Position numbers and translations under genes: made by a program. Positions 1 to 64,000 of a stretch of 64,000 nt of DNA are shown here, in pieces. Source of the stretch: Sulfitobacter marinus (lineage in GTDB: Bacteria; Pseudomonadota; Alphaproteobacteria; Rhodobacterales; Rhodobacteraceae). The notes beneath the pieces are model-generated. The model was not told where the DNA came from, did not search any database, and was given only the letters and a program-made list of their open reading frames with translations. The DNA is taken from positions 62,001-126,000 of the forward strand of contig NZ_FPAJ01000003.1 of assembly GCF_900116285.1 (NCBI RefSeq). Reading direction: 5' to 3'. The first letter of the stretch is position 1. Each line of letters begins with the position of its first letter.

Positions 1-432
1 CTCTGCCTCGTCAAACACGGCTTGGCCCGCTTTATGCGCCTTCATGTCCGTCAATTTCCATTGACCGGTGGCGCGGGCGATTTTCCAGCTGACATAGCTG
101 TCGACCGGATTGCGCGTCAGAATAACCTTGGCGCAGCTTTCGTCGTTTAGCAGGGTGTCCAGCACACGCGGATCATGGTCGTGAAAATAACGAAACCCGC
201 CCAAGCCGGTTGATTTACTGCGGATCGCCGACAGCAATACATTGGGGTCGGTGTCACGCGTTTCCTGATCGACGCCCAGAATATCAGTGGCGTTCGGATA
301 GCCGATAAAATGCGGGTTAAACGCCTCTCCGTGGCAATTGATGCCCTCGAACGCATTCAGGTTCGCCTCCAAGAAATTTGAACCCGTTCGCATCTCGGCG
401 AAGACGACAAAGCTCTTGAAATTGGATGTCAT
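1..432 (-). CDS. Sulfotransferase, Stf0/NodH-like (partial)
   Basis: N-terminal 144 codons of a gene running off the left edge. The protein begins MTSNFKSFVVFAEMRTGSNF. The RTGS-type loop near residues 15-18 is the 5'-phosphosulfate-binding loop of PAPS-dependent sulfotransferases, and VILTRNPVDSYVSWKIA (roughly residues 105-121) resembles the 3'-phosphate-binding segment of the same fold. It would move sulfate from PAPS onto a carbohydrate hydroxyl in the cytoplasm. The ATG at 432 lies 2 nt before the end of the GT14 gene, so it is the last visible member of the polysaccharide operon. cysQ, which removes the PAP by-product, lies in the same cluster. The C-terminus is not visible, so family assignment rests on the N-terminal motifs. 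Confidence 0.75.
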   Translation of the reverse strand, partial: MTSNFKSFVVFAEMRTGSNFLEANLNAFEGINCHGEAFNPHFIGYPNATDILGVDQETRDTDPNVLLSAIRSKSTGLGGFRYFHDHDPRVLDTLLNDESCAKVILTRNPVDSYVSWKIARATGQWKLTDMKAHKAGQAVFDEAE

Positions 433-434
433 GG

Positions 435-2132
435 CTATTTCACCAGATAGGGTTTGCGCGGCGAAGGCTGGGTTGCTGCGACACCCCGTTCAACCGGAAA
501 ATCCCCCATAAGATGCGGGTGCATCCCTTGGTTCTTTAGGTTCTGCAAGAACTGTCCAAAACCGGAAAGATCAACCATTTTAGGTACTTCCGCGATGCGC
601 TTCAGCTTTGCAGGGCCAATTTCGTCCAATATCCCCTGAAGCGGCTCCATCGGGGCCTCGATAAATTCGGCCATGTTCCAGATCCGCACCCGCGCCTTGG
701 TGTAGGGCGAGCGGAGGATATTCATGTGTTCGTTTTCAATCTTTTGCAACGCGGCCGCGGTACGGCGAATGACCGCAAAATCCTTATTCGACCGGAACAG
801 AGGCACCGACCACGCGCCAGTGATGACCGAAACCTGCGCATTGGGGTCTTTTGCGATCCGCCAGCACACATCCTGATTGTCGCCCGGCCCGAATTGAAAA
901 CACTGACGTTCGCCGCGTGTGTTCCAGATCAGATTGGTCAAAAATGCCTTGGCATTGTAATCGCGTATCGTCGCACTGTCGCTAAGCGCACCATTGATTG
1001 CGGTTTGGTGGTCGGCATACTGCACCCGATCCGGGGCAAACAAATGGCCATGCACCCGCGCGCCTGTGGATTTGGCCAGCCAAGGCTCAAAATTATCAAA
1101 AAGTTCGGCAAAGCCCTGAAACACAGAATAAGGTGCAGCTGTCGCGCCATTTTCCCAGTCTTCATTGGGAAAACGGCTTTGCATATACAGGCCAGCACGC
1201 CCGCGCGTTCTGCGTTCAACCGCTTTGGCGAAAATGCGGTCAATCTTGCCCGGGTTCGGTTCGGTCTTGCTCAGCGCATTATCCTCATCGGTTAAAAACG
1301 CGTTGTACAGACGATCCGCATAGGGCCAGATCTTGCGCGCGACAAAACAATCCGACCGGCGCAAAAGCTGAAGATGATCATCATAGAAAATATGCGGCTT
1401 TCCCTGAAAGTCGAACTTGGACAGGGTCAGCGACCGGCTTTCAACCTTGGTCGAATAAAGCCGAGACAGGGTCTGGAAATAGCTTTCATCCGGAATCCAA
1501 ACACGGCGGAAATAGCTGTCATATGCATTGCGATCCGGGTCTTGCAGAATGGCCGACAGGGTCTGGCGCGTCAGGCACCACCATTGCGACCCCATATGCG
1601 GGACAATTCCGTTAGGCAGCTTCCGTTTCAGGTTCAGTCCACGCTGAATTGCGACGGCTTTATCAAACAAGAACCGCTGCTTTTTCCACGAAAACGGGAA
1701 ATGCATGGTAAATCGTTCTTCGTCCAATCCACCAACGGTCCAAGGAACATCAGCGGTTGTCGCGCTTTCGATAAAGTCGGTTCTTGGCCGCGCAGCAAGG
1801 TAGTTCACCAGTTCTTTGACCGGGCGCAGCGGCAGACAGGAACCTGATGCAAGATAAACGTGGTGCACATCTTTGAACTGGGCGAGCATCATCTCGGACG
1901 CGGCCTGCGATGCCGCGACGATGCCCCAAGTTCCCCATTCGCAACGAAAGCGTTTGCAGAACGACAGATCAGGCACGTCCGCCAAACTGTTTACAAAGCT
2001 ATCATAAACCTTGCGCGGCACGCTTTTGTCGATATGGATCACCACGGGGCAACCAGCGGCCGACCAATGGCGGGCAACCTGCTCTGCACGGCCAAGCGCG
2101 GTATGCACCAACATGACAACACCGACCGTCAC
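435..2132 (-). CDS. Beta-1,6-N-acetylglucosaminyltransferase-like protein (GT14)
   Basis: 565 residues. The N-terminal half (about 4-260) has the core-2/I-branching (GT14) pattern: a VVIHIDKSVPRK segment, then YLASGSCLPLRP matching the family's S-G-x-D/C-x-P region, then an SQWWCLTR segment. The C-terminal part (about 290-565) does not resemble the catalytic fold and matches my memory of the extra domain found in Rhodobacterales GT14 proteins (DUF5927/5928). It probably transfers GlcNAc or a related sugar during surface glycan assembly. It overlaps the upstream GT2 by 4 nt (2129-2132) and nearly abuts the sulfotransferase, so all three are co-translated. Acceptor and sugar cannot be read from sequence. 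Confidence 0.8.
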   Translation of the reverse strand: MTVGVVMLVHTALGRAEQVARHWSAAGCPVVIHIDKSVPRKVYDSFVNSLADVPDLSFCKRFRCEWGTWGIVAASQAASEMMLAQFKDVHHVYLASGSCLPLRPVKELVNYLAARPRTDFIESATTADVPWTVGGLDEERFTMHFPFSWKKQRFLFDKAVAIQRGLNLKRKLPNGIVPHMGSQWWCLTRQTLSAILQDPDRNAYDSYFRRVWIPDESYFQTLSRLYSTKVESRSLTLSKFDFQGKPHIFYDDHLQLLRRSDCFVARKIWPYADRLYNAFLTDEDNALSKTEPNPGKIDRIFAKAVERRTRGRAGLYMQSRFPNEDWENGATAAPYSVFQGFAELFDNFEPWLAKSTGARVHGHLFAPDRVQYADHQTAINGALSDSATIRDYNAKAFLTNLIWNTRGERQCFQFGPGDNQDVCWRIAKDPNAQVSVITGAWSVPLFRSNKDFAVIRRTAAALQKIENEHMNILRSPYTKARVRIWNMAEFIEAPMEPLQGILDEIGPAKLKRIAEVPKMVDLSGFGQFLQNLKNQGMHPHLMGDFPVERGVAATQPSPRKPYLVK

Positions 2133-3139
2133 GCCCAGTTCCCCTTGGACATGAGGCCCAGAATCTCGAGCTGGCGCCAGTTGATATACCGCTCAGACCA
2201 TTTGCACCAAAGCTGGGGATCTGTTTGCAGATTATCGGCATAGGCTTTGTATTCGACCGATGCGGCGTAATGCTGACCGCGCTCAAGCTCTTCCAGCGCC
2301 TTGGCGCTGAAAGTATCGAGGAATTTTGCATGCAGCAAAACGCCGGATGCTTTTTCCCCGCCCCATTCATCATAAACCTGATTCAAACCACGCGGCAGCA
2401 GCATGTGGGTCGAACTGACATAGACATAGCGCCGGTCCCATTTGACCAGCGGCACCTTGTTCAAAGCGGGCGCTTTTTCAGGGTTGTCCTTAAAGAAGAC
2501 CCGCGCGCGCGGCCCACCCTGAATCCACAGGTTTGCGAACTTAAAATTGCGGAACATCGAATAGTTTCCGCTATCGAACCATGACGCAATTTCCATCGGG
2601 TTCTGGCCAGATCGATACGGCTGTTCATCCAGCCGCCCCTTTGGATACATATCCAGCAACATCGCAGAAAAGGATTTGATCGACGACGCATCCAACCAGT
2701 CGGTCAGCGCACGCAGTGGGCGTGTGTCACAAAACGGGTAGATCAGAAATTCATCCGGGTCGACCGTCAGCGTCCAATGCCCATGCGCATATTTCATCTG
2801 CAGCCAGTTCAGCCAATCGGCCCCAAAACGTGCGCGTTTGTAGCTGGCCCGCGCGCCCCATAGCGAAACATCAGGTTGCTGTTCCAGATACTGGACCGAT
2901 CCATCATCGCTGTCATTGTCCACGAAAAAGAAATGGCCCACGCCCATTTTGCGGTAGTAATCCAGAAAATACGGCAGTCGAATTTTTTCGTTTCGCTGCG
3001 TGCAATACAGCAAAATATCATCGGGCTTGATCCGGTCCGTGCGGTTCGCGATCTGCTTTAGCTCGCGGCGTTTACGAAACGCGCGAATGCGCCATCTCTT
3101 GCGCTGCAGCCGAAGCCGATATGAATTTATTATGCCCAA
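2129..3139 (-). CDS. Glycosyltransferase family 2 (Glyco_tranf_2_4 type)
   Basis: 336 residues. After a basic N-terminus it has LLYCTQRNEKIRLPYFLDYY, then FFFVDNDSDDGS and TLTVDPDEFLIYP, the nucleotide-sugar and metal-binding motifs (DND and DPDE) of the GT-A fold as seen in the Glyco_tranf_2_4 subgroup. It is cytosolic and presumably adds one sugar to the polysaccharide built by this operon. Its stop overlaps the GT14 start by 4 nt, and it follows the GT4 gene after a 64-nt gap. A distant relative of the same subgroup lies at 44358-45260 outside the cluster. The donor is unknown. Confidence 0.8.
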   Translation of the reverse strand: MGIINSYRLRLQRKRWRIRAFRKRRELKQIANRTDRIKPDDILLYCTQRNEKIRLPYFLDYYRKMGVGHFFFVDNDSDDGSVQYLEQQPDVSLWGARASYKRARFGADWLNWLQMKYAHGHWTLTVDPDEFLIYPFCDTRPLRALTDWLDASSIKSFSAMLLDMYPKGRLDEQPYRSGQNPMEIASWFDSGNYSMFRNFKFANLWIQGGPRARVFFKDNPEKAPALNKVPLVKWDRRYVYVSSTHMLLPRGLNQVYDEWGGEKASGVLLHAKFLDTFSAKALEELERGQHYAASVEYKAYADNLQTDPQLWCKWSERYINWRQLEILGLMSKGNWA

Positions 3140-3203
3140 AAACCGCCCCTTATCCGCGGGATATGCTTGCCGCCCTTGTCAAAACCGCCCACGAATGTGC
3201 AGC

Positions 3204-4400
3204 CTATGCTCTTGGGCTTAACACTATGTTGAAATGGTTTTTCCACGTCGGCCCCTGAAACCCCTGCGGGATTTTTCGAATTTCGGCTGTGTCCGCCCAA
3301 TTTTCTATGATCCTTATCCACTGATAGTGATCGGAAACGCCTGCGTAAACAGGGATATCGCCCAAAAATTCGTGCAAAACGTCCAACTCGTTACATAAAA
3401 CCGGTGTTTTCAACATCACCGCCTCAAGCGGCGGCAGGCCAAAGCCCTCGGTAAAGCTGGGAAACAGGCTGCCCGACGCGGATTGGACCAGGGCCGCGAG
3501 GGCCGGATCAGACAGGTTTGCAACCTCACGCACCCGGCTTTTGGGGCCCATCGCATCAAGCCGGTCAAACACCGCATCATTGTTCCACCCCCTGCCCCCG
3601 CAGATCAGCAAAAGCGGGGCGTCGGGGCCCATTTCATCCCAGATATCCAGCAAAAACTTGTGGTTCTTGCGCGGCTCAATGGTACCGACAGTGACGAAAT
3701 ACGGCTCTGCCGGGGGCAGGCCTTGTGGCAGTTCAGACGCGTCAGGCTGGGGCAAAACTGTTCCCAGATGGGCAACAATGCCAGCGGGTGTTTCACCCCA
3801 CGCCGCCATCTGCGCCTCGGCGCGGGCCTTGGTATCTGCCGAATTATAGATGATCCTATCAGCCCATTTTTGTACGTTTTTCAGTTTTTCCCGGAACGGC
3901 TCAACGGAACCGGGGCGCTGGTACTGCGGGTACTCAAGCGGGATAACATCATGGATCATAACGTTAATATCGATCCCATGCTCGTGAAGGGTCGATAACA
4001 CGCGGGGCGAAAGATTGCTGTGGCCCACGTTGTAATATTGGCAGGGCATGGGCAGCTTCTTGACCAACCGCGGCAAGCGCCAAACAGCAGCGCGCGCAAT
4101 GGCGAGCCGCCGGAAATCCGCCTCGGCGCGCCTTACATTCATCGCCCTGCCGCGCCGGAACCGCGACAGCAGGTCGGGCGCACCCCAACCGGCGCGACCG
4201 TCAACCCGGTCCTGAATACCCTGCAAGCCCGCGCGATCCAGCAACAGATAGCCAAGCGGCGTGCGCGCAAGGCCAAAGCACGGCGTATCATCCGACAGAA
4301 ATTGCGCCAGATAGGCCTGTTCGACCCGATCCACCCCCGTTGCCATGCGTCCTGCGCGGCGCAAGGTCCGCGTGACATCCAGCAATCGTGAGGCGGGCAT
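3204..4400 (-). CDS. Glycosyltransferase family 4 (GT-B)
   Basis: 398 residues. The C-terminal half carries the GT4 nucleotide-diphosphate-sugar site: FVTVGTIEPRKNHKFLLDIW, then SLFPSFTEGFGLPPLEAVML, where the E-x7-E motif supplies the catalytic/donor-binding glutamates. The N-terminal half (MPASRLLDVTRTLRRAGRMATGVDR) is the acceptor-side Rossmann domain, with the opening motif common in GTs of the WbdA/mannosyl type. The start at 4400 is 1 nt upstream of the galE stop (4402), implying translational coupling. Likely a retaining transferase acting on a lipid- or oligosaccharide-linked acceptor at the inner membrane. The sugar is unknown. Confidence 0.85.
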   Translation of the reverse strand: MPASRLLDVTRTLRRAGRMATGVDRVEQAYLAQFLSDDTPCFGLARTPLGYLLLDRAGLQGIQDRVDGRAGWGAPDLLSRFRRGRAMNVRRAEADFRRLAIARAAVWRLPRLVKKLPMPCQYYNVGHSNLSPRVLSTLHEHGIDINVMIHDVIPLEYPQYQRPGSVEPFREKLKNVQKWADRIIYNSADTKARAEAQMAAWGETPAGIVAHLGTVLPQPDASELPQGLPPAEPYFVTVGTIEPRKNHKFLLDIWDEMGPDAPLLLICGGRGWNNDAVFDRLDAMGPKSRVREVANLSDPALAALVQSASGSLFPSFTEGFGLPPLEAVMLKTPVLCNELDVLHEFLGDIPVYAGVSDHYQWIRIIENWADTAEIRKIPQGFQGPTWKNHFNIVLSPRA

Positions 4401-4401
4401 A

Positions 4402-5385
4402 TTATGAATTGTAGTGACCAGTTTGATGCCATCTCCACGCGTCAGAAATCATTTGCGACATGGTCGACCGCTTTGGCACCCATCCCAGTTCCGCAGCCGC
4501 GCGGGTGGAGCCGGAAACCAGCTTGGTACAATCCCCCGGACGCCGCGCGCCTTCCTTGATCGGGACCGCACGATTGGTGACCTCGCGACTGCGATCAATC
4601 ACCTCGCGCACTGAAAATCCCGCGCCTGAACCAAGGTTAAAGACGCGACTGGGCTTGCCATCCAGCAGCCAGTTCAGCCCCAGAACATGCGCATCAATCA
4701 GATCGCAAACATGCACATAATCACGAATGCAGGTGCCGTCCGGCGTGTCATAGTCGGTGCCAAAGATAGTTAACGCATCCCGCTTGCCATCAATGGCGTC
4801 CAGCATCAGCGGAACAAGATGGGTCTCGGGTTGATGAAACTCGCCAACCTCGCCGTCAGGATCGGCCCCTGCCACGTTAAAGTACCGAAAGATCACGTGC
4901 TTCAGGCCGTGCGCGCCCTCGAAATCGCGCAGCATCTCTTCGATCGCGCGCTTAGATGCACCATATGCATTGATCGGCAGCTGCGCGGTATCCTCATCAA
5001 ACACGACGTTGTCGTGATCGCCATAGGTGGCGCAGGTGGATGAAAACACAAAGTTTTTGCAATTGGCAGCGATGGCCGCCTCAATCAGGTTCAGCGACCC
5101 TTGGACATTATTACGCCAGTATAGACCCGGCTGCGTCATGCTATCGCCCACCTGACTAAGCGCTGCAAAATGCATCACGGCCACAGGCTTGTATTCGGCA
5201 AAAGCCGCGTCAACGTCAGTGCAGTTCAGTAGATCACCCTCGACCATGGGGCCGAATTTGACCGCGTCGCGCCAACCTGTGACAAAGTTATCAAAGGTCA
5301 CCGGCGTAAACCCGGCTGCGGCAAGCGCCTTGCAAGCGTGTGAGCCGATATAGCCCGCGCCGCCTGTCACCAATACATTTGCCAT
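4402..5385 (-). CDS. galE: UDP-glucose 4-epimerase
   Basis: 327 residues, normal length. Extended SDR: NAD-binding GGAGYIG at residues 8-14, catalytic Ser-Ser-Thr at 115-117, and the Y141-x3-K145 pair (YGASK). It interconverts UDP-glucose and UDP-galactose using bound NAD. It follows galU by 21 nt and runs into the GT4 gene, so it supplies UDP-galactose for the transferases downstream. The late RYFNVAGADPDGEVGE segment is the sugar-binding region typical of GalE. Confidence 0.96.
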   Translation of the reverse strand: MANVLVTGGAGYIGSHACKALAAAGFTPVTFDNFVTGWRDAVKFGPMVEGDLLNCTDVDAAFAEYKPVAVMHFAALSQVGDSMTQPGLYWRNNVQGSLNLIEAAIAANCKNFVFSSTCATYGDHDNVVFDEDTAQLPINAYGASKRAIEEMLRDFEGAHGLKHVIFRYFNVAGADPDGEVGEFHQPETHLVPLMLDAIDGKRDALTIFGTDYDTPDGTCIRDYVHVCDLIDAHVLGLNWLLDGKPSRVFNLGSGAGFSVREVIDRSREVTNRAVPIKEGARRPGDCTKLVSGSTRAAAELGWVPKRSTMSQMISDAWRWHQTGHYNS

Positions 5386-5406
5386 CCGTTTGCCTTTGCT
5401 AGACCC

Positions 5407-6300
5407 TTACTGAGCCGTTTTATCGACGCTCATGATATCTTGCAAATATCCATGAAGATCATCGCGCAGATCAGCACGGGCCAAACCAAAGGATACCGTT
5501 GCCTGCAAGAAACCGGATTTGGACCCGCAGTCAAAGCGTTGCCCCTTGAACCTGTAACCATAGACATCGTTACCCTGTGTCAGCTCGGCCGCAATCGCAT
5601 CGGTCAGCTGGATTTCACCACCCGAACCGGATTTCAACTGGTTCAGGTTACGCAGCACGTTGGGCGACAGGATGTAGCGCCCGATGACAGCAAGGTTCGA
5701 GGGCGCATCTTTGGGTTTGGGTTTTTCCACCATGCCGCGGATCTTTACCATTTCACCTTGATCATCTGCCACGTCCAGCACACCATATGAAGACACGCGA
5801 TCAGGGGAAACCTCCATCGCGGCAACCATATTACCACCGGTTTCATTATACGCCTCGACCATTTGTTGTAGGCATGGTTTATCGGCTGCAATTACATCGT
5901 CCGGCAACATAACGGCAAAAGGTTCGTCACCAATCAAACGGCGTGCGCACCAAACGGCGTGGCCCAGCCCCAAGGCCTTATGCTGGCGGATATAGGCAAT
6001 AGCACCGCTGTCCATGTTGGTGTTCTTCAAAATCTCCAACAGCTCGGTCTTACCCTTGGAGCGTAATTCCTGCTCGAGCACGGGAGAGTGGTCAAAGTAG
6101 TCTTCCAATGCGCCCTTGCCGCGCGAGGTAACAAAGATGAATTCCTTGATACCTGCCGCGCGGGCCTCATCAATCGCATATTGGACCAAGGGGCGGTCGA
6201 CCAATGTCATAATTTCCTTTGGCACCGACTTGGTCGCTGGTAAAAACCGCGTGCCCAACCCTGCCACGGGAAAAATTGCTTTCGTTACCTTCTTGCCCAT
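5407..6300 (-). CDS. galU: UTP--glucose-1-phosphate uridylyltransferase
   Basis: 297 residues. Starts MGKKVTKAIFPVAGLGTRFL with the G-x-G-T-R-x-L-P nucleotidyltransferase loop, followed by KSVPKEIMTLVDRPLVQY, the signature of bacterial GalU. EKPKPKDAPSNLAVIGRYIL is the conserved sugar-binding/dimer region. It makes UDP-glucose from UTP and glucose-1-phosphate. First gene of galU-galE-GT4-GT2-GT14-sulfotransferase. The 108-nt gap upstream (6301-6408) after the GT2/kdsB/cysQ group should hold its promoter, though I could not pick unambiguous -35/-10 boxes. Confidence 0.96.
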   Translation of the reverse strand: MGKKVTKAIFPVAGLGTRFLPATKSVPKEIMTLVDRPLVQYAIDEARAAGIKEFIFVTSRGKGALEDYFDHSPVLEQELRSKGKTELLEILKNTNMDSGAIAYIRQHKALGLGHAVWCARRLIGDEPFAVMLPDDVIAADKPCLQQMVEAYNETGGNMVAAMEVSPDRVSSYGVLDVADDQGEMVKIRGMVEKPKPKDAPSNLAVIGRYILSPNVLRNLNQLKSGSGGEIQLTDAIAAELTQGNDVYGYRFKGQRFDCGSKSGFLQATVSFGLARADLRDDLHGYLQDIMSVDKTAQ

Positions 6301-6408
6301 GCGGCAGTCTTCCTTGTGCGTTACTGGCTATGCTCTGCAACACACAGAACATCATATCCATTGGGTTTAAATCGCTAAGCTGTAATATAGTGCTGACATC
6401 ATCATCGT

Positions 6409-7641
6409 CTAATGGTGAAATCCTCTTTGTGCGGCAACCCGCCGTTTCTCACGCTCCGCCTTTTTCAACTTTGACGAAACACCAATCAACCTATCGGTGC
6501 GCTGAACCTTACCGAACAGCCCACCCCTTTGCACCCATAATCCGTCCGCAGTAAAGGAAAGTCGGTGAAATAGCGCAGTTGGTGAAATTATAAGCAACGT
6601 CACGATGTGGCCCGCTGCCAAAGCGTCAACTGCAAGGTTGCGATCAGCAGCGGCGGTGAACGGTCCGCTCACAATCATCTTGCTGTGCCGTCGCACGGCG
6701 GGAAAGCGCTGAAAGGGGGAAAGCGCGTGCTTGGGCAGGTTTGTAGATGTCTCTTTTCGGTCCTGTCCCTCGGCATATCCAAGGTCCAGCCGTTTCATCA
6801 GGTGCCGCACGTCACGTGGTTCCAACTGGCCGGTTTGCAGTAATCTTAACATGCGCCGGCGCTGTTCATCCCGCAGGGCGTGCCAGTGCGCCGACCATGC
6901 TTGTCGGGGCAGGTGCTTGCGTTGAAAAACTACCCAGCTTGCCCCGATGTCATAGAGGTCGGTCGGCACCCGCGCCGCAGTTCGCATCCGGTTCTCGGCG
7001 TACCCATGATGCACCTCGGCCAGCGGGACAATCGCCGTGGCATGACCCGCTTTTGCCAACCGCATGTTCAGATCGGTTTCATCAAGGAAATAGTGAAAAG
7101 CAGGGTCAAACCCGCCCAGATCGACCAGCACATCGCGTCTAAACGCCATATTAGTGCCTTCGGTCTTGATCGCACGGGTTTCGGAGGGCCGCAGCACTGT
7201 CGCTTGATCCGTGTCCAATTTTAGGGGGTGGGGCAGCCCTTGTTGATCAAGGCTGGCTGCCTTCCATTGAAATGAAATCCCGTTACGGCCCCGGACATAG
7301 CCTCCCATCGCGGCAACGTCGCTTTGGCTGGCGGGGGCAACAAGATGGCGCAGCCACATCGGTTCGGGCACGGCATCATCGTCGATAAATGCAATGATGT
7401 CGCCTGCCGCATGGCCAATCCCCAGATTACGTGCCGCCGAGATATTGGGCACATCGAAAGGAACCAGCTTGAGCTTCTCAGCAAAGGGCAAAGCAGCCGC
7501 GGAGGTGATCCCGGCGGGGTCCGCGACCACGACGACCTCGAAGTTCCAGTATTGCAGTTGGGAAATGCCTGTCAGCGTGCGTGCCAGCGATTGTGGACGT
7601 CCACGGCTGACGATCACAACGCTGACAGGCAGATCGGTCAT
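6409..7641 (-). CDS. Glycosyltransferase family 2
   Basis: 410 residues from the ATG at 7641 (MTDLPVSVVIVSRGRPQSLA). The frame stays open 33 codons further upstream into kdsB, but the internal ATG gives a 4-nt ATGA overlap with the kdsB stop and the natural N-terminus of a GT-A fold. Motifs: ISAARNLGIGHAAGDIIAFI and IDDDAVPEP (the DDD metal/nucleotide site), then FLDETDLNMRLAKAG, the E-D-x-D/N-L-x-x-R acceptor-side motif. The last ~150 residues are basic and not clearly catalytic. Translationally coupled to kdsB, so probably acts in Kdo-linked glycan synthesis. Confidence 0.85.
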   Translation of the reverse strand: MTDLPVSVVIVSRGRPQSLARTLTGISQLQYWNFEVVVVADPAGITSAAALPFAEKLKLVPFDVPNISAARNLGIGHAAGDIIAFIDDDAVPEPMWLRHLVAPASQSDVAAMGGYVRGRNGISFQWKAASLDQQGLPHPLKLDTDQATVLRPSETRAIKTEGTNMAFRRDVLVDLGGFDPAFHYFLDETDLNMRLAKAGHATAIVPLAEVHHGYAENRMRTAARVPTDLYDIGASWVVFQRKHLPRQAWSAHWHALRDEQRRRMLRLLQTGQLEPRDVRHLMKRLDLGYAEGQDRKETSTNLPKHALSPFQRFPAVRRHSKMIVSGPFTAAADRNLAVDALAAGHIVTLLIISPTALFHRLSFTADGLWVQRGGLFGKVQRTDRLIGVSSKLKKAEREKRRVAAQRGFHH

Positions 7642-8438
7642 TCCAGACCCATCTGCGCCATCATCGCCTCGATTTTGGGCACGTCTTCGGGATTGTTCAG
7701 CTCCCAGAACTGACGGCCTTTGGCTTCGACCTCGACGCACAAAACCGTATGGCTGTTTTCCATGAACCGAAGCTGCTCAAGCCCTTCGAGTTGTTCGAGC
7801 GGGCCAACGGGCCACGATGGATATGCGGCCAGCGCATCGGGGCGATAGGCATAGACACCAACATGGTGAAAAACCGGTGTCGGATCAGCGTCGCCATAGG
7901 TTTGCGAGGTGAATGGCACCACCTCTTTGGAAAAGTACATCGCACTATGATCAGCGGCAAAAACCGATGTTGTACCGCCCACGCGGCCCGCTTTGCGATC
8001 GGCCAGCAGGCTGTTTAAAGCAGCACCATCGCAGCGCAACACAGGGGTCGCAATGCCCGCCTTGGGCGCGCCTATTAGACCCTGTACAAGGCTTTCGACG
8101 AACCAATGCGGCGTCAGTGGCGCATCGCCCTGTAGGTTCACAACGATGTCATAGCCACCGCCCAAAACCGCATGCGCCTCGGCGCAGCGTTCCGTTCCGT
8201 TGGCACAATCGACCGAGGTCATGACGACCTCGGCCCCAAAGGCTTCGGCGGCGGTTTTGATCCGGTCGTCATCGGTTGCGACAACCACCATATCGACGCC
8301 TTGCACCTCGCAAGCGGCTCGCCAGCTGCGTTCAATCAAACTGCGGGATGTCCCGCTGGCCCCTTTGAGCATCGCCAAAGGTTTCGCTGGATAGCGGGTC
8401 GATGCATAGCGGGCGGGAATGACAATAATAACAGACAT
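7638..8438 (-). CDS. kdsB: 3-deoxy-manno-octulosonate cytidylyltransferase
   Basis: 266 residues. IIVIPARYASTRYPAKPLAM (residues 4-23) is the CTP-binding loop of CMP-Kdo synthetase. VVVATDDDRI and NLQGDAPLTPHWFVESL follow in the right order. It activates Kdo as CMP-Kdo for lipopolysaccharide or for the poly-Kdo linker of exported capsules. It overlaps cysQ by 1 nt (8438) and the downstream GT2 by 4 nt. Being inside a polysaccharide cluster rather than with LPS core genes suggests a capsule-dedicated paralogue, but a single-copy housekeeping role cannot be excluded. Confidence 0.93.
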   Translation of the reverse strand: MSVIIVIPARYASTRYPAKPLAMLKGASGTSRSLIERSWRAACEVQGVDMVVVATDDDRIKTAAEAFGAEVVMTSVDCANGTERCAEAHAVLGGGYDIVVNLQGDAPLTPHWFVESLVQGLIGAPKAGIATPVLRCDGAALNSLLADRKAGRVGGTTSVFAADHSAMYFSKEVVPFTSQTYGDADPTPVFHHVGVYAYRPDALAAYPSWPVGPLEQLEGLEQLRFMENSHTVLCVEVEAKGRQFWELNNPEDVPKIEAMMAQMGLE

Positions 8439-9235
8439 CAGGGCGCCTTTAGCTCAACGCCGGGCGCGTGGGCGATAAAGAACGGATTGGCGAAATCAGC
8501 CTTGCCATATTTCAGCGGCGTCAGATCATCAAAGCGAACAACCGCCCCACCGGCACCAGCCAATACCGCGTGACCTGCCGCTGTATCCCATTCCATCGTC
8601 CGACCCACGCGGGGGTACAAGTCAGCCTCGCCCGTCGCGATCAGACAAAACTTGAGCGATGAACCCGCGCTTTTCATGTCCTGCACATTATACTTAGCGA
8701 TGTAATCATCGGTCGCTTGGTCGCGGTGGGATTTTGACGCCACAACCATCAGCGCCGAATTATCCGGGTTAGAGACTGTTATCGGCGTGACCGGCCCCAT
8801 TTGACCCTTGGGGAAATCACCTGTTTCTTCGACCGCACTGCCATCTGCCAGGGTAAAGAACATGCGCCCGCGTGCAGGGGCATAAACGACGCCGCGGGTC
8901 GGCACGCCCGCTTCGACAAGGGCGATGTTCACGGTGAAATCACCCCGGCGGTTAATGAATTCCTTGGTGCCATCCAGCGGATCAACGATCAAAAACGTAT
9001 CGCCACGCGCGCTATGTGTGGCGGATTGTTCCTCAGTCACCAGCATCACATCGGGAAATGCAGCGCGTAAACCGTCCGAGATGATCTTGTCTGCGGCCTC
9101 ATCGGCAATGGTGACCGGGCTTTCGTCAGACTTGGTCTTAACTTCAAAGTCATCCTGACCATAGATCTGCATAATCTTGTCACCGGCTTCTAGTGACAGA
9201 CCCCGCATAACTGTCACCAGCTTTTGATAATCCAT
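8438..9235 (-). CDS. cysQ: 3'(2'),5'-bisphosphate nucleotidase
   Basis: 265 residues of the lithium-sensitive inositol monophosphatase fold. Metal-binding motifs are DPLDGTKEF (about residues 84-92) and the late WDTAAGHAVLAGAGG; E63-E64 in VTEEQ and the DEAADKI segment complete the site. It hydrolyses PAP to AMP, preventing PAP from inhibiting sulfotransferases. First gene of the cysQ-kdsB-GT2 unit and divergent from the ABC permease at 9349. The presence of a PAPS sulfotransferase at the far end of the cluster gives it an obvious local partner. Confidence 0.92.
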   Translation of the reverse strand: MDYQKLVTVMRGLSLEAGDKIMQIYGQDDFEVKTKSDESPVTIADEAADKIISDGLRAAFPDVMLVTEEQSATHSARGDTFLIVDPLDGTKEFINRRGDFTVNIALVEAGVPTRGVVYAPARGRMFFTLADGSAVEETGDFPKGQMGPVTPITVSNPDNSALMVVASKSHRDQATDDYIAKYNVQDMKSAGSSLKFCLIATGEADLYPRVGRTMEWDTAAGHAVLAGAGGAVVRFDDLTPLKYGKADFANPFFIAHAPGVELKAP

Positions 9236-9348
9236 AATGCCAAGGTCCCCTGAGTTTCGTTGATTACTTTACGCAAACCCCTTATGATTACAGATTGACG
9301 GAACAGCAAGAATTCCGTGCTAACACCTAAAGCATAGAGGCTTTTGAG

Positions 9349-10173
9349 ATGTTCCAACACCGACGTGCAACCAAAGGGCCATTGGCAAGCGCCCTGTCTA
9401 TGGCAGAGCTGGTGTATCATTCCGTCGTCCGGCAGGTGCGCAAGCAGCATAATAATGCCTTTGCCGCAATCGGGATCAACATTTTTCAGGCGATCATCTT
9501 CGTTGGCGTGTTTTACGTGATGTTTTCGATCCTTGGGATGCGCGGCTCTGCTATCCGGGGTGATTTCGTCATCTACATCATGAGCGGCATTTTCCTGTAT
9601 ATGATGCACACGAAAACGGTGACAGCCGTGGTCGGGTCCGAAGGACCGGCAAGCGCGATGATGCAACACGCGCCTATGACCACCATGATCGCCCTGGCAG
9701 CATCCGCATTAGGGTCGCTTTATATCCAGATGCTTTCGCTGGTGATGATCATGTCGGTCTATCACCTCGCGTTTAATCCTGTGGAAATCTACGACTGGTC
9801 GGGCGTGTTTTGCATGATGATGATAGCATGGTTTACCGGTGTTGCGGTGGGCATGGTTTTGCTGGCCATCAAACCATGGGCCCCCTCATTCACGACCATC
9901 TTCACATCGCTGTACCAGCGGGCAAACATGATCGCGTCGGGCAAGATGTTTCTGGCCAACACATTGCCGACCTTCATGCTGGCCATGTTTGACTGGAACC
10001 CGCTTTTCCACATCATTGATCAAGCACGCGGATTTGCGTTTATCAATTACAACCCACGCTACAGTAATTGGGAATACGCCGTCTGGGTCGGTGTGGTTTT
10101 GATGGTGATTGGCCTGATGGGCGAATTTTATACGCGCAAACACGCCTCGGCCAGCTGGAACGCCCGCCGCTAG
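9349..10173 (+). CDS. ABC-2 type polysaccharide export permease
   Basis: 274 residues with about six hydrophobic segments (e.g. IFQAIIFVGVFYVMFSILGM, MFLANTLPTFMLAMF). The amphipathic FQHRRATKGP start and the MAELVYHSVVRQVRKQHNN stretch before the first membrane helix resemble KpsM/Wzm-type permeases. It would form the membrane channel of an ATP-driven glycan exporter. It is divergent from the polysaccharide operon (113-nt gap), which supports that role. No ATPase (KpsT/Wzt) gene follows: alkB is convergent and only 1 nt away. The nucleotide-binding subunit must therefore be encoded elsewhere. Confidence 0.75.
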   Translation: MFQHRRATKGPLASALSMAELVYHSVVRQVRKQHNNAFAAIGINIFQAIIFVGVFYVMFSILGMRGSAIRGDFVIYIMSGIFLYMMHTKTVTAVVGSEGPASAMMQHAPMTTMIALAASALGSLYIQMLSLVMIMSVYHLAFNPVEIYDWSGVFCMMMIAWFTGVAVGMVLLAIKPWAPSFTTIFTSLYQRANMIASGKMFLANTLPTFMLAMFDWNPLFHIIDQARGFAFINYNPRYSNWEYAVWVGVVLMVIGLMGEFYTRKHASASWNARR

Positions 10174-10174
10174 G

Positions 10175-10777
10175 TCAATCCACTACACGCATGGTCAGGT
10201 TGATACGGCCACCCTTGGGCAACAGCTTGGACGACCCTGCGCGGATGCGATCAACGCCATGGTGGTTCAACCGTGCCTCGCCGCCCATCACAACGACATC
10301 CCCCGACTGCAACCAAACACTGTCGGTTTTGCCGCCACGTTTTTGCCCGCCGATGCGAAACAAGGCCTCGTCCCCCAGCGAAACCGATACAACCGGCCAT
10401 CTAAAGTCGGCCTCGTCGCGGTCTTGGTGCATACCCATTTTGGCATCAACGGCGTAGTAATTGATCAGGCAGCATTCAGGCTTGCGTTCCAATCCGGTCA
10501 ATTGGTCCCAGATGGCCATGATCCGATCCGGGATAGCGGGCCAGACCTGACCATCTGGATGCGCCTCTGCATAACGATACCCTTTGGAATCCGTCATCCA
10601 GCCGTATTTCCCGGCCGAAGTCATACGGACCGACATTTTTTGTCCGCCCGGCGTGACGGGACGAAAGAAGGGGGCGGATTTGACCACTGCGCGCACATCG
10701 TCCAGCACCGCCCGCTGCCCAGCCGGATCAAGCAACCCTTTATGGATTTCAAAGCCACGCAACCGCAAAATCGTCAT
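10175..10777 (-). CDS. alkB: Alpha-ketoglutarate-dependent DNA repair dioxygenase
   Basis: 200 residues, close to E. coli AlkB (216). Iron ligands H117-x-D119 (MHQDRDE) and H172/H173 (RLNHHGVDR), and the 2-oxoglutarate-binding arginines R191 and R197 (GGRINLTMRVVD). NYYAVDAKMG is the substrate-side NY-x-x-x-x-x-M/L motif. It oxidatively removes methyl groups from 1-methyladenine and 3-methylcytosine. Monocistronic and divergent from dnaK; convergent with the export permease. No ada-box partner is visible. Confidence 0.93.
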   Translation of the reverse strand: MTILRLRGFEIHKGLLDPAGQRAVLDDVRAVVKSAPFFRPVTPGGQKMSVRMTSAGKYGWMTDSKGYRYAEAHPDGQVWPAIPDRIMAIWDQLTGLERKPECCLINYYAVDAKMGMHQDRDEADFRWPVVSVSLGDEALFRIGGQKRGGKTDSVWLQSGDVVVMGGEARLNHHGVDRIRAGSSKLLPKGGRINLTMRVVD

Positions 10778-10846
10778 TTATTTGCCTCTCACAGCCCGAA
10801 TACGGAAAAATCCATACAGATTCTTCTATTCCTTTCTCATGCAACG

Positions 10847-10876
10847 GTTGCAGGGTCCAGAACTGCTCCTTATATA
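10847..10876 (+). promoter_or_regulatory. Putative RpoH (sigma-32) promoter of dnaK
   Basis: GTTGCAG at 10847-10853, a 14-nt spacer, then CCTTATATA at 10868-10876. This resembles the alphaproteobacterial heat-shock pattern (CTTG ... CYTATNT). It lies about 110 nt before the dnaK ATG in an otherwise featureless leader. No CIRCE inverted repeat is present. Seen by eye only; the first base of the -35 is G instead of C. Confidence 0.55.
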
Positions 10877-10986
10877 CCCATCGAACCGCTGAAGGCATCC
10901 GGCCTTTAGCCTACTAGATCGGGGCGAGGGTGCCACAATGGGCCCTAGTCCCGTGTCATCGCCTTAACTTAATGAGGGATCAAATC

Positions 10987-12897
10987 ATGTCCAAAGTAAT
11001 TGGTATCGACCTAGGAACCACCAACAGCTGTATCGCCATTATGGACGGCAGCCAGCCTCGCGTGATCGAAAACGCAGAAGGTGCACGTACAACACCATCG
11101 ATCGTCGCTTTTACAGATGACGAACGTCTGGTCGGCCAGCCTGCCAAACGGCAAGCGGTCACAAACCCAGAAAACACAATTTTCGGCGTTAAGCGCCTGA
11201 TCGGGCGTCGCAATGATGACCCGGATCTGGCCAAGGACAAAAAGAACCTGCCATTCGCAGTCATCGACGGCGGTAACGGCGATGCATGGGTCGAAGCCAA
11301 AGGCGAGAAATACTCCCCTTCGCAAATCTCGGCGTTCATCCTTGGTAAAATGAAGGAAACAGCGGAATCGTATCTGGGCGAAGAAGTGTCCCAGGCGGTT
11401 ATCACTGTGCCTGCATATTTCAACGACGCCCAGCGTCAGGCTACCAAAGACGCAGGTAAGATTGCCGGCCTCGAAGTGCTGCGGATCATCAACGAACCGA
11501 CAGCGGCGGCTCTGGCTTACGGTCTGGACAAAAAAGAAACGCAAACAATCGCGGTCTATGACCTTGGTGGTGGTACATTCGACGTAACCATCCTGGAAAT
11601 CGACGACGGTCTGTTCGAAGTGAAATCCACCAACGGGGACACATTCCTAGGCGGCGAAGACTTTGACATGCGCATCGTGAACTACCTTGCGGAAGAGTTC
11701 AAAAAATCCAACGGCGTTGACCTGACCAAAGACAAGATGGCGCTTCAGCGCCTGAAAGAAGCGGCAGAGAAAGCCAAGATCGAACTGTCCAGCGCAAGCC
11801 AGACAGAGATCAACCAGCCGTTCATCTCGATGGGCAAAGACGGTTCGCCGTTGCACATGGTTATGAAACTGACCCGCTCCAAACTTGAGCAGTTGGTTGG
11901 CGACCTGATCAAATCCTCGATGAAGCCATGTGCCGCTGCGTTGAAAGACGCGGGTATCTCGGCCTCTGACATCGACGAAGTTGTTCTGGTTGGTGGTATG
12001 ACCCGCATGCCGCGCGTCATCGAAGAAGTGACCAAATTCTTTGGCAAAGAGCCGCACAAGGGTGTGAACCCTGACGAGGTTGTTGCCATGGGTGCGGCCA
12101 TTCAGGCCGGTGTTCTGCAAGGCGACGTTAAAGACGTTGTTCTGCTTGACGTCACACCGCTGAGCCTTGGTATCGAAACATTGGGCGGTGTATTCACCCG
12201 TCTGATTGATCGTAACACCACGATCCCGACCAAAAAGTCTCAGGTGTTCTCGACCGCAGAAGACAACCAGAATGCTGTGACCATCCGCGTGTTCCAAGGC
12301 GAACGCGAAATGGCTGCGGACAACAAGCTCCTCGGTGCCTTTAACCTGGAAAACATCCCGCCAGCACCACGCGGTATGCCCCAGATCGAAGTGACCTTTG
12401 ACATTGACGCGAACGGTATCGTTGCTGTTGGCGCGCTGGATAAGGGCACTGGCAAAGAGCAAAAGATCACGATCCAGGCTTCTGGTGGTTTGTCCGATGC
12501 GGATATCGAACAGATGGTGAAAGACGCCGAAGACAACGCGGACGCAGACAAAGAGCGTCGCGCGCTGATCGAAGCGAAAAACCAGGCGGAATCGCTGATC
12601 CACTCGACAGAAAAGTCGCTGGAAGAGCATTCTGACAAGGTTGACCCAACCACCGTCGAAGCGATCGAACTGGCCATCGCGGCCCTGAACGATGAGCTGG
12701 AAACCGATAACGTCGAAAAGATCAAATCGGGCATTCAGAACGTCACCGAAGCAGCGATGAAACTGGGCGAAGCCATCTATAAGGCCGCTCAAGACAGCAA
12801 CGAAGACGTGGCCGAGGCGGCGGACGAGCCCCAAGGTGGCGACGACGACATCCTTGATGCCGACTTCGAAGATCTGGACGACAACAAGCGCACGTAA
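10987..12897 (+). CDS. dnaK: Chaperone protein DnaK (Hsp70)
   Basis: 636 residues from ATG 10987, preceded by GAGGGA at 10974-10979. The frame is open to 10930, but the upstream codons are not DnaK-like. ATPase motifs: [11 protein letters not shown] (phosphate-1), [17 protein letters not shown] (phosphate-2), [13 protein letters not shown] (adenosine). The substrate-binding domain follows ([13 protein letters not shown] from about residue 385) and the acidic C-terminus ends [13 protein letters not shown], a typical cap. ATP-driven refolding chaperone that works with DnaJ encoded 77 nt downstream. The RpoH-like promoter upstream indicates heat-shock control. Confidence 0.99.
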
Positions 12898-12920
12898 GTG
12901 TGCCATTGAAACCACTGATG

Positions 12921-12947
12921 GGGCCGGTCCGATTGCAGGGCCGGCCC
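12921..12947 (+). other. Hairpin in the dnaK-dnaJ intergenic gap
   Basis: GGGCCGG (12921-12927) pairs with CCGGCCC (12941-12947) around a 13-nt loop, 23 nt after the dnaK stop and 28 nt before the dnaJ ATG. There is no U-tract, so it is not a classic terminator. A likely role is protecting or partly attenuating the dnaK message so that DnaK is made in excess over DnaJ. Confidence 0.5.
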
Positions 12948-12974
12948 GTCATGTTTCAACGCAGGAGCTAATTC

Positions 12975-14135
12975 ATGGCCAAACGTGACTATTACGAGAT
13001 ACTAGGCGTTGCCAAAGGGGCATCCGCCGACGAGATCAAAAAAGGCTATCGTAAAAAAGCCAAGGAATTGCACCCCGACCGCAATGCCGACAACCCCAAG
13101 GCCGAAGCCCAGTTCAAAGAGGCGAACGAAGCCTATGAGGTTCTGAAAAGCGCCGAGAAAAAAGCCGCCTACGACCGTTATGGTCACGCCGCTTTCGAAG
13201 GTGGTATGGGCGGCGGCGGTCAGCGCCCCGGCGGTTTCGGCGGCGGCGGTGGTCAGGGCGATTTCTCGTCTGCCTTCTCTGATGTGTTCGACGACCTGTT
13301 CGGCGACTTTATGGGCCAACGCGGTGGTGGCAGCGGCGGACGCCGTGCCGCGCGCGGGGCCGATTTGCGGTACAACCTTGGCATCACCCTCGAGGAAGCA
13401 TTCAAGGGGATGCAGAAATCAATCAATGTTCCCACCTCAGTGGCGTGCGATTCCTGTAACGGATCGGGTGCAGAAGGCGGTGCCGAACCCACAACCTGCC
13501 CCACCTGTTCGGGCATGGGTAAGGTACGAGCGCAGCAGGGTTTCTTTACCGTTGAACGCACCTGTCCGACCTGTTCCGGCATGGGCCAGATCGTTAAAAA
13601 CCCCTGCAAGGCTTGCCGGGGCGCAGGCCGCGTTGAAAAAGACCGCGCGCTGTCTGTGAACATTCCTGCCGGTGTCGAAACCGGTACACGCATCCGTCTG
13701 GCTGGCGAAGGCGAGGCCGGCATGCGTGGCGGGCCGTCGGGCGATCTGTACATCTTTATTGAAGTGCAAGATCACGAGCTGTTTGAGCGTGACGGGCCGA
13801 ACCTGTTCTGCCGCGTTCCCGTATCGATGAGCACAGCAGCCTTGGGCGGAAGCATTGAGGTGCCGACCATTGATGGCGGCCGGGGCCGTGTGCAAATTCC
13901 GGCAGGCAGCCAGTCGGGCCGTCAAATGCGGTTGCGCAATAAAGGCATGCCGCCCCTGCGCGGCGGTGGCACCGGCGATATGATTATCGAACTGGCCGTC
14001 GAAACGCCTGTGAACCTGACCGGCCGCCAAAAGGAATTGCTGCAAGAGTTTGAAAAGGAATCCGAGAACAATAACCCGGAATCCAGCAGCTTCTTTTCCT
14101 CGGTCAAATCCTTTTGGGATACGATGAAGGGCTAA
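12975..14135 (+). CDS. dnaJ: Chaperone protein DnaJ (Hsp40)
   Basis: 386 residues. J domain at 3-70 with the HPD tripeptide ([10 protein letters not shown]) that stimulates DnaK. A Gly/Phe-rich linker (about 75-120) follows. Four zinc-binding CxxCxGxG repeats are complete: [32 protein letters not shown]. The C-terminal substrate-binding domain follows. Co-chaperone of DnaK and co-transcribed with it. Preceded by GCAGGAG a few bases before the ATG. A U-less GC hairpin lies just after its stop. Confidence 0.98.
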
Positions 14136-14140
14136 CAACA

Positions 14141-14166
14141 AGGTGGGGCACTTGTCCGCCCCACCT
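14141..14166 (+). terminator. GC-rich hairpin after dnaJ
   Basis: AGGTGGGGC (14141-14149) and GCCCCACCT (14158-14166) form a perfect 9-bp stem with an 8-nt loop, beginning 5 nt after the dnaJ stop. The run downstream is not U-rich, so termination may be inefficient or Rho-assisted. It is the likely end of the dnaKJ transcript. Confidence 0.5.
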
Positions 14167-14235
14167 GACCCTGCTGCACGGACAGAAACGCCTAAATTAA
14201 CGCAATCCTAACCACCCCTGCTAAATGGTGTGGGT

Positions 14236-14997
14236 ATGCGGAAAAATGCCCCCTCTTTTGCTGATCCCGTGTTCCCGTTTCTACGAGACGAGGCCACGCA
14301 GATCGCCCCCACTTCGGGCAAGCAACCCTCCTATATTGCCAATCACCGCCAAAGGTTGCGTGCGCGGTTCATGCAAGGCGGGGCGGACCCGCTGCCCGAT
14401 TATGAACTGCTGGAACTGGTGTTGTTCCGCGCCATCCCGCGCCGTGATGTCAAACCCCTTGCCAATGCATTGATGGAAAGTTTCGGCGATTTTAACCGTG
14501 TCATCACCGCGCCCGAAGCTCGCTTGCGAGATATTTGCGGTGTGGGCGACGCCGTTATCGTGGAGCTAAAGATCGTCGAAGCCGCCGCCCACCGCATGGC
14601 CCGGTCAAAAATCATGCAGCAACATGTTGTGTCCAGCTGGGATGCGCTTTTGGATTATTGCCACACGGTCATGGCTCATCGCGAAACCGAACAGTTCCGC
14701 GTGCTGTATCTGGACCGCAAGAACGTCATCATCGCAGACGAGGAACAGGCCAAGGGAACGGTTGATCATGTTCCTGTCTACCCGCGCGAAGTTGCCAAGC
14801 GCGCGCTTGAGCTGAACGCCAGCGCGTTGATTTTGGTACATAATCACCCCTCAGGTGATCCGACCCCCTCGCAAGCGGACATTGATATGACCGGGCAGGT
14901 TTTATCCGCCTGCACGGCGCTCGGGATGACCTTGCATGATCATTTAATCATCGGAAAATCAACCGAGCTCAGCTTTCGCGCCGACGGGTATATATAG
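14236..14997 (+). CDS. radC: JAB1/MPN-domain DNA repair protein RadC
   Basis: 253 residues from ATG 14236 (a GTG two codons upstream is also possible). N-terminal helix-hairpin-helix-like region (about 50-115, with DICGVGDAVIVELKIVEA), then the JAMM metal site: HNHPSGDPTPSQAD from about residue 203, giving H-x-H ... D. YPREVAKRALELNASALILV precedes it as in RadC proteins. Predicted metal-dependent hydrolase; its biochemical role remains unclear despite the repair name. Stands alone between dnaJ and the hemerythrin-like gene. Confidence 0.95.
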   Translation: MRKNAPSFADPVFPFLRDEATQIAPTSGKQPSYIANHRQRLRARFMQGGADPLPDYELLELVLFRAIPRRDVKPLANALMESFGDFNRVITAPEARLRDICGVGDAVIVELKIVEAAAHRMARSKIMQQHVVSSWDALLDYCHTVMAHRETEQFRVLYLDRKNVIIADEEQAKGTVDHVPVYPREVAKRALELNASALILVHNHPSGDPTPSQADIDMTGQVLSACTALGMTLHDHLIIGKSTELSFRADGYI

Positions 14998-15051
14998 GCT
15001 GCGACAAGCCTGTTCAGAATTGCGGAATTTACCACGCGCGCTGCAGCTAGT

Positions 15052-15651
15052 ATGACGTTTTCTATGATTGATATGCCAATCCCAGATGACTTGTCCCTGT
15101 CGCAGCGCAGCGGTTTACCCGATGCGCTGCGCAGCCTGATCGAGGCGTACCCCCGCGCCGGATGGGCGCAAAACCCGAATTATTCTCAGCTGATTGCCTT
15201 TTGGCTGGACCGGCACCTGATGTTTCGCCGCCTTCTGGATCAATTGGACAGCGATGCCAAATCAGCGATGGACCGGATTGAGGAACCCGATCAATATAAA
15301 CGCAAACTACACCGGTTTGGCGGCATGTTGATCAACGAACTTCACGGCCATCATCAAATCGAAGACGCCCAGTATTTTCCGATCATGTCAAAGCTTGAGA
15401 AGAGCGCCGAGCGGGGGTTTGATATTCTTGATGCCGATCATCACAGCCTTGATGGCATCCTGTCAGACCTCGCAAACAGCGCCAATGCTGTGTTGCAACA
15501 TGACGGCGCGGCGGGCGGGTTTATCGATGCGACAGCGGCGCTAAAGGGCCAGCTTGATGCCTTTCGACCGATGCTGAACCGCCATCTGACGGACGAGGAA
15601 GAATTGGTCGTACCGGTGCTGTTAAAATACGATCCGCCGCAGTTTCGCTAA
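15052..15651 (+). CDS. Hemerythrin HHE-domain protein
   Basis: 199 residues, all-helical. The expected di-iron ligands are in order: H55 (LDRHLMF), H98/H101 and E104 (LHGHHQIED), H130/H131 (DADHHSLD), H178 and D181/E182 (NRHLTDEEE). Soluble O2-, NO- or iron-binding protein, often tied to oxidative or nitrosative stress. The ATG at 15052 is weakly supported by a ribosome-binding site; 15064 or 15073 are alternatives. Its 3' end overlaps the convergent OmpA-chimera gene by 4 nt. Confidence 0.85.
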   Translation: MTFSMIDMPIPDDLSLSQRSGLPDALRSLIEAYPRAGWAQNPNYSQLIAFWLDRHLMFRRLLDQLDSDAKSAMDRIEEPDQYKRKLHRFGGMLINELHGHHQIEDAQYFPIMSKLEKSAERGFDILDADHHSLDGILSDLANSANAVLQHDGAAGGFIDATAALKGQLDAFRPMLNRHLTDEEELVVPVLLKYDPPQFR

Positions 15652-17210
15652 CGCACCCAAACTTCGACGCGCCGGTTTACTTGGCGCCCCCAAGAACTGT
15701 CATCGCAGGCCATTAGCATGGCCTCGCCAAATGCATCTACGTCCAATGTCACGCGATCCAGATTGACGGTAACCGCTGCGGTCGTCACCGCCCGGCGCAC
15801 GGCCTTGGCGCGGCGCAGGGCGATTTTCCGGTTCGCTTCCGGGCCCCCTTCGCTATCGCTGAACCCCACAAACAGCAAACGGCGCGCGTCATACTGGCCA
15901 AGCTCCAGCGCACGGGCCAGTTGCTGCACATTTGACCGTGATTGCGCATCCAGCCGGGCCGACCCCGCTTCGAAGCGGAAAGTCGTGGACAGCCGCGCCA
16001 TGGGGGTCAATGTCCTGGTCATGCGTTGCAGATCTTTTAACGTGGTACCTTCCCCGGCCACGCTGATTGCATTGGCAAAACGGTTTCCCTGATCGTTAAC
16101 CGAAATTTCTTCTGGTGCTTGGTCTACGAATCCGGCCCTGCGGATCACGATCTGAGCCGTGGGGCTGCGGGTGAAGGAAAGGAAGTCACGCGCCAGCTGC
16201 GGTAGTCGCCGGGCTGGAAAATACAAGAACATGGGCGCTGTCAGGGGGTAGTCTTCGGTTTTGACGGTCCGGCGGGACGCGTCCAGCTCAAAGCCGCAGT
16301 CCCCTGTCAGGGTAAGCACATCAGTATTTCGCCGCTCAGCATAGCTGGTAATTCCCAAGGCAAATGTATCACGGGCCACCGCCTTGGCCAGATCACCGGG
16401 CAAGATGTGCCGCGTGACTTCCGCCGCCAGTTCCAAACCTGCCGGGCGCAAAACCTGATCATCGATCGCCTGCGCCAATCCACTGCTGTCGTTGGGCAGG
16501 TGTAAATCAATCGGCGCGTCGGGCCCGCCCAGATCGTTCCAATTTGATATCTCAGCCGCGAAAACCCGCGCTAATGTAGCTGGGGAAATGGACCTGATCG
16601 GATTTGACGGCGACACAACGGGTACGACCGCATCAAGCGCCAGAACACGGCTGCGGTTCGGGCCGGTCATGTCGCCAAGCCCCGCCTCGCGGGCGCGCAG
16701 CCGTTCCTGCGGGCGCATTTCACGCAGCGACATTACAATATCGGCTTCATCGGCCAGTAAATCGGCAAACCCTTCGTCAGAATTGCTGCCGTGAAACATA
16801 AAGCGGCCAACCGGCTCGTTGGTTTTCTGGTCTTCCAGCCGGTAGCTAAAATGGGTGTCATCGCCGTCTTGGCGCAGGGCACGGTATCCACTGCGTTTCG
16901 CAAAGGCATCGATCAAGGCAGGCATCAAAACCTGCGCCATCGTCGCCGACCCGGACAACCGAAGCTCTGCGACGTATTTGTCAAGGTTCGGACACCCCGG
17001 GCCCGCGCATTGGACCCCGGACCCATCGACGGTCAGTTCACCATATTCAGTGTCGATCCGGTAAAATTCACCATCAAAACCAAGCAACGTACCGCTTAGT
17101 TCAATCTTGCCATCGCGTGAGGTAAGCGCCACATCTTGCGCCGCGAGCTGCGCGGTTCCGCCAGATAGGAAAAGTGCGGCGAAAACCGCCGCACGTAGGG
17201 AAGTGAGCAT
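15648..17210 (-). CDS. Phosphate-type substrate-binding domain fused to OmpA domain
   Basis: 520 residues with an N-terminal signal peptide (cleavage near TAQLAAQ, residues 19-25). After an ~60-residue leader domain with a C-x4-C pair (C68, C73), residues ~82-370 resemble PstS-like periplasmic binding proteins: RLSGSATMAQVLMPALIDAF, then FHGSNSDEGF and ISNWNDLGG. Residues ~400-520 are an OmpA/Pal-type peptidoglycan-binding domain (SARLDAQSRSNVQQLARAL, then LFVGFSDSEG, NRKIALRRAKAVR). It is thus a periplasmic ligand binder tethered to the cell wall, probably a sensor or scavenger. No phosphate ABC transporter is adjacent. Confidence 0.8.
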   Translation of the reverse strand: MLTSLRAAVFAALFLSGGTAQLAAQDVALTSRDGKIELSGTLLGFDGEFYRIDTEYGELTVDGSGVQCAGPGCPNLDKYVAELRLSGSATMAQVLMPALIDAFAKRSGYRALRQDGDDTHFSYRLEDQKTNEPVGRFMFHGSNSDEGFADLLADEADIVMSLREMRPQERLRAREAGLGDMTGPNRSRVLALDAVVPVVSPSNPIRSISPATLARVFAAEISNWNDLGGPDAPIDLHLPNDSSGLAQAIDDQVLRPAGLELAAEVTRHILPGDLAKAVARDTFALGITSYAERRNTDVLTLTGDCGFELDASRRTVKTEDYPLTAPMFLYFPARRLPQLARDFLSFTRSPTAQIVIRRAGFVDQAPEEISVNDQGNRFANAISVAGEGTTLKDLQRMTRTLTPMARLSTTFRFEAGSARLDAQSRSNVQQLARALELGQYDARRLLFVGFSDSEGGPEANRKIALRRAKAVRRAVTTAAVTVNLDRVTLDVDAFGEAMLMACDDSSWGRQVNRRVEVWVR

Positions 17211-17226
17211 GTGACCTCAGCTTAAT

Positions 17227-18234
17227 TCAGTTACTGGCGAGTTTCAGGTCTTCAAGCAAATTATTCAACACCAGAAAGCTGCCCACGGCATCACAGTCAG
17301 GGACAGACAGTGTCAGATCACGTATGCGGACGCCATCATCCGGCATCATCTCCAACGTCTGGGCTTCGATCTCTTCGCCGCAGTTGGCGGTTGTTACTTC
17401 GGCCTCAACGCTAAGCGCGACACCGCCACTTCCATGACCATGGTCGGCTGGAAATGTATATACTTCGGCGAGCATCGGGGACGCCGCATTTTTATCGCCA
17501 TTCAGGATGACAAAGCCGCCTTCGCCAGTGATGGCGGACGCCCTATCGCGCGGATTTCCCGCCCAGATATGGCCCGCGTCGTCATAACCGGCACCCATCT
17601 CAAATGCGTGTATTTGGAAACCAGCCACGTCTCTCCACTGTAAAACCACGCGGCGAAAATCAACCAGATCGATAACCTCGGTCTGCGCGACGGCACCATC
17701 GCCATTCCCAAAAGCAAGCACAAAAACCGCTGTTTCGCTCAGCGCTGGAACCTGAATGTCCAGGCCGCCAGTAGACGATGTGGTATGGGTGAAAATCATG
17801 CCTTTGTGGTGAATGTTGATCCGTTCGTTGGGAAGGCATGGCGCATCAAGCGTCACGTTTACCATCGCCGCCGCCATCGGGCGTGCCTCGGCAATGATAT
17901 CGCAGGAATCGGGGGTGGCCTGCGGCACTATCTCAAGCGCAGGGCTCTCACCCTTGGATGCCGCTGCCAGAGTTACAATGGTATCAGGGTCAGCTAGGGT
18001 ATCGCCAGTAAGACCGGCCTGAACATCAAAAGCAGCCGATGTCAGCTCGATATCTTGAACTTCAAGGATCGTTGTTTTCGCATCCAAAGCCTCAAGCTGC
18101 CGTTCACGCGCGTCCGCCTTGGATGCGGTGCCGTACCGTTCCATCGCCACGTCAGAGCTTTGCATGATAAAGCCGATACCCAAGGCACAACCCAGCGTTC
18201 CTGCAGCGGTAAGGATTTCTTTTGTACGAGACAT
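17227..18234 (-). CDS. Conserved hypothetical protein with single N-terminal membrane segment
   Basis: 335 residues from ATG 18234 with GAGG nine bases upstream; a TTG two codons earlier is possible. I do not recognise a functional family. An N-terminal hydrophobic stretch (ILTAAGTLGCALGIGFIM, about 7-24) should anchor or export it. The remainder is acidic, low in aromatic residues and apparently beta-rich, with scattered cysteines (SCDII, APCLPNE, ANCGEE, VPDCDAV) suitable for periplasmic disulfides. It contains GYDDAGHIWAGNPRDRA and a His/Gly run HGHGSGG. Databases often label roseobacter homologues 'translocase' without evidence. It sits 16 nt upstream of the OmpA-chimera gene, same strand, so the two probably form an operon. 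Confidence 0.7.
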   Translation of the reverse strand: MSRTKEILTAAGTLGCALGIGFIMQSSDVAMERYGTASKADARERQLEALDAKTTILEVQDIELTSAAFDVQAGLTGDTLADPDTIVTLAAASKGESPALEIVPQATPDSCDIIAEARPMAAAMVNVTLDAPCLPNERINIHHKGMIFTHTTSSTGGLDIQVPALSETAVFVLAFGNGDGAVAQTEVIDLVDFRRVVLQWRDVAGFQIHAFEMGAGYDDAGHIWAGNPRDRASAITGEGGFVILNGDKNAASPMLAEVYTFPADHGHGSGGVALSVEAEVTTANCGEEIEAQTLEMMPDDGVRIRDLTLSVPDCDAVGSFLVLNNLLEDLKLASN

Positions 18235-18247
18235 GTCCAAGACCTCA

Positions 18248-18264
18248 CTGGGAATGATTCCCAG
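18248..18264. promoter_or_regulatory. Perfect 8-bp inverted repeat at the 17227-18234 gene start
   Basis: CTGGGAAT-g-ATTCCCAG, a perfect palindrome with one central base, ending 13 nt upstream of the ATG at 18234 and immediately beside its GAGG (plus-strand CCTC at 18243-18246). It could be an operator or a small RNA hairpin that affects ribosome access. No second copy seen in the window. Confidence 0.45.
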
Positions 18265-18430
18265 CTAAACGTCGTACAAAACCACGTCGAAGCTAAGGCA
18301 AGGCAAAGGTATGAATCTGGCTTTTTCTGGGCAAGATGCTTGGCAGATCAGATGTGGTAGTAACCTTTGCTATACTTAGAAAAGGCACCACCTTCGTAAG
18401 TAGTCAGCTCTTTTCAATAGACATGACCGG

Positions 18431-18994
18431 TTACTTCAACCCCGAAGTCGCGATGAATTCTGCAAGCTGAAAGATCAGCTGGCCGCGGGCGGTGGCGATG
18501 CCTGCGGGGCCGCTTTTGGGGTCGAACGACACGCTTTGGTCGAACAGGCCCGACCGTTCCCGGCCACCCCCTGAAACTGCAACGAAATACTGGCCGGTCG
18601 CACGAAACTGGCCGGTCTCGGTCGCCAACAACTCGGTAAAGCGCAGGTCAAGCCGGGCGTCGGGATAGGCATCAAAGGGCCATGGTTCTGATGCAACAGC
18701 CCGTCCGGTCAAGCGTGACAGGCTTTCGCTGATCTCAAGCGCCACTGCACGTTCTGGCGCATCAGCCCAAAGCGTATCGGTCGAGCTGACCAATGTGCCA
18801 TCATTCTTGCGGATGTGGATTTCATCGGCGGCCGCATAGCTCGGCAGGGAAACATCACGTACCTCGACCGACCGGAAGGCGATCCGCACGGTTTCGGTCA
18901 CGGGGGGCAGCGTCACAGCATAGCGATCCGCCGATCCGCAAGCGACCAAGGTCAACAGCAGCCCAAGAGCTGCGAAACATTTTACGACGTTCAT
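18431..18994 (-). CDS. pqiC: PqiC-type outer-membrane lipoprotein
   Basis: 187 residues. Lipoprotein signal: MNVVKCFAALGLLLTLVACG with lipobox L-V-A-C at residues 16-19. Family features of the PqiC/YmbA (DUF330, ABC-type transport auxiliary) group include RIAFRSVEVRDVSLPSYAA and a late LIFQLAEFI helix. In E. coli PqiC sits in the outer membrane and docks the PqiB needle. Starts 3 nt after the pqiB stop, so last gene of the pqiA-pqiA'-pqiB-pqiC operon. Confidence 0.85.
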   Translation of the reverse strand: MNVVKCFAALGLLLTLVACGSADRYAVTLPPVTETVRIAFRSVEVRDVSLPSYAAADEIHIRKNDGTLVSSTDTLWADAPERAVALEISESLSRLTGRAVASEPWPFDAYPDARLDLRFTELLATETGQFRATGQYFVAVSGGGRERSGLFDQSVSFDPKSGPAGIATARGQLIFQLAEFIATSGLK

Positions 18995-18997
18995 GAT

Positions 18998-21082
18998 CTA
19001 CCGTCCCAGCAAGAGCGAATTTGGATTACGTTCAATGGTCTTGGCCAAAGATGCAAGCGCGTCAGCCGCTTTTTGAATGTCTCGCATCGTTTCCTGTGCG
19101 GAGCGGGTGATCTTATCGCCCTCGTCGTAGCCTTCGATGGTGCGGCTGGCCTGATCAAACAAGGACGACAACCGATCAATGATTTCTGGCAAATCTTGTG
19201 CCGATACCGCGATATTATCGGCAGCATTGCGTGCAGATGCCAATGTTTGGTTGACGTTCTCAACCGCCCCGCCCTCGCGCAGTTCCTGCAAGGTATAATT
19301 CAGCTCATCCAAGGCGTTTTTCAGCGATCCAGGCAGGGCAACCGCCTCTGGCGTATCAATCACAGCTTCGGCCGAACGGGTGAGTGCGGTCAACTCATCC
19401 ACCAACTCCTGAAGCTCAAGTGCGCTGGCTTTGGCGGCGACAGCTTGCACTTCTGTAATGAGTTCAGGCACGCCTTCGATGGATGTCGAAAAGCCATCGG
19501 CAGCGCTGGATACCCCATCAAGCGCATCCATCAACCGCTTGGCCAATTGTTGCTCCTCGAGCGTGGCAACCAGTGTTTCCACCCGCGACAAAGTTGCATT
19601 CAAACTGACGGGGATATTCTGAACGGAGTCTGACGACACCAGCCCCGTGACCTCGTTGATCAAGGTCCGCACGTCCTTTGGTGTTTGTTGAAGCTCATCG
19701 CTGCCAATAAACGCTTGGGCGGAATTCATCAGGCCAATGGCGCTGTTAAGCAGTTCCTCGATGGGCAGGTTGTTAATACGGGTAAACACCCCTTCAACGC
19801 TCGCGGTCGCGTCCGATGCCTCGTTCTTTGTGGTCGGCATGACCGGCAAGCCATCCGACGCCGCCTCAAGCCGCGCGAAAGGGGCGCCTTCGACCACGAC
19901 CATTTCCACCTTAAGGCCACCCGTCAGCAGGCTGGCGTTGGCCAAACGGGCACGCAACCCATTCGCAACGCGGTCTTGTAAAAACTCCAATGCGCGCTCG
20001 GCGGTCACTTCACCCGGCAAACCAAGGCGCGCAGGCTGGATGGACAGGGTCGCGTTCAACCGGACCCGACTGTCGCCGAACTGGTTGTAATCCACAATCC
20101 CGGACAGCGCTTCGACCTGACCGATGTTGAGCCCGCTCAGCTCGACCACGGCACCAACAGCGAGGCCTGAAATATTCTCGTCAAAAATCACGCTCAGCTC
20201 GATCGGATCCACTGCAGAGGAATTGAACACAGCGTTGCGTGCCTGCTCTTTGGTGGGGTAAATCTCGAAAACCGTCCCGTCTTGAATACGACTGCCCCCT
20301 GAAACGAAGGTGTCAAAGGTAACGCCCCCGCCAATCAGCGTGGCGATGGATTCAAAGTCGATCTCGGCACCGCCGGGACCAATTGAGACACTAAAGCCCG
20401 AACTGTCCCAAAACCGGGTAGAGCTGTTCACCAGATTGCGGTGCTCTTCGTAAATCAACGCCTCGACGATAGCGAAGTTGCCGCGCGGGGCGATCTCGGC
20501 TTTGCCCAGACGACCTACTTCAATGCCGCGATACAAGATCGGCGCGTTGTCAGTAAGCTGACCATTCCCCACGGTGCGAAACGCGATCTGCAAACCTTTT
20601 TGGCCGGTGCGGATCAGGGGTGCATTTTCCGCGCCGCTAAAACGATTGGCGAAGGGCCCAATTTCATCATTCCAAGACCCTTCGATATACACGCCGCTCA
20701 GCACAGTGCTTAACCCGGTGATGCCTTGGGCCGACACTTCAGGCTGGACGATCCAGAAGGCGGCGCTGTTATCGATATAAGGGGCAACATCCTTGTCGAC
20801 ACGGATTGAGGCAACAACCTTGCCCAGCCCTTGGGAAAACCCAACCGCTTCGACCCGACCAACAGTTACGTCGCGAAACCGCAATTCGGTTTCACCTGCC
20901 TTGATGCCCGCGCCATTTTCGAACTCGACAAAAATCTGCGGGCCGCGCGCGCTATAGCTTTGCCAAGCCACACCCAATGCAATCAAAAGCGCCAGAAACG
21001 GGATGATCCATACGATTGATGCGCCGCTAAGAAATATCTTGCGCGCAGATTTGATCGGCACGTCAGGTGGTGTGTCAGTCAT
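18998..21082 (-). CDS. pqiB: Intermembrane lipid transport protein PqiB (MCE family)
   Basis: 694 residues from ATG 21082, chosen because GGGGA lies about 10 nt upstream and homologues start MTD-rich; in-frame ATGs at 21100 and 21115 would add 6 or 11 residues. One N-terminal membrane helix (IVWIIPFLALLIALGVAWQ). Three MCE domains follow: IFVEFENGAGIKAGETELRF, then LQIAFRTVGNGQLTDNAPIL, then LSVIFDENISGLAVGAVVEL. The last ~280 residues are long helices, as in the PqiB needle. It forms a periplasm-spanning tube for lipid movement. The start overlaps the second pqiA gene by 8 nt. Confidence 0.9.
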   Translation of the reverse strand: MTDTPPDVPIKSARKIFLSGASIVWIIPFLALLIALGVAWQSYSARGPQIFVEFENGAGIKAGETELRFRDVTVGRVEAVGFSQGLGKVVASIRVDKDVAPYIDNSAAFWIVQPEVSAQGITGLSTVLSGVYIEGSWNDEIGPFANRFSGAENAPLIRTGQKGLQIAFRTVGNGQLTDNAPILYRGIEVGRLGKAEIAPRGNFAIVEALIYEEHRNLVNSSTRFWDSSGFSVSIGPGGAEIDFESIATLIGGGVTFDTFVSGGSRIQDGTVFEIYPTKEQARNAVFNSSAVDPIELSVIFDENISGLAVGAVVELSGLNIGQVEALSGIVDYNQFGDSRVRLNATLSIQPARLGLPGEVTAERALEFLQDRVANGLRARLANASLLTGGLKVEMVVVEGAPFARLEAASDGLPVMPTTKNEASDATASVEGVFTRINNLPIEELLNSAIGLMNSAQAFIGSDELQQTPKDVRTLINEVTGLVSSDSVQNIPVSLNATLSRVETLVATLEEQQLAKRLMDALDGVSSAADGFSTSIEGVPELITEVQAVAAKASALELQELVDELTALTRSAEAVIDTPEAVALPGSLKNALDELNYTLQELREGGAVENVNQTLASARNAADNIAVSAQDLPEIIDRLSSLFDQASRTIEGYDEGDKITRSAQETMRDIQKAADALASLAKTIERNPNSLLLGR

Positions 21083-21734
21083 TGTGTGTGGAATCCCCAT
21101 TCCCCGACCGGTCATCCCAAATCATACGGGAATCGAAAGCCTGTGCAGAAAGCATAGTGAAAATCACGGAAAGTGCGAAGAACATACTCGCCGGTCCAGG
21201 ATTGATAGTCGCAAGTGTCTTGAGTTGTACCAGAGATGATAAAATCGCAACCACAAAGATATCGATCATCGACCAGCGGCCAATATACTCGACGACCTCA
21301 TACATGAAATGCCGCGCGCTATTTGATGCCATCCGGCGCGTTTTGACGCTGATTGCCAGAAATGCGATGGCCCAAAATTTAGCCAGTGGAATGACGACCG
21401 ACGCCACCAAAATAATCGCCGCAACCCCGAACGCGCCGTGATGAGCCAATTCGACCGCACCGCCGACAATCGTGCTTTCGTCGTTTTGAAACAACGTTTT
21501 GGTGCGCAGCATCGGGTAGATATTCGCCGGGATATAGCACATCAGCCCGACGACCCAAAAGGCCCAGACACGTTGCAGGCTGCCATAGTCGCGCGACACC
21601 ATTTTATGACCGCAGCGCCCGCAAATCTGTGTGCCCATCGGCCACGCTTTGGTGCAACGCGTACAAGCCACAAGGCCCATCTGGCGCGCACTTAGGATTT
21701 TTTGGGGTGTTCCAGAGAGTTCCATACCGACCAT
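21075..21734 (-). CDS. pqiA: Paraquat-inducible protein A, C-terminal half as separate gene
   Basis: 219 residues. Starts with a zinc-ribbon-like module (CTRCTKAW ... CGRCGHKM, about residues 24-44) followed by four membrane helices (WAFWVVGLMCYIPANIYPML, FGVAAIILVASVVIPLAKFW, and two more). E. coli PqiA (~417 residues) holds two such modules in one chain; here this one is encoded separately and its gene overlaps the first by 43 nt. Inner-membrane partner of PqiB. The ATG at 21734 has only a weak ribosome site; 21725 is an alternative. Confidence 0.85.
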   Translation of the reverse strand: MVGMELSGTPQKILSARQMGLVACTRCTKAWPMGTQICGRCGHKMVSRDYGSLQRVWAFWVVGLMCYIPANIYPMLRTKTLFQNDESTIVGGAVELAHHGAFGVAAIILVASVVIPLAKFWAIAFLAISVKTRRMASNSARHFMYEVVEYIGRWSMIDIFVVAILSSLVQLKTLATINPGPASMFFALSVIFTMLSAQAFDSRMIWDDRSGNGDSTHND

Positions 21735-22339
21735 TTACAAATAAAATTCTCTTGCGCGACCACCAAAACAACCAGACCGCCAAACATCCAGAACGCAGGC
21801 CCAAAACCGACCGTTGCCAGATCTGCGATTTTTACCAGCGCAACGGCGCAACCAAGTGCAAAGATTTCAGCCATAGACCACGGGCGCAGCGCCTCGGACG
21901 CGCGAAAGGCCTGCATGGCGTATCGGGCGGGGGGCAGATCCAGCACCACAGGTACCAGTACATAAAGCGTAATCACCACCCGGATTAACGGCACAATCAG
22001 GATCAAAGCGGCGGTCGCCAGGGCCAGCAACAAAAGCGGCCCGCTTGAAAAGGCCAATGCCGCATCGATCACCGAAACCGAATTTTTATTGCCCGCCGCA
22101 TCGATATCAAGAAACGGAAAGAAAGCCGCGCCAATGATCAAAATAAACGTCGCGATTGAAATAGCGATGATAATCAGCCCTGCTTTGTGCCGGGGCGCGA
22201 TCAACACGGTATGACAGCGTTGGCAGACCGCCCTTTCGCCCATTTTAGGGATTTTTAGATGATACACGGCATCGCATTGCGGGCAGACAATCAAGTCTGC
22301 CAGCGGCGTTTGCGTTTGTGTATCTACGGTGTCCTTCAT
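21692..22339 (-). CDS. pqiA: Paraquat-inducible protein A, N-terminal half as separate gene
   Basis: 215 residues from ATG 22339. The frame remains open about 350 nt upstream, but those codons are antisense to pfpI and its promoter and are not PqiA-like. Zinc-ribbon-like CPQCDAVYHL ... CQRCHTVL at about 21-46, then four membrane helices (GLIIIAISIATFILIIGAAF and others). First gene of the lipid-transport operon. Divergent from pfpI with a 166-nt gap that must hold both promoters. The pair with 21075-21734 reconstitutes a complete PqiA. Confidence 0.85.
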   Translation of the reverse strand: MKDTVDTQTQTPLADLIVCPQCDAVYHLKIPKMGERAVCQRCHTVLIAPRHKAGLIIIAISIATFILIIGAAFFPFLDIDAAGNKNSVSVIDAALAFSSGPLLLLALATAALILIVPLIRVVITLYVLVPVVLDLPPARYAMQAFRASEALRPWSMAEIFALGCAVALVKIADLATVGFGPAFWMFGGLVVLVVAQENFICKWSVWNSLEHPKKS

Positions 22340-22439
22340 TGCACTTTTATACAGTAGTTTTTGGCATTTGATATTCAATTCCTCACACGATCTAGTCATC
22401 AAAATCGGCTCGTGAACGGGTGTTCTTTGGCCACAAAGC

Positions 22440-22464
22440 GGAACGAATTCACCACATAGGTGTT
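22440..22464 (+). promoter_or_regulatory. Putative EcfG promoter of the pfpI gene
   Basis: GGAAC (22440-22444), 16-nt spacer, TGTT (22461-22464), 42 nt before the ATG at 22506. Matches the general-stress consensus GGAAC-N16/17-CGTT except for one base of the -10. A strong AAAAGGAGAG ribosome site (22491-22500) follows. Confidence 0.6.
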
Positions 22465-22505
22465 GGGAGGGAGAAGCAAATAACGAGCACAAAAGGAGAG
22501 TAACG

Positions 22506-23066
22506 ATGACACAGATTTCAAATGCAAAAATCATGATCCTTTCGACCAATGGTTTTGAACAATCCGAGCTTGAGCGCCCCCTGAATGACCTGCGCGCCAA
22601 AGGTGCGACAGTACATGTTGTGACCCCCGATGGCGAAGACATCAAAGGCTGGGACCAAAAGGATTGGGGCAACACCGTTCCCGCTGACAAGGCCTTGGCC
22701 GACGTAAGCGTTGACGATTACAACGCGCTTGTCCTGCCCGGCGGTCAAATGAACCCCGACATTCTGCGCGCCAACAAAGACGCCGTTGCGCTGATCAAAG
22801 CGTTTGGCGATTCCGGCAAGCCGATTGCCGCCATCTGCCACGCACCTTGGTTGCTGATCGAGGCCGGGATTATCGAGGGGCGCAAAGCAACCTCTTACGG
22901 GTCCATCGCCACCGATCTGAAAAATGCGGGTGCGCATTTTGAGGACAGCGAAGTTGTGGTTGATCAGGCGATCATCACCAGCCGTTCCCCCGACGATCTG
23001 GATGCGTTCATCGCAAAGATCGTTGAAGAGGTCGAAGAAGGCAGACACGACCGCGAAGCTGCCTAA
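22506..23066 (+). CDS. DJ-1/PfpI family stress protein (YhbO-like)
   Basis: 186 residues of the type 1 glutamine amidotransferase fold. Nucleophile elbow AAICHAPW with C111-H112; E21 (FEQSELERP) is the residue that usually hydrogen-bonds the cysteine. LVLPGGQMNPDILR is the PfpI/YhbO substrate-pocket loop. Members act as glyoxalase III/deglycase or cysteine peptidase; the exact activity cannot be told. AAAAGGAGAG lies 5 nt before the ATG. Monocistronic: a strong terminator follows. The EcfG-type promoter suggests general-stress induction. Confidence 0.9.
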   Translation: MTQISNAKIMILSTNGFEQSELERPLNDLRAKGATVHVVTPDGEDIKGWDQKDWGNTVPADKALADVSVDDYNALVLPGGQMNPDILRANKDAVALIKAFGDSGKPIAAICHAPWLLIEAGIIEGRKATSYGSIATDLKNAGAHFEDSEVVVDQAIITSRSPDDLDAFIAKIVEEVEEGRHDREAA

Positions 23067-23089
23067 TTCTGGCTTGCGTATCGTATCGG

Positions 23090-23117
23090 AAAGGCAGGGT
23101 TCGCGCCCTGCCTTTTT
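23090..23117 (+). terminator. Rho-independent terminator after pfpI
   Basis: AAAGGCAGGG (23090-23099), 6-nt loop TTCGCG, CCCTGCCTTTTT (23106-23117): 7 GC-rich pairs plus A-U pairs and a U-tract. It lies 23 nt after the pfpI stop and before the end of the convergent aminotransferase gene. Confidence 0.85.
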
Positions 23118-23122
23118 GGTGT

Positions 23123-24445
23123 TCAGCCCAAGGCTTGCATGATGCTTTTGCCCAGCTTTTCGACCAGTTCATCAATTTGTGCGTCCGTGATGATAAACGG
23201 TGGTGCCAGCAGCACGTGATCCCCGGTTCTCCCGTCAATCGTGCCAGACATCGGATAGCAAATCAGACCGTTTTCAAATGCGTGTTTCTTGATCTTTGCA
23301 GCAATACCCAAGGTTGGATCAAACGGCGCTTTGGTACTGCGATCAGCCACCATTTCAACGCCCATGAACAAGCCACGGCCCCGAATATCGCCGACGTTAG
23401 GGTGCTGGCCAAAGGCGGCATTTAACGCGCTGCGCAGCTTGTCCCCCTGACGTTGCACATTGGACAACAGATCACGCCCGAGAACGGCGGAAACCACCGC
23501 GACACCGGCGGCCGCGGCCGTCGGGTGGCCCAGATAGGTATGCCCATGCTGGAAAAAGCCTGTGCCGTCTTGGATCGCCTGGTAAATCTGGGCCGTGCAT
23601 AGCATTGCCCCGATGGGCTGGTATCCGCCGCCCAACCCCTTGGCGATACACAAGATATCCGGGTTCACGCCTTCTTGCGTGCAGGCAAATAGCGCGCCTG
23701 TGCGCCCCATGCCGCACATCACCTCGTCCAAGATCAACAACACGCCGTATTGATCGCAAATCTCGCGGATGCGTTTGAAATACCCCGGTGCGGCGGTCAA
23801 CGCGCCAGATGTCGCCCCCACCACAGGCTCGGCAATGAATGCCATCACGGTTTCCGGGCCGACACGCAGCAATTCTTCCTCAAGCAGGTTGGCGGCGCGG
23901 AGGCCGTATTCCTCGGGTGTCTCGCCATCATGCATCAGGCGGTATTCATAGCAGGGATTGATGTGGCTGATATCCAACAGCAGCGGCGCGAATTGCGCGC
24001 GACGCCATTCGTTCCCGCCCGCCGATAACGCGCCAATGGTGTTGCCGTGATAGCTTTGCTTGCGGGCGATGATACGGCCCCGTTCGGGCTCTCCCCGCTC
24101 AACGTAGTATTGGCGGGCAAGTTTCAGCGCGGCCTCGACCGCCTCTGACCCGCCGGACACCAGATAGACGCGATCCAGATCGCCCGGCGCGTGTTCGATC
24201 AACAGATCGGCAAGGGTTTCAGCCGGTTCAGAGGTCAAGAACCCCGTATGCGCATAAGCCAAACTGTCCAACTGCGCCTTGATCGCGTCAATCACTTCGT
24301 GGTCGCCATGGCCAAGGCACGACACCGCCGCCCCACCTGATGCATCCAAATACTGCTTGCCGCTGGCGTCGGTCAGATAGCACCCCTCGCCACTGACGGC
24401 GACCGGGGGCAGGTTGCGGGTGTGACGGGGAAAGACATGCGACAT
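23123..24445 (-). CDS. Class III (omega) aminotransferase
   Basis: 440 residues. PLP site: SGGSEAVEAALKLAR (phosphate cup, about 97-111), SYHGNTIGAL, LILDEVMCGMGRTG with D240, and the Schiff-base lysine K269 in CIAKGLGGGYQP. Class III enzymes move amino groups from the terminal amine of diamines, omega-amino acids or related compounds. Last gene of the five-gene amine operon (21-nt gap after the C45 gene). In that setting a terminal amine created by decarboxylation is its most likely substrate. A second class III enzyme, gabT, lies at 37 kb and is not the same protein. Confidence 0.88.
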   Translation of the reverse strand: MSHVFPRHTRNLPPVAVSGEGCYLTDASGKQYLDASGGAAVSCLGHGDHEVIDAIKAQLDSLAYAHTGFLTSEPAETLADLLIEHAPGDLDRVYLVSGGSEAVEAALKLARQYYVERGEPERGRIIARKQSYHGNTIGALSAGGNEWRRAQFAPLLLDISHINPCYEYRLMHDGETPEEYGLRAANLLEEELLRVGPETVMAFIAEPVVGATSGALTAAPGYFKRIREICDQYGVLLILDEVMCGMGRTGALFACTQEGVNPDILCIAKGLGGGYQPIGAMLCTAQIYQAIQDGTGFFQHGHTYLGHPTAAAAGVAVVSAVLGRDLLSNVQRQGDKLRSALNAAFGQHPNVGDIRGRGLFMGVEMVADRSTKAPFDPTLGIAAKIKKHAFENGLICYPMSGTIDGRTGDHVLLAPPFIITDAQIDELVEKLGKSIMQALG

Positions 24446-24466
24446 CAGGTTATCCTTGGCTAAGGG

Positions 24467-25438
24467 TTAAGCAGCGCCGGGCAGCAACACGTTGCGCGCC
24501 CCTTCCTCAAAGTTGTCAATTGTCTGGGGCCAGACCGTTCCGGGCCAGCGCAGTTCCATCTGACGTTTTCGGGGGCGATATACGGCAGTGTAAAGCGTCC
24601 CGAAACCGGCGTTAAAGGCATGCGAATACAAGGGCGGCTTTAGAAACGTCCCGATAAATTTCTCTTCGGGGTCACGGTGGAAACGCAGGCGTTGCAACAG
24701 ATACCGTTCACGTTCAACCGTGGCGGTGAACCGCGCGTGGCTGATCCATTCAACGGTTTCTTGGTGGTTGGTTGCCACAGCGGCATTGGTAATCAACGTC
24801 TCACGATCGGGGGCCATGAACGCGGTCAAATACTTGCGCTTTCGGTCCAGCACAGTGACGTTATAGCTCATGTGGGTAGGCACGCGCGCCAGTACCTCGC
24901 CCGCCTGTTCCGTGGTTTCGCAGATTTGCAAAACATAGCGCAGGATAAGCGGCACGCCAAACCCCACACCCACGACGCGCCTGCCCCCAAAGGTCAGCGA
25001 GATCGACAGGCCCGCGTCATTCACACCGTCCACCAACCCGAACAACCCGTCCGAGGTGCCCATGACTTTGCGGCCCTGCCAGCCCGTGTGCAAAACCAAG
25101 CTGTCAAAAGCGTTGATGTTGTAGTCGTAATTGCGCACCAAAACAGGTTCTCTGCCGCCCCACACGGCCTGACTACACCCCGACAGATAGGGCGGCGGGC
25201 AATAAAAGCTTAGGAACCGCGCAGCCAAATCGCCGCCGCCGGCCTGCTCGCACAGTTCCTCGTAAAGGGGGACCATCTCGGGCATGTGGGTTTTGAGCGC
25301 GCGCCTGCATTCCGCATAGGTCGGGCGCACGGATTCGCCCTCCTTTAACCACCATTTGCGGTAATGGGGCCAGTATTCGGCGAAAAGCCCGGCCCATTTA
25401 GGACCGGGCGTTTCTTCTGATATCGCACGCCAAAGCAT
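24467..25438 (-). CDS. C45-family Ntn acyltransferase/amidohydrolase
   Basis: 323 residues. Resembles the acyl-CoA:6-aminopenicillanate acyltransferase (AAT, peptidase C45) fold. SGCSQAVWGGREPVLVRNYD places the autoprocessing nucleophile at C88 after a Gly, followed by the R-N-Y/D oxyanion region; LVDGVNDAGLSISLTFGG and TNHQETVEW are the other conserved blocks. The enzyme should self-cleave before C88 to expose an N-terminal cysteine that hydrolyses or transfers acyl groups on amides. No signal peptide, so cytoplasmic. Between the ATP-grasp and aminotransferase genes with 18-21-nt gaps. Substrate unknown; a conjugate made by the ATP-grasp enzyme is an obvious candidate. Confidence 0.8.
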   Translation of the reverse strand: MLWRAISEETPGPKWAGLFAEYWPHYRKWWLKEGESVRPTYAECRRALKTHMPEMVPLYEELCEQAGGGDLAARFLSFYCPPPYLSGCSQAVWGGREPVLVRNYDYNINAFDSLVLHTGWQGRKVMGTSDGLFGLVDGVNDAGLSISLTFGGRRVVGVGFGVPLILRYVLQICETTEQAGEVLARVPTHMSYNVTVLDRKRKYLTAFMAPDRETLITNAAVATNHQETVEWISHARFTATVERERYLLQRLRFHRDPEEKFIGTFLKPPLYSHAFNAGFGTLYTAVYRPRKRQMELRWPGTVWPQTIDNFEEGARNVLLPGAA

Positions 25439-25456
25439 GTGCTGGCCTCTCAGGGC

Positions 25457-26917
25457 TTAGAGAATTTTAAATGCCGGATCTGAAAACGCGGGACCTGCCT
25501 CTGCCACTGGCAAAGGCCGACCGTGCACCGACTGCTTGATGCCGTGAATCCACTTTTTCGCGCGCTCATTCAACTGGAATGATTTGGTCATCGACCGGCC
25601 ACGGGTCACAAGGATGCCAATATCGGCCCCTTCATAGCGGTAATCACCCGGTTGAAGGATGCGCAAAAAGAACGCCTCGTTCTCGGATTCGACCGCACGG
25701 CGGTGATAATCGAAACGGTCAAACACCACGCGACCGTCTTCAAGCATCTTATAGATGCCAGTTTCCGGTGCATCGCTACAGATATCAACGCTGTCTTCGG
25801 TATGTTTGATCACCATTTGCGACCAGCCGTCGATCATCGCGGGGTCGGCCCAACGGTCGTTCAGCTCGCCGGTGTCCAGATTGAATTTCTTTTTCGAGAA
25901 CTCAAGCAAGTGGAACAGGAACAGCGGTGCATCAGCATGGGCAAACGCCGCATGGTTGGTCATGGATGACGCACCAGTGATGCGCGGGTTCAATTCCCCC
26001 AACCACAGATCGCCGGTTTTCTTGTCGATCAGGAAGTCCAGCTCGAAATAACCACGATATCCTTCCTTGCGCAGCTGTTCACCAAACTTGAAAGTCAGTT
26101 CCCGCGCCCGTTGGCGCACCTTGGGCGGGAAGGCGGTGGAAAGAATTTCGTTACCACACCAGCCACCGCGATAGGGTGTCAGATCTTTGAAACCGACCAG
26201 CTCGGTCATTAACGGACCAACGATTGTACCTTCTTTGGTGGCACAAGCCTCAATCGCCGAACCGCGGCAATCGATGCGCTTCATGATCTTGATCTCGCCT
26301 TCGCCGACAATCTCGGACTCGTGGCGACGGAAGTCAGCCTCGGACTTGATAAAGAACGTGGTGTGCCCGCTGTCGCCAAAAGCCGATTGCAGCACCAGAT
26401 CATGGCCGATCCCCGCCTTTTCGCAGGTCTTGCGCAGACCTTCATAGCTTTTGACCTCGGCCAGCACGTTCGGCACCGATGGCACGCCGGCTTTGTTGCC
26501 GATACGGACGGTTTCGATCTTGTTGTCCATCTTGGTGCGAAGTTTGGCCTTAGGGAACCAGACATCGGCGCCTAGCTCTTTGGATAGACGTTCGGTTTCC
26601 TCATCGAACATCAGGAACACAAACTTGGGCTTGCCGCCGCGGCGTTTGATGAAATCAATCACCTCTTTGTGCTGCAACAGATAGTTGTTGATGTCTTCGA
26701 TGCTTTGGAATTCGGCATGCGGTTGTTCGGACGGGCAGAACACATTTGGGTGTTTGCCGCCGTAACAGTCGATGTAGCAGATATATTTGAAATTCTTCAC
26801 CCATTCATCGAGGCCCAACAGGTTAAAGTTGGTGGCCGAAATGAAATAGATCGGGTCTTCGTTGCGGTGAAAGAACCGGCGAATTTCCGAGATATTCTTG
26901 AGAACAGTCGTGGACAT
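25457..26917 (-). CDS. ATP-grasp carboxylate-amine ligase-like protein
   Basis: 486 residues. Residues ~130-340 form an ATP-grasp core: TKMDNKIETVRIGNKAGVPS (subdomain before the lid), LVLQSAFGDSGHTTFF (glycine-rich loop), IKIMKRIDCRGSAIEACATK, and the metal site ELDFLIDKKTGDLWLGELNP where E and N bind Mg-ATP. Databases tend to name such proteins 'biotin carboxylase', but no biotin- or carboxyltransferase-type domain is present. It should activate a carboxylate as acyl phosphate and join it to an amine, thiol or bicarbonate. AAAAGGAACC precedes the ATG. It lies 17 nt after the decarboxylase, which would provide an amine. Partner acid unknown. Confidence 0.8.
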   Translation of the reverse strand: MSTTVLKNISEIRRFFHRNEDPIYFISATNFNLLGLDEWVKNFKYICYIDCYGGKHPNVFCPSEQPHAEFQSIEDINNYLLQHKEVIDFIKRRGGKPKFVFLMFDEETERLSKELGADVWFPKAKLRTKMDNKIETVRIGNKAGVPSVPNVLAEVKSYEGLRKTCEKAGIGHDLVLQSAFGDSGHTTFFIKSEADFRRHESEIVGEGEIKIMKRIDCRGSAIEACATKEGTIVGPLMTELVGFKDLTPYRGGWCGNEILSTAFPPKVRQRARELTFKFGEQLRKEGYRGYFELDFLIDKKTGDLWLGELNPRITGASSMTNHAAFAHADAPLFLFHLLEFSKKKFNLDTGELNDRWADPAMIDGWSQMVIKHTEDSVDICSDAPETGIYKMLEDGRVVFDRFDYHRRAVESENEAFFLRILQPGDYRYEGADIGILVTRGRSMTKSFQLNERAKKWIHGIKQSVHGRPLPVAEAGPAFSDPAFKIL

Positions 26918-26934
26918 AGGATTGGTTCCTTTTC

Positions 26935-29673
26935 TTATTCAGGTGAAGACGAGAGGTTTTTTTTGCGCACACGTTTCAGCGCGGCATCGGTAAAGACACG
27001 CAGCCCAAGATCGGGGCGGTAGCCGTGGATTTCGCTGACATCCAGGGCGCGCATAAAGGACAGGATTTCCTGGCTGACGACCTGCCCCGGCACAAGGATC
27101 GGAAAGCCGGGCGGATAGGGGATGATAAAGCTGGCCGATACCACCGTTTCACCCGCATCCATCGCCTCGCGTAGGGTGCCGTTAAGGTCCAGATAATCGG
27201 TGTTCTTTTCATCATAAGCGAGGAAGAACGCGGTGCGAATATCCCCTTCCGCCGTTACGTCATCGGCGCGGAAGGCATCGTGAAAACGGCTGAAGTCCGG
27301 CAGCGGCGGATAGTTTTCCATCAGGTTCGACACGCGATTATCAAACGACCGGCGTTCCATCTTGCTGGCGTCGTCCAGCAGATCATCCAGCGATTTGGCT
27401 ATCTCGACCAACACCTCGATCAGATAGGCAACGCTGGACCGGGTCGTGCCGATATTGGTCATGAACAACACGGTGTTGCGCGATGTTTTATTGATCTGGA
27501 TGCCGTATTTATCCATCAGGATATCAGTCTTGAACGTGTCACCGTCCCAGCCCGTACCGCCCACCAACAGGGTCACGCGGCTGGCGTCGAGAACGAACTG
27601 GTCTTTCTCCCAGCAGTCCCACATATCTGTCCAGCCCTGTTCCTGATCATAATAGCTGGTGACGCCGCTTTCACGATATTCCTCGGGGATCATGTCGCCT
27701 GCGGTCAGCACCTTAAAGTATTTCGACAACAGTGGATGGTCGGCAATGGCACGGCGCATCGACAGGGCTGCCTCGATCTGGCGTTGGACGAACTCGAACC
27801 CTTCAAGTTCCACCTGCCGTCGCCCCACATCCAATGACGCAATGATCTGATAGTTCGGCGAGGTGGATGTGTGGGTCATGTAAGCTTCGTGGAAGGACTG
27901 TTCCACCTCGCCCTTAAAGTCCTGGTCGTTGACGTGCAGCATCGACCCCTGACGCAAAGACGTCAGCGTTTTATGGGTCGATTGCGTGGTATAGACCCTG
28001 ACCCGCGATGTGGGCGGCGGGATCAGACGTGTGTTCAGCAGCGTTTCGTCATCCGCATCTTTCAGCGTGGCTTGCTGCGCCTCGTAGGCTTCGGCATGTT
28101 TGGCCGTTTTTAGTTTGTCGCGCAGGGTATTGGCCGCGTTCATGCCGGTGCGCTGGCGATATGTCGGGTTGAAGCGGGCAAAGGCAAACCATGCTTCGTC
28201 CCACAGGAAAACCAGATCCGGTTTGATCGCCAGACATTCCTCCATGACGCGTTCGACGTTATAAACCAGCCCGTCAAAGGTACAGTTGGTCAGCAACAAC
28301 ATCCGCACCTGATCCAGCTTGCCCGCCGCCTTGAGCGTCAGCAACTGATGCTTGATTTCGCGCAGGGGCACCGCACCGTACATGGAATATTCGTTCAACG
28401 GATAGCTATCCAGATAGCAGACCTGCGCGCCCGCCAGCACCATGCCGTAGTGGTGTGATTTGTGGCAATCGCGGTCGACCAGCACAATGTCACCGGGACG
28501 CACCAGTGCCTGAACAACGATCTTGTTGCAGGTTGATGTGCCATTGGTGGCAAAGAACGTTTGCTTGGACCCGAATGCCCGCGACGCCAGTTCTTGTGCT
28601 TCTTTGATCGGGCCGTGGGGCTCCAGCAAACTGTCCAGACCACCCGACGTGGCAGAGGTTTCCGCAAGGAAGATGTTCGGTCCGTAGAACGCGCCCATAT
28701 CCTGAATCCAGTGCGACCGCGTGATTGATTTACCGCGGCTGATCGGCATTGCGTGGAAAACGCCGGTCGGCTGTTTGGAATATTCGACAAGCGCCGTGAA
28801 AAACGGTGATTTATTGCGGGCCTGAACACCGCGCAGAATGTTCAGGTGCAACTCCATAAAGTCTTCTTGGTTATAGAAAACCCGACGGCAAATGCCCAAA
28901 TCCATACCCGCGATGTCTTCGACCGACCGTTCGGTAACCAAATAAGCATCCAACTCCGGCCGCACCTTGGCGATCATCCGGCACAGCTCGGGGCCATAAT
29001 TTTCAGGTTGGAGTTTTTCGATCTCTTCCTGACCGCCCGCGCGCGCCAGATAGCGGTCCAAGATCTGCTTATCCATGTTGGATTTCAACGTCAGGCCAGG
29101 GCGTACAACGATGGCTTGGATATTGTGGTTGAACAGCACCGCAATCAGCGCGTCTTCGATGGATTTCACAACCACCGCCTCGTAGTGAAACGGGTCTTCG
29201 GGGCGGCGCATGCGGCTGACATTTGATTTCAGCCAGCGTTCCTGCTGTTCGCTCACATCGTCAACAATCAACACCTCGAAATAGGGCTTTGTCAGCGCCC
29301 GCGCTTCGGGGGATAGCATTGCCTCGTCGTCATGTTCTTCGTTGTCGATGCTATCACGCTCAAGGGGGATGGACCGGCGGCGATAGGCCCCGGTGGTCAA
29401 GCCACGGGCAATGCGGTTCACAGCAAATGCGAGATCTTCAAAGTTGTTGTGGTTCAGCATCCGTTGCAAATGTTCGAACGCGGGCATGCCGGGGAACGCC
29501 CAATAGGGTTCGATCAGCGCAAGCGAATCTAGCAGCTCTTGGCAGGTGGCCCGCAGTTTTTCGACCTCTGCGGCGGTCGCCTTGCGGGTCAGAGACGCCG
29601 CCGCCGCGCGAAACGCGCTCCACCTGTCGGACCGCAACTGAATGGCCGAAGAATAGCTGTTCATAGAATGCAT
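26935..29673 (-). CDS. PLP-dependent Orn/Lys/Arg decarboxylase, elongated
   Basis: 912 residues from ATG 29673 (GGAG 8 nt upstream). Fold-type I decarboxylase: LAETSATSGGLDSLL (about 337-351), FFATNGTSTCNKIVVQALVR, VDRDCHKSHHYGMVLAG, LVFLWDEAWFAFARF with D493, and Schiff-base lysine K569 in QSTHKTLTSLRQGSML. Biodegradative Lys/Arg/Orn decarboxylases are ~710-750 residues. This one has about 150 extra N-terminal residues before a receiver-like wing domain (from ~133, YFEVLIVDDVSEQQERW) and an insertion of ~40 residues (506-555) between DEAW and the PLP lysine. It produces a diamine or agmatine; which amino acid is used cannot be settled by eye. Confidence 0.88.
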   Translation of the reverse strand: MHSMNSYSSAIQLRSDRWSAFRAAAASLTRKATAAEVEKLRATCQELLDSLALIEPYWAFPGMPAFEHLQRMLNHNNFEDLAFAVNRIARGLTTGAYRRRSIPLERDSIDNEEHDDEAMLSPEARALTKPYFEVLIVDDVSEQQERWLKSNVSRMRRPEDPFHYEAVVVKSIEDALIAVLFNHNIQAIVVRPGLTLKSNMDKQILDRYLARAGGQEEIEKLQPENYGPELCRMIAKVRPELDAYLVTERSVEDIAGMDLGICRRVFYNQEDFMELHLNILRGVQARNKSPFFTALVEYSKQPTGVFHAMPISRGKSITRSHWIQDMGAFYGPNIFLAETSATSGGLDSLLEPHGPIKEAQELASRAFGSKQTFFATNGTSTCNKIVVQALVRPGDIVLVDRDCHKSHHYGMVLAGAQVCYLDSYPLNEYSMYGAVPLREIKHQLLTLKAAGKLDQVRMLLLTNCTFDGLVYNVERVMEECLAIKPDLVFLWDEAWFAFARFNPTYRQRTGMNAANTLRDKLKTAKHAEAYEAQQATLKDADDETLLNTRLIPPPTSRVRVYTTQSTHKTLTSLRQGSMLHVNDQDFKGEVEQSFHEAYMTHTSTSPNYQIIASLDVGRRQVELEGFEFVQRQIEAALSMRRAIADHPLLSKYFKVLTAGDMIPEEYRESGVTSYYDQEQGWTDMWDCWEKDQFVLDASRVTLLVGGTGWDGDTFKTDILMDKYGIQINKTSRNTVLFMTNIGTTRSSVAYLIEVLVEIAKSLDDLLDDASKMERRSFDNRVSNLMENYPPLPDFSRFHDAFRADDVTAEGDIRTAFFLAYDEKNTDYLDLNGTLREAMDAGETVVSASFIIPYPPGFPILVPGQVVSQEILSFMRALDVSEIHGYRPDLGLRVFTDAALKRVRKKNLSSSPE

Positions 29674-29751
29674 CAATCGTACTCCGGTTAGGGCGTCCGT
29701 TTCTGCATTCCAGAGCCCGGCCCAACTTGGGCCGAGACAGAACGCAAAAGC

Positions 29752-30840
29752 TTAGCCGCTGTGTGTTGGCCCGCTTCCGCCGGATGCGCCGGTTTTCACA
29801 GGTGAAACAGGTGGTGATGCTGCGGCAGGAGCCGCAGGTGGATGTCCCTCAGCTGTTGCTGTTCCAGCAGTCGGGTTTGGTAATGGTTCATGGACAAAGC
29901 TTGGTGTTGCCTCTTGCCCCTTAAAAATTGGCGCGTCCGGCACACGTTGGGCAGGCACATCAACATGCAGACCCGCGCGCGAGCCTTGCTGCGGCACCTC
30001 AAGCGGGCCAAGAGTGTTCAAATAGGCGTCTGTCCCACTATTGCGGTCATAGACCGAGAAATCGGTCGACCGGTCGCGGAAAGATTTCAGAACCTGACCC
30101 AAACCCTTCATGCCGGTTTCGCGCTGACGGCGTACCATCGACAGGTCAACTTCGATCGGGAACATGTCCTCTTGGCCGGCCGATTGGTGCAGCACCATTG
30201 ATGTCGGATCAACAACCAGTGATTTACCCACACCGCCTGCGCCAAGGCCGTTTACAGCAAAGACATAGCATTGGAACTGCGCCGCCGTTGCGCGCGCGAT
30301 AGCAAGCTCGGCGTCGCGGTCTGTTGTGCCGGTCAACACGGGGTTCAGCAGGATTTCAACGCCCTGACTGGTCAGTTGCCGCGTGGTTTCGGGGAACCAG
30401 ATATCATAGCAGATCGACAGGCCAAAACGGCCCACTTCCGGCACGTCAAAAACACAGAACTCAGTGCCTGCCGCGATGCCGGATTCGTAAGGCCGGAACG
30501 GGAACATCTTGGCATAACGGCGAATGATCTCGCCCTCGGGGTTGATCACCACGGCCGTGTTGTAAACGCGGCCATCCTCGGGGTTTTTCAGAAACATCGA
30601 TCCGGGGATCAGCCAGACGCGATGCTTCCGCGCGGCGGCTTGAAACTTCTCTAGTGTTTCGTTTTCCGGCGGCAGGGCAAAGCGGTCCAATGGGCCAAAG
30701 GGGGCCAGTTCGGAAAACAGAACCATCTGTGTCCAAGGGAAACGCGCCATCAGAATATCCAGCCGGTGGATCATGCCATCGACATTGGATTCCAGGGCGT
30801 TGACGTACATTTGCACGCCCGCAATCGCGAAAGGTGTCAT
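29752..30840 (-). CDS. Nitrilase-superfamily C-N hydrolase with Pro/Ala-rich tail
   Basis: 362 residues. The catalytic triad is complete: E44 (LFSELAPFGP), K111 (RRYAKMFPF), C144 (GLSICYDIWFPE). It cleaves an amide or carbamoyl bond, like N-carbamoylputrescine amidase or aliphatic amidases. The core ends near residue 270; the last ~65 residues are a low-complexity Pro/Ala/Gly-rich tail (e.g. PPAAPAAASPPVSPVKTG) not usual in the family. First gene of the operon; the 75-nt gap to the decarboxylase is the largest within it. Its ribosome site GGAG sits at the foot of a long leader hairpin. Confidence 0.85.
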   Translation of the reverse strand: MTPFAIAGVQMYVNALESNVDGMIHRLDILMARFPWTQMVLFSELAPFGPLDRFALPPENETLEKFQAAARKHRVWLIPGSMFLKNPEDGRVYNTAVVINPEGEIIRRYAKMFPFRPYESGIAAGTEFCVFDVPEVGRFGLSICYDIWFPETTRQLTSQGVEILLNPVLTGTTDRDAELAIARATAAQFQCYVFAVNGLGAGGVGKSLVVDPTSMVLHQSAGQEDMFPIEVDLSMVRRQRETGMKGLGQVLKSFRDRSTDFSVYDRNSGTDAYLNTLGPLEVPQQGSRAGLHVDVPAQRVPDAPIFKGQEATPSFVHEPLPNPTAGTATAEGHPPAAPAAASPPVSPVKTGASGGSGPTHSG

Positions 30841-30845
30841 AAGAA

Positions 30846-30856
30846 CTTACTCCGTC
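30846..30856 (-). repeat. 11-nt direct repeat, copy 2 (contains nitrilase SD)
   Basis: Minus strand GACGGAGTAAG, identical to 30912-30922. This copy carries the GGAG ribosome site used by the ATG at 30840 and sits at the 3' foot of the leader hairpin. Confidence 0.7.
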
Positions 30857-30907
30857 CAATGGGGCGTTTTTGGCGGGACATATTCCCGCCAAAAGCCCAA
30901 GTTGGAC
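30854..30907 (-). promoter_or_regulatory. Long leader hairpin of the amine operon
   Basis: Three nested complementary segments on the minus strand: TTTTGGCGGGA/TCCCGCCAAAA (30868-30878 with 30884-30894, 5-nt loop), GGGC/GCCC (30862-30865 with 30895-30898, 2-nt bulge), and GTCCAA/TTGGAC (30854-30859 with 30902-30907). Together about 21 base pairs. It ends next to the nitrilase ribosome site. No U-tract follows, so it is more likely translational or protective than a terminator. I do not recognise a known riboswitch class. Confidence 0.6.
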
Positions 30908-30911
30908 AGTC

Positions 30912-30922
30912 CTTACTCCGTC
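30912..30922 (-). repeat. 11-nt direct repeat, copy 1
   Basis: Minus strand GACGGAGTAAG, immediately 5' of the leader hairpin; identical to the copy at 30846-30856 that holds the nitrilase ribosome site. Confidence 0.7.
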
Positions 30923-31009
30923 TGTTCAGGATACTAAACAGCAGATGTGGTGGCTCCTTAAGCGCTCTGTGCATGGCTTGTATGTTTATCACGCACATTG
31001 CTGTATTGC

Positions 31010-33778
31010 TTACCCCGTGACAGTCTGACGAGCAGCGCGCGAACTGCGGCCTCTTTGCAGCACCACGACCAGCGCAAGCAGCAAAAGCGCGGGGATAAAC
31101 ATCCAGTATTTGCTGGGCACGGACACCGGCTTGAGAACGCGCAGCACCTCTTGATCCCAGTCCAGACCGGCAGCAGCCGCAGAAGAATCGTACAGCACAT
31201 CATCGATGATCATCTTGTCGCCATCCATGCGCGTCACGATACCCGCTGCTTCCAACTTTTCCTCACCTGTGGTGCCTTCGCCCATCGGCAGCAGCGCCAC
31301 GAATTCAATCGGATCACCCAGATCACCAACGCCAGATACCCGCAGGCGCAAGTTCTCGCCAATTGGTGTATCGGCTGCGGCTTGCACGATTTCGGCTGGT
31401 GCTTCCTCAAGATACGGTGGAAACACCATATCCATCCAGAAACCGGGCCGGAACAGCGTGAACGCGATCAGCAGCAAGGCAATGGTTTCGTAGAAACGGT
31501 TTCTGGCCAAGAACCACCCTTGGGTTGCGGCCGCGAAAAGCAGCATCGCAAAGGTCGCGACAATGAAGACGAATATGCCCTGAACCATCGTCACGTTGAT
31601 CAGCAACAATTCGGTGTTGAAGATAAACAGGAACGGCAAGGCAGCGGTGCGTAAGCTGTAAAAGAACGCAACCACACCGGTTTTGATCGGATCACCACCA
31701 GATACAGCAGCAGCTGCAAAGCTGGCCAAACCCACCGGCGGTGTCACATCGGCCATGATGCCAAAGTAGAACACGAACAGGTGCACAGCGATCAGCGGCA
31801 CGATCAACCCGTTTTGCTGGCCCAAGGTCACGATGACAGGGGCAAGCAGCGCGGACACAACGATATAGTTCGCCGTGGTCGGTAGACCCATGCCAAGGAT
31901 CAGCGACAGGATCGCCGTCAGGAACAGAATGGCAAGGATATTACCGCCCGACAGAACCTCGACCACATCGGCCAAAGCTGAACCAACACCGGTTTGGCTG
32001 ACAACGCCCACGATGATACCCGCAGTCGCCGTGGCAATGCCGATACCGATCATGTTGCGCGCACCGACGACTAAGCCGTCGATCAGGTCTTTGACACCTT
32101 CAACCACGTCATTGGCGAATTGGCTTTCGCCGCGGAAAATCGCCATCAGCGGACGCTGGGTGACCAGGATGAACACCATATAGGTGGTCGCCCAGAACGC
32201 CGACAGGCCAGGGGACAGACGATCAACCATAAGAGCCCAAACCAGCACAACGATTGGCAGGATAAAGTGCAAGCCAGACCGCACCGTTGGACCGGGCATG
32301 GGCAGACGTGTGACAGGCTCGTTCGGATCGTCCAGCTTCAGCGGCTCTTCCTTGGAGCCGATATACAGCAGCGCCGCATACACAGCCGTCAGCACACCAA
32401 AGATGATATAACCCGCACTGTTCGGGAACGCAGGGCGCAACCAGCCCATGCCATAGTAAACCGCAAAGCTCAGCGCGCAGATCGCCGCGACGATAAAGGC
32501 AGTGACCAGCAGACGCTGCACAATCGGCTTGGGCGTATAGGGGCGTTCAAGCCCGACCATGCCGGCCTTTAGCGCCTCAAGATGCACGATATACACCAAG
32601 GCGATGTAGGAAATCACCGCGGGCAGGAACGCATGTGTCACCACGTCGAAATAGGGGATACCCACATATTCGACCATCAAGAACGCCGCAGCGCCCATAA
32701 CGGGCGGCATGATCTGGCCGTTCACGGACGAGGCAACCTCGACCGCGCCCGCCTTTTCAGAGCTGAACCCGACCTTTTTCATCAACGGGATGGTGAATGT
32801 ACCCGTGGTCACAACATTCGCGATGGAAGAACCCGAGATCAGGCCCGTCATCGCAGAGGACACAACAGCCGCCTTCGCCGGCCCGCCCTTCATGTGGCCC
32901 ATCATGCTGAATGCCACTTGGATAAAGTAGTTGCCCGCACCGGCCTTATCCAGCAGCGCGCCGAACAGAACGAACAGGAAAACAAATGACGTCGAAACAC
33001 CAAGCGCGATGCCGAACACACCTTCGGTGGTGATCCACTGGTGGTTCACGATCTCGGACAGGCTGTTGCCCTTGTGCGCGATGATGTCAGGCATCACCGG
33101 ACCAAGCACGTTGTAGACCAAGAACACCGAGGCCACGATCATCAAAGCCGGGCCAAGCGCGCGGCGCGTTGCCTCAAGCAGGATCATGATGCCGATCACG
33201 AAGACCACGGTGTCTTGCATGTTGGGCGCGCCAACACGGCTTGAAATCTCGCGGTAGTAGACAAACAGATACAGCGCCGCTGCGGCACCGACGATGGCCA
33301 AGATCCATTCCCAAACCGGCACGCGGTCTTTGGGGGAACCCAGCAGAACAGTGGCGACAACACCCAGGGCAACAAGCGGAATCCACCATGTCGGCGTGCC
33401 GTCTTTCGCCGCCACCATAAACAGATAGGCCAGTACAATCGGGACAATCAGGCCAAGGCCCAGTTGCACTTTGGTACGTGCCGCAGGGAATGCGGTGATG
33501 CCAAGGAACAATGCAAAAGCAAGGTGGATAGAGCGGGTTTCGGTATCGTTAAACACACCCCAACCCACAATAAACGGAATGGGTGACGCGATCCACAGCT
33601 GGAACAGCGACCATGCAAGCGCGATCATCGCAAGGAAAAAGCCAACGCCCCCGGTCGCAGAACGTCCGCCAGTGTCCGAAGACGCGACCAGTTCGTCCAG
33701 TTCCGCCTGACTTAACCCCGCACGCCCTGCGGCTTCGGCTTCGACGGCAGCAGCTTGCTGTTGATCATTGTTTGACAT
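31010..33778 (-). CDS. TRAP transporter fused permease, TAXI type (DctQM)
   Basis: 922 residues from ATG 33778 (MSNNDQQQAAAVEAEAAGRA); eight upstream codons in frame are not convincing. Around 17-20 hydrophobic segments. The N-terminal ~230 residues correspond to the small DctQ-like part; the large DctM-like part has the duplicated scissor-helix pattern with VVSSAMTGLISGSSIANVVT and LILGMGLPTTANYIVVSALL, the two family hairpins. The C-terminal ~150 residues form a soluble insert flanked by helices, as in 4TM-12TM TAXI fusions. Sodium-coupled secondary uptake with the receptor at 33895. Substrate unknown; adjacency to the amine operon on the same strand is suggestive only. Confidence 0.93.
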   Translation of the reverse strand: MSNNDQQQAAAVEAEAAGRAGLSQAELDELVASSDTGGRSATGGVGFFLAMIALAWSLFQLWIASPIPFIVGWGVFNDTETRSIHLAFALFLGITAFPAARTKVQLGLGLIVPIVLAYLFMVAAKDGTPTWWIPLVALGVVATVLLGSPKDRVPVWEWILAIVGAAAALYLFVYYREISSRVGAPNMQDTVVFVIGIMILLEATRRALGPALMIVASVFLVYNVLGPVMPDIIAHKGNSLSEIVNHQWITTEGVFGIALGVSTSFVFLFVLFGALLDKAGAGNYFIQVAFSMMGHMKGGPAKAAVVSSAMTGLISGSSIANVVTTGTFTIPLMKKVGFSSEKAGAVEVASSVNGQIMPPVMGAAAFLMVEYVGIPYFDVVTHAFLPAVISYIALVYIVHLEALKAGMVGLERPYTPKPIVQRLLVTAFIVAAICALSFAVYYGMGWLRPAFPNSAGYIIFGVLTAVYAALLYIGSKEEPLKLDDPNEPVTRLPMPGPTVRSGLHFILPIVVLVWALMVDRLSPGLSAFWATTYMVFILVTQRPLMAIFRGESQFANDVVEGVKDLIDGLVVGARNMIGIGIATATAGIIVGVVSQTGVGSALADVVEVLSGGNILAILFLTAILSLILGMGLPTTANYIVVSALLAPVIVTLGQQNGLIVPLIAVHLFVFYFGIMADVTPPVGLASFAAAAVSGGDPIKTGVVAFFYSLRTAALPFLFIFNTELLLINVTMVQGIFVFIVATFAMLLFAAATQGWFLARNRFYETIALLLIAFTLFRPGFWMDMVFPPYLEEAPAEIVQAAADTPIGENLRLRVSGVGDLGDPIEFVALLPMGEGTTGEEKLEAAGIVTRMDGDKMIIDDVLYDSSAAAAGLDWDQEVLRVLKPVSVPSKYWMFIPALLLLALVVVLQRGRSSRAARQTVTG

Positions 33779-33850
33779 GTTTAGTCCCCCTGGTGGCCCC
33801 ATCTTAGGACGAGTGCCGCTTTTTTGGTATCTGGTGGGCCTTTGGGCCCA

Positions 33851-33877
33851 TAGAAAGCGGGGCGTACCCGCTTTCTA
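33851..33877 (-). other. Perfect 11-bp hairpin between TAXI receptor and permease genes
   Basis: TAGAAAGCGGG (33851-33861) and CCCGCTTTCTA (33867-33877) with a 5-nt loop. It begins 17 nt after the receptor stop and lacks a U-tract. A likely mRNA-stabilising or attenuating stem that keeps the receptor in excess over the permease, as is common in binding-protein operons. Confidence 0.6.
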
Positions 33878-33894
33878 CGTTCGCTTGGGTCAGA

Positions 33895-34854
33895 TCATTC
33901 GATCCAACCGCGCTCTTTGTAGTACTTCGCCGCACCATCATGCAGAGGTGCAGACAAACCGCCAGAGATCATCTCTTCTTCTTTGAGGTTCGCAAAGGCC
34001 GGGTGCAGCTTTTTGAAACGGTCAAAGTTGTCGAACACAGCTCTTACGACTTCGTAGACCACGGCATCGTCAACATCCGAAGATGTCACGAATGTCGCCT
34101 TCACACCGAATGTTTTCACATCGCTGTCTGTGCCTTTGTACATGCCACCGGGAATGGTCGCATAAGCATAGAACGGGTTGTCCGCGACCAGTTTGTCGAT
34201 GGCTTCGCCTTCAACCGGAACCAGCTTGGCGTCCACTGTGGAAACCGCTTCTTGGATCGACCCGTTCGGGTGGCCCACGGTATAGATGATCGCATCAACC
34301 TTGTTGTCGCCCAATGCGGCGGCTTGTTCGGCTGGCTTCAGCTCGGACGCGAGCGAGAAATCATCCATTGACCAGCCTTTGGCGTCCAGAACGACTTCCA
34401 TAGTGGCCAGCTGACCGGAACCGGGGTTGCCCACGTTCACGCGCTTGCCCTTAAGATCATCAAAGCTGTCGATGCCCGCGTCGGCCCGTGCAATCACGGT
34501 GAACGGTTCGGAGTGTACAGAGAATACCGCACGCTCTTTGTCGAACTTCTCGCCCTCAAACTTTGAGGAGCCGTTATAGGCGTGGAACTGCCAGTCGGAC
34601 TGGGCAACGCCCATATCCATATCACCCGCCTTGATGGCGTTGATGTTGGCGATGGAACCACCTGTCGAAGGTGCCGTACATTTTAGGCCGGTTTTGGCGC
34701 TGTCACGGTTGACCAAACGGCAGATCGATTGACCCACAACAAAGTAAACGCCGGTTTGGCCACCGGTGCCGATGGTGATGAATTTTTCCTGTGCTGTCGC
34801 TGCTGTGCCCGCGACAAGCGCAGAAGCAATAGCGATGGACTTGAAAATTGTCAT
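33895..34854 (-). CDS. TAXI-family TRAP solute receptor
   Basis: 319 residues with a signal peptide (MTIFKSIAIASALVAGTAAT, cleaved about residue 21). The family signature ITIGTGGQTGVYFVVGQSIC starts near residue 26, followed by STGGSIANINAIKAGDMDMG, the ligand-cleft loop. Periplasmic binding protein delivering an anionic organic solute, probably a carboxylate such as glutamate or 2-oxoglutarate, to the fused permease. First gene of the transporter pair. Promoter not identified in the long upstream gap. Confidence 0.93.
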   Translation of the reverse strand: MTIFKSIAIASALVAGTAATAQEKFITIGTGGQTGVYFVVGQSICRLVNRDSAKTGLKCTAPSTGGSIANINAIKAGDMDMGVAQSDWQFHAYNGSSKFEGEKFDKERAVFSVHSEPFTVIARADAGIDSFDDLKGKRVNVGNPGSGQLATMEVVLDAKGWSMDDFSLASELKPAEQAAALGDNKVDAIIYTVGHPNGSIQEAVSTVDAKLVPVEGEAIDKLVADNPFYAYATIPGGMYKGTDSDVKTFGVKATFVTSSDVDDAVVYEVVRAVFDNFDRFKKLHPAFANLKEEEMISGGLSAPLHDGAAKYYKERGWIE

Positions 34855-35299
34855 TTTGATAGTCTCCCAACTTTTCCCAGACCCCCCGTCATTCAGCGCG
34901 GGGTTTCATAGATACCTGAAATGAGCGCAGATATTTTCGAGTAAAACAAGCCAATTTATTGCAGTCTAGAGGTTGAATACACGCCATAAACACCGGTTTC
35001 AGCGTCCGCGACCCTGACCGCACCCCTGCATCCTATTGGTGTATCCGCGTTGGATTTAATGCTCGCCAGTCACTTGTGCTAGTGTGGAACCAATACAACC
35101 ATTTGTTTTAAAATGATTTTGACTGAAAAATCGGTGACGATAGTTACAAACACAAATGCAGTGTTGAGAAAATCAAACGACTTCATTTTTATTCGCATCG
35201 GATAAATTGTGGCACCCTCGTGAAAACCCAAGTATTTATGCTATAGGCTATGTCAGCCTCGAAAAACTGCCTAAAATGGGCGCACCCGCAGGAGAATGC
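34855..35299. other. 445-nt intergenic region without a gene
   Basis: Lies between the divergent TAXI receptor and the glutamate-synthase-like gene. Distinctly AT-richer than its flanks, stops in all frames, no convincing small ORF. It must hold both promoters. GGAAC occurs at 35086-35090 but has no -10 partner. AGGAGA at 35290-35295 is the ribosome site of the plus-strand gene. Confidence 0.6.
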
Positions 35300-36916
35300 A
35301 TGAAAAGAATCCCGTCCCTCGCCCGTTTTGGAACGTTTGCGGGGGTGCTGTTTTTGGCCCTGCTTTCCCTCGTCTTTCTGGTGACTTGGTCGATCTGGTT
35401 CATCATACCGCTCGCGCTTTTCGGGGTGCTGTCACTGATGGGCATCTATGATGTTTTTCAGGAAAAGCACTCGATCCTGCGCAACTATCCCGTAATGGGC
35501 CATATGCGGTTCTTTTTCGAAGGAATACGCCCGGAAATCCGTCAGTATCTAATCGAATCCGATCAGGACGAAGAACCCTTTAGCCGTGATGACCGGTCTT
35601 TGGTCTATCAGCGCGCCAAAGGCCAAGAGGACGCACGGCCCTTTGGCACGCGGATGCGGGTTTACGATGCCGGTTATTCATGGGTCACCCATTCTGTGCA
35701 ACCCGTTCACATCACCGACAGCGATTTTCGCGTGCGCATCGGCAATGACGCGTGCAAGCAACCCTACGACGCGTCGATCTACAATATTTCCGCGATGAGC
35801 TTTGGCTCCCTTTCCGCCAATGCCATCAGTGCGTTGAACAAAGGGGCCAAGATGGGCGGCTTTGCCCATGACACCGGCGAAGGTGGCGTCAGCCGCTATC
35901 ATAGGGACGGCGGGGGAGATCTCATCTACGAGGTCGGGTCGGGCTATTTTGGGTGCCGCACAGAGGATGGTCAGTTTGATCCGCAAAAATTTCAGGACCA
36001 AGCCAGCAGTAACCAGATTAAGATGATCGAACTGAAGCTGAGCCAAGGCGCCAAGCCTGGACACGGCGGCATGCTGCCCGCCTCAAAGATCAGCGCCGAA
36101 ATTGCCGAAGCGCGCGATATTCCCATGGGTCAGGATTGCGTGTCACCGGCCGCGCATTCGGCCTTTAACACCCCTATCGAGATGATGGAGTTCTTGGGTC
36201 AACTGCGCGAGCTATCAGGCGGCAAGCCCGTAGGGTTCAAGCTGTGCATCGGGCACCAACGTGAATTCATGTGTATGGTCAAGGCGATGCTGGAAACCGG
36301 GGTCGTACCAGACTTTATCGTCGTCGACGGCACCGAAGGCGGCACAGGTGCCGCGCCGCTTGAGTTTGCCAACCATATCGGCATGCCGATGATCGAAGGC
36401 CTTACCTTTGTGCACAACACCCTGCGGGGCGCAGGCATACGTGATCAGGTCAAGTTGGGTGCCGCCGGCAAAGTCGTATCCGCCTTTGACATTGCGCGAT
36501 GTCTGGCACTGGGCGCGGACTGGTGCAATTCGGCGCGCGGGTTCATGTTTGCGGTTGGCTGTATTCAGGCGCAGGCATGCCACACCAATCACTGCCCCGT
36601 CGGCGTCGCGACCCAAGATCCAACCCGGCAACGTGCGCTGGATGTCGGCCACAAAAGCCAACGCGTCGCACGATTTCACCGCAATACACTGAAAGCCCTT
36701 GCTGAAATGACCGGCGCTGCCGGGCTTGATAATCCCAGTGAATTCCTGCCCCGCCATTTGATGCTACGTCAGGGCGATAACAGCATGGTGCAGGGGGACG
36801 AGGTCTATGGCTACCTGCCCGAAGGGTATCTGCTGGATGACAAGGCACCGGATTTCAGGGGCAACAAAACACGTTGGGACCGCGCACAGGCCTCTAGTTT
36901 CGCGCCCTTCGATTGA
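35300..36916 (+). CDS. Membrane-anchored glutamate synthase-like FMN protein
   Basis: 538 residues from ATG 35300 (GGAGA 5 nt upstream); the frame opens at 35207 but has no good start there. N-terminus carries two hydrophobic segments (GVLFLALLSLVFLVTWSIW, FIIPLALFGVLSLMGIYDV), absent in GltB. The rest matches the FMN/synthase domain of the large glutamate synthase subunit: ISAMSFGSLSANAISALNKG, GEGGVSRYHRDGGGDLIYEV, KPGHGGMLPASKI, DGTEGGTGAAPLEFANHIG, and a cysteine cluster in GCIQAQACHTNHCPVGVATQ that would bind a 3Fe-4S centre. There is no glutaminase domain. Redox partner and substrate are unknown. Precedes the bidirectional terminator shared with gabT. Confidence 0.85.
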   Translation: MKRIPSLARFGTFAGVLFLALLSLVFLVTWSIWFIIPLALFGVLSLMGIYDVFQEKHSILRNYPVMGHMRFFFEGIRPEIRQYLIESDQDEEPFSRDDRSLVYQRAKGQEDARPFGTRMRVYDAGYSWVTHSVQPVHITDSDFRVRIGNDACKQPYDASIYNISAMSFGSLSANAISALNKGAKMGGFAHDTGEGGVSRYHRDGGGDLIYEVGSGYFGCRTEDGQFDPQKFQDQASSNQIKMIELKLSQGAKPGHGGMLPASKISAEIAEARDIPMGQDCVSPAAHSAFNTPIEMMEFLGQLRELSGGKPVGFKLCIGHQREFMCMVKAMLETGVVPDFIVVDGTEGGTGAAPLEFANHIGMPMIEGLTFVHNTLRGAGIRDQVKLGAAGKVVSAFDIARCLALGADWCNSARGFMFAVGCIQAQACHTNHCPVGVATQDPTRQRALDVGHKSQRVARFHRNTLKALAEMTGAAGLDNPSEFLPRHLMLRQGDNSMVQGDEVYGYLPEGYLLDDKAPDFRGNKTRWDRAQASSFAPFD

Positions 36917-36926
36917 TGCAGGCTGC

Positions 36927-36945
36927 GGAATTTTTCAAAAATTCC
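36927..36945. repeat. AT-rich palindrome 1 (9-bp arms)
   Basis: GGAATTTTT-c-AAAAATTCC, 10 nt after the glutamate-synthase-like stop. First of two back-to-back palindromes before a canonical terminator. Confidence 0.6.
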
Positions 36946-36950
36946 GGCCC

Positions 36951-36969
36951 GTTTTCTTTGAAAGAAAAC
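36951..36969. repeat. AT-rich palindrome 2 (9-bp arms)
   Basis: GTTTTCTTT-g-AAAGAAAAC, 5 nt after palindrome 1. Unusual A/T-only core. From memory, similar paired palindromes recur between genes of roseobacters. Confidence 0.6.
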
Positions 36970-36982
36970 GCCGCCCAAACAC

Positions 36983-37016
36983 AAAAGGCGCGCAGGTTTC
37001 CCCGCGCGCCTTTTTC
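36983..37016. terminator. Bidirectional terminator between glutamate-synthase-like gene and gabT
   Basis: A-run, GGCGCGC (36987-36993), ~10-nt loop, GCGCGCC (37004-37010), then TTTTT. A and T runs on both sides let it serve the plus-strand gene ending at 36916 and the minus-strand gabT ending at 37036. Confidence 0.85.
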
Positions 37017-37035
37017 AATTTGATAGGTCTGGGGC

Positions 37036-38421
37036 TTATTCAGCCATCGCCGCCTGAACAGCCGCTTCGAAAATGTTCAGGCCTTCTTCTACGATTTCGT
37101 CCGATGCGGTCAGCGGCACCATCACGCGGATCGCGTTGCCATGCATCCCGCAGCTTAGCAGCAGCAAGCCGCGCTTAAGGGCATGAGCGATAACACGTTT
37201 GGTGAAATCACCATCCGGTGTCGCTGTGTCAAAATCTGTTACGAATTCAACCGCGATCATCGCGCCCAAACCGCGAATGTCCCACATCCGGAAGGGTGCC
37301 GAACGTGCGCCGATCTCGGCAAAGCGTGCCTTGATATGTTCACCCATGGAGGTGGAACGCGCCAGCAGGCCTTCTTCCTCGATGGCGGCGATGGCGGCCA
37401 AGGACGCAGCGCAAGCAACAGGGTTACCGCCATACGTGCCACCCAAACCGCCCGGTGCCATGGCATCCATCACGTCCGCGCGACCAATCACACCAGCCAA
37501 CGGATATCCGCCCGCCATGGATTTCGCGACCGTGATCAGGTCTGGCACAACGCCGGAATGTTCAATCGCAAACCATGTTCCTGTGCGACCAAAACCGGCC
37601 TGCACTTCATCCGCGATTAGCAAAATACCGTGTTCGTCGCAGATGTCGCGCAGCTGCTGCATCATGTCGAAGGGAACGGGCGTATAACCACCTTCGCCCA
37701 GAACCGGTTCGATGATGATCGCAGCGACGCGTTCGGGCTGCGCATCTGTCAGGAACAGGTTCTTCAGGCCGGTAATTGCGTCCTGAACGGTGATGCCATC
37801 ACGCTGCGACGGGAAAGGCGCGCGGAAGATGTCGGATGGGAAGGGGCCCACGTCTTTTTTGTAGGGGGACACCTTGCCGGTCATGCCCAGCGTCAGCAAT
37901 GTGCGGCCGTGGTACCCGCCGGTAAAGGCGATCACACCCGGACGACCGGTTGCGGCGCGCGCGATTTTAACCGCGTTTTCAACAGCTTCTGCACCTGTAG
38001 TGACCAACAGCGTCTTTTTAGGGTGATCTCCGGGGGCCAGCGCGTTCAGCTTCTCGGCCAGCTCGATATAGGGGCCATAAGGCACAACCTGAAAGCTGGT
38101 GTGCGTATAGTGGTCTTCCTGCGCTTTCGCGGCCGCAACCACTTTCGCGTGGCGATGGCCCGTGTTCAGCACACCAATGCCGCCCACAAAATCAATGTAG
38201 CGATTGCCATCAACATCCCACAGCTCGGCGTTTTCCGCGTATTTGGCATAGATCGGTGCCGCAGATGCAACACCACGCGGCACCGCCTGCTCGCGGCGGG
38301 CGATCAGCTGTGCATTGGTGTCGATCGATACCTTCGTTTCCAGCATATCTGGAACCACCGTGCTTTTGGTCGATTTCTTTGCCGCGGCTTTGCGAGGCTT
38401 CTTTTTGACTGTGCTGGACAT
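37036..38421 (-). CDS. gabT: 4-aminobutyrate aminotransferase (GABA transaminase)
   Basis: 461 residues. Class III PLP enzyme: TTGAEAVENAVKIARAATGR (phosphate cup), YHGRTLLTLGMTGKVSPYK, IIEPVLGEGGY, LIADEVQAGFGRTGTW with D271, and Schiff-base lysine K300 in VAKSMAGGYPLAG; these match GabT closely. Converts GABA and 2-oxoglutarate to succinate semialdehyde and glutamate. The first ~25 residues are a basic tail (MSSTVKKKPRKAAAKKSTKS) not found in enteric GabT, and the start is firm because AAGGAA lies 7 nt before the ATG. Divergent from the PuuR-like regulator, which probably controls it. Confidence 0.92.
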   Translation of the reverse strand: MSSTVKKKPRKAAAKKSTKSTVVPDMLETKVSIDTNAQLIARREQAVPRGVASAAPIYAKYAENAELWDVDGNRYIDFVGGIGVLNTGHRHAKVVAAAKAQEDHYTHTSFQVVPYGPYIELAEKLNALAPGDHPKKTLLVTTGAEAVENAVKIARAATGRPGVIAFTGGYHGRTLLTLGMTGKVSPYKKDVGPFPSDIFRAPFPSQRDGITVQDAITGLKNLFLTDAQPERVAAIIIEPVLGEGGYTPVPFDMMQQLRDICDEHGILLIADEVQAGFGRTGTWFAIEHSGVVPDLITVAKSMAGGYPLAGVIGRADVMDAMAPGGLGGTYGGNPVACAASLAAIAAIEEEGLLARSTSMGEHIKARFAEIGARSAPFRMWDIRGLGAMIAVEFVTDFDTATPDGDFTKRVIAHALKRGLLLLSCGMHGNAIRVMVPLTASDEIVEEGLNIFEAAVQAAMAE

Positions 38422-38493
38422 ATTAAATTCCTTCTTTCGACGCGGGGGATACGTTTAAAATCCTATTATTGCGTTTAATTTAATTGTCAATCA

Positions 38494-38509
38494 TGTTTCA
38501 ATTCAAACA
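38494..38509. promoter_or_regulatory. Candidate PuuR-like operator between gabT and its regulator
   Basis: TGTTTCAATTCAAACA, near-perfect inverted repeat (14 of 16 bases symmetric), located 72 nt upstream of gabT and 89 nt upstream of the regulator start in a 177-nt AT-rich gap. Position suits a site repressing both promoters. Inference from symmetry and position only. Confidence 0.45.
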
Positions 38510-38598
38510 ATAGCCTATCTCAAAGCCGCGCCAAAATTTGCCTGTGATCGCGCGGAGATACAGGCTAGAGATCAAAAAAGAAAATTCAGGGGCCAGAC

Positions 38599-39150
38599 GT
38601 GAACATAGGTCAAAGGCTAAGAACGATTCGAGAAGAACGTGGGCTTTCACAGCGAGAACTTGCCGCTTTGGCAGGGCTCACAAACGGCACGATTTCACTG
38701 ATCGAGAAGAACAAAACCAGCCCGTCGGTTGCGTCGCTGAAAAGCTTGCTGGATGCGATCCCGATCAGCATGGCCGAGTTCTTTGCCACCTTGGAAGATC
38801 AAGAAAGCCCCAAGGTTTTCTACCGCAAGCATGAATTTACCGAAGTGTCCCCGTCGAGCGAAGAGCAGGTTTCCCTGCGCCAGCTTGGCAACGCAGAACA
38901 GCACACCCTGCAAGTTTTGTATGAGACATATCAGCCCGGCGCGGATACCGGACCTGAATGGATCGTTCACGAGGGCGAAGAAGCAGGGATCGTCATTTCC
39001 GGGGAAGTCGAAGTGACCGTCGACGGTATAGCCGAGGTGCTGGCAGCGGGCGACGGCTATCTATTTGACAGCCGCCTGCCGCACCGTTTCAGAAACATCG
39101 GCAACACGGTCTGCGTGGTGTTCAGCGCCTGTACGCCGCCGAGCTTCTGA
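38599..39150 (+). CDS. XRE-cupin transcriptional regulator, PuuR-like
   Basis: 183 residues, GTG start at 38599 (MNIGQRLRTIREERGLSQRE). Helix-turn-helix at about 16-40 (LSQRELAALAGLTNGTISLI), linker, then a C-terminal cupin (about 105-180) with GPEWIVHEGEEAGIVISGEV and FDSRLPHRFRNIGN. This architecture and length match E. coli PuuR (185 residues), which senses putrescine or related amines. Divergent from gabT (177-nt gap), so likely repressor of GABA/polyamine breakdown. Its 3' end is 35 nt from the convergent mini-gene at 39186. Confidence 0.85.
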   Translation: MNIGQRLRTIREERGLSQRELAALAGLTNGTISLIEKNKTSPSVASLKSLLDAIPISMAEFFATLEDQESPKVFYRKHEFTEVSPSSEEQVSLRQLGNAEQHTLQVLYETYQPGADTGPEWIVHEGEEAGIVISGEVEVTVDGIAEVLAAGDGYLFDSRLPHRFRNIGNTVCVVFSACTPPSF

Positions 39151-39185
39151 TTTCTGATCGCACGGGTTTCTGATCGCGCGCGGGA

Positions 39186-39344
39186 TCACATACCGGGTAA
39201 GTTGTTTTGATCGTCATCGTCAGATTGAAAATTTGACCACCGGTTTCGTTCCTCATCATCCCGTTTGCGCGTCGTCAAAGATACAATTGCGATGGCAGCT
39301 AGTGTCAGGATCATTAGCGATCCTACGAATAGATCTATCGTCAC
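39186..39344 (-). CDS. 52-residue single-span membrane mini-protein
   Basis: GTG start at 39344 preceded by an ideal AAAGGAGGT (39349-39357). The peptide starts MTIDLFVGSLMILTLAAIAI, giving one membrane helix (about residues 4-23), then a basic patch TTRKRDDEERNRW and an acidic tail with DDDD before NNLPGM. Positive charges after the helix predict the C-terminus in the cytoplasm. Upstream lies a perfect EcfG promoter (39387-39411), so general-stress expression is predicted. I do not recognise a family. It lies directly downstream of the stress sensor kinase gene, same strand, but with its own promoter. The ideal ribosome site and promoter are the evidence that it is real. Confidence 0.7.
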   Translation of the reverse strand: MTIDLFVGSLMILTLAAIAIVSLTTRKRDDEERNRWSNFQSDDDDQNNLPGM

Positions 39345-39386
39345 AGCTACCTCCTTTCAAAAATGTGTTTCGCTTTTCGGGGGGTC

Positions 39387-39411
39387 AACGGCCCCAAATG
39401 CGTAATGTTCC
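39387..39411 (-). promoter_or_regulatory. EcfG promoter of the 52-residue mini-gene
   Basis: Minus strand GGAAC (39411-39407), 16-nt spacer, CGTT (39390-39387): a full match to the general-stress sigma consensus. The expected start of transcription is about 35-40 nt before the GTG. Confidence 0.75.
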
Positions 39412-39584
39412 ACAGCAGCGATCACGTTTCGACGCCGTTTTCGTGAAGTCGGTAAAAGAGCAACGCTGGAATTTGGCTATATAGATGCCGCGATTGACGC
39501 CCGGCGGCCCCAAATATCCACCATTCTACCGCGCATGACGTTAAGGATTGCTGAACATGCAACCGGCCCACGCCCTGCGGATCG
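39412..39584. other. Gap between sensor kinase 3' end and the mini-gene promoter
   Basis: 173 nt with no coding frame I can support and no U-tailed hairpin. With the mini-gene and its promoter this accounts for the whole 434-nt interval between the PuuR-like and kinase genes. Confidence 0.5.
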
Positions 39585-41306
39585 TTAGTAGTCGTAGACG
39601 ATCTTTGATTTCAGGGGCACGGGGAATTCAACCGACAGGGTATAGCTGTTCGGTTCTTCGTTGATTTTGAACTGGCCATTCAGCTGTCGCGAGAACGCAT
39701 TGATCAACCGCGATCCCAAACCAGTGCCTTTTTCAACGTCCCCGTGACCGGTAGAGTTGCTGACCGTCAGCAACGCCATTTCGGGGCCTGTGTATTTCAA
39801 GGTCACTTCAATCCGGCCTTTGTCCGCCTGGCCAACTGCGACGTATTTCAGCGCGTTTGTGACCGCTTCGGACACCAGCAATGTCAGCGGGGCCGCGTCG
39901 TCAGGGTCCAGCTGGATCGCCTCGTATTTCTGCGTAACCGTGATCCCCGAACCGCTTGGAAGCCCGACGCTCAGCAATTGATTTACGATCTCGTGCATCA
40001 AGACGCCACCATCAACGCGGGTCAGGTTATCGTTTTGGTACAGGCTTTTATGCACAGTCGCGAGGCTTAGAATGCGGTCTTGAAGGCGCTGCAAAACACG
40101 CTTTGCGTCCGGCGTGCTGGCCTGTCGGATCTGCATGTTCATAATCGACGAAATCAGCTGAAGGTTATTTTTAACCCGGTGATGTACTTCTTTCAGAAGA
40201 ATGTTCTTTTGACGCAGGTTGTCTTCCAGCTTGGCCTCGTCCCGAAGGATGGATTCAGCCATGCCCACAAATGCTTCTTCCATATTCACGATTTCGGTCG
40301 GAACAACCCCGCTAAGCGTGGTGCGCGGCAAGGTTCTGTTCAACGCAAAATGGCGCATCTGGCGGCCCAGTTTGCGGATGTGTTTGATCGCCAGTCGGTT
40401 CAGCGCCCAAAATGCCACGATCAGGCTAGCGATCCACATGATCACCGGCAGCACAAGGTTCAGCCGTGTCGACGCCCCAGCCGTAAGAAGCGGGGAATTT
40501 TCGGGCCAGACGCTCATCGCGTAAACAACGCCCGGAACGATTGGTAAGATCGCATAAAGCCGGTCATCACCCTGAAGGTTCTTAGCACGGATCACACCAC
40601 CCGATTGGCCAGCATACCATTTCAGCTCTTGCACAGCGGGCATTTCTTGGCTTGCCCGGTCACGATCGTTTTCAGTTGTCAGAATGTCCCCTTCGGCGTT
40701 GAAGGTCACCATCGCTGTCGGCCGCACCTCAAGGTCAAGCTCCACAGCCTCACGGAAAACACGCTCGGGGATCGACATATTCACAAAGCCCAGCAATTCA
40801 CCATCGACCCTAAGTGGCACACTGACGATCAGCACCACCTCCTTGCTGATGCTGGGGCGCAGCGAAATATTCGCAGTACGCTTTTTGCTCTGCATCAGTT
40901 TTTTGTAGATAGGGTTTTCGCTCATGTCTGTGGCGATACCGTTCGACACACATTCCATCTGCCCATCAACCCTGACAAAGCTGACAAGAGTATAAAGGTT
41001 TGACGACTTTTGGTATTCACGTAAGAACGCGCTGCACGAGAAACTATCGGCCTTGATCAGGTTCACCACCGACGCCAGCGCATCCGCCCCGCCGAACGCC
41101 TCTTGGATAAGACCGCTTTCGCTTGAAGATGCCTGTTCCGTAATCGCAAGCAATGAAAGCTCGGCGTTCATGATGTTTTGCTCGGCAATCTCGCGGGTTT
41201 GCACGACCGAGATCAACCCGATCGGCAACAACGCGAGCGACAAAAACAGCAATACCCGAAAGGTAAGGCCCCGAAAAATATCAGTGCCAGGAAAGCCCGA
41301 CGTCAT
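39585..41306 (-). CDS. General-stress sensor histidine kinase (HisKA_2/HWE type)
   Basis: 573 residues. Membrane helix at ~17-36 (FRVLLFLSLALLPIGLISVV), a periplasmic sensor domain (~40-280), second helix (~283-303), a HAMP-like stretch, then the HisKA_2 block EVHHRVKNNLQLISSIMNMQ with phospho-acceptor His375/376 and a HATPase domain (LLVSEAVTNALKY, GTGLGSRLINAFSRQL). Kinases of this type phosphorylate PhyR. Starts 2 nt after the ecfG stop, so co-transcribed with nepR-ecfG. The sensor resembles a Cache-type domain; ligand unknown. PhyK is the appropriate functional analogue. Confidence 0.88.
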   Translation of the reverse strand: MTSGFPGTDIFRGLTFRVLLFLSLALLPIGLISVVQTREIAEQNIMNAELSLLAITEQASSSESGLIQEAFGGADALASVVNLIKADSFSCSAFLREYQKSSNLYTLVSFVRVDGQMECVSNGIATDMSENPIYKKLMQSKKRTANISLRPSISKEVVLIVSVPLRVDGELLGFVNMSIPERVFREAVELDLEVRPTAMVTFNAEGDILTTENDRDRASQEMPAVQELKWYAGQSGGVIRAKNLQGDDRLYAILPIVPGVVYAMSVWPENSPLLTAGASTRLNLVLPVIMWIASLIVAFWALNRLAIKHIRKLGRQMRHFALNRTLPRTTLSGVVPTEIVNMEEAFVGMAESILRDEAKLEDNLRQKNILLKEVHHRVKNNLQLISSIMNMQIRQASTPDAKRVLQRLQDRILSLATVHKSLYQNDNLTRVDGGVLMHEIVNQLLSVGLPSGSGITVTQKYEAIQLDPDDAAPLTLLVSEAVTNALKYVAVGQADKGRIEVTLKYTGPEMALLTVSNSTGHGDVEKGTGLGSRLINAFSRQLNGQFKINEEPNSYTLSVEFPVPLKSKIVYDY

Positions 41307-41308
41307 CG

Positions 41309-41866
41309 TTAAAAGGACGACACTTTTGACGACGAAATAACTGACATTGTCGCATCATCTGTCATCTCAAGGCTTTCGTCATCCCGCAGACCCATAAGTT
41401 CGGCGATACGAGCCCGCGCACGGTTGGTCCGGCTTTTGATTGTGCCTACGGCAACACCGCACATTTCTGCGGCCTCTTCATAGGAAAACCCGGACGCCCC
41501 AACCAAAAGCAATGCCTCGCGTTGTTCATCTTTCAATTCGCCCAGCGCTTTGCGGAAATCTGTCATTTGCATATGGCCGTCATGTGCAGGTTTTTCAGCC
41601 AGGCTTTCGGTGAACACACCATCCACATCAGCAACTTCGCGGTTCGACTTGCGACGCGACGAATAATATGTGTTGCGCAAAATCGTGAACAGCCACGCCC
41701 GCATGTTTGTGCCAACTTCGAATTTATCGATATTCGTCCAAGCTTTGACCACGGTATCCTGGACCATGTCATCCGCGATGGCACCGTTTCGGGTCAAACT
41801 GATGGCAAATGCGCGCATGGCCGGCAAATGCTCGACCAGTTCATCGCGCGGGTCTGAGCCACTCAT
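41309..41866 (-). CDS. ecfG: General stress response ECF sigma factor EcfG
   Basis: 185 residues. Region 2 (MRAFAISLTRNGAIADDMVQ, DTVVKAWTNIDKFEVGTNMR, AWLFTILRNTYYSSRRK) and region 4 (LGELKDEQREALLLVGASGF, SYEEAAEMCGVAVGTIKSRT) match the alphaproteobacterial ECF15 group. Directs RNA polymerase to GGAAC-N16/17-CGTT promoters. Overlaps nepR by 4 nt and precedes the kinase gene. Held inactive by NepR until phosphorylated PhyR takes NepR away. Confidence 0.95.
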   Translation of the reverse strand: MSGSDPRDELVEHLPAMRAFAISLTRNGAIADDMVQDTVVKAWTNIDKFEVGTNMRAWLFTILRNTYYSSRRKSNREVADVDGVFTESLAEKPAHDGHMQMTDFRKALGELKDEQREALLLVGASGFSYEEAAEMCGVAVGTIKSRTNRARARIAELMGLRDDESLEMTDDATMSVISSSKVSSF

Positions 41867-42042
41867 TCGGATTTCCCGCCGCTTTTCTCTTGCTCTTTGA
41901 GTTTGTTTAGCAAGTCTTTGAATTTGTCAGGGATCCCTTCGTCCATCGTCTCTTCGTAAACGCGCCGAAGGTTTTCGTCGATGAAACGTTCTTTTTCTTC
42001 GTTATTGCCCAACTGCATCGACATTTTTCCTGACTTTGACAT
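41863..42042 (-). CDS. nepR: Anti-sigma factor NepR
   Basis: 59 residues from ATG 42042; ATGs at 42024 or 42018 (the last with AGGA 9 nt upstream) would give 53 or 51 residues. The core ERFIDENLRRVYEETMDEGI and PDKFKDLLNKLKEQ is the two-helix NepR signature that wraps around EcfG or PhyR. Small, charged, cytoplasmic. The stop overlaps the ecfG start by 4 nt. Transcribed divergently from phyR from an EcfG-like promoter, which would give autoregulation. Confidence 0.92.
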   Translation of the reverse strand: MSKSGKMSMQLGNNEEKERFIDENLRRVYEETMDEGIPDKFKDLLNKLKEQEKSGGKSE

Positions 42043-42061
42043 ATATTTCTGCACACCGTGT

Positions 42062-42087
42062 GGAACTAAACACTCATCTGCGGGGTT
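42062..42087 (+). promoter_or_regulatory. EcfG-type promoter of phyR
   Basis: GGAAC (42062-42066), 17-nt spacer, GGTT (42084-42087). One mismatch to the -10 consensus CGTT. About 35 nt before the phyR ATG, with AAAAGGA (42106-42112) as ribosome site. It overlaps the opposite-strand element at 42069-42094. Confidence 0.6.
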
Positions 42088-42094
42088 TGGTTCC
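42069..42094 (-). promoter_or_regulatory. EcfG-type promoter of nepR-ecfG-kinase operon
   Basis: Minus strand GGAAC (42094-42090), 17-nt spacer, TGTT (42072-42069). One mismatch to CGTT. About 27 nt from the nepR ATG at 42042. It interlocks with the phyR promoter so the two -35/-10 pairs occupy nearly the same DNA. Confidence 0.6.
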
Positions 42095-42121
42095 ATAATT
42101 ATTTTAAAAGGACAACGATAA

Positions 42122-42931
42122 ATGACGGACGCCACAGAAAACACGAGTGTCAGCGATGCGTTGGGTCAATGCCTTCCATACCTACGTCGTTATGCACGCG
42201 CACTCACGGGCAGTCAAACCAGCGGCGACGCATTTGCTGCGGCAGCGCTCGAGGCCATTCTGGTAGATCGGTCGATGTTGGACGGGATGGACGTTCGGAC
42301 AGGGATTTTCAAAGTGCTGTATGGCATCTGGTCCAGCGCGGGTGCCCCGATCGAAGAAGGTGAAACCGGCCCGCGGGCACGGGCGCAAAAACATCTGGCA
42401 AAACTGACCAACCACAGCCGCGAAGCTTTGCTGCTGCATACCATCGAAGGTTTCTCTTTTGGCGAAGTCGGTGAGATCATCAACGTGGACGAACAAGAGG
42501 CCAGCCAGTTGGTTCAAATTGCCCGCCGTGAAATGGCCGATAGCGTCATGGGTTCCGTCATGATCATCGAAGACGAGGCGATCATTGCGATGGACATCGA
42601 ATCCATTGTTGCCGACATGGGCCACCGCGTGACCGGCATCGCCCGCACCCGTGACGAAGCAATCAAATTGGGCAAAGCGGATGTACCCGACCTGATCCTT
42701 GCCGATATCCAGCTTGCGGATAATTCCTCGGGGATCGATGCGGTTAACGACCTGCTGGCGGATCTGGGCCACCGCCCGGTTATCTTTATTACCGCCTTCC
42801 CTGAACGTTTGCTGACAGGCGACAAACCAGAACCCGCATTCCTGATCTCCAAACCTTATAGCGTTGATCAAGTGGTGTCGGCTGTGTCGCAGGCCATGTT
42901 CTTTTCGTCGACGGAAACGCTGAACTCCTGA
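42122..42931 (+). CDS. phyR: Response regulator / anti-anti-sigma factor PhyR
   Basis: 269 residues. N-terminal ECF sigma-like domain (~8-140: LPYLRRYARALTGSQTSGDA, NHSREALLLHTIEGFSFGEV) followed by a receiver domain (~145-262) with acidic pocket EDE (150-152), phospho-acceptor D195 (LILADIQLAD), T224 and K244 (LISKPYS). When phosphorylated, the sigma-like domain is exposed and captures NepR, freeing EcfG. Divergent from nepR; followed by a strong terminator. Confidence 0.96.
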   Translation: MTDATENTSVSDALGQCLPYLRRYARALTGSQTSGDAFAAAALEAILVDRSMLDGMDVRTGIFKVLYGIWSSAGAPIEEGETGPRARAQKHLAKLTNHSREALLLHTIEGFSFGEVGEIINVDEQEASQLVQIARREMADSVMGSVMIIEDEAIIAMDIESIVADMGHRVTGIARTRDEAIKLGKADVPDLILADIQLADNSSGIDAVNDLLADLGHRPVIFITAFPERLLTGDKPEPAFLISKPYSVDQVVSAVSQAMFFSSTETLNS

Positions 42932-42954
42932 TCCTTTTGTCAGGACCGGATTTA

Positions 42955-42983
42955 AAAGGCCGCGCGTCATCTGCGCGGCCTTT
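42955..42983 (+). terminator. Terminator after phyR
   Basis: AAAGGCCGCGC (42955-42965), 7-nt loop, GCGCGGCCTTT (42973-42983): an 11-bp stem. A smaller TCCTGA/TCAGGA stem overlaps the stop codon region just before it. Confidence 0.8.
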
Positions 42984-43041
42984 ACTGGATGTGTAGAAAA
43001 GCGACGATTAACCCGAACGCAATATGGTCTTGGATAGACGA

Positions 43042-43073
43042 ATGCCCCCGCAGAAATTTGCGGGGGCATCTTT
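43042..43073 (+). terminator. Second strong hairpin downstream of phyR
   Basis: ATGCCCCCGCA (43042-43052), 6-nt loop, TGCGGGGGCAT (43059-43069), then CTTT. An 11-bp stem with a weak U-tract, 58 nt beyond the phyR terminator. It may end a short separate transcript, or be a fail-safe for phyR. No ORF lies in 42984-43164. Confidence 0.55.
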
Positions 43074-43164
43074 ATCATGCCGGATGTCGCCTACGTGGGA
43101 CTTTGTAGCCATTGGTCTTGAGGCTACGAAGGTCCGCTACAGGTTTCATCTCAACGCCGTCATT

Positions 43165-43611
43165 TCATGCCAACGTGTCGCCCGGTCCAGCTATCAACCG
43201 ACGCAACATTGAGGCGAACTGCTCCATCTCTTCATCTTCGCAACGGTCGTCAAACAGATAACCTGCCCGTTTCGAAAATGTGGAAAGAGCTTCAGACAGT
43301 TTTGCGCGCCCAGCATTTGTTGCCACGACGAAGACCAGCCGCGCGTCTCGGTCATCAACTTCACGGTCAATGAGGCCGATTTTTTCCATTGGCGCGGCCA
43401 TTCGCGTGATCGTTGACGCGCTGACATGCATCCGTCTCGCTAAATCAACTCGGGGCAGTCTGTTGGCTGCCGAGCGCTCAAGATGAAGCAGTAGAAGAAA
43501 CTCGTTTACGGATATTCCGTGAACAGCCGAAAATTCGCCACTCAGCCCGGCGCGGAAGTCATCAGCGACCTGGAGCAGGCGCAGCGCATTGGTTGTATAT
43601 AAATCGGTCAT
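43165..43611 (-). CDS. MarR-family transcriptional regulator
   Basis: 148 residues. Winged helix-turn-helix: EFLLLLHLERSAANRLPRVD, LARRMHVSASTITRMAAPME (recognition helix about 62-80), then the wing KIGLIDREVDDRDARLVFVV with the conserved D-R-D-x-R. Dimerising repressor, often of stress or efflux genes. Divergent from the ABA4-like gene (86-nt gap containing a perfect palindrome), so probably controls it and itself. Effector unknown. Confidence 0.85.
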   Translation of the reverse strand: MTDLYTTNALRLLQVADDFRAGLSGEFSAVHGISVNEFLLLLHLERSAANRLPRVDLARRMHVSASTITRMAAPMEKIGLIDREVDDRDARLVFVVATNAGRAKLSEALSTFSKRAGYLFDDRCEDEEMEQFASMLRRLIAGPGDTLA

Positions 43612-43634
43612 ATGGCATATCTATCGCGAGTCGC

Positions 43635-43646
43635 TTGCATATGCAA
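43635..43646. promoter_or_regulatory. Perfect palindrome, candidate MarR operator
   Basis: TTGCATATGCAA, 12 bp, 24 nt upstream of the MarR ATG and 52 nt upstream of the ABA4-like ATG. Flanked by further CATAT repeats. Form and location suit a MarR dimer site. Confidence 0.5.
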
Positions 43647-43697
43647 TCATATAGCAAGAATAGCTTCAACTTGTTCACACCGAAGGAAACACCCGCC

Positions 43698-44135
43698 ATG
43701 GATTTCGAAACACCGTTCTCAATCGCCGGTATCGTCGCAATGATCGGCTGGCTATGCTTGCTTTTCTCGCCGCTCATCCCGAAATGGGCGGACTGGATTG
43801 CAGGAATGGTCCTGCCAATTATTCTATGCTTGGGTTACGTCATTCTGCTCATCATACCGCCCTCTGACAGTGCCGGTGGTTTCGGAACACTTGCCGATGT
43901 GATGGTGCTGTTTTCATATGAACAAGCCGCACTTGCTGCTTGGGTTCACTTTCTCGCTTTTGATCTCTTCATCGGCGCATGGGTCTGCCGGACCGCGCGT
44001 GCGGAAGGCGTGAGCTTCTGGTTCACTGCTCCATGCCTGCCCGTGGTCTTTCTTTTTGGGCCTGCGGGGCTCCTAGCGTTTCAGGTTATCCGCGCCGTTC
44101 GCAATAAAACCATTCGGGCGTCAATATCCGCGTAA
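43698..44135 (+). CDS. ABA4-like (DUF4281) integral membrane protein
   Basis: 145 residues from ATG 43698; the frame extends back to 43593 through the MarR promoter region, which is not plausible coding. Four hydrophobic spans (GIVAMIGWLCLLFSPLIP, WIAGMVLPIILCLGYVILLI, then AALAAWVHFLAFDLFIGAWV, PCLPVVFLFGPAGLLAFQVI). HFLAFDLFIGAW and the FGPAGLL motif are typical of the ABA4/DUF4281 family, whose plant member acts in neoxanthin synthesis. Bacterial role unknown. Probably regulated by the adjacent MarR. Confidence 0.8.
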   Translation: MDFETPFSIAGIVAMIGWLCLLFSPLIPKWADWIAGMVLPIILCLGYVILLIIPPSDSAGGFGTLADVMVLFSYEQAALAAWVHFLAFDLFIGAWVCRTARAEGVSFWFTAPCLPVVFLFGPAGLLAFQVIRAVRNKTIRASISA

Positions 44136-44357
44136 GCCGCCATTCGTGCAGACCGCAGCATCCGTGACTTTGGCCTCAAACCGGACCTTCGCCCTTTTGA
44201 TGATCGTTCCCGAATTGGTCATGCTCGTCACCACATCTGGAAAGGGGCTTGTGCATCTAGGAGGGCCTTTTTGCATTTGGGACAGCAGAACAGGGTCATT
44301 CGGTCAGCACATGCAAAACCCCTTGTCACAGGTTTTGCAGGCGGCATAAAGGACGCC

Positions 44358-45260
44358 ATGAGCACCTGTGCGATCACGATGGTTTATAAGGATTACTGGG
44401 CGCTGTCCCAATGGTACACCCATTACGGTCGCTTACTGGGGTACGAACATCTTTATATCGTCGCCCACGGTCAAGACCCGATGATTGCCAACCTATGCCC
44501 CCGCGCAAACGTCACCACAATTCCCCGCGACAACCTGGAAGAGTTCGACCGCAAGCGGGGCAGATATCTCAATAGTTTCGCGGATGATTTGGGGCAGACC
44601 TATGACTGGATGATCCGAACCGATGCCGACGAATTGATCTGCTTTGATCCGTCGCTTTATGCGTCGTTCGATGACGTCTTTGACAGATCGCAGTCGGATG
44701 CGGTTTTCGCCTTGGGTCTTAACGTTGCCGAAACGATAAACGACCGGGTGTTGGCGGGCAGCCAGATGGCCCTCGGCCACCGATCGACGGCGGTTTTCAG
44801 CGGGCATTACAGCAAAGCTTGGGCCACCAAACGCGGCACCGCCCTGTGGCGGCACGGTATCAAGGTCGCGCCGAGCAAGCTGGCCTCGGCCCCGTTTGAC
44901 CTGCCACAAGGGGTGTATTTGGCCCACCTAAAATACGCCAACGTCAAGGCGCTTGAGCTGGCCAACCAGCACCGCATCGGGGTTGGCAACACCGCCGGAA
45001 AAGGGCTGCCCGGTGCCGCATGGAAAGAAGCCGATAAAACTGCCGATCGATTTTATCTGCATCTGGTCCGCTTTGAGGACAAAGACTGGGCCAGCGCCCG
45101 GGATGAGGCCTATAGCGCCATCACATCAGAGCCTTTCCGCGACGCAAAAGGAAATGTGCTCAGAAGCCTTTCCATCGTATTCAAGAACCGCGTCACATTG
45201 CCAAGTTGGTTCAAAACACGGTTTGGTGCCGATCAGGAAACAGCCCGCAAGCCGGGCTGA
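44358..45260 (+). CDS. Orphan glycosyltransferase, family 2-like
   Basis: 300 residues from ATG 44358 (AAAGGA upstream); 29 further codons in frame to 44271 are unlikely. ITMVYKDYWALSQWYTHYGR, then YDWMIRTDADELICFDPS gives the DADE metal/nucleotide motif of the Glyco_tranf_2_4 group, and GVYLAHLKYAN is a late conserved block. Related in type to the protein at 2129-3139 but outside any polysaccharide cluster. Substrate unknown. Confidence 0.75.
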   Translation: MSTCAITMVYKDYWALSQWYTHYGRLLGYEHLYIVAHGQDPMIANLCPRANVTTIPRDNLEEFDRKRGRYLNSFADDLGQTYDWMIRTDADELICFDPSLYASFDDVFDRSQSDAVFALGLNVAETINDRVLAGSQMALGHRSTAVFSGHYSKAWATKRGTALWRHGIKVAPSKLASAPFDLPQGVYLAHLKYANVKALELANQHRIGVGNTAGKGLPGAAWKEADKTADRFYLHLVRFEDKDWASARDEAYSAITSEPFRDAKGNVLRSLSIVFKNRVTLPSWFKTRFGADQETARKPG

Positions 45261-45322
45261 TCGAGGCTGCACGCGTCGGTCCGCCGCATTACCTTCGGAC
45301 AGCTGGCCAAGTATGATATGCT

Positions 45323-45347
45323 GGAACTGAATCATTCCCCAAGCGTT
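45323..45347 (+). promoter_or_regulatory. EcfG promoter of the DUF883/holin-like operon
   Basis: GGAAC (45323-45327), 16-nt spacer, CGTT (45344-45347): full consensus match, 38 nt before the ATG at 45386. AAGGAGA provides the ribosome site. Confidence 0.75.
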
Positions 45348-45385
45348 TGTAAGGCAAGATAATCAGTTCATTAAGGAGACAAACA

Positions 45386-45715
45386 ATGGTTAAGGAAATG
45401 ACAAAAGACGCGGCAGCAAAAGACGTGAAAGCGGCCAAGGATGTCACCGTAGAGGATCTTTCCCTGCAGATCTCAATTCTCAAGGACGACATCGCAGCCC
45501 TGACAAACTCTGTCAGCACATATGGCAAAACCGCCACCCGTGACGCCGCGAACCAAGCCAAAACAGCAGCACATGACTATGCCGATCTTGGCAAAGCAAA
45601 AGCTGCCGAGGCACAGCAAAACGCCGAAGATTTCATCCGCACGCAACCGGCCACCGCGATGGGTATCGCAGCGGGCGTCGGGTTCCTGATCGGACTGATC
45701 GCGGCGCGTCGGTAA
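45386..45715 (+). CDS. DUF883 (ElaB/YqjD-type) membrane-anchored protein
   Basis: 109 residues. Alanine/lysine-rich helical body (SLQISILKDDIAALTNSVST, then DAANQAKTAAHDYADLGKAK) and a C-terminal membrane anchor (AMGIAAGVGFLIGLIAARR) ending in two arginines, the ElaB/YqjD/YgaM arrangement. E. coli relatives bind ribosomes in stationary phase and are RpoS-controlled; here a perfect EcfG promoter takes that place. The stop overlaps the next gene by 1 nt (TAATG). Confidence 0.88.
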   Translation: MVKEMTKDAAAKDVKAAKDVTVEDLSLQISILKDDIAALTNSVSTYGKTATRDAANQAKTAAHDYADLGKAKAAEAQQNAEDFIRTQPATAMGIAAGVGFLIGLIAARR

Positions 45716-46092
45716 TGCTGAATATTTTATTAGATAGGGTTGCCTTGCGCGCGACCGAAACCGCCCAGACCGCAGCGATCGGTCTGGGTGCCGGCATCTG
45801 CCTGATGGTCGGATCCGTATTTCTTGCTGTCGCGGCATGGCTGTTTTTACTGACACTCACCACCGCGCTGACGGCCTGCCTGATCATGGGCGGCCTGTTC
45901 TTTGGCATCGGTCTAGTGATGATCGCCGCAATGGGCATCCGGTCGCGTCATCTGCAACGCAAAAGAGCCGCCGAAATGCTGCGCCTAGAAGCCGAACGCA
46001 GAGCAATGGGCGCAACTGGGATCGAAGGAATTATCGGCATTGTTGTTGCGCTGATCAACGGCTTTAACGCGGGTAGGAATACCAAAATCTGA
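45715..46092 (+). CDS. Phage-holin-family (YqjE/DUF1469-like) membrane protein
   Basis: 125 residues. Two adjacent hydrophobic helices (AIGLGAGICLMVGSVFLAVA, FLLTLTTALTACLIMGGLFF, running into LVMIAAMGI), a basic amphipathic RHLQRKRAAEMLRLEAERR stretch, and a weak C-terminal hydrophobic segment. Matches the YqjE-like 'phage holin' family that accompanies DUF883 genes; there is no phage context. Translationally coupled to the DUF883 gene and hence under the same EcfG promoter. Confidence 0.8.
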   Translation: MLNILLDRVALRATETAQTAAIGLGAGICLMVGSVFLAVAAWLFLLTLTTALTACLIMGGLFFGIGLVMIAAMGIRSRHLQRKRAAEMLRLEAERRAMGATGIEGIIGIVVALINGFNAGRNTKI

Positions 46093-46136
46093 TCTACGGG
46101 ATCAACACCCCGTCCGGTTCACGGGCGGGAGGCAGC

Positions 46137-47075
46137 CTATATGGGCTTTGTCCTATCCGTATTCACGAAATCATCTGCAACCACTGCGCCGCGTTCCCCA
46201 ACGGGGCGCGGCGGGCCTACGGTCGTATCATGATGTATGCGCAATTCGACCTGCGCATTCCATGACGCGCCCATCAGTACCAGAAAGCTACTGATCCACA
46301 ACCAAACCAACATCGCTACCACCGCACCGATGGACCCGTAGACCTGATTGTAGTTTCCGAAATTGGCAACGTAATAGCTGAACAGATATGACACGATTGC
46401 CCAGGACATGACCGCAAAGACGGCACCAACTGTCAGCCAACGCGCCCGTGCGCCGCGCCGGTTCGGGCCAAAGCGGTATAAAACACCGATCCCCACCAGC
46501 AACACTGAGATCGCGATGCTCCAACGGATCAAATCCGCGACGATGACATCGGACCTGCCCAGCGGGATAAACGACAAAACGATGGGCGCGACAACAACGG
46601 TCAGCAATGCGATGATCCCGACCGTTACCAACCCAAGGGTTAACGCCAAAGCCCGCAGATAATGCCGCGCAAAGTTCCGATTTCGCTCGTGGTAGACACT
46701 GTTCAAGCCGATCATCATTGCGCCGACCCCGGCCCGCGCCGACCAAAGCGCAACAAGAACCGAGACCGCCCCCGCCCAGCCCAACGTCTCCGAACTGGTG
46801 GTCACCAGCGACACGATCTGTTTGTTCATGATGGTATAGACATCGTTGGGCAGCAGGCCGCGCATCTCTTCCAGTTGGGCGATCACCACGACCGGATCAG
46901 AGATCAGGCTTAGCAGCGTCACCAACGCAGCCAGCGCCGGAAACAGCGACAACATCCCGTAAAAGGCCACCCCGGCCGCCACCATTGCGATATTCAACTC
47001 GCTGATATCAGCGATGGTTGCCTTGAAAGCCGCCCAGTAAATCCTGACTCTATGCACCGACACAAATCCCAACAA
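46137..47075 (-). CDS. YihY/BrkB family inner-membrane protein
   Basis: 312 residues with six membrane spans. Family features: AAFKATIADISELNIAMVAA, AGVAFYGMLSLFPALAALVT at the N-terminus, VSVLVALWSARAGVGAMMIG, and FALNY-like IGLNSVYHERNRNFARHYLR in the middle, ending IGAVVAMLVWLWISSFLVLM. Often misnamed ribonuclease BN. Function not established; suggested in envelope stress. Convergent with the holin-like gene. Confidence 0.88.
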   Translation of the reverse strand: MLGFVSVHRVRIYWAAFKATIADISELNIAMVAAGVAFYGMLSLFPALAALVTLLSLISDPVVVIAQLEEMRGLLPNDVYTIMNKQIVSLVTTSSETLGWAGAVSVLVALWSARAGVGAMMIGLNSVYHERNRNFARHYLRALALTLGLVTVGIIALLTVVVAPIVLSFIPLGRSDVIVADLIRWSIAISVLLVGIGVLYRFGPNRRGARARWLTVGAVFAVMSWAIVSYLFSYYVANFGNYNQVYGSIGAVVAMLVWLWISSFLVLMGASWNAQVELRIHHDTTVGPPRPVGERGAVVADDFVNTDRTKPI

Positions 47076-47135
47076 CTGCAGCTTTTATGACGGGCCACCG
47101 GTTGCCGATCAAGAGGCGGCCGCGCCTGACACTGC

Positions 47136-47987
47136 TTATTCCTCTTCTTCGACCTCGTCGCGCACCTGCCCCCACGCCACGAGGGTAAAGATGATCGTAC
47201 CCCCGACGATATTGCCAGCAAGTACCGGAATAAAGAAACCAAACAGCGCGCCGCCAAGGCCCAACTGACCATCCAATATCATCACGGCCATCTCGACCGA
47301 TCCCGCGACAATATGGGCAAAATCCCCCGCTGCGATCAGCCATGTAAAGATCAGGATCAAAAAGAACGACGATTCATCGGCTTGCGGCAGCATCCACACA
47401 ATCAACGCCACAATGACCCCAGCCGGAATGGCACGCCAGAACCCCTCAAACGCACCCATATGCGTTGCATGGTGCGACAACTCCAGAACCGCCGGAATGA
47501 TGTCAGACGACAATGCGGGCGTCCAGATAAACAGCGCCGCCGCGGCAAAAGCCCCAACCACATTTGCGCTTAGAACGATGCCCCACAGCCGCAGCATACA
47601 CATCACTGAATGCCAGGTTTTGGCGCGCATGACCGGCAAAACAGTGGTGATTGTATTTTCGGTAAATAGTTGCATCCGGCCCATGATCACAGCCAGAAAG
47701 CCCAGTGAATAGCCCAGATTCTCGATCAAGAACCGATGGGGTGTATCGGGTAGATAGGTCCTCAGGACCGCCTCGCCCAGAACAGACAGGCTGATCATGA
47801 TGCCCGCTGCAATACCCGACCATATCAATGACCGCTTTGTGCGCTTCAGCTCTTCTTCGCCCTCACGACGGATCACCTCATAGATCAACTTTGGCGACAG
47901 GGATGTCGCCTGCGAGACGGAACGTTCTTCGTCCTCCGTCTCTTGGCGTTTTTTTCGGGACACACTGCGTTGAATCAAAGGGGCCAT
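47136..47987 (-). CDS. Formate/nitrite transporter (FocA/NirC) family protein
   Basis: 283 residues. After a hydrophilic, acidic ~50-residue N-terminus (QETEDEERSVSQATSLSPKL) come six helices with SLIWSGIAAGIMISLSVLGE and NLGYSLGFLAVIMGRMQLFT, the first FNT signature, and NVVGAFAAAALF as the second. Pentameric channel family passing formate, nitrite or hydrosulfide. The N-terminal extension and the ELFTENT-type (QLFTENTITT) loop place it in the YfdC-like subgroup rather than FocA proper. Substrate uncertain. Confidence 0.88.
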   Translation of the reverse strand: MAPLIQRSVSRKKRQETEDEERSVSQATSLSPKLIYEVIRREGEEELKRTKRSLIWSGIAAGIMISLSVLGEAVLRTYLPDTPHRFLIENLGYSLGFLAVIMGRMQLFTENTITTVLPVMRAKTWHSVMCMLRLWGIVLSANVVGAFAAAALFIWTPALSSDIIPAVLELSHHATHMGAFEGFWRAIPAGVIVALIVWMLPQADESSFFLILIFTWLIAAGDFAHIVAGSVEMAVMILDGQLGLGGALFGFFIPVLAGNIVGGTIIFTLVAWGQVRDEVEEEE

Positions 47988-48132
47988 TTGGCTGCTCCCG
48001 CAAATAGGTTACATTCCGCGCCCGGTCGCGCGCAGATGCATATGACCAAAGCAGTTAATTGTGGTTGTGATTTGGGGTTAATCTAGCGCAGAAATCACAC
48101 AATCACATAAGCTAACGCAGGCAGGGCCTAAA

Positions 48133-49383
48133 ATGTTCACCGAAAATTCCGAACTCACACAGGCAATCCGCGCCAAATTCGCCCATGTCGACAGCTGCCC
48201 CTTCCAAGGGCCACGCATTTTCTTTGAAAACGCAGGTGGTGCGTTGACCTTGAACACGGTCGTTGAAACCTCGGCGCTCTTTGCGGCGATCCCCGATAAT
48301 CAGGGCCGCGACAACCCTGCTTCCCATGCGCTTGTGTCAAAAATCAAACAGGCCAAGGCCGATATGGCAGTGTTCTTTAATGCGCCCGGCGGCCAGTTTT
48401 TCGTCGGCGAAAGCGGGACCGAGCTGACATTCCGTCTGATCCGCACCGCGGCCATGGGCACCCCCGATGGTGCGGTGATCGGCTCTAGTGTTGAACATCC
48501 TGCCTCGCGCAGTGCTGCGCAACATTGGGCCGCGATGGCTGGCAAACCCTATATCAACGTCCCCCATGATGATGCGACAGGGCAGGTCACGCCCGCCGCC
48601 TATGCCGCGCTGATGACACCAGAGGTCAGGGTCGCCACAATCCTGCATACTTCGCCCGTCACCGGCATCGCCAATGATGTCGCCGGTATCACTGCCGCCA
48701 TCCGCGCGGTTGCGCCCGATGCGTATGTCTTTGTCGATGGCATTCAACACGCCAGCCACGGGCGCATCGACATCGCCAGCTATAACATCGACGGCTATGT
48801 GATCTCGCCCTATAAATTGTTCTCGCGCCACGGCTATGGCATTGCTTGGGCGTCTGGTCGCCTTAGCGCGTTGCCCATCGAAACGCTAAAGGGCGGTCCG
48901 GCAGGCAACTGGGAAATGGGCACCCGTGATACCGGCTCCTATGCCACGTTCAGCGATGTGGTGCGCTATTTCGAATGGCTGGGACAACAGGTATCGGATG
49001 AAACCGCCCCCCGCGCCCGAATCGAAGCCGCCGGTGCCGCGATCCACGGCCATGAAAAACAACTCACCGATGCCATGCTGTTCGGCACGGGCAACCTCGC
49101 CGGTCTGGCCGATCTGCCGGATGTCACAATCTTGGGCGGTGCCGACAACCCCGACCGCGAAGGGTTGGTGTGCTTTGCCCTCAAATCCGTTCCCGCCGCC
49201 AAAATCGTCGAACAGCTCAACGCACAAGGCATCCGCACCCACCTGCGCAAGGCCGATCATTACTCGGGCAACATTCTCACCCCGCTTGGCCTAGACGCTG
49301 CCGTGCGCGTGTCGCTGTGCCACTATAATACAATGGACGAAGTCCGCACATTCCTCACTGCAATCAAGGACATCGCTGAATAA
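48133..49383 (+). CDS. Class V aminotransferase-fold PLP enzyme
   Basis: 416 residues. Cysteine desulfurase/isopenicillin N epimerase-like layout: FFENAGGALT (substrate loop), FFVGESGTELTFRLI, SSVEHPASRSA, VFVDGIQHASHG with D202 and H206, and the Schiff-base lysine K228 in DGYVISPYKLFSRHG. No mobile-loop cysteine typical of IscS/SufS is obvious. Candidate reactions are amino-acid lyase, transaminase or desulfurase. It precedes the M20 gene by 100 nt on the same strand, at the start of the peptide/amino-acid region. Confidence 0.82.
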   Translation: MFTENSELTQAIRAKFAHVDSCPFQGPRIFFENAGGALTLNTVVETSALFAAIPDNQGRDNPASHALVSKIKQAKADMAVFFNAPGGQFFVGESGTELTFRLIRTAAMGTPDGAVIGSSVEHPASRSAAQHWAAMAGKPYINVPHDDATGQVTPAAYAALMTPEVRVATILHTSPVTGIANDVAGITAAIRAVAPDAYVFVDGIQHASHGRIDIASYNIDGYVISPYKLFSRHGYGIAWASGRLSALPIETLKGGPAGNWEMGTRDTGSYATFSDVVRYFEWLGQQVSDETAPRARIEAAGAAIHGHEKQLTDAMLFGTGNLAGLADLPDVTILGGADNPDREGLVCFALKSVPAAKIVEQLNAQGIRTHLRKADHYSGNILTPLGLDAAVRVSLCHYNTMDEVRTFLTAIKDIAE

Positions 49384-49397
49384 TCGCGCCGGGTATG

Positions 49398-49419
49398 TTT
49401 CATTTTGCAAAATAAACTC
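49398..49419 (+). repeat. Dispersed 22-nt intergenic element, copy A
   Basis: Begins TTTCATTTTGC and ends AAATAAACTC; differs from the copy at 60817-60838 at one base (A versus C in the middle). Lies 15 nt after the class V aminotransferase stop, in the gap before the M20 gene. Confidence 0.65.
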
Positions 49420-49483
49420 AAATCCGACGGTCCATTCCTAGACACCGCTTGCCATATGGGCGCGCCCGTTCAAACATGCGCCC

Positions 49484-50764
49484 ATGACAAACACAGTTTC
49501 CGCAGCAATCATCGCCAAGCGCGATGACCTCATCGCCCTCACTCAGGATCTAATTCGCATTCCGACGCTTAACCCGCCGGGCCGCGACTACCGATTGATT
49601 TGCGAATACCTTGACCAACGCCTGAAAAAGCACGGGTTCGAGACACAGCTGATCCGCGCCCATGGCACTCCCGGTGACAGCACGAAATACCCCCGTTGGA
49701 ACATCATCGCCCGCCGCGAAGGGACGCGCGCTGGCGAAACCGTGCATTTCAACAGCCACACCGACGTGGTCGAGGTCGGTGCCGGCTGGACCTTTGATCC
49801 CTTCGGTGCCGAAATCTCGGATGGCAAGATTTACGGGCGCGGCACCTGCGATATGAAGGGCGGGCTGGCCGCGTCCATCATCGCCGCCGAGGCGTTTATC
49901 GAAACGCATCCCGACTTTGCTGGCGCAATCGAAATTTCTGGCACAGCAGACGAGGAATCCGGCGGCTACGGCGGTGTGGCCTATCTGGCGGAACAAGGGT
50001 TCTTTAACCCCGAACGGGTCCAGCATGTGATCATTCCAGAACCCCTGCAAAAAGACCGCATTTGTCTGGGTCACCGTGGCGGCTGGTGGGCCGAGATTGA
50101 AACCAAAGGCGAGATTGCCCACGGGTCCATGCCATTCCTTGGCGATTGCGCGGTGCGGCACATGGGGGCCGTCCTGACCGAGTTCGAAAACAAGCTGTTC
50201 CCCGCCATGGCCGCGCGACACACGGATATGCCCGTCGTACCCGAAGGGGCGCGCAGTTCGACCATGAACATCAATTCGATCCATGGCGGTCAAAAGGAAA
50301 ACGATGATGATTTCGACGGTCTGCCCGCCCATTGTGTGCCCGACAGTTGCCGGATCACCATCGACCGACGATTCCTGCTCGAAGAGCCGCTTGACCAAGT
50401 GCGCGGCGAAGTGCGCGCATTGCTCGAAGGGTTGAAGGAAACACGGGTTGATTTCGACTATGAGCTGACCGAGCTAAATTCGGTTCTGCCCTCAATGACC
50501 GACCGTGACGCGCCCGTGGTTCAGACCGTGGCCAATGCGATCCAAGACATCATGGGCAAAGCCCCTGAATATGTCGCTTCGCCCGGGTCATATGACCAGA
50601 AGCACATCGACCGGATCGGCAAGCTCAAGAACTGCATCGCCTATGGCCCCGGCCTATTGGAACTGGCGCATAAGCCGGATGAATATATCGGCATCGATGA
50701 CATGGTCGACAGCGCCTGCGTGATGGGTGCGGCCTTGGAAACGCTGCTTTTACCGAAAGACTAG
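49484..50764 (+). CDS. M20-family deacylase/peptidase (ArgE/DapE type)
   Basis: 426 residues. Dinuclear metal site residues in order: H in VHFNSHTDVV, D in GRGTCDMKGG, the catalytic ADEESGGYGG glutamates, and a final H in the QKHIDRIG region. A dimerisation lid follows from about residue 205 (GGWWAEIETKGEIAHGSMPF). Cytoplasmic; hydrolyses N-acyl amino acids or dipeptides. Sits upstream of a dipeptide-type ABC system, consistent with processing imported peptides. Exact substrate unknown. Confidence 0.9.
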   Translation: MTNTVSAAIIAKRDDLIALTQDLIRIPTLNPPGRDYRLICEYLDQRLKKHGFETQLIRAHGTPGDSTKYPRWNIIARREGTRAGETVHFNSHTDVVEVGAGWTFDPFGAEISDGKIYGRGTCDMKGGLAASIIAAEAFIETHPDFAGAIEISGTADEESGGYGGVAYLAEQGFFNPERVQHVIIPEPLQKDRICLGHRGGWWAEIETKGEIAHGSMPFLGDCAVRHMGAVLTEFENKLFPAMAARHTDMPVVPEGARSSTMNINSIHGGQKENDDDFDGLPAHCVPDSCRITIDRRFLLEEPLDQVRGEVRALLEGLKETRVDFDYELTELNSVLPSMTDRDAPVVQTVANAIQDIMGKAPEYVASPGSYDQKHIDRIGKLKNCIAYGPGLLELAHKPDEYIGIDDMVDSACVMGAALETLLLPKD

Positions 50765-50767
50765 GTT

Positions 50768-52039
50768 CTAATCCGCAGGAAATGCATCAGACGCTGCGAT
50801 GGCCAACCCGTCAACGATGGCGGTCATCGCGGCACCCCGATGCAGTTCCGCCTGAGGAAAGGCGCGGCGCATCGCCATGTCGATCACGCCCATCAGGCTT
50901 GATCCACCCACGAAAATCAGTTTGTTCACATCCGCAGGCATCAGATCCGCCTGCGCCACAAGATCGGTCGCCACCTGCGCGATGCTATTGGCCATTTCAT
51001 TCAAGGTCGCAGCCATCATCGCGGCGGGCAGTGGCACACGCAAACCACGTTCAAGGATATCCAGCTTGATCTCGGGCGGGGCCGTCGCGCCCGTATCATT
51101 CGCTGCGATTTTGCCCGCTTCAACGGCAAAGGCAATGTCGTGGCCCAGCTCATCCTCAAGCACCTTGACCAGACGGTTCAACAGATCAGGTTCAACCGCA
51201 TATTTCGCCAGATCATCCACCGCACGCCGTTGTTCACGGGTATAAAGGAACGGGATTTTTTGCCATGTCGCCAGATCAGTGAAAACAGCATGGGGGGCGG
51301 CATGGGTTTCACTGCCAAACACATGTTTGATCTGACTGCCCATGCCAAGATGCGGCATGACGTGATGCAGGCTTAGCTCGCGGTCGAAATCGGTACCGCC
51401 CAAGCGCAAGCCCTTGCTTGCCAAAATATCAATGCCCGCGTCGCCCTGCTGACGGAAAAGCGTAAAATCCGACGTACCACCGCCGATATCCACGATTAGC
51501 CCCAGATCACCCGGCGCTAGCACCGCGCGATTGGCCAGCGCGGCGGCCTCGGGTTCGGGCATGAAACGCACATCTTTGAACCCGGCCAGATGGTAGCATT
51601 CGGTCAGATCGGTCAGCGCTTGGGCATTTCGTGCGGCATCGGCGCTGTGAAACATCACCGGTCGGCCCGACAGCGCACGGTCGAATGTCTGCCCGGTGGC
51701 GGTCTCGGCGCGGTTCTTCAGCTCGGCCAGAAAGCTCGCAACGATGGCGATGAAATCCATTCGCTTGCCCAGCAACATCCGGCTTTCGCGCATCAGTGAT
51801 GTCCCAAGAAGGCTTTTGAGCGCTCGCATATACCGCCCCTCATCCCCGCCGATCAGCGACCTTTGGGCACCGCGGCCATAGATGATCCGTTTTTCTTCGG
51901 CGTCGAAAAACAGCGCGGTGGGAAGGGTGTTTTCGCCTGCCTCGACGTCAATAAGGTGGGGCACGCCATTAATGGCATATCCGACCGCCGAATTGGACGT
52001 GCCGAAATCGATGCCCAAAGTGGAAGAAACCCCAGCCAT
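50768..52039 (-). CDS. Hsp70-like protein (YegD type)
   Basis: 423 residues from ATG 52039; the frame extends back to 52204 across the neighbouring promoter region. Actin-like ATPase motifs: LGIDFGTSNSAVGYA, VDIGGGTSDFTLFR, FVGGSSLMG. It covers the nucleotide-binding domain only; the substrate-binding beta domain and lid of DnaK are lacking, as in E. coli YegD (~450 residues). Divergent from the ABC binding-protein gene and antiparallel to its neighbours, ending 3 nt from the M20 stop. Role unknown. Confidence 0.85.
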   Translation of the reverse strand: MAGVSSTLGIDFGTSNSAVGYAINGVPHLIDVEAGENTLPTALFFDAEEKRIIYGRGAQRSLIGGDEGRYMRALKSLLGTSLMRESRMLLGKRMDFIAIVASFLAELKNRAETATGQTFDRALSGRPVMFHSADAARNAQALTDLTECYHLAGFKDVRFMPEPEAAALANRAVLAPGDLGLIVDIGGGTSDFTLFRQQGDAGIDILASKGLRLGGTDFDRELSLHHVMPHLGMGSQIKHVFGSETHAAPHAVFTDLATWQKIPFLYTREQRRAVDDLAKYAVEPDLLNRLVKVLEDELGHDIAFAVEAGKIAANDTGATAPPEIKLDILERGLRVPLPAAMMAATLNEMANSIAQVATDLVAQADLMPADVNKLIFVGGSSLMGVIDMAMRRAFPQAELHRGAAMTAIVDGLAIAASDAFPAD

Positions 52040-52185
52040 AATACACCCCTGCCAGACAAAACGAAGCTGGCGCATAAACCGGCAGAACAGGCGGCACAAT
52101 ACAAATCTGTAACGGGCAATGCAGTGCTGGCCAAACCGTATCGAACTGCGTAGTCTCCCCCCCAGAAAGTTAACAGGAGACACCG

Positions 52186-53664
52186 ATGTTCCATCTTCGC
52201 TCACTTATTCTTGGCACCTGTGCTGCCGCGCTGATGGCCGGCGGTGCCGTTGCAAAAGGCGAAATTACCGTCGCGATGCAGCTAGAGCCGCCGCATCTTG
52301 ACCCCACCAGCGCCGCTGCTGGTGCAATCGATTCAGTTCTGTATTCGAATGTATTCGAAGGGCTGACACGCTTTATGGGGGACGGTTCGGTTGTTCCGGG
52401 TCTCGCTAAATCTTGGGAAATCTCAGAAGACGGGCTGACCTATACGTTCCGTTTGCAGGAGAACGTGACCTTTCACGATGGCACCACAATGGACGCCAAT
52501 GATGTGAAATTCAGCCTTGACCGCATCAACGCCGAAGACAGCGCCAACGCACAAAAGGCCCTGTTCAGCGCCATATCCGAAGTGAACGTAATTGATCCTT
52601 CGACTGTTGAAATCAAGCTAAGCGCGCCAAACGGCAATATGCTGTTTAACCTTGCCTGGGGTGATGCTGTGATCGTGGCACCGGAAAGCATCGATAACAT
52701 CAAACAGCTGCCCATCGGCACTGGCGCGTTCAAGTTCACCAGCTGGACCCAAGGCGACAATCTCAAGATTGAAAAGAACCCTAATTATTGGGGTGCGCCT
52801 GCCGCGCTGGACGTGGCAACGTTCAAGTTCATCTCGGATCCGACTGCCGCTTTCGCGTCGGTGATGGCCGAAGATGTCGATGTGTTCACCGGTTTCCCCG
52901 CGCCCGAAAACCTTCCCCAGTTCGAGGCTGACCCACGCTTTCAGGTGTTGGTCGGATCGACCGAAGGCGAAACCATTCTGGCGATGAACAACAAGCAAGC
53001 GCCGTTCGACAACGTCAAAGTCCGCGAAGCGGTTGCCCACGCGATCAACCGCCAAGCCATCATTGACGGCGCGATGTTCGGATATGGCACGCCCATCGGT
53101 ACCCATTTCGCGCCACATAATCCGGCATATGTCGATGAAACCGGGATCAGCGCGTTTGACCCTGAAAAATCCAAGGCCCTGCTGGCCGAGGCTGGCTTCC
53201 CCGACGGGTTCGAGACAACGCTTGACCTGCCACCCCCATCCTATGCGCGCCGTGGTGGTGAAATCATCGCCGCACAGCTGGCCGCTGTCGGGATCAAGGC
53301 CAAGATCAACAACGTCGAATGGGCCCAATGGCTTGAGACTGTGTTCAAGGGCAAGAACTTTGGACTGACCATCGTTAGCCACACCGAACCCATGGACATC
53401 GGAATTTACGCCAACCCGGATTATTACTTCCAGTATGATAATCCTGATTTCCAAGCGTTGATGACCAAACTGAACGCAACGACTGACGAAGATATGCGCG
53501 CGCAAATGCTGGGCGAAGCGCAGCAAATCATCTCGCAGGATTATGTGAATGGATACCTGTTCCAGCTTGCTGCGTTGGGCGTCGCCAAGGCTGGCGTTCA
53601 AGGACTTTGGACAAATGCACCGACGCAAGCGGTAGATTTGACTGGCGTCAGCTGGGCTGACTAA
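52186..53664 (+). CDS. Dipeptide/oligopeptide ABC transporter substrate-binding protein
   Basis: 492 residues, SBP_bac_5 family. Signal peptide MFHLRSLILGTCAAALMAGG with cleavage near AVAKG. GEITVAMQLEPPHLDPTSAA starts the mature protein; FEGLTRFMGDGSVVPGLAKS, ENVTFHDGTTMDANDVKFSL are family signatures. Periplasmic receptor for peptides or similar compounds. It ends in its own terminator, and the cognate permease genes begin 2.5 kb downstream after three unrelated genes. Confidence 0.92.
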   Translation: MFHLRSLILGTCAAALMAGGAVAKGEITVAMQLEPPHLDPTSAAAGAIDSVLYSNVFEGLTRFMGDGSVVPGLAKSWEISEDGLTYTFRLQENVTFHDGTTMDANDVKFSLDRINAEDSANAQKALFSAISEVNVIDPSTVEIKLSAPNGNMLFNLAWGDAVIVAPESIDNIKQLPIGTGAFKFTSWTQGDNLKIEKNPNYWGAPAALDVATFKFISDPTAAFASVMAEDVDVFTGFPAPENLPQFEADPRFQVLVGSTEGETILAMNNKQAPFDNVKVREAVAHAINRQAIIDGAMFGYGTPIGTHFAPHNPAYVDETGISAFDPEKSKALLAEAGFPDGFETTLDLPPPSYARRGGEIIAAQLAAVGIKAKINNVEWAQWLETVFKGKNFGLTIVSHTEPMDIGIYANPDYYFQYDNPDFQALMTKLNATTDEDMRAQMLGEAQQIISQDYVNGYLFQLAALGVAKAGVQGLWTNAPTQAVDLTGVSWAD

Positions 53665-53692
53665 AGCACCAAAACACTGAGCATTATGCTTT

Positions 53693-53722
53693 AAACGCCT
53701 CCGCTTTGCGGGGGCGTTTTTC
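53693..53722 (+). terminator. Terminator after the ABC binding-protein gene
   Basis: AAACGCCTCCGC (53693-53704), 3-nt loop TTT, GCGGGGGCGTTTTT: about 12 pairs with a U-tract, 28 nt after the stop. It isolates the receptor message from the downstream module. Confidence 0.85.
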
Positions 53723-53760
53723 ATTTCAGGGCCCATTTTTAACAGGTACGAACTTCGTTG

Positions 53761-53788
53761 TTGACTTAGTTTGATCTCGAACTATTAA
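53761..53788 (+). promoter_or_regulatory. Putative sigma-70 promoter of the Acg-type oxidoreductase
   Basis: TTGACT (53761-53766), 16-nt spacer, TATTAA (53783-53788). Directly followed by the palindrome at 53790-53803, so a repressor there would block initiation. Confidence 0.5.
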
Positions 53789-53789
53789 T

Positions 53790-53803
53790 GTTCGATATCG
53801 AAC
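53790..53803. promoter_or_regulatory. Perfect palindrome, candidate operator for the downstream MarR
   Basis: GTTCGATATCGAAC, 14 bp, with an extra half-site TCGAAC at 53777-53782 between the promoter boxes. It ends 15 nt before the ATG at 53819. The MarR gene of the same operon is the natural candidate ligand. Confidence 0.6.
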
Positions 53804-53818
53804 AAATGGAGATTCTCA

Positions 53819-54949
53819 ATGAAACGCAGACATTTTCTTAGCCTTATCGGAGGCGGCACAATTGTCGCCGTTTCGGCCGCAACCGGCGTGATCGCGACCC
53901 GTAAAACACAAACCGCGCTTCTTCCTTGGGACGCGGCGGGCACCCAGTATTCTGACCCTCGCAAACGTGCGTTGTCTTGGGCGATCTTGGCACCGAACCC
54001 GCATAACCGTCAGCCTTGGATGGTTGATCTTTCCGAACCGGATCAGGCGACCCTCTATGTTGATACCAACCGGATGTTGCCGCATACCGACCCGTTTAAC
54101 CGGCAAATCACCATCGGGCTTGGGTGCTTTATCGAAATGGCGCGCTTGGCTGCCTCTCATGATGGTATTCGCATGACCGCGCAGCTGTTTCCCGACGGAT
54201 CAGACGCCGCAGCGCTTGATGGCAGGCCCGTCGCCATCCTGAAATTTGAGGGCACCGCGCCAAAAGACCCGCTTTTCGCATATGCCTTGAACCGCCGCTC
54301 TCACAAAGTGCCGTTTGATACGTCAAAAGCCGTGCCACCGGTTGCCTTGCAAACCGTGCTAGACGCTGCTGTCCAAACCCAAGTCAATGGTAGCGTCCTG
54401 TCCCGACACGTCCAAGCGTTGCGCACATTGACCCACGAGGCATTGCGGATCGAGGTCGAAACCCCAAGAACCTATGTTGAAAGCGTCGATCTGTTCCGCA
54501 TTGGTGCGAAAGCCGTGGACGCAAGCCCAGATGGCATTGATTTCACCGGACCTGTGTTCGAGCTTTTGGGCGCTGCCGGGATGATGGAACGCGAAGCGCT
54601 GTTGGATACATCCTCGGCCTCTTACAAAGAAGGGATGAAAGCGATCTTTGCTAACACCGACACCGCCATGGGCCATCTGTGGCAAGTGACCCCTGCGAAT
54701 ACCCGGCTCGACCAGATTACCGCCGGTCGTGATTGGCTGCGTATCAACCTCGCCGCGACCTCTCAGGGGTTGGCAATTCAACCGCTCAGTCAGGCGCTTC
54801 AGGAATATCCTGAAATGAAAGGCATCTATGATGACATTCATATGCAATTCGCGCCCGATGGCGGAACGGTTCAAATGCTTGCCAGAATAGGCTATGCAGC
54901 CTCTATTGCCCCAAGCCCGCGTTGGCCCCTAGAGGCAAAATTGATCTGA
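53819..54949 (+). CDS. Acg-type nitroreductase-fold FMN protein with Tat-like signal
   Basis: 376 residues. The N-terminus MKRRHFLSLIGGGTIVAVSA has a twin-arginine-like motif (RRHFL) and hydrophobic core, so export in folded form is likely. The body resembles the Acg/nitroreductase-like family: ALSWAILAPNPHNRQPWMVD (the N-x-x-N-R-Q-P-W flavin loop) and GLAIQPLSQALQEYPE near the end. Expected to bind FMN; the reaction is unknown. First gene of a two-gene unit with a MarR regulator; preceded by promoter and palindromic operator. Confidence 0.78.
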   Translation: MKRRHFLSLIGGGTIVAVSAATGVIATRKTQTALLPWDAAGTQYSDPRKRALSWAILAPNPHNRQPWMVDLSEPDQATLYVDTNRMLPHTDPFNRQITIGLGCFIEMARLAASHDGIRMTAQLFPDGSDAAALDGRPVAILKFEGTAPKDPLFAYALNRRSHKVPFDTSKAVPPVALQTVLDAAVQTQVNGSVLSRHVQALRTLTHEALRIEVETPRTYVESVDLFRIGAKAVDASPDGIDFTGPVFELLGAAGMMEREALLDTSSASYKEGMKAIFANTDTAMGHLWQVTPANTRLDQITAGRDWLRINLAATSQGLAIQPLSQALQEYPEMKGIYDDIHMQFAPDGGTVQMLARIGYAASIAPSPRWPLEAKLI

Positions 54950-54957
54950 GGCCGCCT

Positions 54958-55398
54958 TTGAACGACCCACGTACAACACTTTTCCGCATATTCAACGAGA
55001 TCGGAATTATCTCGCAATTGGGGACCGCTGTGCTTGCACGGCGGTTGCCCGACGGGTTGCATCCGTCTCAGTTCACTCTACTGGGAAATCTTGCCCGGCT
55101 TGGCGATGGGAAAACCCCCGCCGATCTGGCACGCGCCTTTCAAGTACCCAAACCATCGATGACAAACACCCTGATGCAGCTTGAAAAACGTGGGTTGATA
55201 GTGATGCGTATCCATCCCGATGATATGCGCAAAAAACAGATATTCCTGACCGACGCTGGCCGGAACTTGTACCTTCAGATCATTGGGGAAATGCAAGAAC
55301 CCATCTCTCGGCTTGCCGATGATATCGAAGGGCTGGAGGATATTTTACCGGTACTTGAACAGCTGCGTCAGAAGATGGACAACAACCGCGATATGTAG
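54958..55398 (+). CDS. MarR-family transcriptional regulator
   Basis: 146 residues from TTG 54958 (GAGG 7 nt upstream); a TTG at 54922 inside the preceding gene is less likely. Winged helix: LHPSQFTLLGNLARLGDGKT, PADLARAFQVPKPSMTNTLM, QLEKRGLIVMRIHPDDMRKK with the wing D-D-x-R. Probably autoregulates the oxidoreductase-marR operon through the GTTCGATATCGAAC palindrome. No ATG start exists near the expected N-terminus. Confidence 0.82.
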   Translation: MNDPRTTLFRIFNEIGIISQLGTAVLARRLPDGLHPSQFTLLGNLARLGDGKTPADLARAFQVPKPSMTNTLMQLEKRGLIVMRIHPDDMRKKQIFLTDAGRNLYLQIIGEMQEPISRLADDIEGLEDILPVLEQLRQKMDNNRDM

Positions 55399-55454
55399 GC
55401 CGGTCCCGATCGGCCCGATCCCGATATCTGTAAACCAAAACACGGCCTTTAAAT

Positions 55455-55483
55455 GAAAAAACGGGCGCAACATTGCGCCCGTT
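55455..55483 (-). terminator. Terminator of the HdeA-like gene
   Basis: On the minus strand AACGGGCGCA-ATGT-TGCGCCCGTT followed by TTTTT (plus-strand A-run 55456-55461). A 10-bp stem, 22 nt beyond the stop at 55506. On the plus strand there is no U-tract, so it acts for the minus-strand gene. Confidence 0.85.
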
Positions 55484-55505
55484 GATACTCGTTACTCAGA
55501 TACGC

Positions 55506-55952
55506 TTACTTGGTGCCAGAAAGGCCAGCTGCGGCTTCGCCAACAGTCGCGTCAAGGTTGATATCGCAAATGCGGTACAGCTGCTCTGTCGCGGTCACAA
55601 CTTGGGCTTCTGCTGTCGCGTTCGATGCGGCGGTGTTGCCACCGGTCGCGGCAACTGCTTTGGCTTCGCCATCAAGCAACGAACCTTCTTCAGATACGCC
55701 ATCCGTGGCTTGGCGTGCTGTTACATCGGTAGAGGAATCAGTCGCCTTGGCTGTGTCTTCCATGGACTCACCGTTATAGCCGTCATCCACCTCGGCGATT
55801 GCCATGGCGGCAACAGTTGCCTGATCGTCGGCAGACAGTTGGTTAAAGTCGGCGCATGTCATATTTGGATCGGCGTGAGCCGCTGCAAATGCTGGGGCGG
55901 ACATGGTGCCCATCAGGGCGGCGATTGCGATTGTTTTAAATGTAGTCTTCAT
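55506..55952 (-). CDS. HdeA/HdeB-like small periplasmic protein
   Basis: 148 residues from ATG 55952. Signal peptide MKTTFKTIAIAALMGTMSAP with cleavage after AFA. The mature protein begins with NMTCADFNQLSADDQATVAA resembling HdeA/HdeB, with a cysteine there and another in YRICDINLDATVG near the C-terminus that could form the usual disulfide. Between them is an acidic, Ala/Thr/Ser-rich low-complexity stretch (~60-115), longer than in HdeA (~110 residues total). HdeA proteins are acid-activated chaperones. Strong own terminator; weak EcfG-like promoter. Confidence 0.65.
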   Translation of the reverse strand: MKTTFKTIAIAALMGTMSAPAFAAAHADPNMTCADFNQLSADDQATVAAMAIAEVDDGYNGESMEDTAKATDSSTDVTARQATDGVSEEGSLLDGEAKAVAATGGNTAASNATAEAQVVTATEQLYRICDINLDATVGEAAAGLSGTK

Positions 55953-55986
55953 CGTTAAGCTCCTTATCACTCGTTTCTGCCGTCTC

Positions 55987-56012
55987 AACTCGACCATTTG
56001 GAGTATAGTTCC
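55987..56012 (-). promoter_or_regulatory. Weak EcfG-like promoter of the HdeA-like gene
   Basis: Minus strand GGAAC (56012-56008), 17-nt spacer, AGTT (55990-55987). Same 17-nt, NGTT form as at phyR/nepR, 35 nt before the ATG. One mismatch in the -10. Confidence 0.35.
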
Positions 56013-56131
56013 GAATTTTTCTACCTGATCTGATATCTCATTTTATTTCAGATAGTTAAAAGGCCACAAATCAACAGTGTTCAGCGCTTTCTTATCTGGA
56101 CGCATCGAAAGTCCGCGCCTAACCTACGCAC

Positions 56132-57079
56132 ATGTTGCGCTATACAATCAAACGATTGATCTCTCTTTGCGTCAGCCTTGCTGTGGCGTCATTGGTCATT
56201 TTTACAGTGATCGAAATCGCGCCCGGGGATCCGGCATCGTTCATGCTGGGCATCAATGCACAGCCCGAAACCTTGGCCGCGCTGCGCACCGAACTGGGGC
56301 TCGATGCCTCCAAGGTCGAACGATACTTGTCTTGGGTTGGCGGGTTGCTGACCGGTGATTTTGGCACCTCCTATACTTACCGGACCCCCGTCGCCGATAT
56401 GATCGCAGCGCGCTTGTGGGTGTCACTGCCACTGGCCCTTTATGCCTTGGCGCTATCCACATTGATCGCATTTCCCGCAGGCATCTACGCCGCATCCCGC
56501 CGGGGTCGCGCTGGCGATCTGGGCGTTATGGGGGCCACGCAACTGGGTGTTGCGGTTCCGAATTTCTGGTTTGCGATGATGCTGGTGCTGATCTTTTCAA
56601 TCAACCTAAGGTGGTTTTCCGCTGGTGGATTTGTCGGGTGGGACAAAGGGCTTTGGGCCGGCCTGCACGCCCTGACCTTGCCCGCCATTGCGCTAGCACT
56701 GCCGCAAGCCGCCATTCTGGCGCGCGTCATGCGGTCTGCATTGCTGGATGTTCTGGGCGAAGATTACATGCGCACCGCCCGCGCCAAAGGCCTGACCGCG
56801 CGGCAGGCGCTATGGCGGCACGGTCTGCGCAATGCGCTAATCCCTGTGCTGACCATCATCGGGTTGCAGTTCTCGTTTCTGCTGGCCGGGGGTATCATCA
56901 TCGAACAGGTGTTCTATCTGCCGGGCTTGGGACGGCTGGTGTTCCAATCCATTTCCGCACGCGATCTGATTGTCGTTGAATCAGTCGTAATGCTGTTGGT
57001 GTTTTCCGTAATCGTGGTGAATTTCTTGGTCGATCTGGCCTATGCTGCTGTCGATCCACGTCTGAGGTCACGCACATGA
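56132..57079 (+). CDS. Peptide ABC transporter permease (DppB type)
   Basis: 315 residues, six helices. Opens MLRYTIKRLISLCVSLAVAS, the usual DppB/OppB start with the first helix, and carries the EAA loop DYMRTARAKGLTARQALWRH that contacts the ATPase. Inner-membrane subunit of a dipeptide/oligopeptide or nickel-type importer. Overlaps the DppC-type gene by 4 nt. The matching binding protein is probably the one at 52186. Confidence 0.93.
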   Translation: MLRYTIKRLISLCVSLAVASLVIFTVIEIAPGDPASFMLGINAQPETLAALRTELGLDASKVERYLSWVGGLLTGDFGTSYTYRTPVADMIAARLWVSLPLALYALALSTLIAFPAGIYAASRRGRAGDLGVMGATQLGVAVPNFWFAMMLVLIFSINLRWFSAGGFVGWDKGLWAGLHALTLPAIALALPQAAILARVMRSALLDVLGEDYMRTARAKGLTARQALWRHGLRNALIPVLTIIGLQFSFLLAGGIIIEQVFYLPGLGRLVFQSISARDLIVVESVVMLLVFSVIVVNFLVDLAYAAVDPRLRSRT

Positions 57080-57891
57080 ACCGCAATCTGATTATTGGCG
57101 CTGCCCTAACAGGGGTCTTCATTCTGGCCGCACTGGTGTCGTTTATCTGGACACCTTTTGATCACACCGCGATGGATATCCCCAACAAGCTACAGGGGAT
57201 CGGCGGTGAACATATTTTGGGCACCGACCATTTTGGCCGCGACATTCTAAGCATGATCATGGTGGGCGCACGCACCTCTATCGCGGTGGCGCTGGTCGCT
57301 GTGGGGATTGGGATGGGGCTGGGTATTCCGCTGGGCCTATGGGCGGCCGCCCGGCGCGGATCATGGCTGGACGAGGTCATCATGCGCGGCAACGATCTGA
57401 TCTTTGCCTTCCCCTCGCTCGTTATTGCCATTCTGATCACGGCGATCTTCGGGGCCAGCGCAATCAACGCCATCATCGCCATAGGCATTTTCAACATCCC
57501 CGTCTTTGCTCGCATCACCCGCGGTGCCGCGCTTAGCCTGTGGGAGCGTGAATTCATCCTTGCCGCCCGCGTTGCCGGAAAATCCGCCACGCGCATCTCG
57601 GTCGAACATATCCTGCCTAATGTGACCAATCTGCTGATCGTTCAGGGCACCATCCAGTTTAGCCTGGGTATTCTGGCCGAGGCTGGCCTGTCCTATGTCG
57701 GTCTGGGGGCGCAACCACCAACGCCATCTTGGGGCCGGATGCTGGCCGATGCGCAAACACTGGTATCAATCGCCCCGCATATGGCGCTGATCCCCGGTTT
57801 CGCGATTATCCTGACGGTTTTGGGGCTGAACCTGATGGGCGACGGGCTGCGCGATTACCTTGATCCCCGACTGCGGGTGACGCGCATATGA
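57076..57891 (+). CDS. Peptide ABC transporter permease (DppC type)
   Basis: 271 residues, six helices. HILGTDHFGRDILSMIMVGA is the family signature after the first helix, and FILAARVAGKSATRISVEHI is the EAA loop. Pairs with the DppB-type permease. Overlaps the ATPase gene by 4 nt, so the whole transporter is translationally coupled. Confidence 0.93.
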   Translation: MNRNLIIGAALTGVFILAALVSFIWTPFDHTAMDIPNKLQGIGGEHILGTDHFGRDILSMIMVGARTSIAVALVAVGIGMGLGIPLGLWAAARRGSWLDEVIMRGNDLIFAFPSLVIAILITAIFGASAINAIIAIGIFNIPVFARITRGAALSLWEREFILAARVAGKSATRISVEHILPNVTNLLIVQGTIQFSLGILAEAGLSYVGLGAQPPTPSWGRMLADAQTLVSIAPHMALIPGFAIILTVLGLNLMGDGLRDYLDPRLRVTRI

Positions 57892-59489
57892 CATTGCTCA
57901 GCATCACCAACCTGTCGATCGCCATTCACGCCTATCCGATCTTGCATGATGTAACGATCTGCGTGGATCCGGGGGAAATTGTCGCTGTGACGGGGGAAAG
58001 CGGGTCGGGCAAATCAATGACCGCCCTCGCCGCCATGCAATTGCTGCCCAAGGGCGCGCAAGCCACCGGCCATATCATGCTGGGCGATCAGGATCTGCTA
58101 AAACTGTCCGAACAGGATCTCTGCAACATCCGTGGCAACGACATCGGCATGGTGTTCCAAGAACCAATGACCGCGCTAAACCCCGTGCAGACCATCGGCG
58201 ATCAGGTTGCCGAAACGATCCGCGTGCACGACCGGTCTGTATCGCGCAGGGACGCATTGGCCCGCGCCGCCGAAACCTTGGAACGTGTCGGCCTGCCACA
58301 GGCGAAATTCCCCCTCAGGCGCTATCCGCACGAACTGTCAGGCGGCCAACGCCAACGTGTCGTCATCGCGATGGCCATTGCCTTGCGCCCCCGGTTGCTG
58401 ATTGCCGATGAACCCACAACCGCGCTGGATGTCACCACACAGGCGCAAATTCTTGACCTGCTGAAATCACTGGCCAAAGCGGATAATATGGGCCTGCTGA
58501 TGATCTCCCATGATCTGGCCGTCGTGGCCGACATGGCCGACCGCATCATCGTCATGCGCAAGGGTGAAATCGTCGAACAAGGCGAGACCCAAACGCTGCT
58601 GCGCGAGATGCGCCACCCCTATACGCAAATGCTGTTTGCCGCCTCAAACCACAAGGTCGCATTGCCCGCTGCACCCGCACCCACACCGCTGCTTGATGTG
58701 CAAAATGTCAGCCGGGATTACCGCCTGCCGCGCACCACCGTTTTTGGCAGCCCCGGCACATTCCGCGCCGTGGATAACGTGTCCTTTACCCTCCAGCGCG
58801 GCGAACGTCTCGGCCTCGTCGGTGAATCCGGCTGCGGAAAATCGACCCTAACACGTGCCATATTGGGGTTAGAACAAGTCCAAGGCGGCACGATCACTCT
58901 GGACGGCAAACCCGTCTTCACCGGAAACAAACCCAACCTCGCCGTGCGCCGCAAGATGCAAGTGGTGTTCCAAGACCCCTTCGGCAGCTTCAACCCGCGC
59001 CACCGCGTCGACCGTCTGATTACCGAACCCTTTCACCTGCTGGCCGACCCGCCCAAAGGCACCGCCCGCGACGATGCCATCGCCGAGGCCCTGACCGCCG
59101 TTGGTCTGACCCCGGACGACGCGCAAAAATACATCCACGAATTTTCAGGCGGCCAACGTCAACGCATCGCCATCGCACGCGCGCTGATCATCCGCCCCGA
59201 CCTGATCCTGTTTGACGAAGCCGTAAGCGCGCTTGATGTGTCGGTCCGCGCGCAAATCCTCGATCTGCTGGCCGATCTTTGCAAGGCTTACGACCTGACC
59301 TATCTGTTCATCTCGCATGATTTATCCGTCGTGCGCACCATTACCGACCGCGTGTTGGTCATGAAATCCGGGCAGATCATTGAGCAGGGCGACACCGAAA
59401 CCGTGTTCGAAACCCCGCAACACCCCTATACGCAAGCGCTTCTTGCGGCGGCCCCTGTTCTGCCGGAATTGGGAGAAGTTGACCCATGA
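57888..59489 (+). CDS. Fused duplicated peptide ABC transporter ATPase (DppD-DppF)
   Basis: 533 residues holding two complete nucleotide-binding domains. Domain 1: Walker A GESGSGKS (about 37-44), signature [12 protein letters not shown], Walker [13 protein letters not shown]. Domain 2 (from ~265): Walker A GESGCGKS, signature [12 protein letters not shown], Walker [13 protein letters not shown]. This is the DppD+DppF fusion also seen as YejF. In Walker B of the second domain E is followed by A-V rather than P-T. Powers uptake through the two permeases upstream. Overlaps the GNAT gene by 4 nt. Confidence 0.94.
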
Positions 59490-59950
59490 CGCTCTCCATC
59501 GCGCCCGTGCCCGAAAAAGATCGCGCCGTACTGGATGATCTCGCCAGAGCATATTTCGCCGAAATTCTACCCGATGGGCCAAACTATTACCCTGCTGCGC
59601 TGAACCGTTACTGGGTTGAAAAGGGCCGGCATCCCTATGTGATTAATCTCGACGGCATGCCCATCGGCTTTGCCCTTGTCTGGAACCACCCCGATGGCAC
59701 CCATGAGCTGGCCGAATTCACGATCCACCCCGATCATCGGCGGCAAGGGATCGGCACGCAGGCCGCGTATCTGGTGTTTAACGCGCTTGGCGGGGATTGG
59801 ACGTTGGGCGTCGTCGAAAATTCGCCCGGCAGCATGGCGTTCTGGGAACAATGCTTGGCCGAGTGTGAAAACGCCTGCGAGATTACGACAGGCCCGCCCA
59901 AAACACCTCATCAAAGCGGCAGCTTCAATTTTAGGATTGAACGCCAATAG
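59486..59950 (+). CDS. GNAT-family N-acetyltransferase
   Basis: 154 residues. Acetyl-CoA pyrophosphate loop FTIHPDHRRQGIGTQAAYL (Q/R-x-x-G-x-G/A), followed by the usual alpha/beta finish LGVVENSPGSMAFWEQCL. Substrate unknown; being coupled (4-nt overlap) to a peptide importer suggests an imported amine or amino acid as target. Last gene of the transporter transcription unit; a 114-nt gap follows. Confidence 0.87.
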   Translation: MTLSIAPVPEKDRAVLDDLARAYFAEILPDGPNYYPAALNRYWVEKGRHPYVINLDGMPIGFALVWNHPDGTHELAEFTIHPDHRRQGIGTQAAYLVFNALGGDWTLGVVENSPGSMAFWEQCLAECENACEITTGPPKTPHQSGSFNFRIERQ

Positions 59951-60064
59951 CTTGACCCGAAACGCCACGGGGTATGCACCCGCAACTTCTTCCTTACCCC
60001 ACTTGGCGGGGGCCAAGAACCTGCGTAGCATGCAGCCGAAACCCGCCAAATAAAGGAGCCCAAC

Positions 60065-60811
60065 ATGCGACTGACAGGAAAAACCGCTATCGTGACCGGA
60101 GGTGCCTCTGGCTTTGGGGCGGGCATCGTGCGCCGTTTCCTCCAAGAAGGCGCGCGTGTCATGGTGGCCGATATCAACGGTAATGCCGCCCGGCAGTTTG
60201 CCACCGAAATGGGCGATCACGCCATTGCCCAACGGGTTGATGTCGGGGATGGCGCATCGGTCCAAGCGATGGCCAGTGCCGCGCTTGAGGCTTGGGGCCA
60301 TATTGACATCCTGATCAACAACGCGGGCGTATCTCACATGCCTGCCCCGCTTGAAACAATCAGTGAAGAAGACTTTGACCGCGTCGCCTTGGTGAATATG
60401 AAATCAGTCTACCTCACCGCCCGCAGCATTGTGCCGCATATGAAACAGCGGCAATCCGGCGCGATCCTGAATGTGGCGTCCACCGCTGGCGTGTCGCCAC
60501 GGCCCAACCTCAACTGGTATAATGCGTCAAAGGGCTGGATGATCACCGCGACCAAAACGATGGCCGTTGAACTCGCCCCCCAAGGCATCCGCGTCAATGC
60601 GATCAATCCGGTCGCAGGCGAAACGCCCCTATTGAAAACCTTCATGGGCGAAGACACCCCCGAAATGCGCGCCAAATTCCTGTCCACCATCCCGTTGGGC
60701 CGTTTCAGCCAACCCGAAGACATGGGCAACGCGGCGCTCTTTCTGTGTTCGGACGAGGCAAGCATGATCACCGGCGTCGCAATGGAAGTCGACGGCGGCC
60801 GTTGTATCTAG
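60065..60811 (+). CDS. Short-chain dehydrogenase/reductase
   Basis: 248 residues of the classical SDR fold. NAD(P)-binding GGASGFGAG (about 13-21), NNAG (IDILINNAGVSHM), catalytic S in NVASTAGVSPRP, and Y-x3-K (WYNASKGWM). MVADINGNAA has an Asp at the end of beta-2, favouring NAD(H). Substrate unknown. AAAGGAG precedes the ATG. Starts a new unit after the transporter genes and is followed by dispersed element B. Confidence 0.92.
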   Translation: MRLTGKTAIVTGGASGFGAGIVRRFLQEGARVMVADINGNAARQFATEMGDHAIAQRVDVGDGASVQAMASAALEAWGHIDILINNAGVSHMPAPLETISEEDFDRVALVNMKSVYLTARSIVPHMKQRQSGAILNVASTAGVSPRPNLNWYNASKGWMITATKTMAVELAPQGIRVNAINPVAGETPLLKTFMGEDTPEMRAKFLSTIPLGRFSQPEDMGNAALFLCSDEASMITGVAMEVDGGRCI

Positions 60812-60816
60812 AGGTC

Positions 60817-60838
60817 TTTCATTTTGCCAAATAAACTC
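60817..60838 (+). repeat. Dispersed 22-nt intergenic element, copy B
   Basis: Same element as 49398-49419 with one substitution, 6 nt after the SDR stop and followed by a short GC-rich stretch before the P1 peptidase ATG. In both copies it sits between a stop codon and the next gene on the same strand. Confidence 0.65.
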
Positions 60839-60876
60839 CCCGCGGAGCGTCCCATCCTCTCAACAGGCAGATACTT

Positions 60877-61872
60877 ATGAAAACCGGGCCCAAAAACCTG
60901 ATTACCGACGTCGCTGGCCTTTATGTTGGTAACGCCCAAGATGATGCCCTCAAATCCGGCACCACCGTTCTGCTGGGCGACAATCCCTTTACCGCCTCCG
61001 TGCATGTGATGGGCGGCGCGCCTGGCACCCGCGAGACTGACCTTTTGGCCCCTGATAAATCGGTCGCGGCCGTGGATGCCTTGGTATTGTCCGGCGGGTC
61101 TGCCTACGGTCTGGATGCCTGTTCCGGCGTGGTTGACGGGCTGCGCGCTGCGGGTCGCGGGTTTCAGGTAGGGCCTGCCACAATCCCCTTGGTGCCCGGC
61201 GCGATCCTGTTTGATCTGCTGAATGGCGGCGAAAAAGACTGGACCGAAAACCCTTACAGGTCACTTGGCCGGGCAGCACTCGATGCAGCCAGCCACAGTT
61301 TCGAACTTGGCACCGTGGGCGCAGGCACCGGCGCGCTTAGCGCGATGGTCAAGGGTGGGCTTGGTTCCGCATCCCTGCAGCTCCCCGATGGGACGATGGT
61401 GGGTGCCTTGGTCGCGGCGAACCCTGTGGGGGCCGTAACGACCCCCGGTGATCGTCATTTCTATGCCGCGCCCTTTGAGATGAACGGAGAATTCGGCGGG
61501 TTAGGGCCTGATGCAAGCAGCGGCTTGGGCCTTAATCCCGACAGTCGCAAGATGGCTGCGATGTCGCCACGCGAAAACACCACCATCGCAATCGTGGCCA
61601 CAGATGCGACCCTAACCAAGGCGCAATGCAAGCGGATGGCCGTTGCGGCCCATGACGGCATCGCTCGCGCCACCGTCCCCGCGCACACGCCCCATGATGG
61701 TGATCTGGTCTTCGCGCTCAGCACCGCAGATCACGAGGTTGATGATCGCATGCTCCTGCTTATCGGCCATGCCGCATCCCTGTGCCTTGCCCGGGCAATT
61801 GCCCGCGCTGCGTACGAGGCCACCTCAGCCCCCGGTGATCTGCTGCCCAGCTGGAGAGAGCTAAATGCCTGA
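60877..61872 (+). CDS. P1-family (DmpA-type) aminopeptidase
   Basis: 331 residues. NLITDVAGLYVGNAQDDALK opening, LSGGSAYGLDACSGVVDGLR, GTVGAGTGALSAMVKGGLGS and ENTTIAIVATDATL, in which the T after N (about residue 237) is the expected autocatalytic cleavage site and N-terminal nucleophile. Such enzymes remove N-terminal residues from D- or L-peptides or beta-peptides and amides. Cytoplasmic. Fits a role in degrading imported peptides. Overlaps the alpha/beta hydrolase gene by 8 nt. Confidence 0.92.
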   Translation: MKTGPKNLITDVAGLYVGNAQDDALKSGTTVLLGDNPFTASVHVMGGAPGTRETDLLAPDKSVAAVDALVLSGGSAYGLDACSGVVDGLRAAGRGFQVGPATIPLVPGAILFDLLNGGEKDWTENPYRSLGRAALDAASHSFELGTVGAGTGALSAMVKGGLGSASLQLPDGTMVGALVAANPVGAVTTPGDRHFYAAPFEMNGEFGGLGPDASSGLGLNPDSRKMAAMSPRENTTIAIVATDATLTKAQCKRMAVAAHDGIARATVPAHTPHDGDLVFALSTADHEVDDRMLLLIGHAASLCLARAIARAAYEATSAPGDLLPSWRELNA

Positions 61873-62671
61873 GCTTTCCCTGCCTGACGTCACCTTGCAC
61901 TACGAGGTCAGCGGCACGGGCCCGCCGTTGTTGATGATCGCAGGAATGGTCAGTGACAGCGCAAGCTGGGCACCTTTAATCCCCCTGTTAGAGCCTTATT
62001 TTACCCTGATCCGGCCAGACAACCGCACAACAGGGCGGACCACGCCAGTTGATGCGCCCGTTTCGGTCAGCATCTACGCCCAAGATTGCGCCGCGCTGTT
62101 GGATCATCTGGACATGCCGCAGGCCCATGTTTTGGGTCATTCAATGGGCGGTATGATCGCGCTTGAGATGATGCAGACCGTTCCCGTCAAAATCGCCAGT
62201 CTGACCCTAGCCGCCAGCGCGCCCCTCCGTCTGACCCGCAACTTGGCCCTGTTCAACGCGTTACTTGCGATCCGGCAAAGCAATGCCGCCCCTGACACGT
62301 GGCTGCGCGCGTTCTTTCCGTGGCTTTTCGCCCCCGCCGTTTACGATATTCCGGGCGCAGTTGATGATGCCGCCGCCGCATCGCTTGCCTATGCCCATGC
62401 GCAAACGGTTCAGGGCATGGCGCATCAATTGCAGGCGTTGGAGGGCTATCAGCCCCCGCGTCTGCCACCCGAATGGCCCGTCCCTGCCCAAGCGTTGTTG
62501 GCAGCGGATGACATGCTTATTCCGCTGCCATTGGCCCAATCAGCGTTGGGCGGATTACCGGTTCATATCGTCTCTAACGCAGGGCATTCGATACATTGGG
62601 ACGCCGCTGACACCGTAGCGGACCACGTCAAAGCCCTTGCACAGACCCATCCGATAAGGCGCGCGTTATGA
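61865..62671 (+). CDS. Alpha/beta hydrolase
   Basis: 268 residues. Nucleophile elbow GHSMGG (VLGHSMGGMIALEMM, Ser near 93), acid in LLAADDMLIPLP, and the histidine in SNAGHSIHWD. Oxyanion region MIAGMVSDSASW. Resembles small esterases such as 3-oxoadipate enol-lactonase-like proteins; substrate unknown. Coupled to genes on both sides (8 nt and 4 nt overlaps), so same operon as the P1 peptidase and the TPR protein. Confidence 0.88.
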   Translation: MPELSLPDVTLHYEVSGTGPPLLMIAGMVSDSASWAPLIPLLEPYFTLIRPDNRTTGRTTPVDAPVSVSIYAQDCAALLDHLDMPQAHVLGHSMGGMIALEMMQTVPVKIASLTLAASAPLRLTRNLALFNALLAIRQSNAAPDTWLRAFFPWLFAPAVYDIPGAVDDAAAASLAYAHAQTVQGMAHQLQALEGYQPPRLPPEWPVPAQALLAADDMLIPLPLAQSALGGLPVHIVSNAGHSIHWDAADTVADHVKALAQTHPIRRAL

Positions 62672-64000
62672 CCACCGATCTATATGGCCTGCCGATCACC
62701 ACGCAGAACCCGCAGACGGTGCAGGGGATCAATGATTTCATTCACGGCTTTATCGCCTATGAAACCAAAGCCCCCAATATCATCCCGACCGCCGATGCGG
62801 ACCCTGATTGCGGGCTGGCCAATGCCTATGCCGCAATGCTGTGGATGTTCCTAGAAGCCCCCGCTGCCCCTTCAAAGGCCGCGCCCTACATGGCCCGCGC
62901 ACGCGCTGCAACGCCGGGAACCGCGCGCGAGGCGCAGGTGATCGACACCATCGGCCTTTGGGTCGATGGCGATATCCCCGAGATGCTGGCCGGATGCGAT
63001 GCCATCACAACCGAATACCCACGCGATGTGGTCATGCTCAAATTGGCGCAGTACCACCTGTTCAACACGGGCGATGCGGCGGGCATGTTGCGCTTTGCCC
63101 TCAAGGCGCTGCCGGATGCCGCCGATATTCCTTACGTCCACGGTATGATCGCGTTCGGATACGAGCAATGCCACCTGCTCGACGACGCCGAAACCGCAGC
63201 ACAGCAGGCCATGGCCCTGCGCCATGATGAACCTTGGGCGCATCACGCTTTGGCCCATGTCATGCTAACCCAAGGGCGCGTGGCCGAGGGCGCGGATTTT
63301 CTGGAAAGCGTCGCGGACACTTGGCAGAATTTGAACTCTTTTATGCGCAGCCATAATTGGTGGCATTTGGCGTTGTTTTATCTGTCGCAGGGGCGTCACG
63401 ACGATGTGTGCCGCGCATATGACACGCATATCTGGGGCCTCGAAAAGGATTATTCGCAGGATCAGGTCGGCGCGGTATCAATGCTGGCCCGGATGGAGTT
63501 TGCAGGCGTCGATGTCGGAGACCGTTGGGCCGATGTGGCAGATCACGTGGCTCTGCGCGGTCAGGACACGGTCAGCGCCTTTCTAACGCTGCAATATCTC
63601 TATGCGCTTGGCCGCACTGCCCGCCCCGAAACGCGATACTTGATGGCCGCGATCGACGCACGAGCCGCAGATACCGCGCCCTATGATCACGTGGCATGGG
63701 CCGAGGTCGCCCTGCCAGCCGCCCGCGGCATCATCGCCCACAGCAAGGGGGATTGGCCGACCGCGATTGCGCAGCTTGGTCAGGCATTGCCCCGCATGGC
63801 CGAATGTGGCGGCAGCCATGCGCAGCGCGATCTGTTTGAACAGATACATCTGGATGCCTTGGTTCAGGACGGCCGCGCCTCTGCCGCGCAACAGGTGCTG
63901 GAAATGCGCCGCACCTATGACCCTGACGGTGTTCCGCTGAACCTGTTGCTGGGGGACGTCTATGAAAAATCCGGCTTGCCCGAACAGGCCGCTAATGCCC
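62668..64000 (+). CDS. TTC38-like tetratricopeptide-repeat protein (partial)
   Basis: 444 codons visible, running off the right edge. Starts MTTDLYGLPITTQNPQTVQG. Helical repeat protein resembling the tetratricopeptide-repeat-38 family, with APYMARARAATPGTAREAQV, YVHGMIAFGYEQCHLLDDAE, HDEPWAHHALAHVMLTQGRV and RSHNWWHLALFYLSQGRHDD as recognisable repeats; the H-H-A-H and HNWWHLA motifs are conserved in TTC38. No enzymatic domain. Function not known. ATGA overlap with the alpha/beta hydrolase gene. Confidence 0.85.
   Translation, partial: MTTDLYGLPITTQNPQTVQGINDFIHGFIAYETKAPNIIPTADADPDCGLANAYAAMLWMFLEAPAAPSKAAPYMARARAATPGTAREAQVIDTIGLWVDGDIPEMLAGCDAITTEYPRDVVMLKLAQYHLFNTGDAAGMLRFALKALPDAADIPYVHGMIAFGYEQCHLLDDAETAAQQAMALRHDEPWAHHALAHVMLTQGRVAEGADFLESVADTWQNLNSFMRSHNWWHLALFYLSQGRHDDVCRAYDTHIWGLEKDYSQDQVGAVSMLARMEFAGVDVGDRWADVADHVALRGQDTVSAFLTLQYLYALGRTARPETRYLMAAIDARAADTAPYDHVAWAEVALPAARGIIAHSKGDWPTAIAQLGQALPRMAECGGSHAQRDLFEQIHLDALVQDGRASAAQQVLEMRRTYDPDGVPLNLLLGDVYEKSGLPEQAANA

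What the first reader, a model, noticed from the sequence alone, without database searches (positions are those of the whole stretch)
23123..30840. Five-gene operon for an unrecognised amine ligation/release pathway
Seen: nitrilase-fold amidase, PLP Orn/Lys/Arg decarboxylase, ATP-grasp ligase, C45 Ntn acyltransferase/hydrolase and class III aminotransferase in one tight minus-strand operon (gaps of 17-78 nt), all with intact catalytic residues. Known: gamma-glutamylation of putrescine (Puu route) uses ligate-oxidise-hydrolyse logic with different enzyme families. Inference: the decarboxylase makes an amine, the ATP-grasp enzyme joins it to an acid, the aminotransferase acts on the free end, and the two amidases trim or release the product. 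It could equally assemble a small amide metabolite. I know no described pathway with this exact set.
Basis: partly seen in the sequence, partly recalled or inferred. Interest (0 to 1): 0.7.

Follow-up and report, generated by a model that had tools for sequence, protein, structure and literature searches.

The report
Unassigned ligase–decarboxylase–amidase gene cassette
Many marine bacteria carry the same small set of enzyme genes of unknown purpose; the genes around it suggest that it may turn an acidic amino acid such as glutamate into GABA by a detour through an amide, which would be a new route if experiments bear it out.

Summary
The five genes are present as described, in one tight minus-strand run (gaps 17-75 nt). 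They are not one conserved five-gene unit. The conserved core is ATP-grasp ligase + C45 hydrolase + PLP decarboxylase, usually with the nitrilase: all four in 80 of 94 loci with flanks. The aminotransferase is an accessory (same strand within 3 kb in 16 of 94).

The decarboxylase belongs to the uncharacterised Rv2531c family. The Glu postulated to bind the substrate in lysine decarboxylase is Asn in 30 of 30 rows.

Linked genes point to an acidic amino acid coming in (glutamate-type TAXI receptor, one GltP-like symporter, AspT antiporters beside decarboxylase paralogs) and GABA going out (GABA transaminase, one SSADH, PuuR-like regulator). Against this, an agmatinase-like gene is nearby in 6 of 94 loci, so arginine is not excluded.

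Best reading, confidence 0.3: glutamate to GABA by ligate-decarboxylate-hydrolyse. Every reaction is inferred. Six searches of the open-access library listed no paper describing such a pathway.

The parts
29752..30840 (-). NIT: nitrilase-fold amidase (362 aa; E44, K111, C144)
   Evidence: PF00795 112.8 bits; within the module in 83 of 94 loci; catalytic residues invariant in 88 aligned rows
26935..29676 (-). DC: OKR-fold PLP decarboxylase of the Rv2531c family (913 aa; K569, N729, Q865)
   Evidence: best solved relative 9n0n/9n0o, 831.6 bits; 88 of 94 loci; N729 and Q865 in 30 of 30 rows
25457..26917 (-). GRASP: ATP-grasp ligase, model NF005096 'biotin carboxylase' (486 aa; E308, N310, R312)
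   Evidence: NF005096 748.5 bits over 684; no Pfam family at 1e-3; model pLDDT 86.7; the anchor of the locus searches
24467..25438 (-). C45: autoproteolytic Ntn hydrolase/acyltransferase (323 aa; C88)
   Evidence: NF040521 180.9 over 85; model pLDDT 91.8, best fold matches isopenicillin N acyltransferase 2x1c/2x1d; 93 of 94 loci
23123..24445 (-). AT: class III aminotransferase (440 aa; K269), accessory
   Evidence: NF005685 760.5 over 485; homologue anywhere in 21 of 94 loci, same strand within 3 kb in 16 of 94
31010..33802 (-). fused TRAP permease with DUF3394 (TAXI type)
   Evidence: TIGR02123 648.4 over 320.65, PF11874; 44 of 106 loci
33895..34854 (-). TAXI solute receptor with glutamate-type binding residues
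   Evidence: TIGR02122 351.1 over 84.35; 8s4j 411.9 bits; Y45, S75, Q93, H123, E125 equivalents in 44 of 44 rows; 43 of 106 loci
35207..36916 (+). FMN-binding glutamate-synthase-like protein
   Evidence: PRK11750 119.9 bits, far under its cut-off of 1047; 21 of 106 loci
37036..38421 (-). GABA transaminase
   Evidence: TIGR00700 550.6 over 506.65; 30 of 106 loci
38599..39150 (+). PuuR-like HTH-cupin regulator
   Evidence: NF007408 157.4, under its cut-off of 211; 27 of 106 loci

Best explanation
A self-contained enzyme module that brings an acidic amino acid, most likely L-glutamate, to GABA through an amide-protected intermediate. Proposed steps: (1) the ATP-grasp enzyme joins the omega-carboxylate of glutamate to an amine; (2) the PLP decarboxylase removes the alpha-carboxylate, leaving a GABA amide; (3) the C45 hydrolase cleaves that amide to GABA and frees the amine, and the nitrilase clears a second (perhaps primary) amide; (4) GABA goes to GABA transaminase and succinate semialdehyde dehydrogenase. 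In the window the substrate would enter through the TAXI-TRAP transporter. Shown: enzyme families, gene linkage, co-occurrence, residue changes. Inferred: the substrate, the order of the steps, and every reaction; the amine partner is unknown.
For: Composition: the genes that stay together are the ligase (94 of 94 by choice of loci), C45 (93), decarboxylase (88) and nitrilase (83), without a constant oxidase or aminotransferase. Input: the TAXI receptor is close to glutamate receptor structures, and the two residues that matter most for glutamate binding in VcGluP, Y45 and Q93 (passages of PMC11574862), are kept in 44 of 44 linked receptors; in Cupriavidus oxalaticus the run continues into a symporter with the Asp that GltP has and DctA lacks and a Glu/Asp-type binding protein; decarboxylase paralogs without the ligase lie beside AspT-family antiporters in 8 of 10 opened regions and form one clade; glutamate dehydrogenase genes are divergent from the module in 2 rhizobial plasmids. 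Output: GABA transaminase in 30 of 106 loci, a module-GabT-SSADH run in L127, a puuE-like gene just upstream of the nitrilase in L198. Only 1 of 23 genus genomes has a strong glutamate decarboxylase GadB. C45 has the fold of isopenicillin N acyltransferase, which by general knowledge removes an aminoadipyl group held by its omega-amide.
Against: The one strong GadB in the genus is in the window's own genome (56%), so this strain would not need a second route. An agmatinase-like gene is nearby in 6 of 94 loci, in-line with the module in L040 and L200 and just after C45 in L108. In Shinella the ligase and C45 sit in an arginine/ornithine catabolic operon without the decarboxylase. In L049/L050 the module is inside an ectoine degradation cluster. 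TAXI is absent from 63 of 106 loci, and the window's receptor differs from VcGluP at S40, Y46, D157 and M201. NCBIfam's best label for the Cupriavidus symporter is DctA, under cut-off. AdiA also lacks the Glu, so arginine stays possible. If the AspT-linked paralogs act on free acidic amino acids, the ligase-linked enzyme may too, and the amide step is then unexplained. Most loci (80 of 115) are close relatives of the window.
Confidence: 0.3

Rival explanations
1. Puu-like route fed from arginine (closest to the first reader). The decarboxylase makes agmatine, an agmatinase gives putrescine, the ATP-grasp enzyme glutamylates it, an aminotransferase or oxidase and an aldehyde dehydrogenase act on the free end, and C45/nitrilase release glutamate and GABA.
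For: PuuR-like regulator in 27 and GABA transaminase in 30 of 106 loci; agmatinase-like gene in 6 of 94 loci, puuB-like in 4, puuA-like in 3, ALDH label in 3, three of the agmatinase-like proteins over the TIGR01230 cut-off (L200, L061, L108); SpeB-like genes exist in all 23 genus genomes searched, so they could act in trans; Asn729 does not exclude arginine (AdiA has Thr); decarboxylase near arginase and ornithine cyclodeaminase in L150.
Against: No oxidising step is constant: an aminotransferase or PuuB/DoeD/DadA homologue in 30 of 94 loci; a separate Puu-like cluster exists in the same genome; decarboxylase paralogs are paired with AspT-type, not AdiC-type, antiporters; acidic amino acid uptake genes are hard to explain for a recycled co-substrate.
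Confidence: 0.2
2. Conjugate maker and breaker. The decarboxylase makes GABA (or beta-alanine) from the free acidic amino acid, the ATP-grasp enzyme joins it to an amine or amino acid in the manner of carnosine synthase, and C45 with the nitrilase break the conjugate down again. The conjugate would be a store, osmolyte or signal.
For: Explains why ligase, hydrolase and decarboxylase stay together without an oxidising enzyme; paralogs with AspT suggest a free acidic amino acid as substrate; in several loci the module stands among unrelated genes (for example L041, L047, L113, L138).
Against: Links to importers, GABA transaminase and SSADH look catabolic; no exporter is constantly linked; no known conjugate. 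The carnosine synthase and beta-alanyl-dopamine hydrolase parallels are recalled, not tested.
Confidence: 0.2
3. Arginine to GABA through a primary amide. The decarboxylase acts on arginine, perhaps oxidatively, to give 4-guanidinobutanamide; the nitrilase hydrolyses it, a ureohydrolase gives GABA. Ligase and C45 would do something else.
For: Nitrilase next to the decarboxylase in most loci, ureohydrolase in 6 of 94, GABA transaminase; PLP enzymes that form carboxamides and the arginine oxygenase route are recalled.
Against: Leaves the two most constant genes, ligase and C45, without a role; nitrilase is missing in 11 of 94 loci.
Confidence: 0.07

Closest known systems
Puu pathway of E. coli (PuuA, PuuB, PuuC, PuuD, PuuE, PuuR)
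   Same: ATP-dependent amide formation and later amide hydrolysis on the way to GABA (recalled); GABA transaminase and a PuuR-like regulator are linked in part of the loci
   Different: ATP-grasp instead of the glutamine-synthetase fold, C45/nitrilase instead of a class I amidotransferase, a decarboxylase in the core, no constant oxidase or aldehyde dehydrogenase
Rv2531c family of OKR-fold PLP decarboxylases (PDB 9n0n, 9n0o, 9n0p)
   Same: full-length homology, 831.6 bits over residues 15-904; Asn and Gln at the two changed positions in the printed alignment
   Different: activity of Rv2531c unknown (review PMC12910592, passages); I did not look at its neighbourhood
AspT-linked decarboxylase/antiporter pairs (Ensifer, Rhizobium, Rhodobacter, Phyllobacterium)
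   Same: decarboxylase about 46-50% identical to the window's, same Asn/Gln signature
   Different: no ligase in the opened stretches; one clade of 8 rows apart from the ligase-linked rows
isopenicillin N acyltransferase / C45 hydrolases
   Same: fold (2x1c, 2x1d first) and conserved Cys88
   Different: 12-15% identity in the best fold matches; substrate unknown
biotin carboxylase (the label of NF005096)
   Same: ATP-grasp fold
   Different: Foldseek TM 0.48-0.62 among the 50 listed matches; the motif ELNPRITGAS lacks the Gln and Glu of biotin carboxylase's NxRxQVEH (motif recalled)

Membership tests
Lysine/ornithine decarboxylase (OKR fold) | PLP lysine and OKR core | tested here: met
   K569, H568, D493 invariant; PF01276 253.9 bits over 27
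Lysine/ornithine decarboxylase (OKR fold) | Glu (LdcI Glu526) postulated to bind the substrate | tested here: not met
   Asn in 30 of 30 family rows; Glu in E. coli CadA, LdcC, SpeF, SpeC; Thr in AdiA. Role of Glu526: docking and earlier proposal in PMC5607190 (passages)
Arginine decarboxylase (AdiA type) | activity on arginine | tested here: inconclusive
   only linkage and residues: agmatinase-like gene in 6 of 94 loci; AdiA keeps the second Glu that is Gln here
Rv2531c family | full-length homology and shared signature | tested here: met
Biotin carboxylase | catalytic motif with Gln294/Glu296 (E. coli numbering, recalled) | tested here: not met
   E308-L-N-P-R-I-T-G-A-S in the window; compared with a recalled motif, not with an aligned biotin carboxylase
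C45 autoproteolytic hydrolase/acyltransferase | family model, Ntn fold and nucleophile Cys | tested here: met
   NF040521 over cut-off, fold, C88 invariant in 99 rows
C45 autoproteolytic hydrolase/acyltransferase | autoproteolysis before the Cys | not testable with these tools
   needs purified protein
Puu pathway | glutamine-synthetase-fold ligase and class I amidotransferase hydrolase in the unit | tested here: not met
   ligase is ATP-grasp, hydrolases are C45 and CN_hydrolase
Puu pathway | amine oxidase and aldehyde dehydrogenase in the unit | tested here: not met
   puuB label in 4, puuC label in 2, ALDH label in 3 of 94 loci
Glutamate-type TAXI receptor | Tyr45 and Gln93 of VcGluP | tested here: met
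   44 of 44 rows; residue roles from PMC11574862 passages; residue mapping by me, offset 28 on the alignment

The most novel reading that the evidence does not exclude
A ligate-decarboxylate-hydrolyse route from glutamate to GABA: the ATP-grasp enzyme masks the gamma-carboxylate as an amide, an OKR-fold decarboxylase that has lost the diamine-binding Glu acts on the amide, and C45 unmasks GABA. This would give the wider Rv2531c family a first candidate substrate class, acidic amino acids or their omega-amides.
Probability: 0.25. Interest if true: 0.75.

Novelty: new variant of a known kind. Interest (0 to 1): 0.55.

Why it matters
The module is near-universal in its genus: the ligase passes the family cut-off in 35 of 36 genus genomes, and the 36th has a partial match at a contig end. 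It has at least 571 relatives in a species-level genome collection (capped list). Yet its ligase is labelled biotin carboxylase, which it probably is not, and its decarboxylase belongs to a family with a structure but no known activity. An assay on four purified proteins would settle a substrate for all of them and give a testable lead for the whole decarboxylase family. If the best reading holds, it is a second chemical logic for making GABA.

Tried and rejected
Rejected: chance grouping; biotin carboxylation by the ligase (motif; fold comparison only says ATP-grasp); lysine or ornithine as substrate; the aminotransferase as a core member. Led nowhere: C45 and nitrilase relatives away from the module have no constant partner; ligase fold search gave biotin carboxylase, PurK and PurD alike; literature searches for the set listed nothing on it, within an open-access library only; the TRAP/TAXI system is not mentioned in the Ruegeria transporter paper as searched (PMC10130141, term counts). 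The scan of genome contigs returned its best 80 of at least 571 loci, so distant contexts are under-sampled. Structure of the decarboxylase was not predicted, and its pocket was judged from sequence alone.

Full report
What is there. The window lies in a genome close to Sulfitobacter: the ligase is 99% identical to that of Sulfitobacter sp. CW3. Family assignments hold. Upstream on the same strand are a fused TAXI-type TRAP permease and a TAXI receptor, with gaps of 169 and 92 nt; beyond them are an FMN-binding glutamate-synthase-like gene, a GABA transaminase and a PuuR-like regulator.

What is conserved. Homologues were found as follows: ligase 106, C45 102, decarboxylase 101, nitrilase 93, TRAP permease 44, TAXI 43, GABA transaminase 30, PuuR 27, aminotransferase 24, glutamate-synthase-like 21 (some aminotransferase hits are only 32-44% identical). 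With 9 further loci, and keeping the 94 of 115 with at least 3 kb on both sides, all four core genes lie together in 80; C45 in 93, decarboxylase in 88, nitrilase in 83; an aminotransferase homologue anywhere in 21 and on the same strand within 3 kb in 16. Gene order varies (nitrilase-decarboxylase-ligase-C45, or nitrilase-ligase-C45-decarboxylase in L050 and L052), which speaks for selection for linkage rather than recent common descent alone.

Spread. In the genus the ligase passes its cut-off in 35 of 36 genomes, own included; in the same call it does so in 0 of 24 genomes of other families of the class. Wider samples: 8 of 385 (class) and 8 of 398 (phylum) over the cut-off, 11 in each at E 1e-50; orders around four distant finds gave 5 of 155, 3 of 128, 2 of 48 and 7 of 43 at E 1e-80. 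So it is patchy outside Rhodobacterales. In the phylum sample the decarboxylase is in 17 of 398 genomes, among them all 11 with the ligase (p = 1.4e-17, uncorrected for kinship).

The decarboxylase. Its best solved relatives are 9n0n/9n0o, 831.6 bits over nearly the whole length; the next, a decarboxylase of 751 residues, has 215.4 bits. A 2026 review lists 9N0O under Rv2531c, a probable amino acid decarboxylase whose activity was not clarified (PMC12910592, passages; the primary paper is not held). In an alignment with the five E. coli enzymes, the Glu at LdcI position 526 is kept in CadA, LdcC, SpeC and SpeF, is Thr in AdiA, and is Asn in 30 of 30 rows of this family; a second Glu, in the PGE motif of all five E. 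coli enzymes, is Gln in 30 of 30 (Asn729 also invariant in 96 rows). Glu526 has been postulated to bind the substrate of lysine decarboxylase (PMC5607190, passages). So lysine and ornithine are unlikely; arginine is not excluded by this.

Paralogs without the ligase. Of 10 opened regions that hold this decarboxylase but no ligase, 8 have AspT-family antiporter genes next to it or one gene away (4 annotated plasmid regions; 4 genome regions found by BLAST), some with aspartate 4-decarboxylase or an HdeA/HdeB-family chaperone gene; 2 do not. The 8 form one clade (100/100), and the 30 family rows split from the E. coli enzymes (100/100), with a long-branch warning for the E. coli rows. By general knowledge AspT exchanges aspartate for alanine, so an acidic amino acid is the natural guess for these paralogs.

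Ligase and hydrolases. The ligase model (pLDDT 86.7) matches biotin carboxylase, PurK and PurD at TM about 0.5-0.6. Its motif ELNPRITGAS keeps Glu, Asn and Arg but not the Gln and Glu of biotin carboxylase (motif recalled). I read it as a carboxylate-amine ligase; this is inference. The C45 model (pLDDT 91.8) is closest to isopenicillin N acyltransferase (2x1c/2x1d). The nitrilase is not close to any named equivalog: best 70 bits against a cut-off of 406.

Clues to the input. The TAXI receptor is closest to 8s4j, 9ibo and 9oz4. Using the binding residues given for VcGluP (PMC11574862, passages; entry 8S4J is counted once in that paper, its passage was not shown), Val44, Tyr45, Ser75, Gln93, His123, Glu125, Gly156 and Gly203 are kept in 44 of 44 linked receptors and Tyr200 in 38; Ser40 is Gly in 44, Asp157 is Gln in 43, Met201 is Thr in 40, Tyr46 is Phe in 38. 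Other TAXI systems bind 2-oxoglutarate or phthalate (PMC12344293, passages), so glutamate is likely but not sure. In Cupriavidus oxalaticus (L153) a MocR-family regulator (PdxR model over cut-off) is divergent from nitrilase-decarboxylase-ligase-C45, followed by a symporter and a binding protein. NCBIfam labels the symporter DctA (363.5 bits) before GltP (324), both under cut-off; its best solved relative is an aspartate transporter, and it has the Asp of GltP (LDM) where DctA has Ser (MSE). The binding protein's best NCBIfam model is the glutamate/aspartate one, under cut-off. In rhizobia glutamate dehydrogenase genes are divergent from the module in L060 and L063; in L065 one lies about 5 kb away. 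Peptide-type ABC transporters follow or precede the module in Roseobacter ponti (L062), L127 and rhizobia, so a small peptide is also conceivable.

Clues to the output. In Primorskyibacter (L127) the run is peptide ABC transporter, M20 peptidase, nitrilase, decarboxylase, ligase, C45, GABA transaminase (over cut-off), SSADH (over cut-off). In L198 a puuE-like gene precedes the nitrilase. GABA transaminase is in 30 and PuuR in 27 of 106 loci. GadB-like proteins: the window's own genome (56%) and one weak partial match among 23 genus genomes.

Clues to arginine. In Shinella (L061), and in a nearly identical region in a plasmid named Roseateles (L064), ligase and C45 sit in an operon with an agmatinase-like protein, a 5-guanidino-2-oxopentanoate decarboxylase (over cut-off), an aldehyde dehydrogenase, a D-amino acid dehydrogenase and a racemase-arginase fusion, without the decarboxylase; the nitrilase is divergent with an Lrp regulator. 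An agmatinase-like gene is also in L040, L042, L108 and L200. The genus has SpeB-like genes throughout, 23 of 23 searched, so their presence in trans does not discriminate. In L049 and L050 the module lies between doeA-doeB-asnC and doeC-doeD.

Weighing. The constant genes are exactly ligase, C45 and decarboxylase. That fits a scheme in which decarboxylation is the step done on the amide (best reading) or just before amide formation (conjugate rival). It fits less well a Puu-like scheme, which needs an oxidising step between ligation and hydrolysis. Transport links favour an acidic amino acid; GABA genes favour GABA as the product; agmatinase and the Shinella operon favour arginine. I give the best reading 0.3, the arginine/Puu-like rival 0.2, the conjugate rival 0.2, the primary-amide arginine route 0.07; the rest is unknown. 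No reaction has been shown.

Novelty. Six literature searches of an open-access library listed no paper on this set; subscription journals are mostly absent there. The logic of ligate-modify-hydrolyse is known; decarboxylation as the modifying step, with these families, is what would be new.

Noticed in passing
L146-L149, L179-L182: Paralogs of the decarboxylase beside AspT-family antiporters, in part with aspartate 4-decarboxylase or an HdeA/HdeB-family chaperone gene: candidate acid-resistance decarboxylase/antiporter pairs of unassigned substrate.
   Followed up: partly
L061:15782-17566: A 595-aa protein labelled alanine racemase is an Ala_racemase_N domain (closest model ornithine racemase, under cut-off) joined to an arginase-family domain.
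   Followed up: no
L064 and L150 (NZ_CP084753.1): A plasmid recorded as Roseateles sp. XES5 has the same gene order as a Shinella plasmid around the ligase; the organism name may be wrong.
   Followed up: no
L058, L059: Second, divergent copies (ligase about 45% identical) in two genus genomes: ligase-C45-nitrilase without decarboxylase, beside a DctPQM TRAP transporter.
   Followed up: partly
L049, L050: The module is inserted between the two halves of an ectoine degradation cluster.
   Followed up: partly
window 29752-29940: The nitrilase has a Pro/Ala/Gly-rich C-terminal tail (about residues 300-362); alignments to many relatives stop near residue 290-300.
   Followed up: no
L060:9141-13682: On a Rhizobium leguminosarum plasmid the decarboxylase is in two reading frames and C45 is a remnant beside transposase genes, apparently a decaying copy; not joined.
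   Followed up: no
L183 (own genome, C1 about 127-133 kb): A separate cluster with puuB (43%), two puuA (37%, 34%) and a class I amidotransferase homologue.
   Followed up: partly
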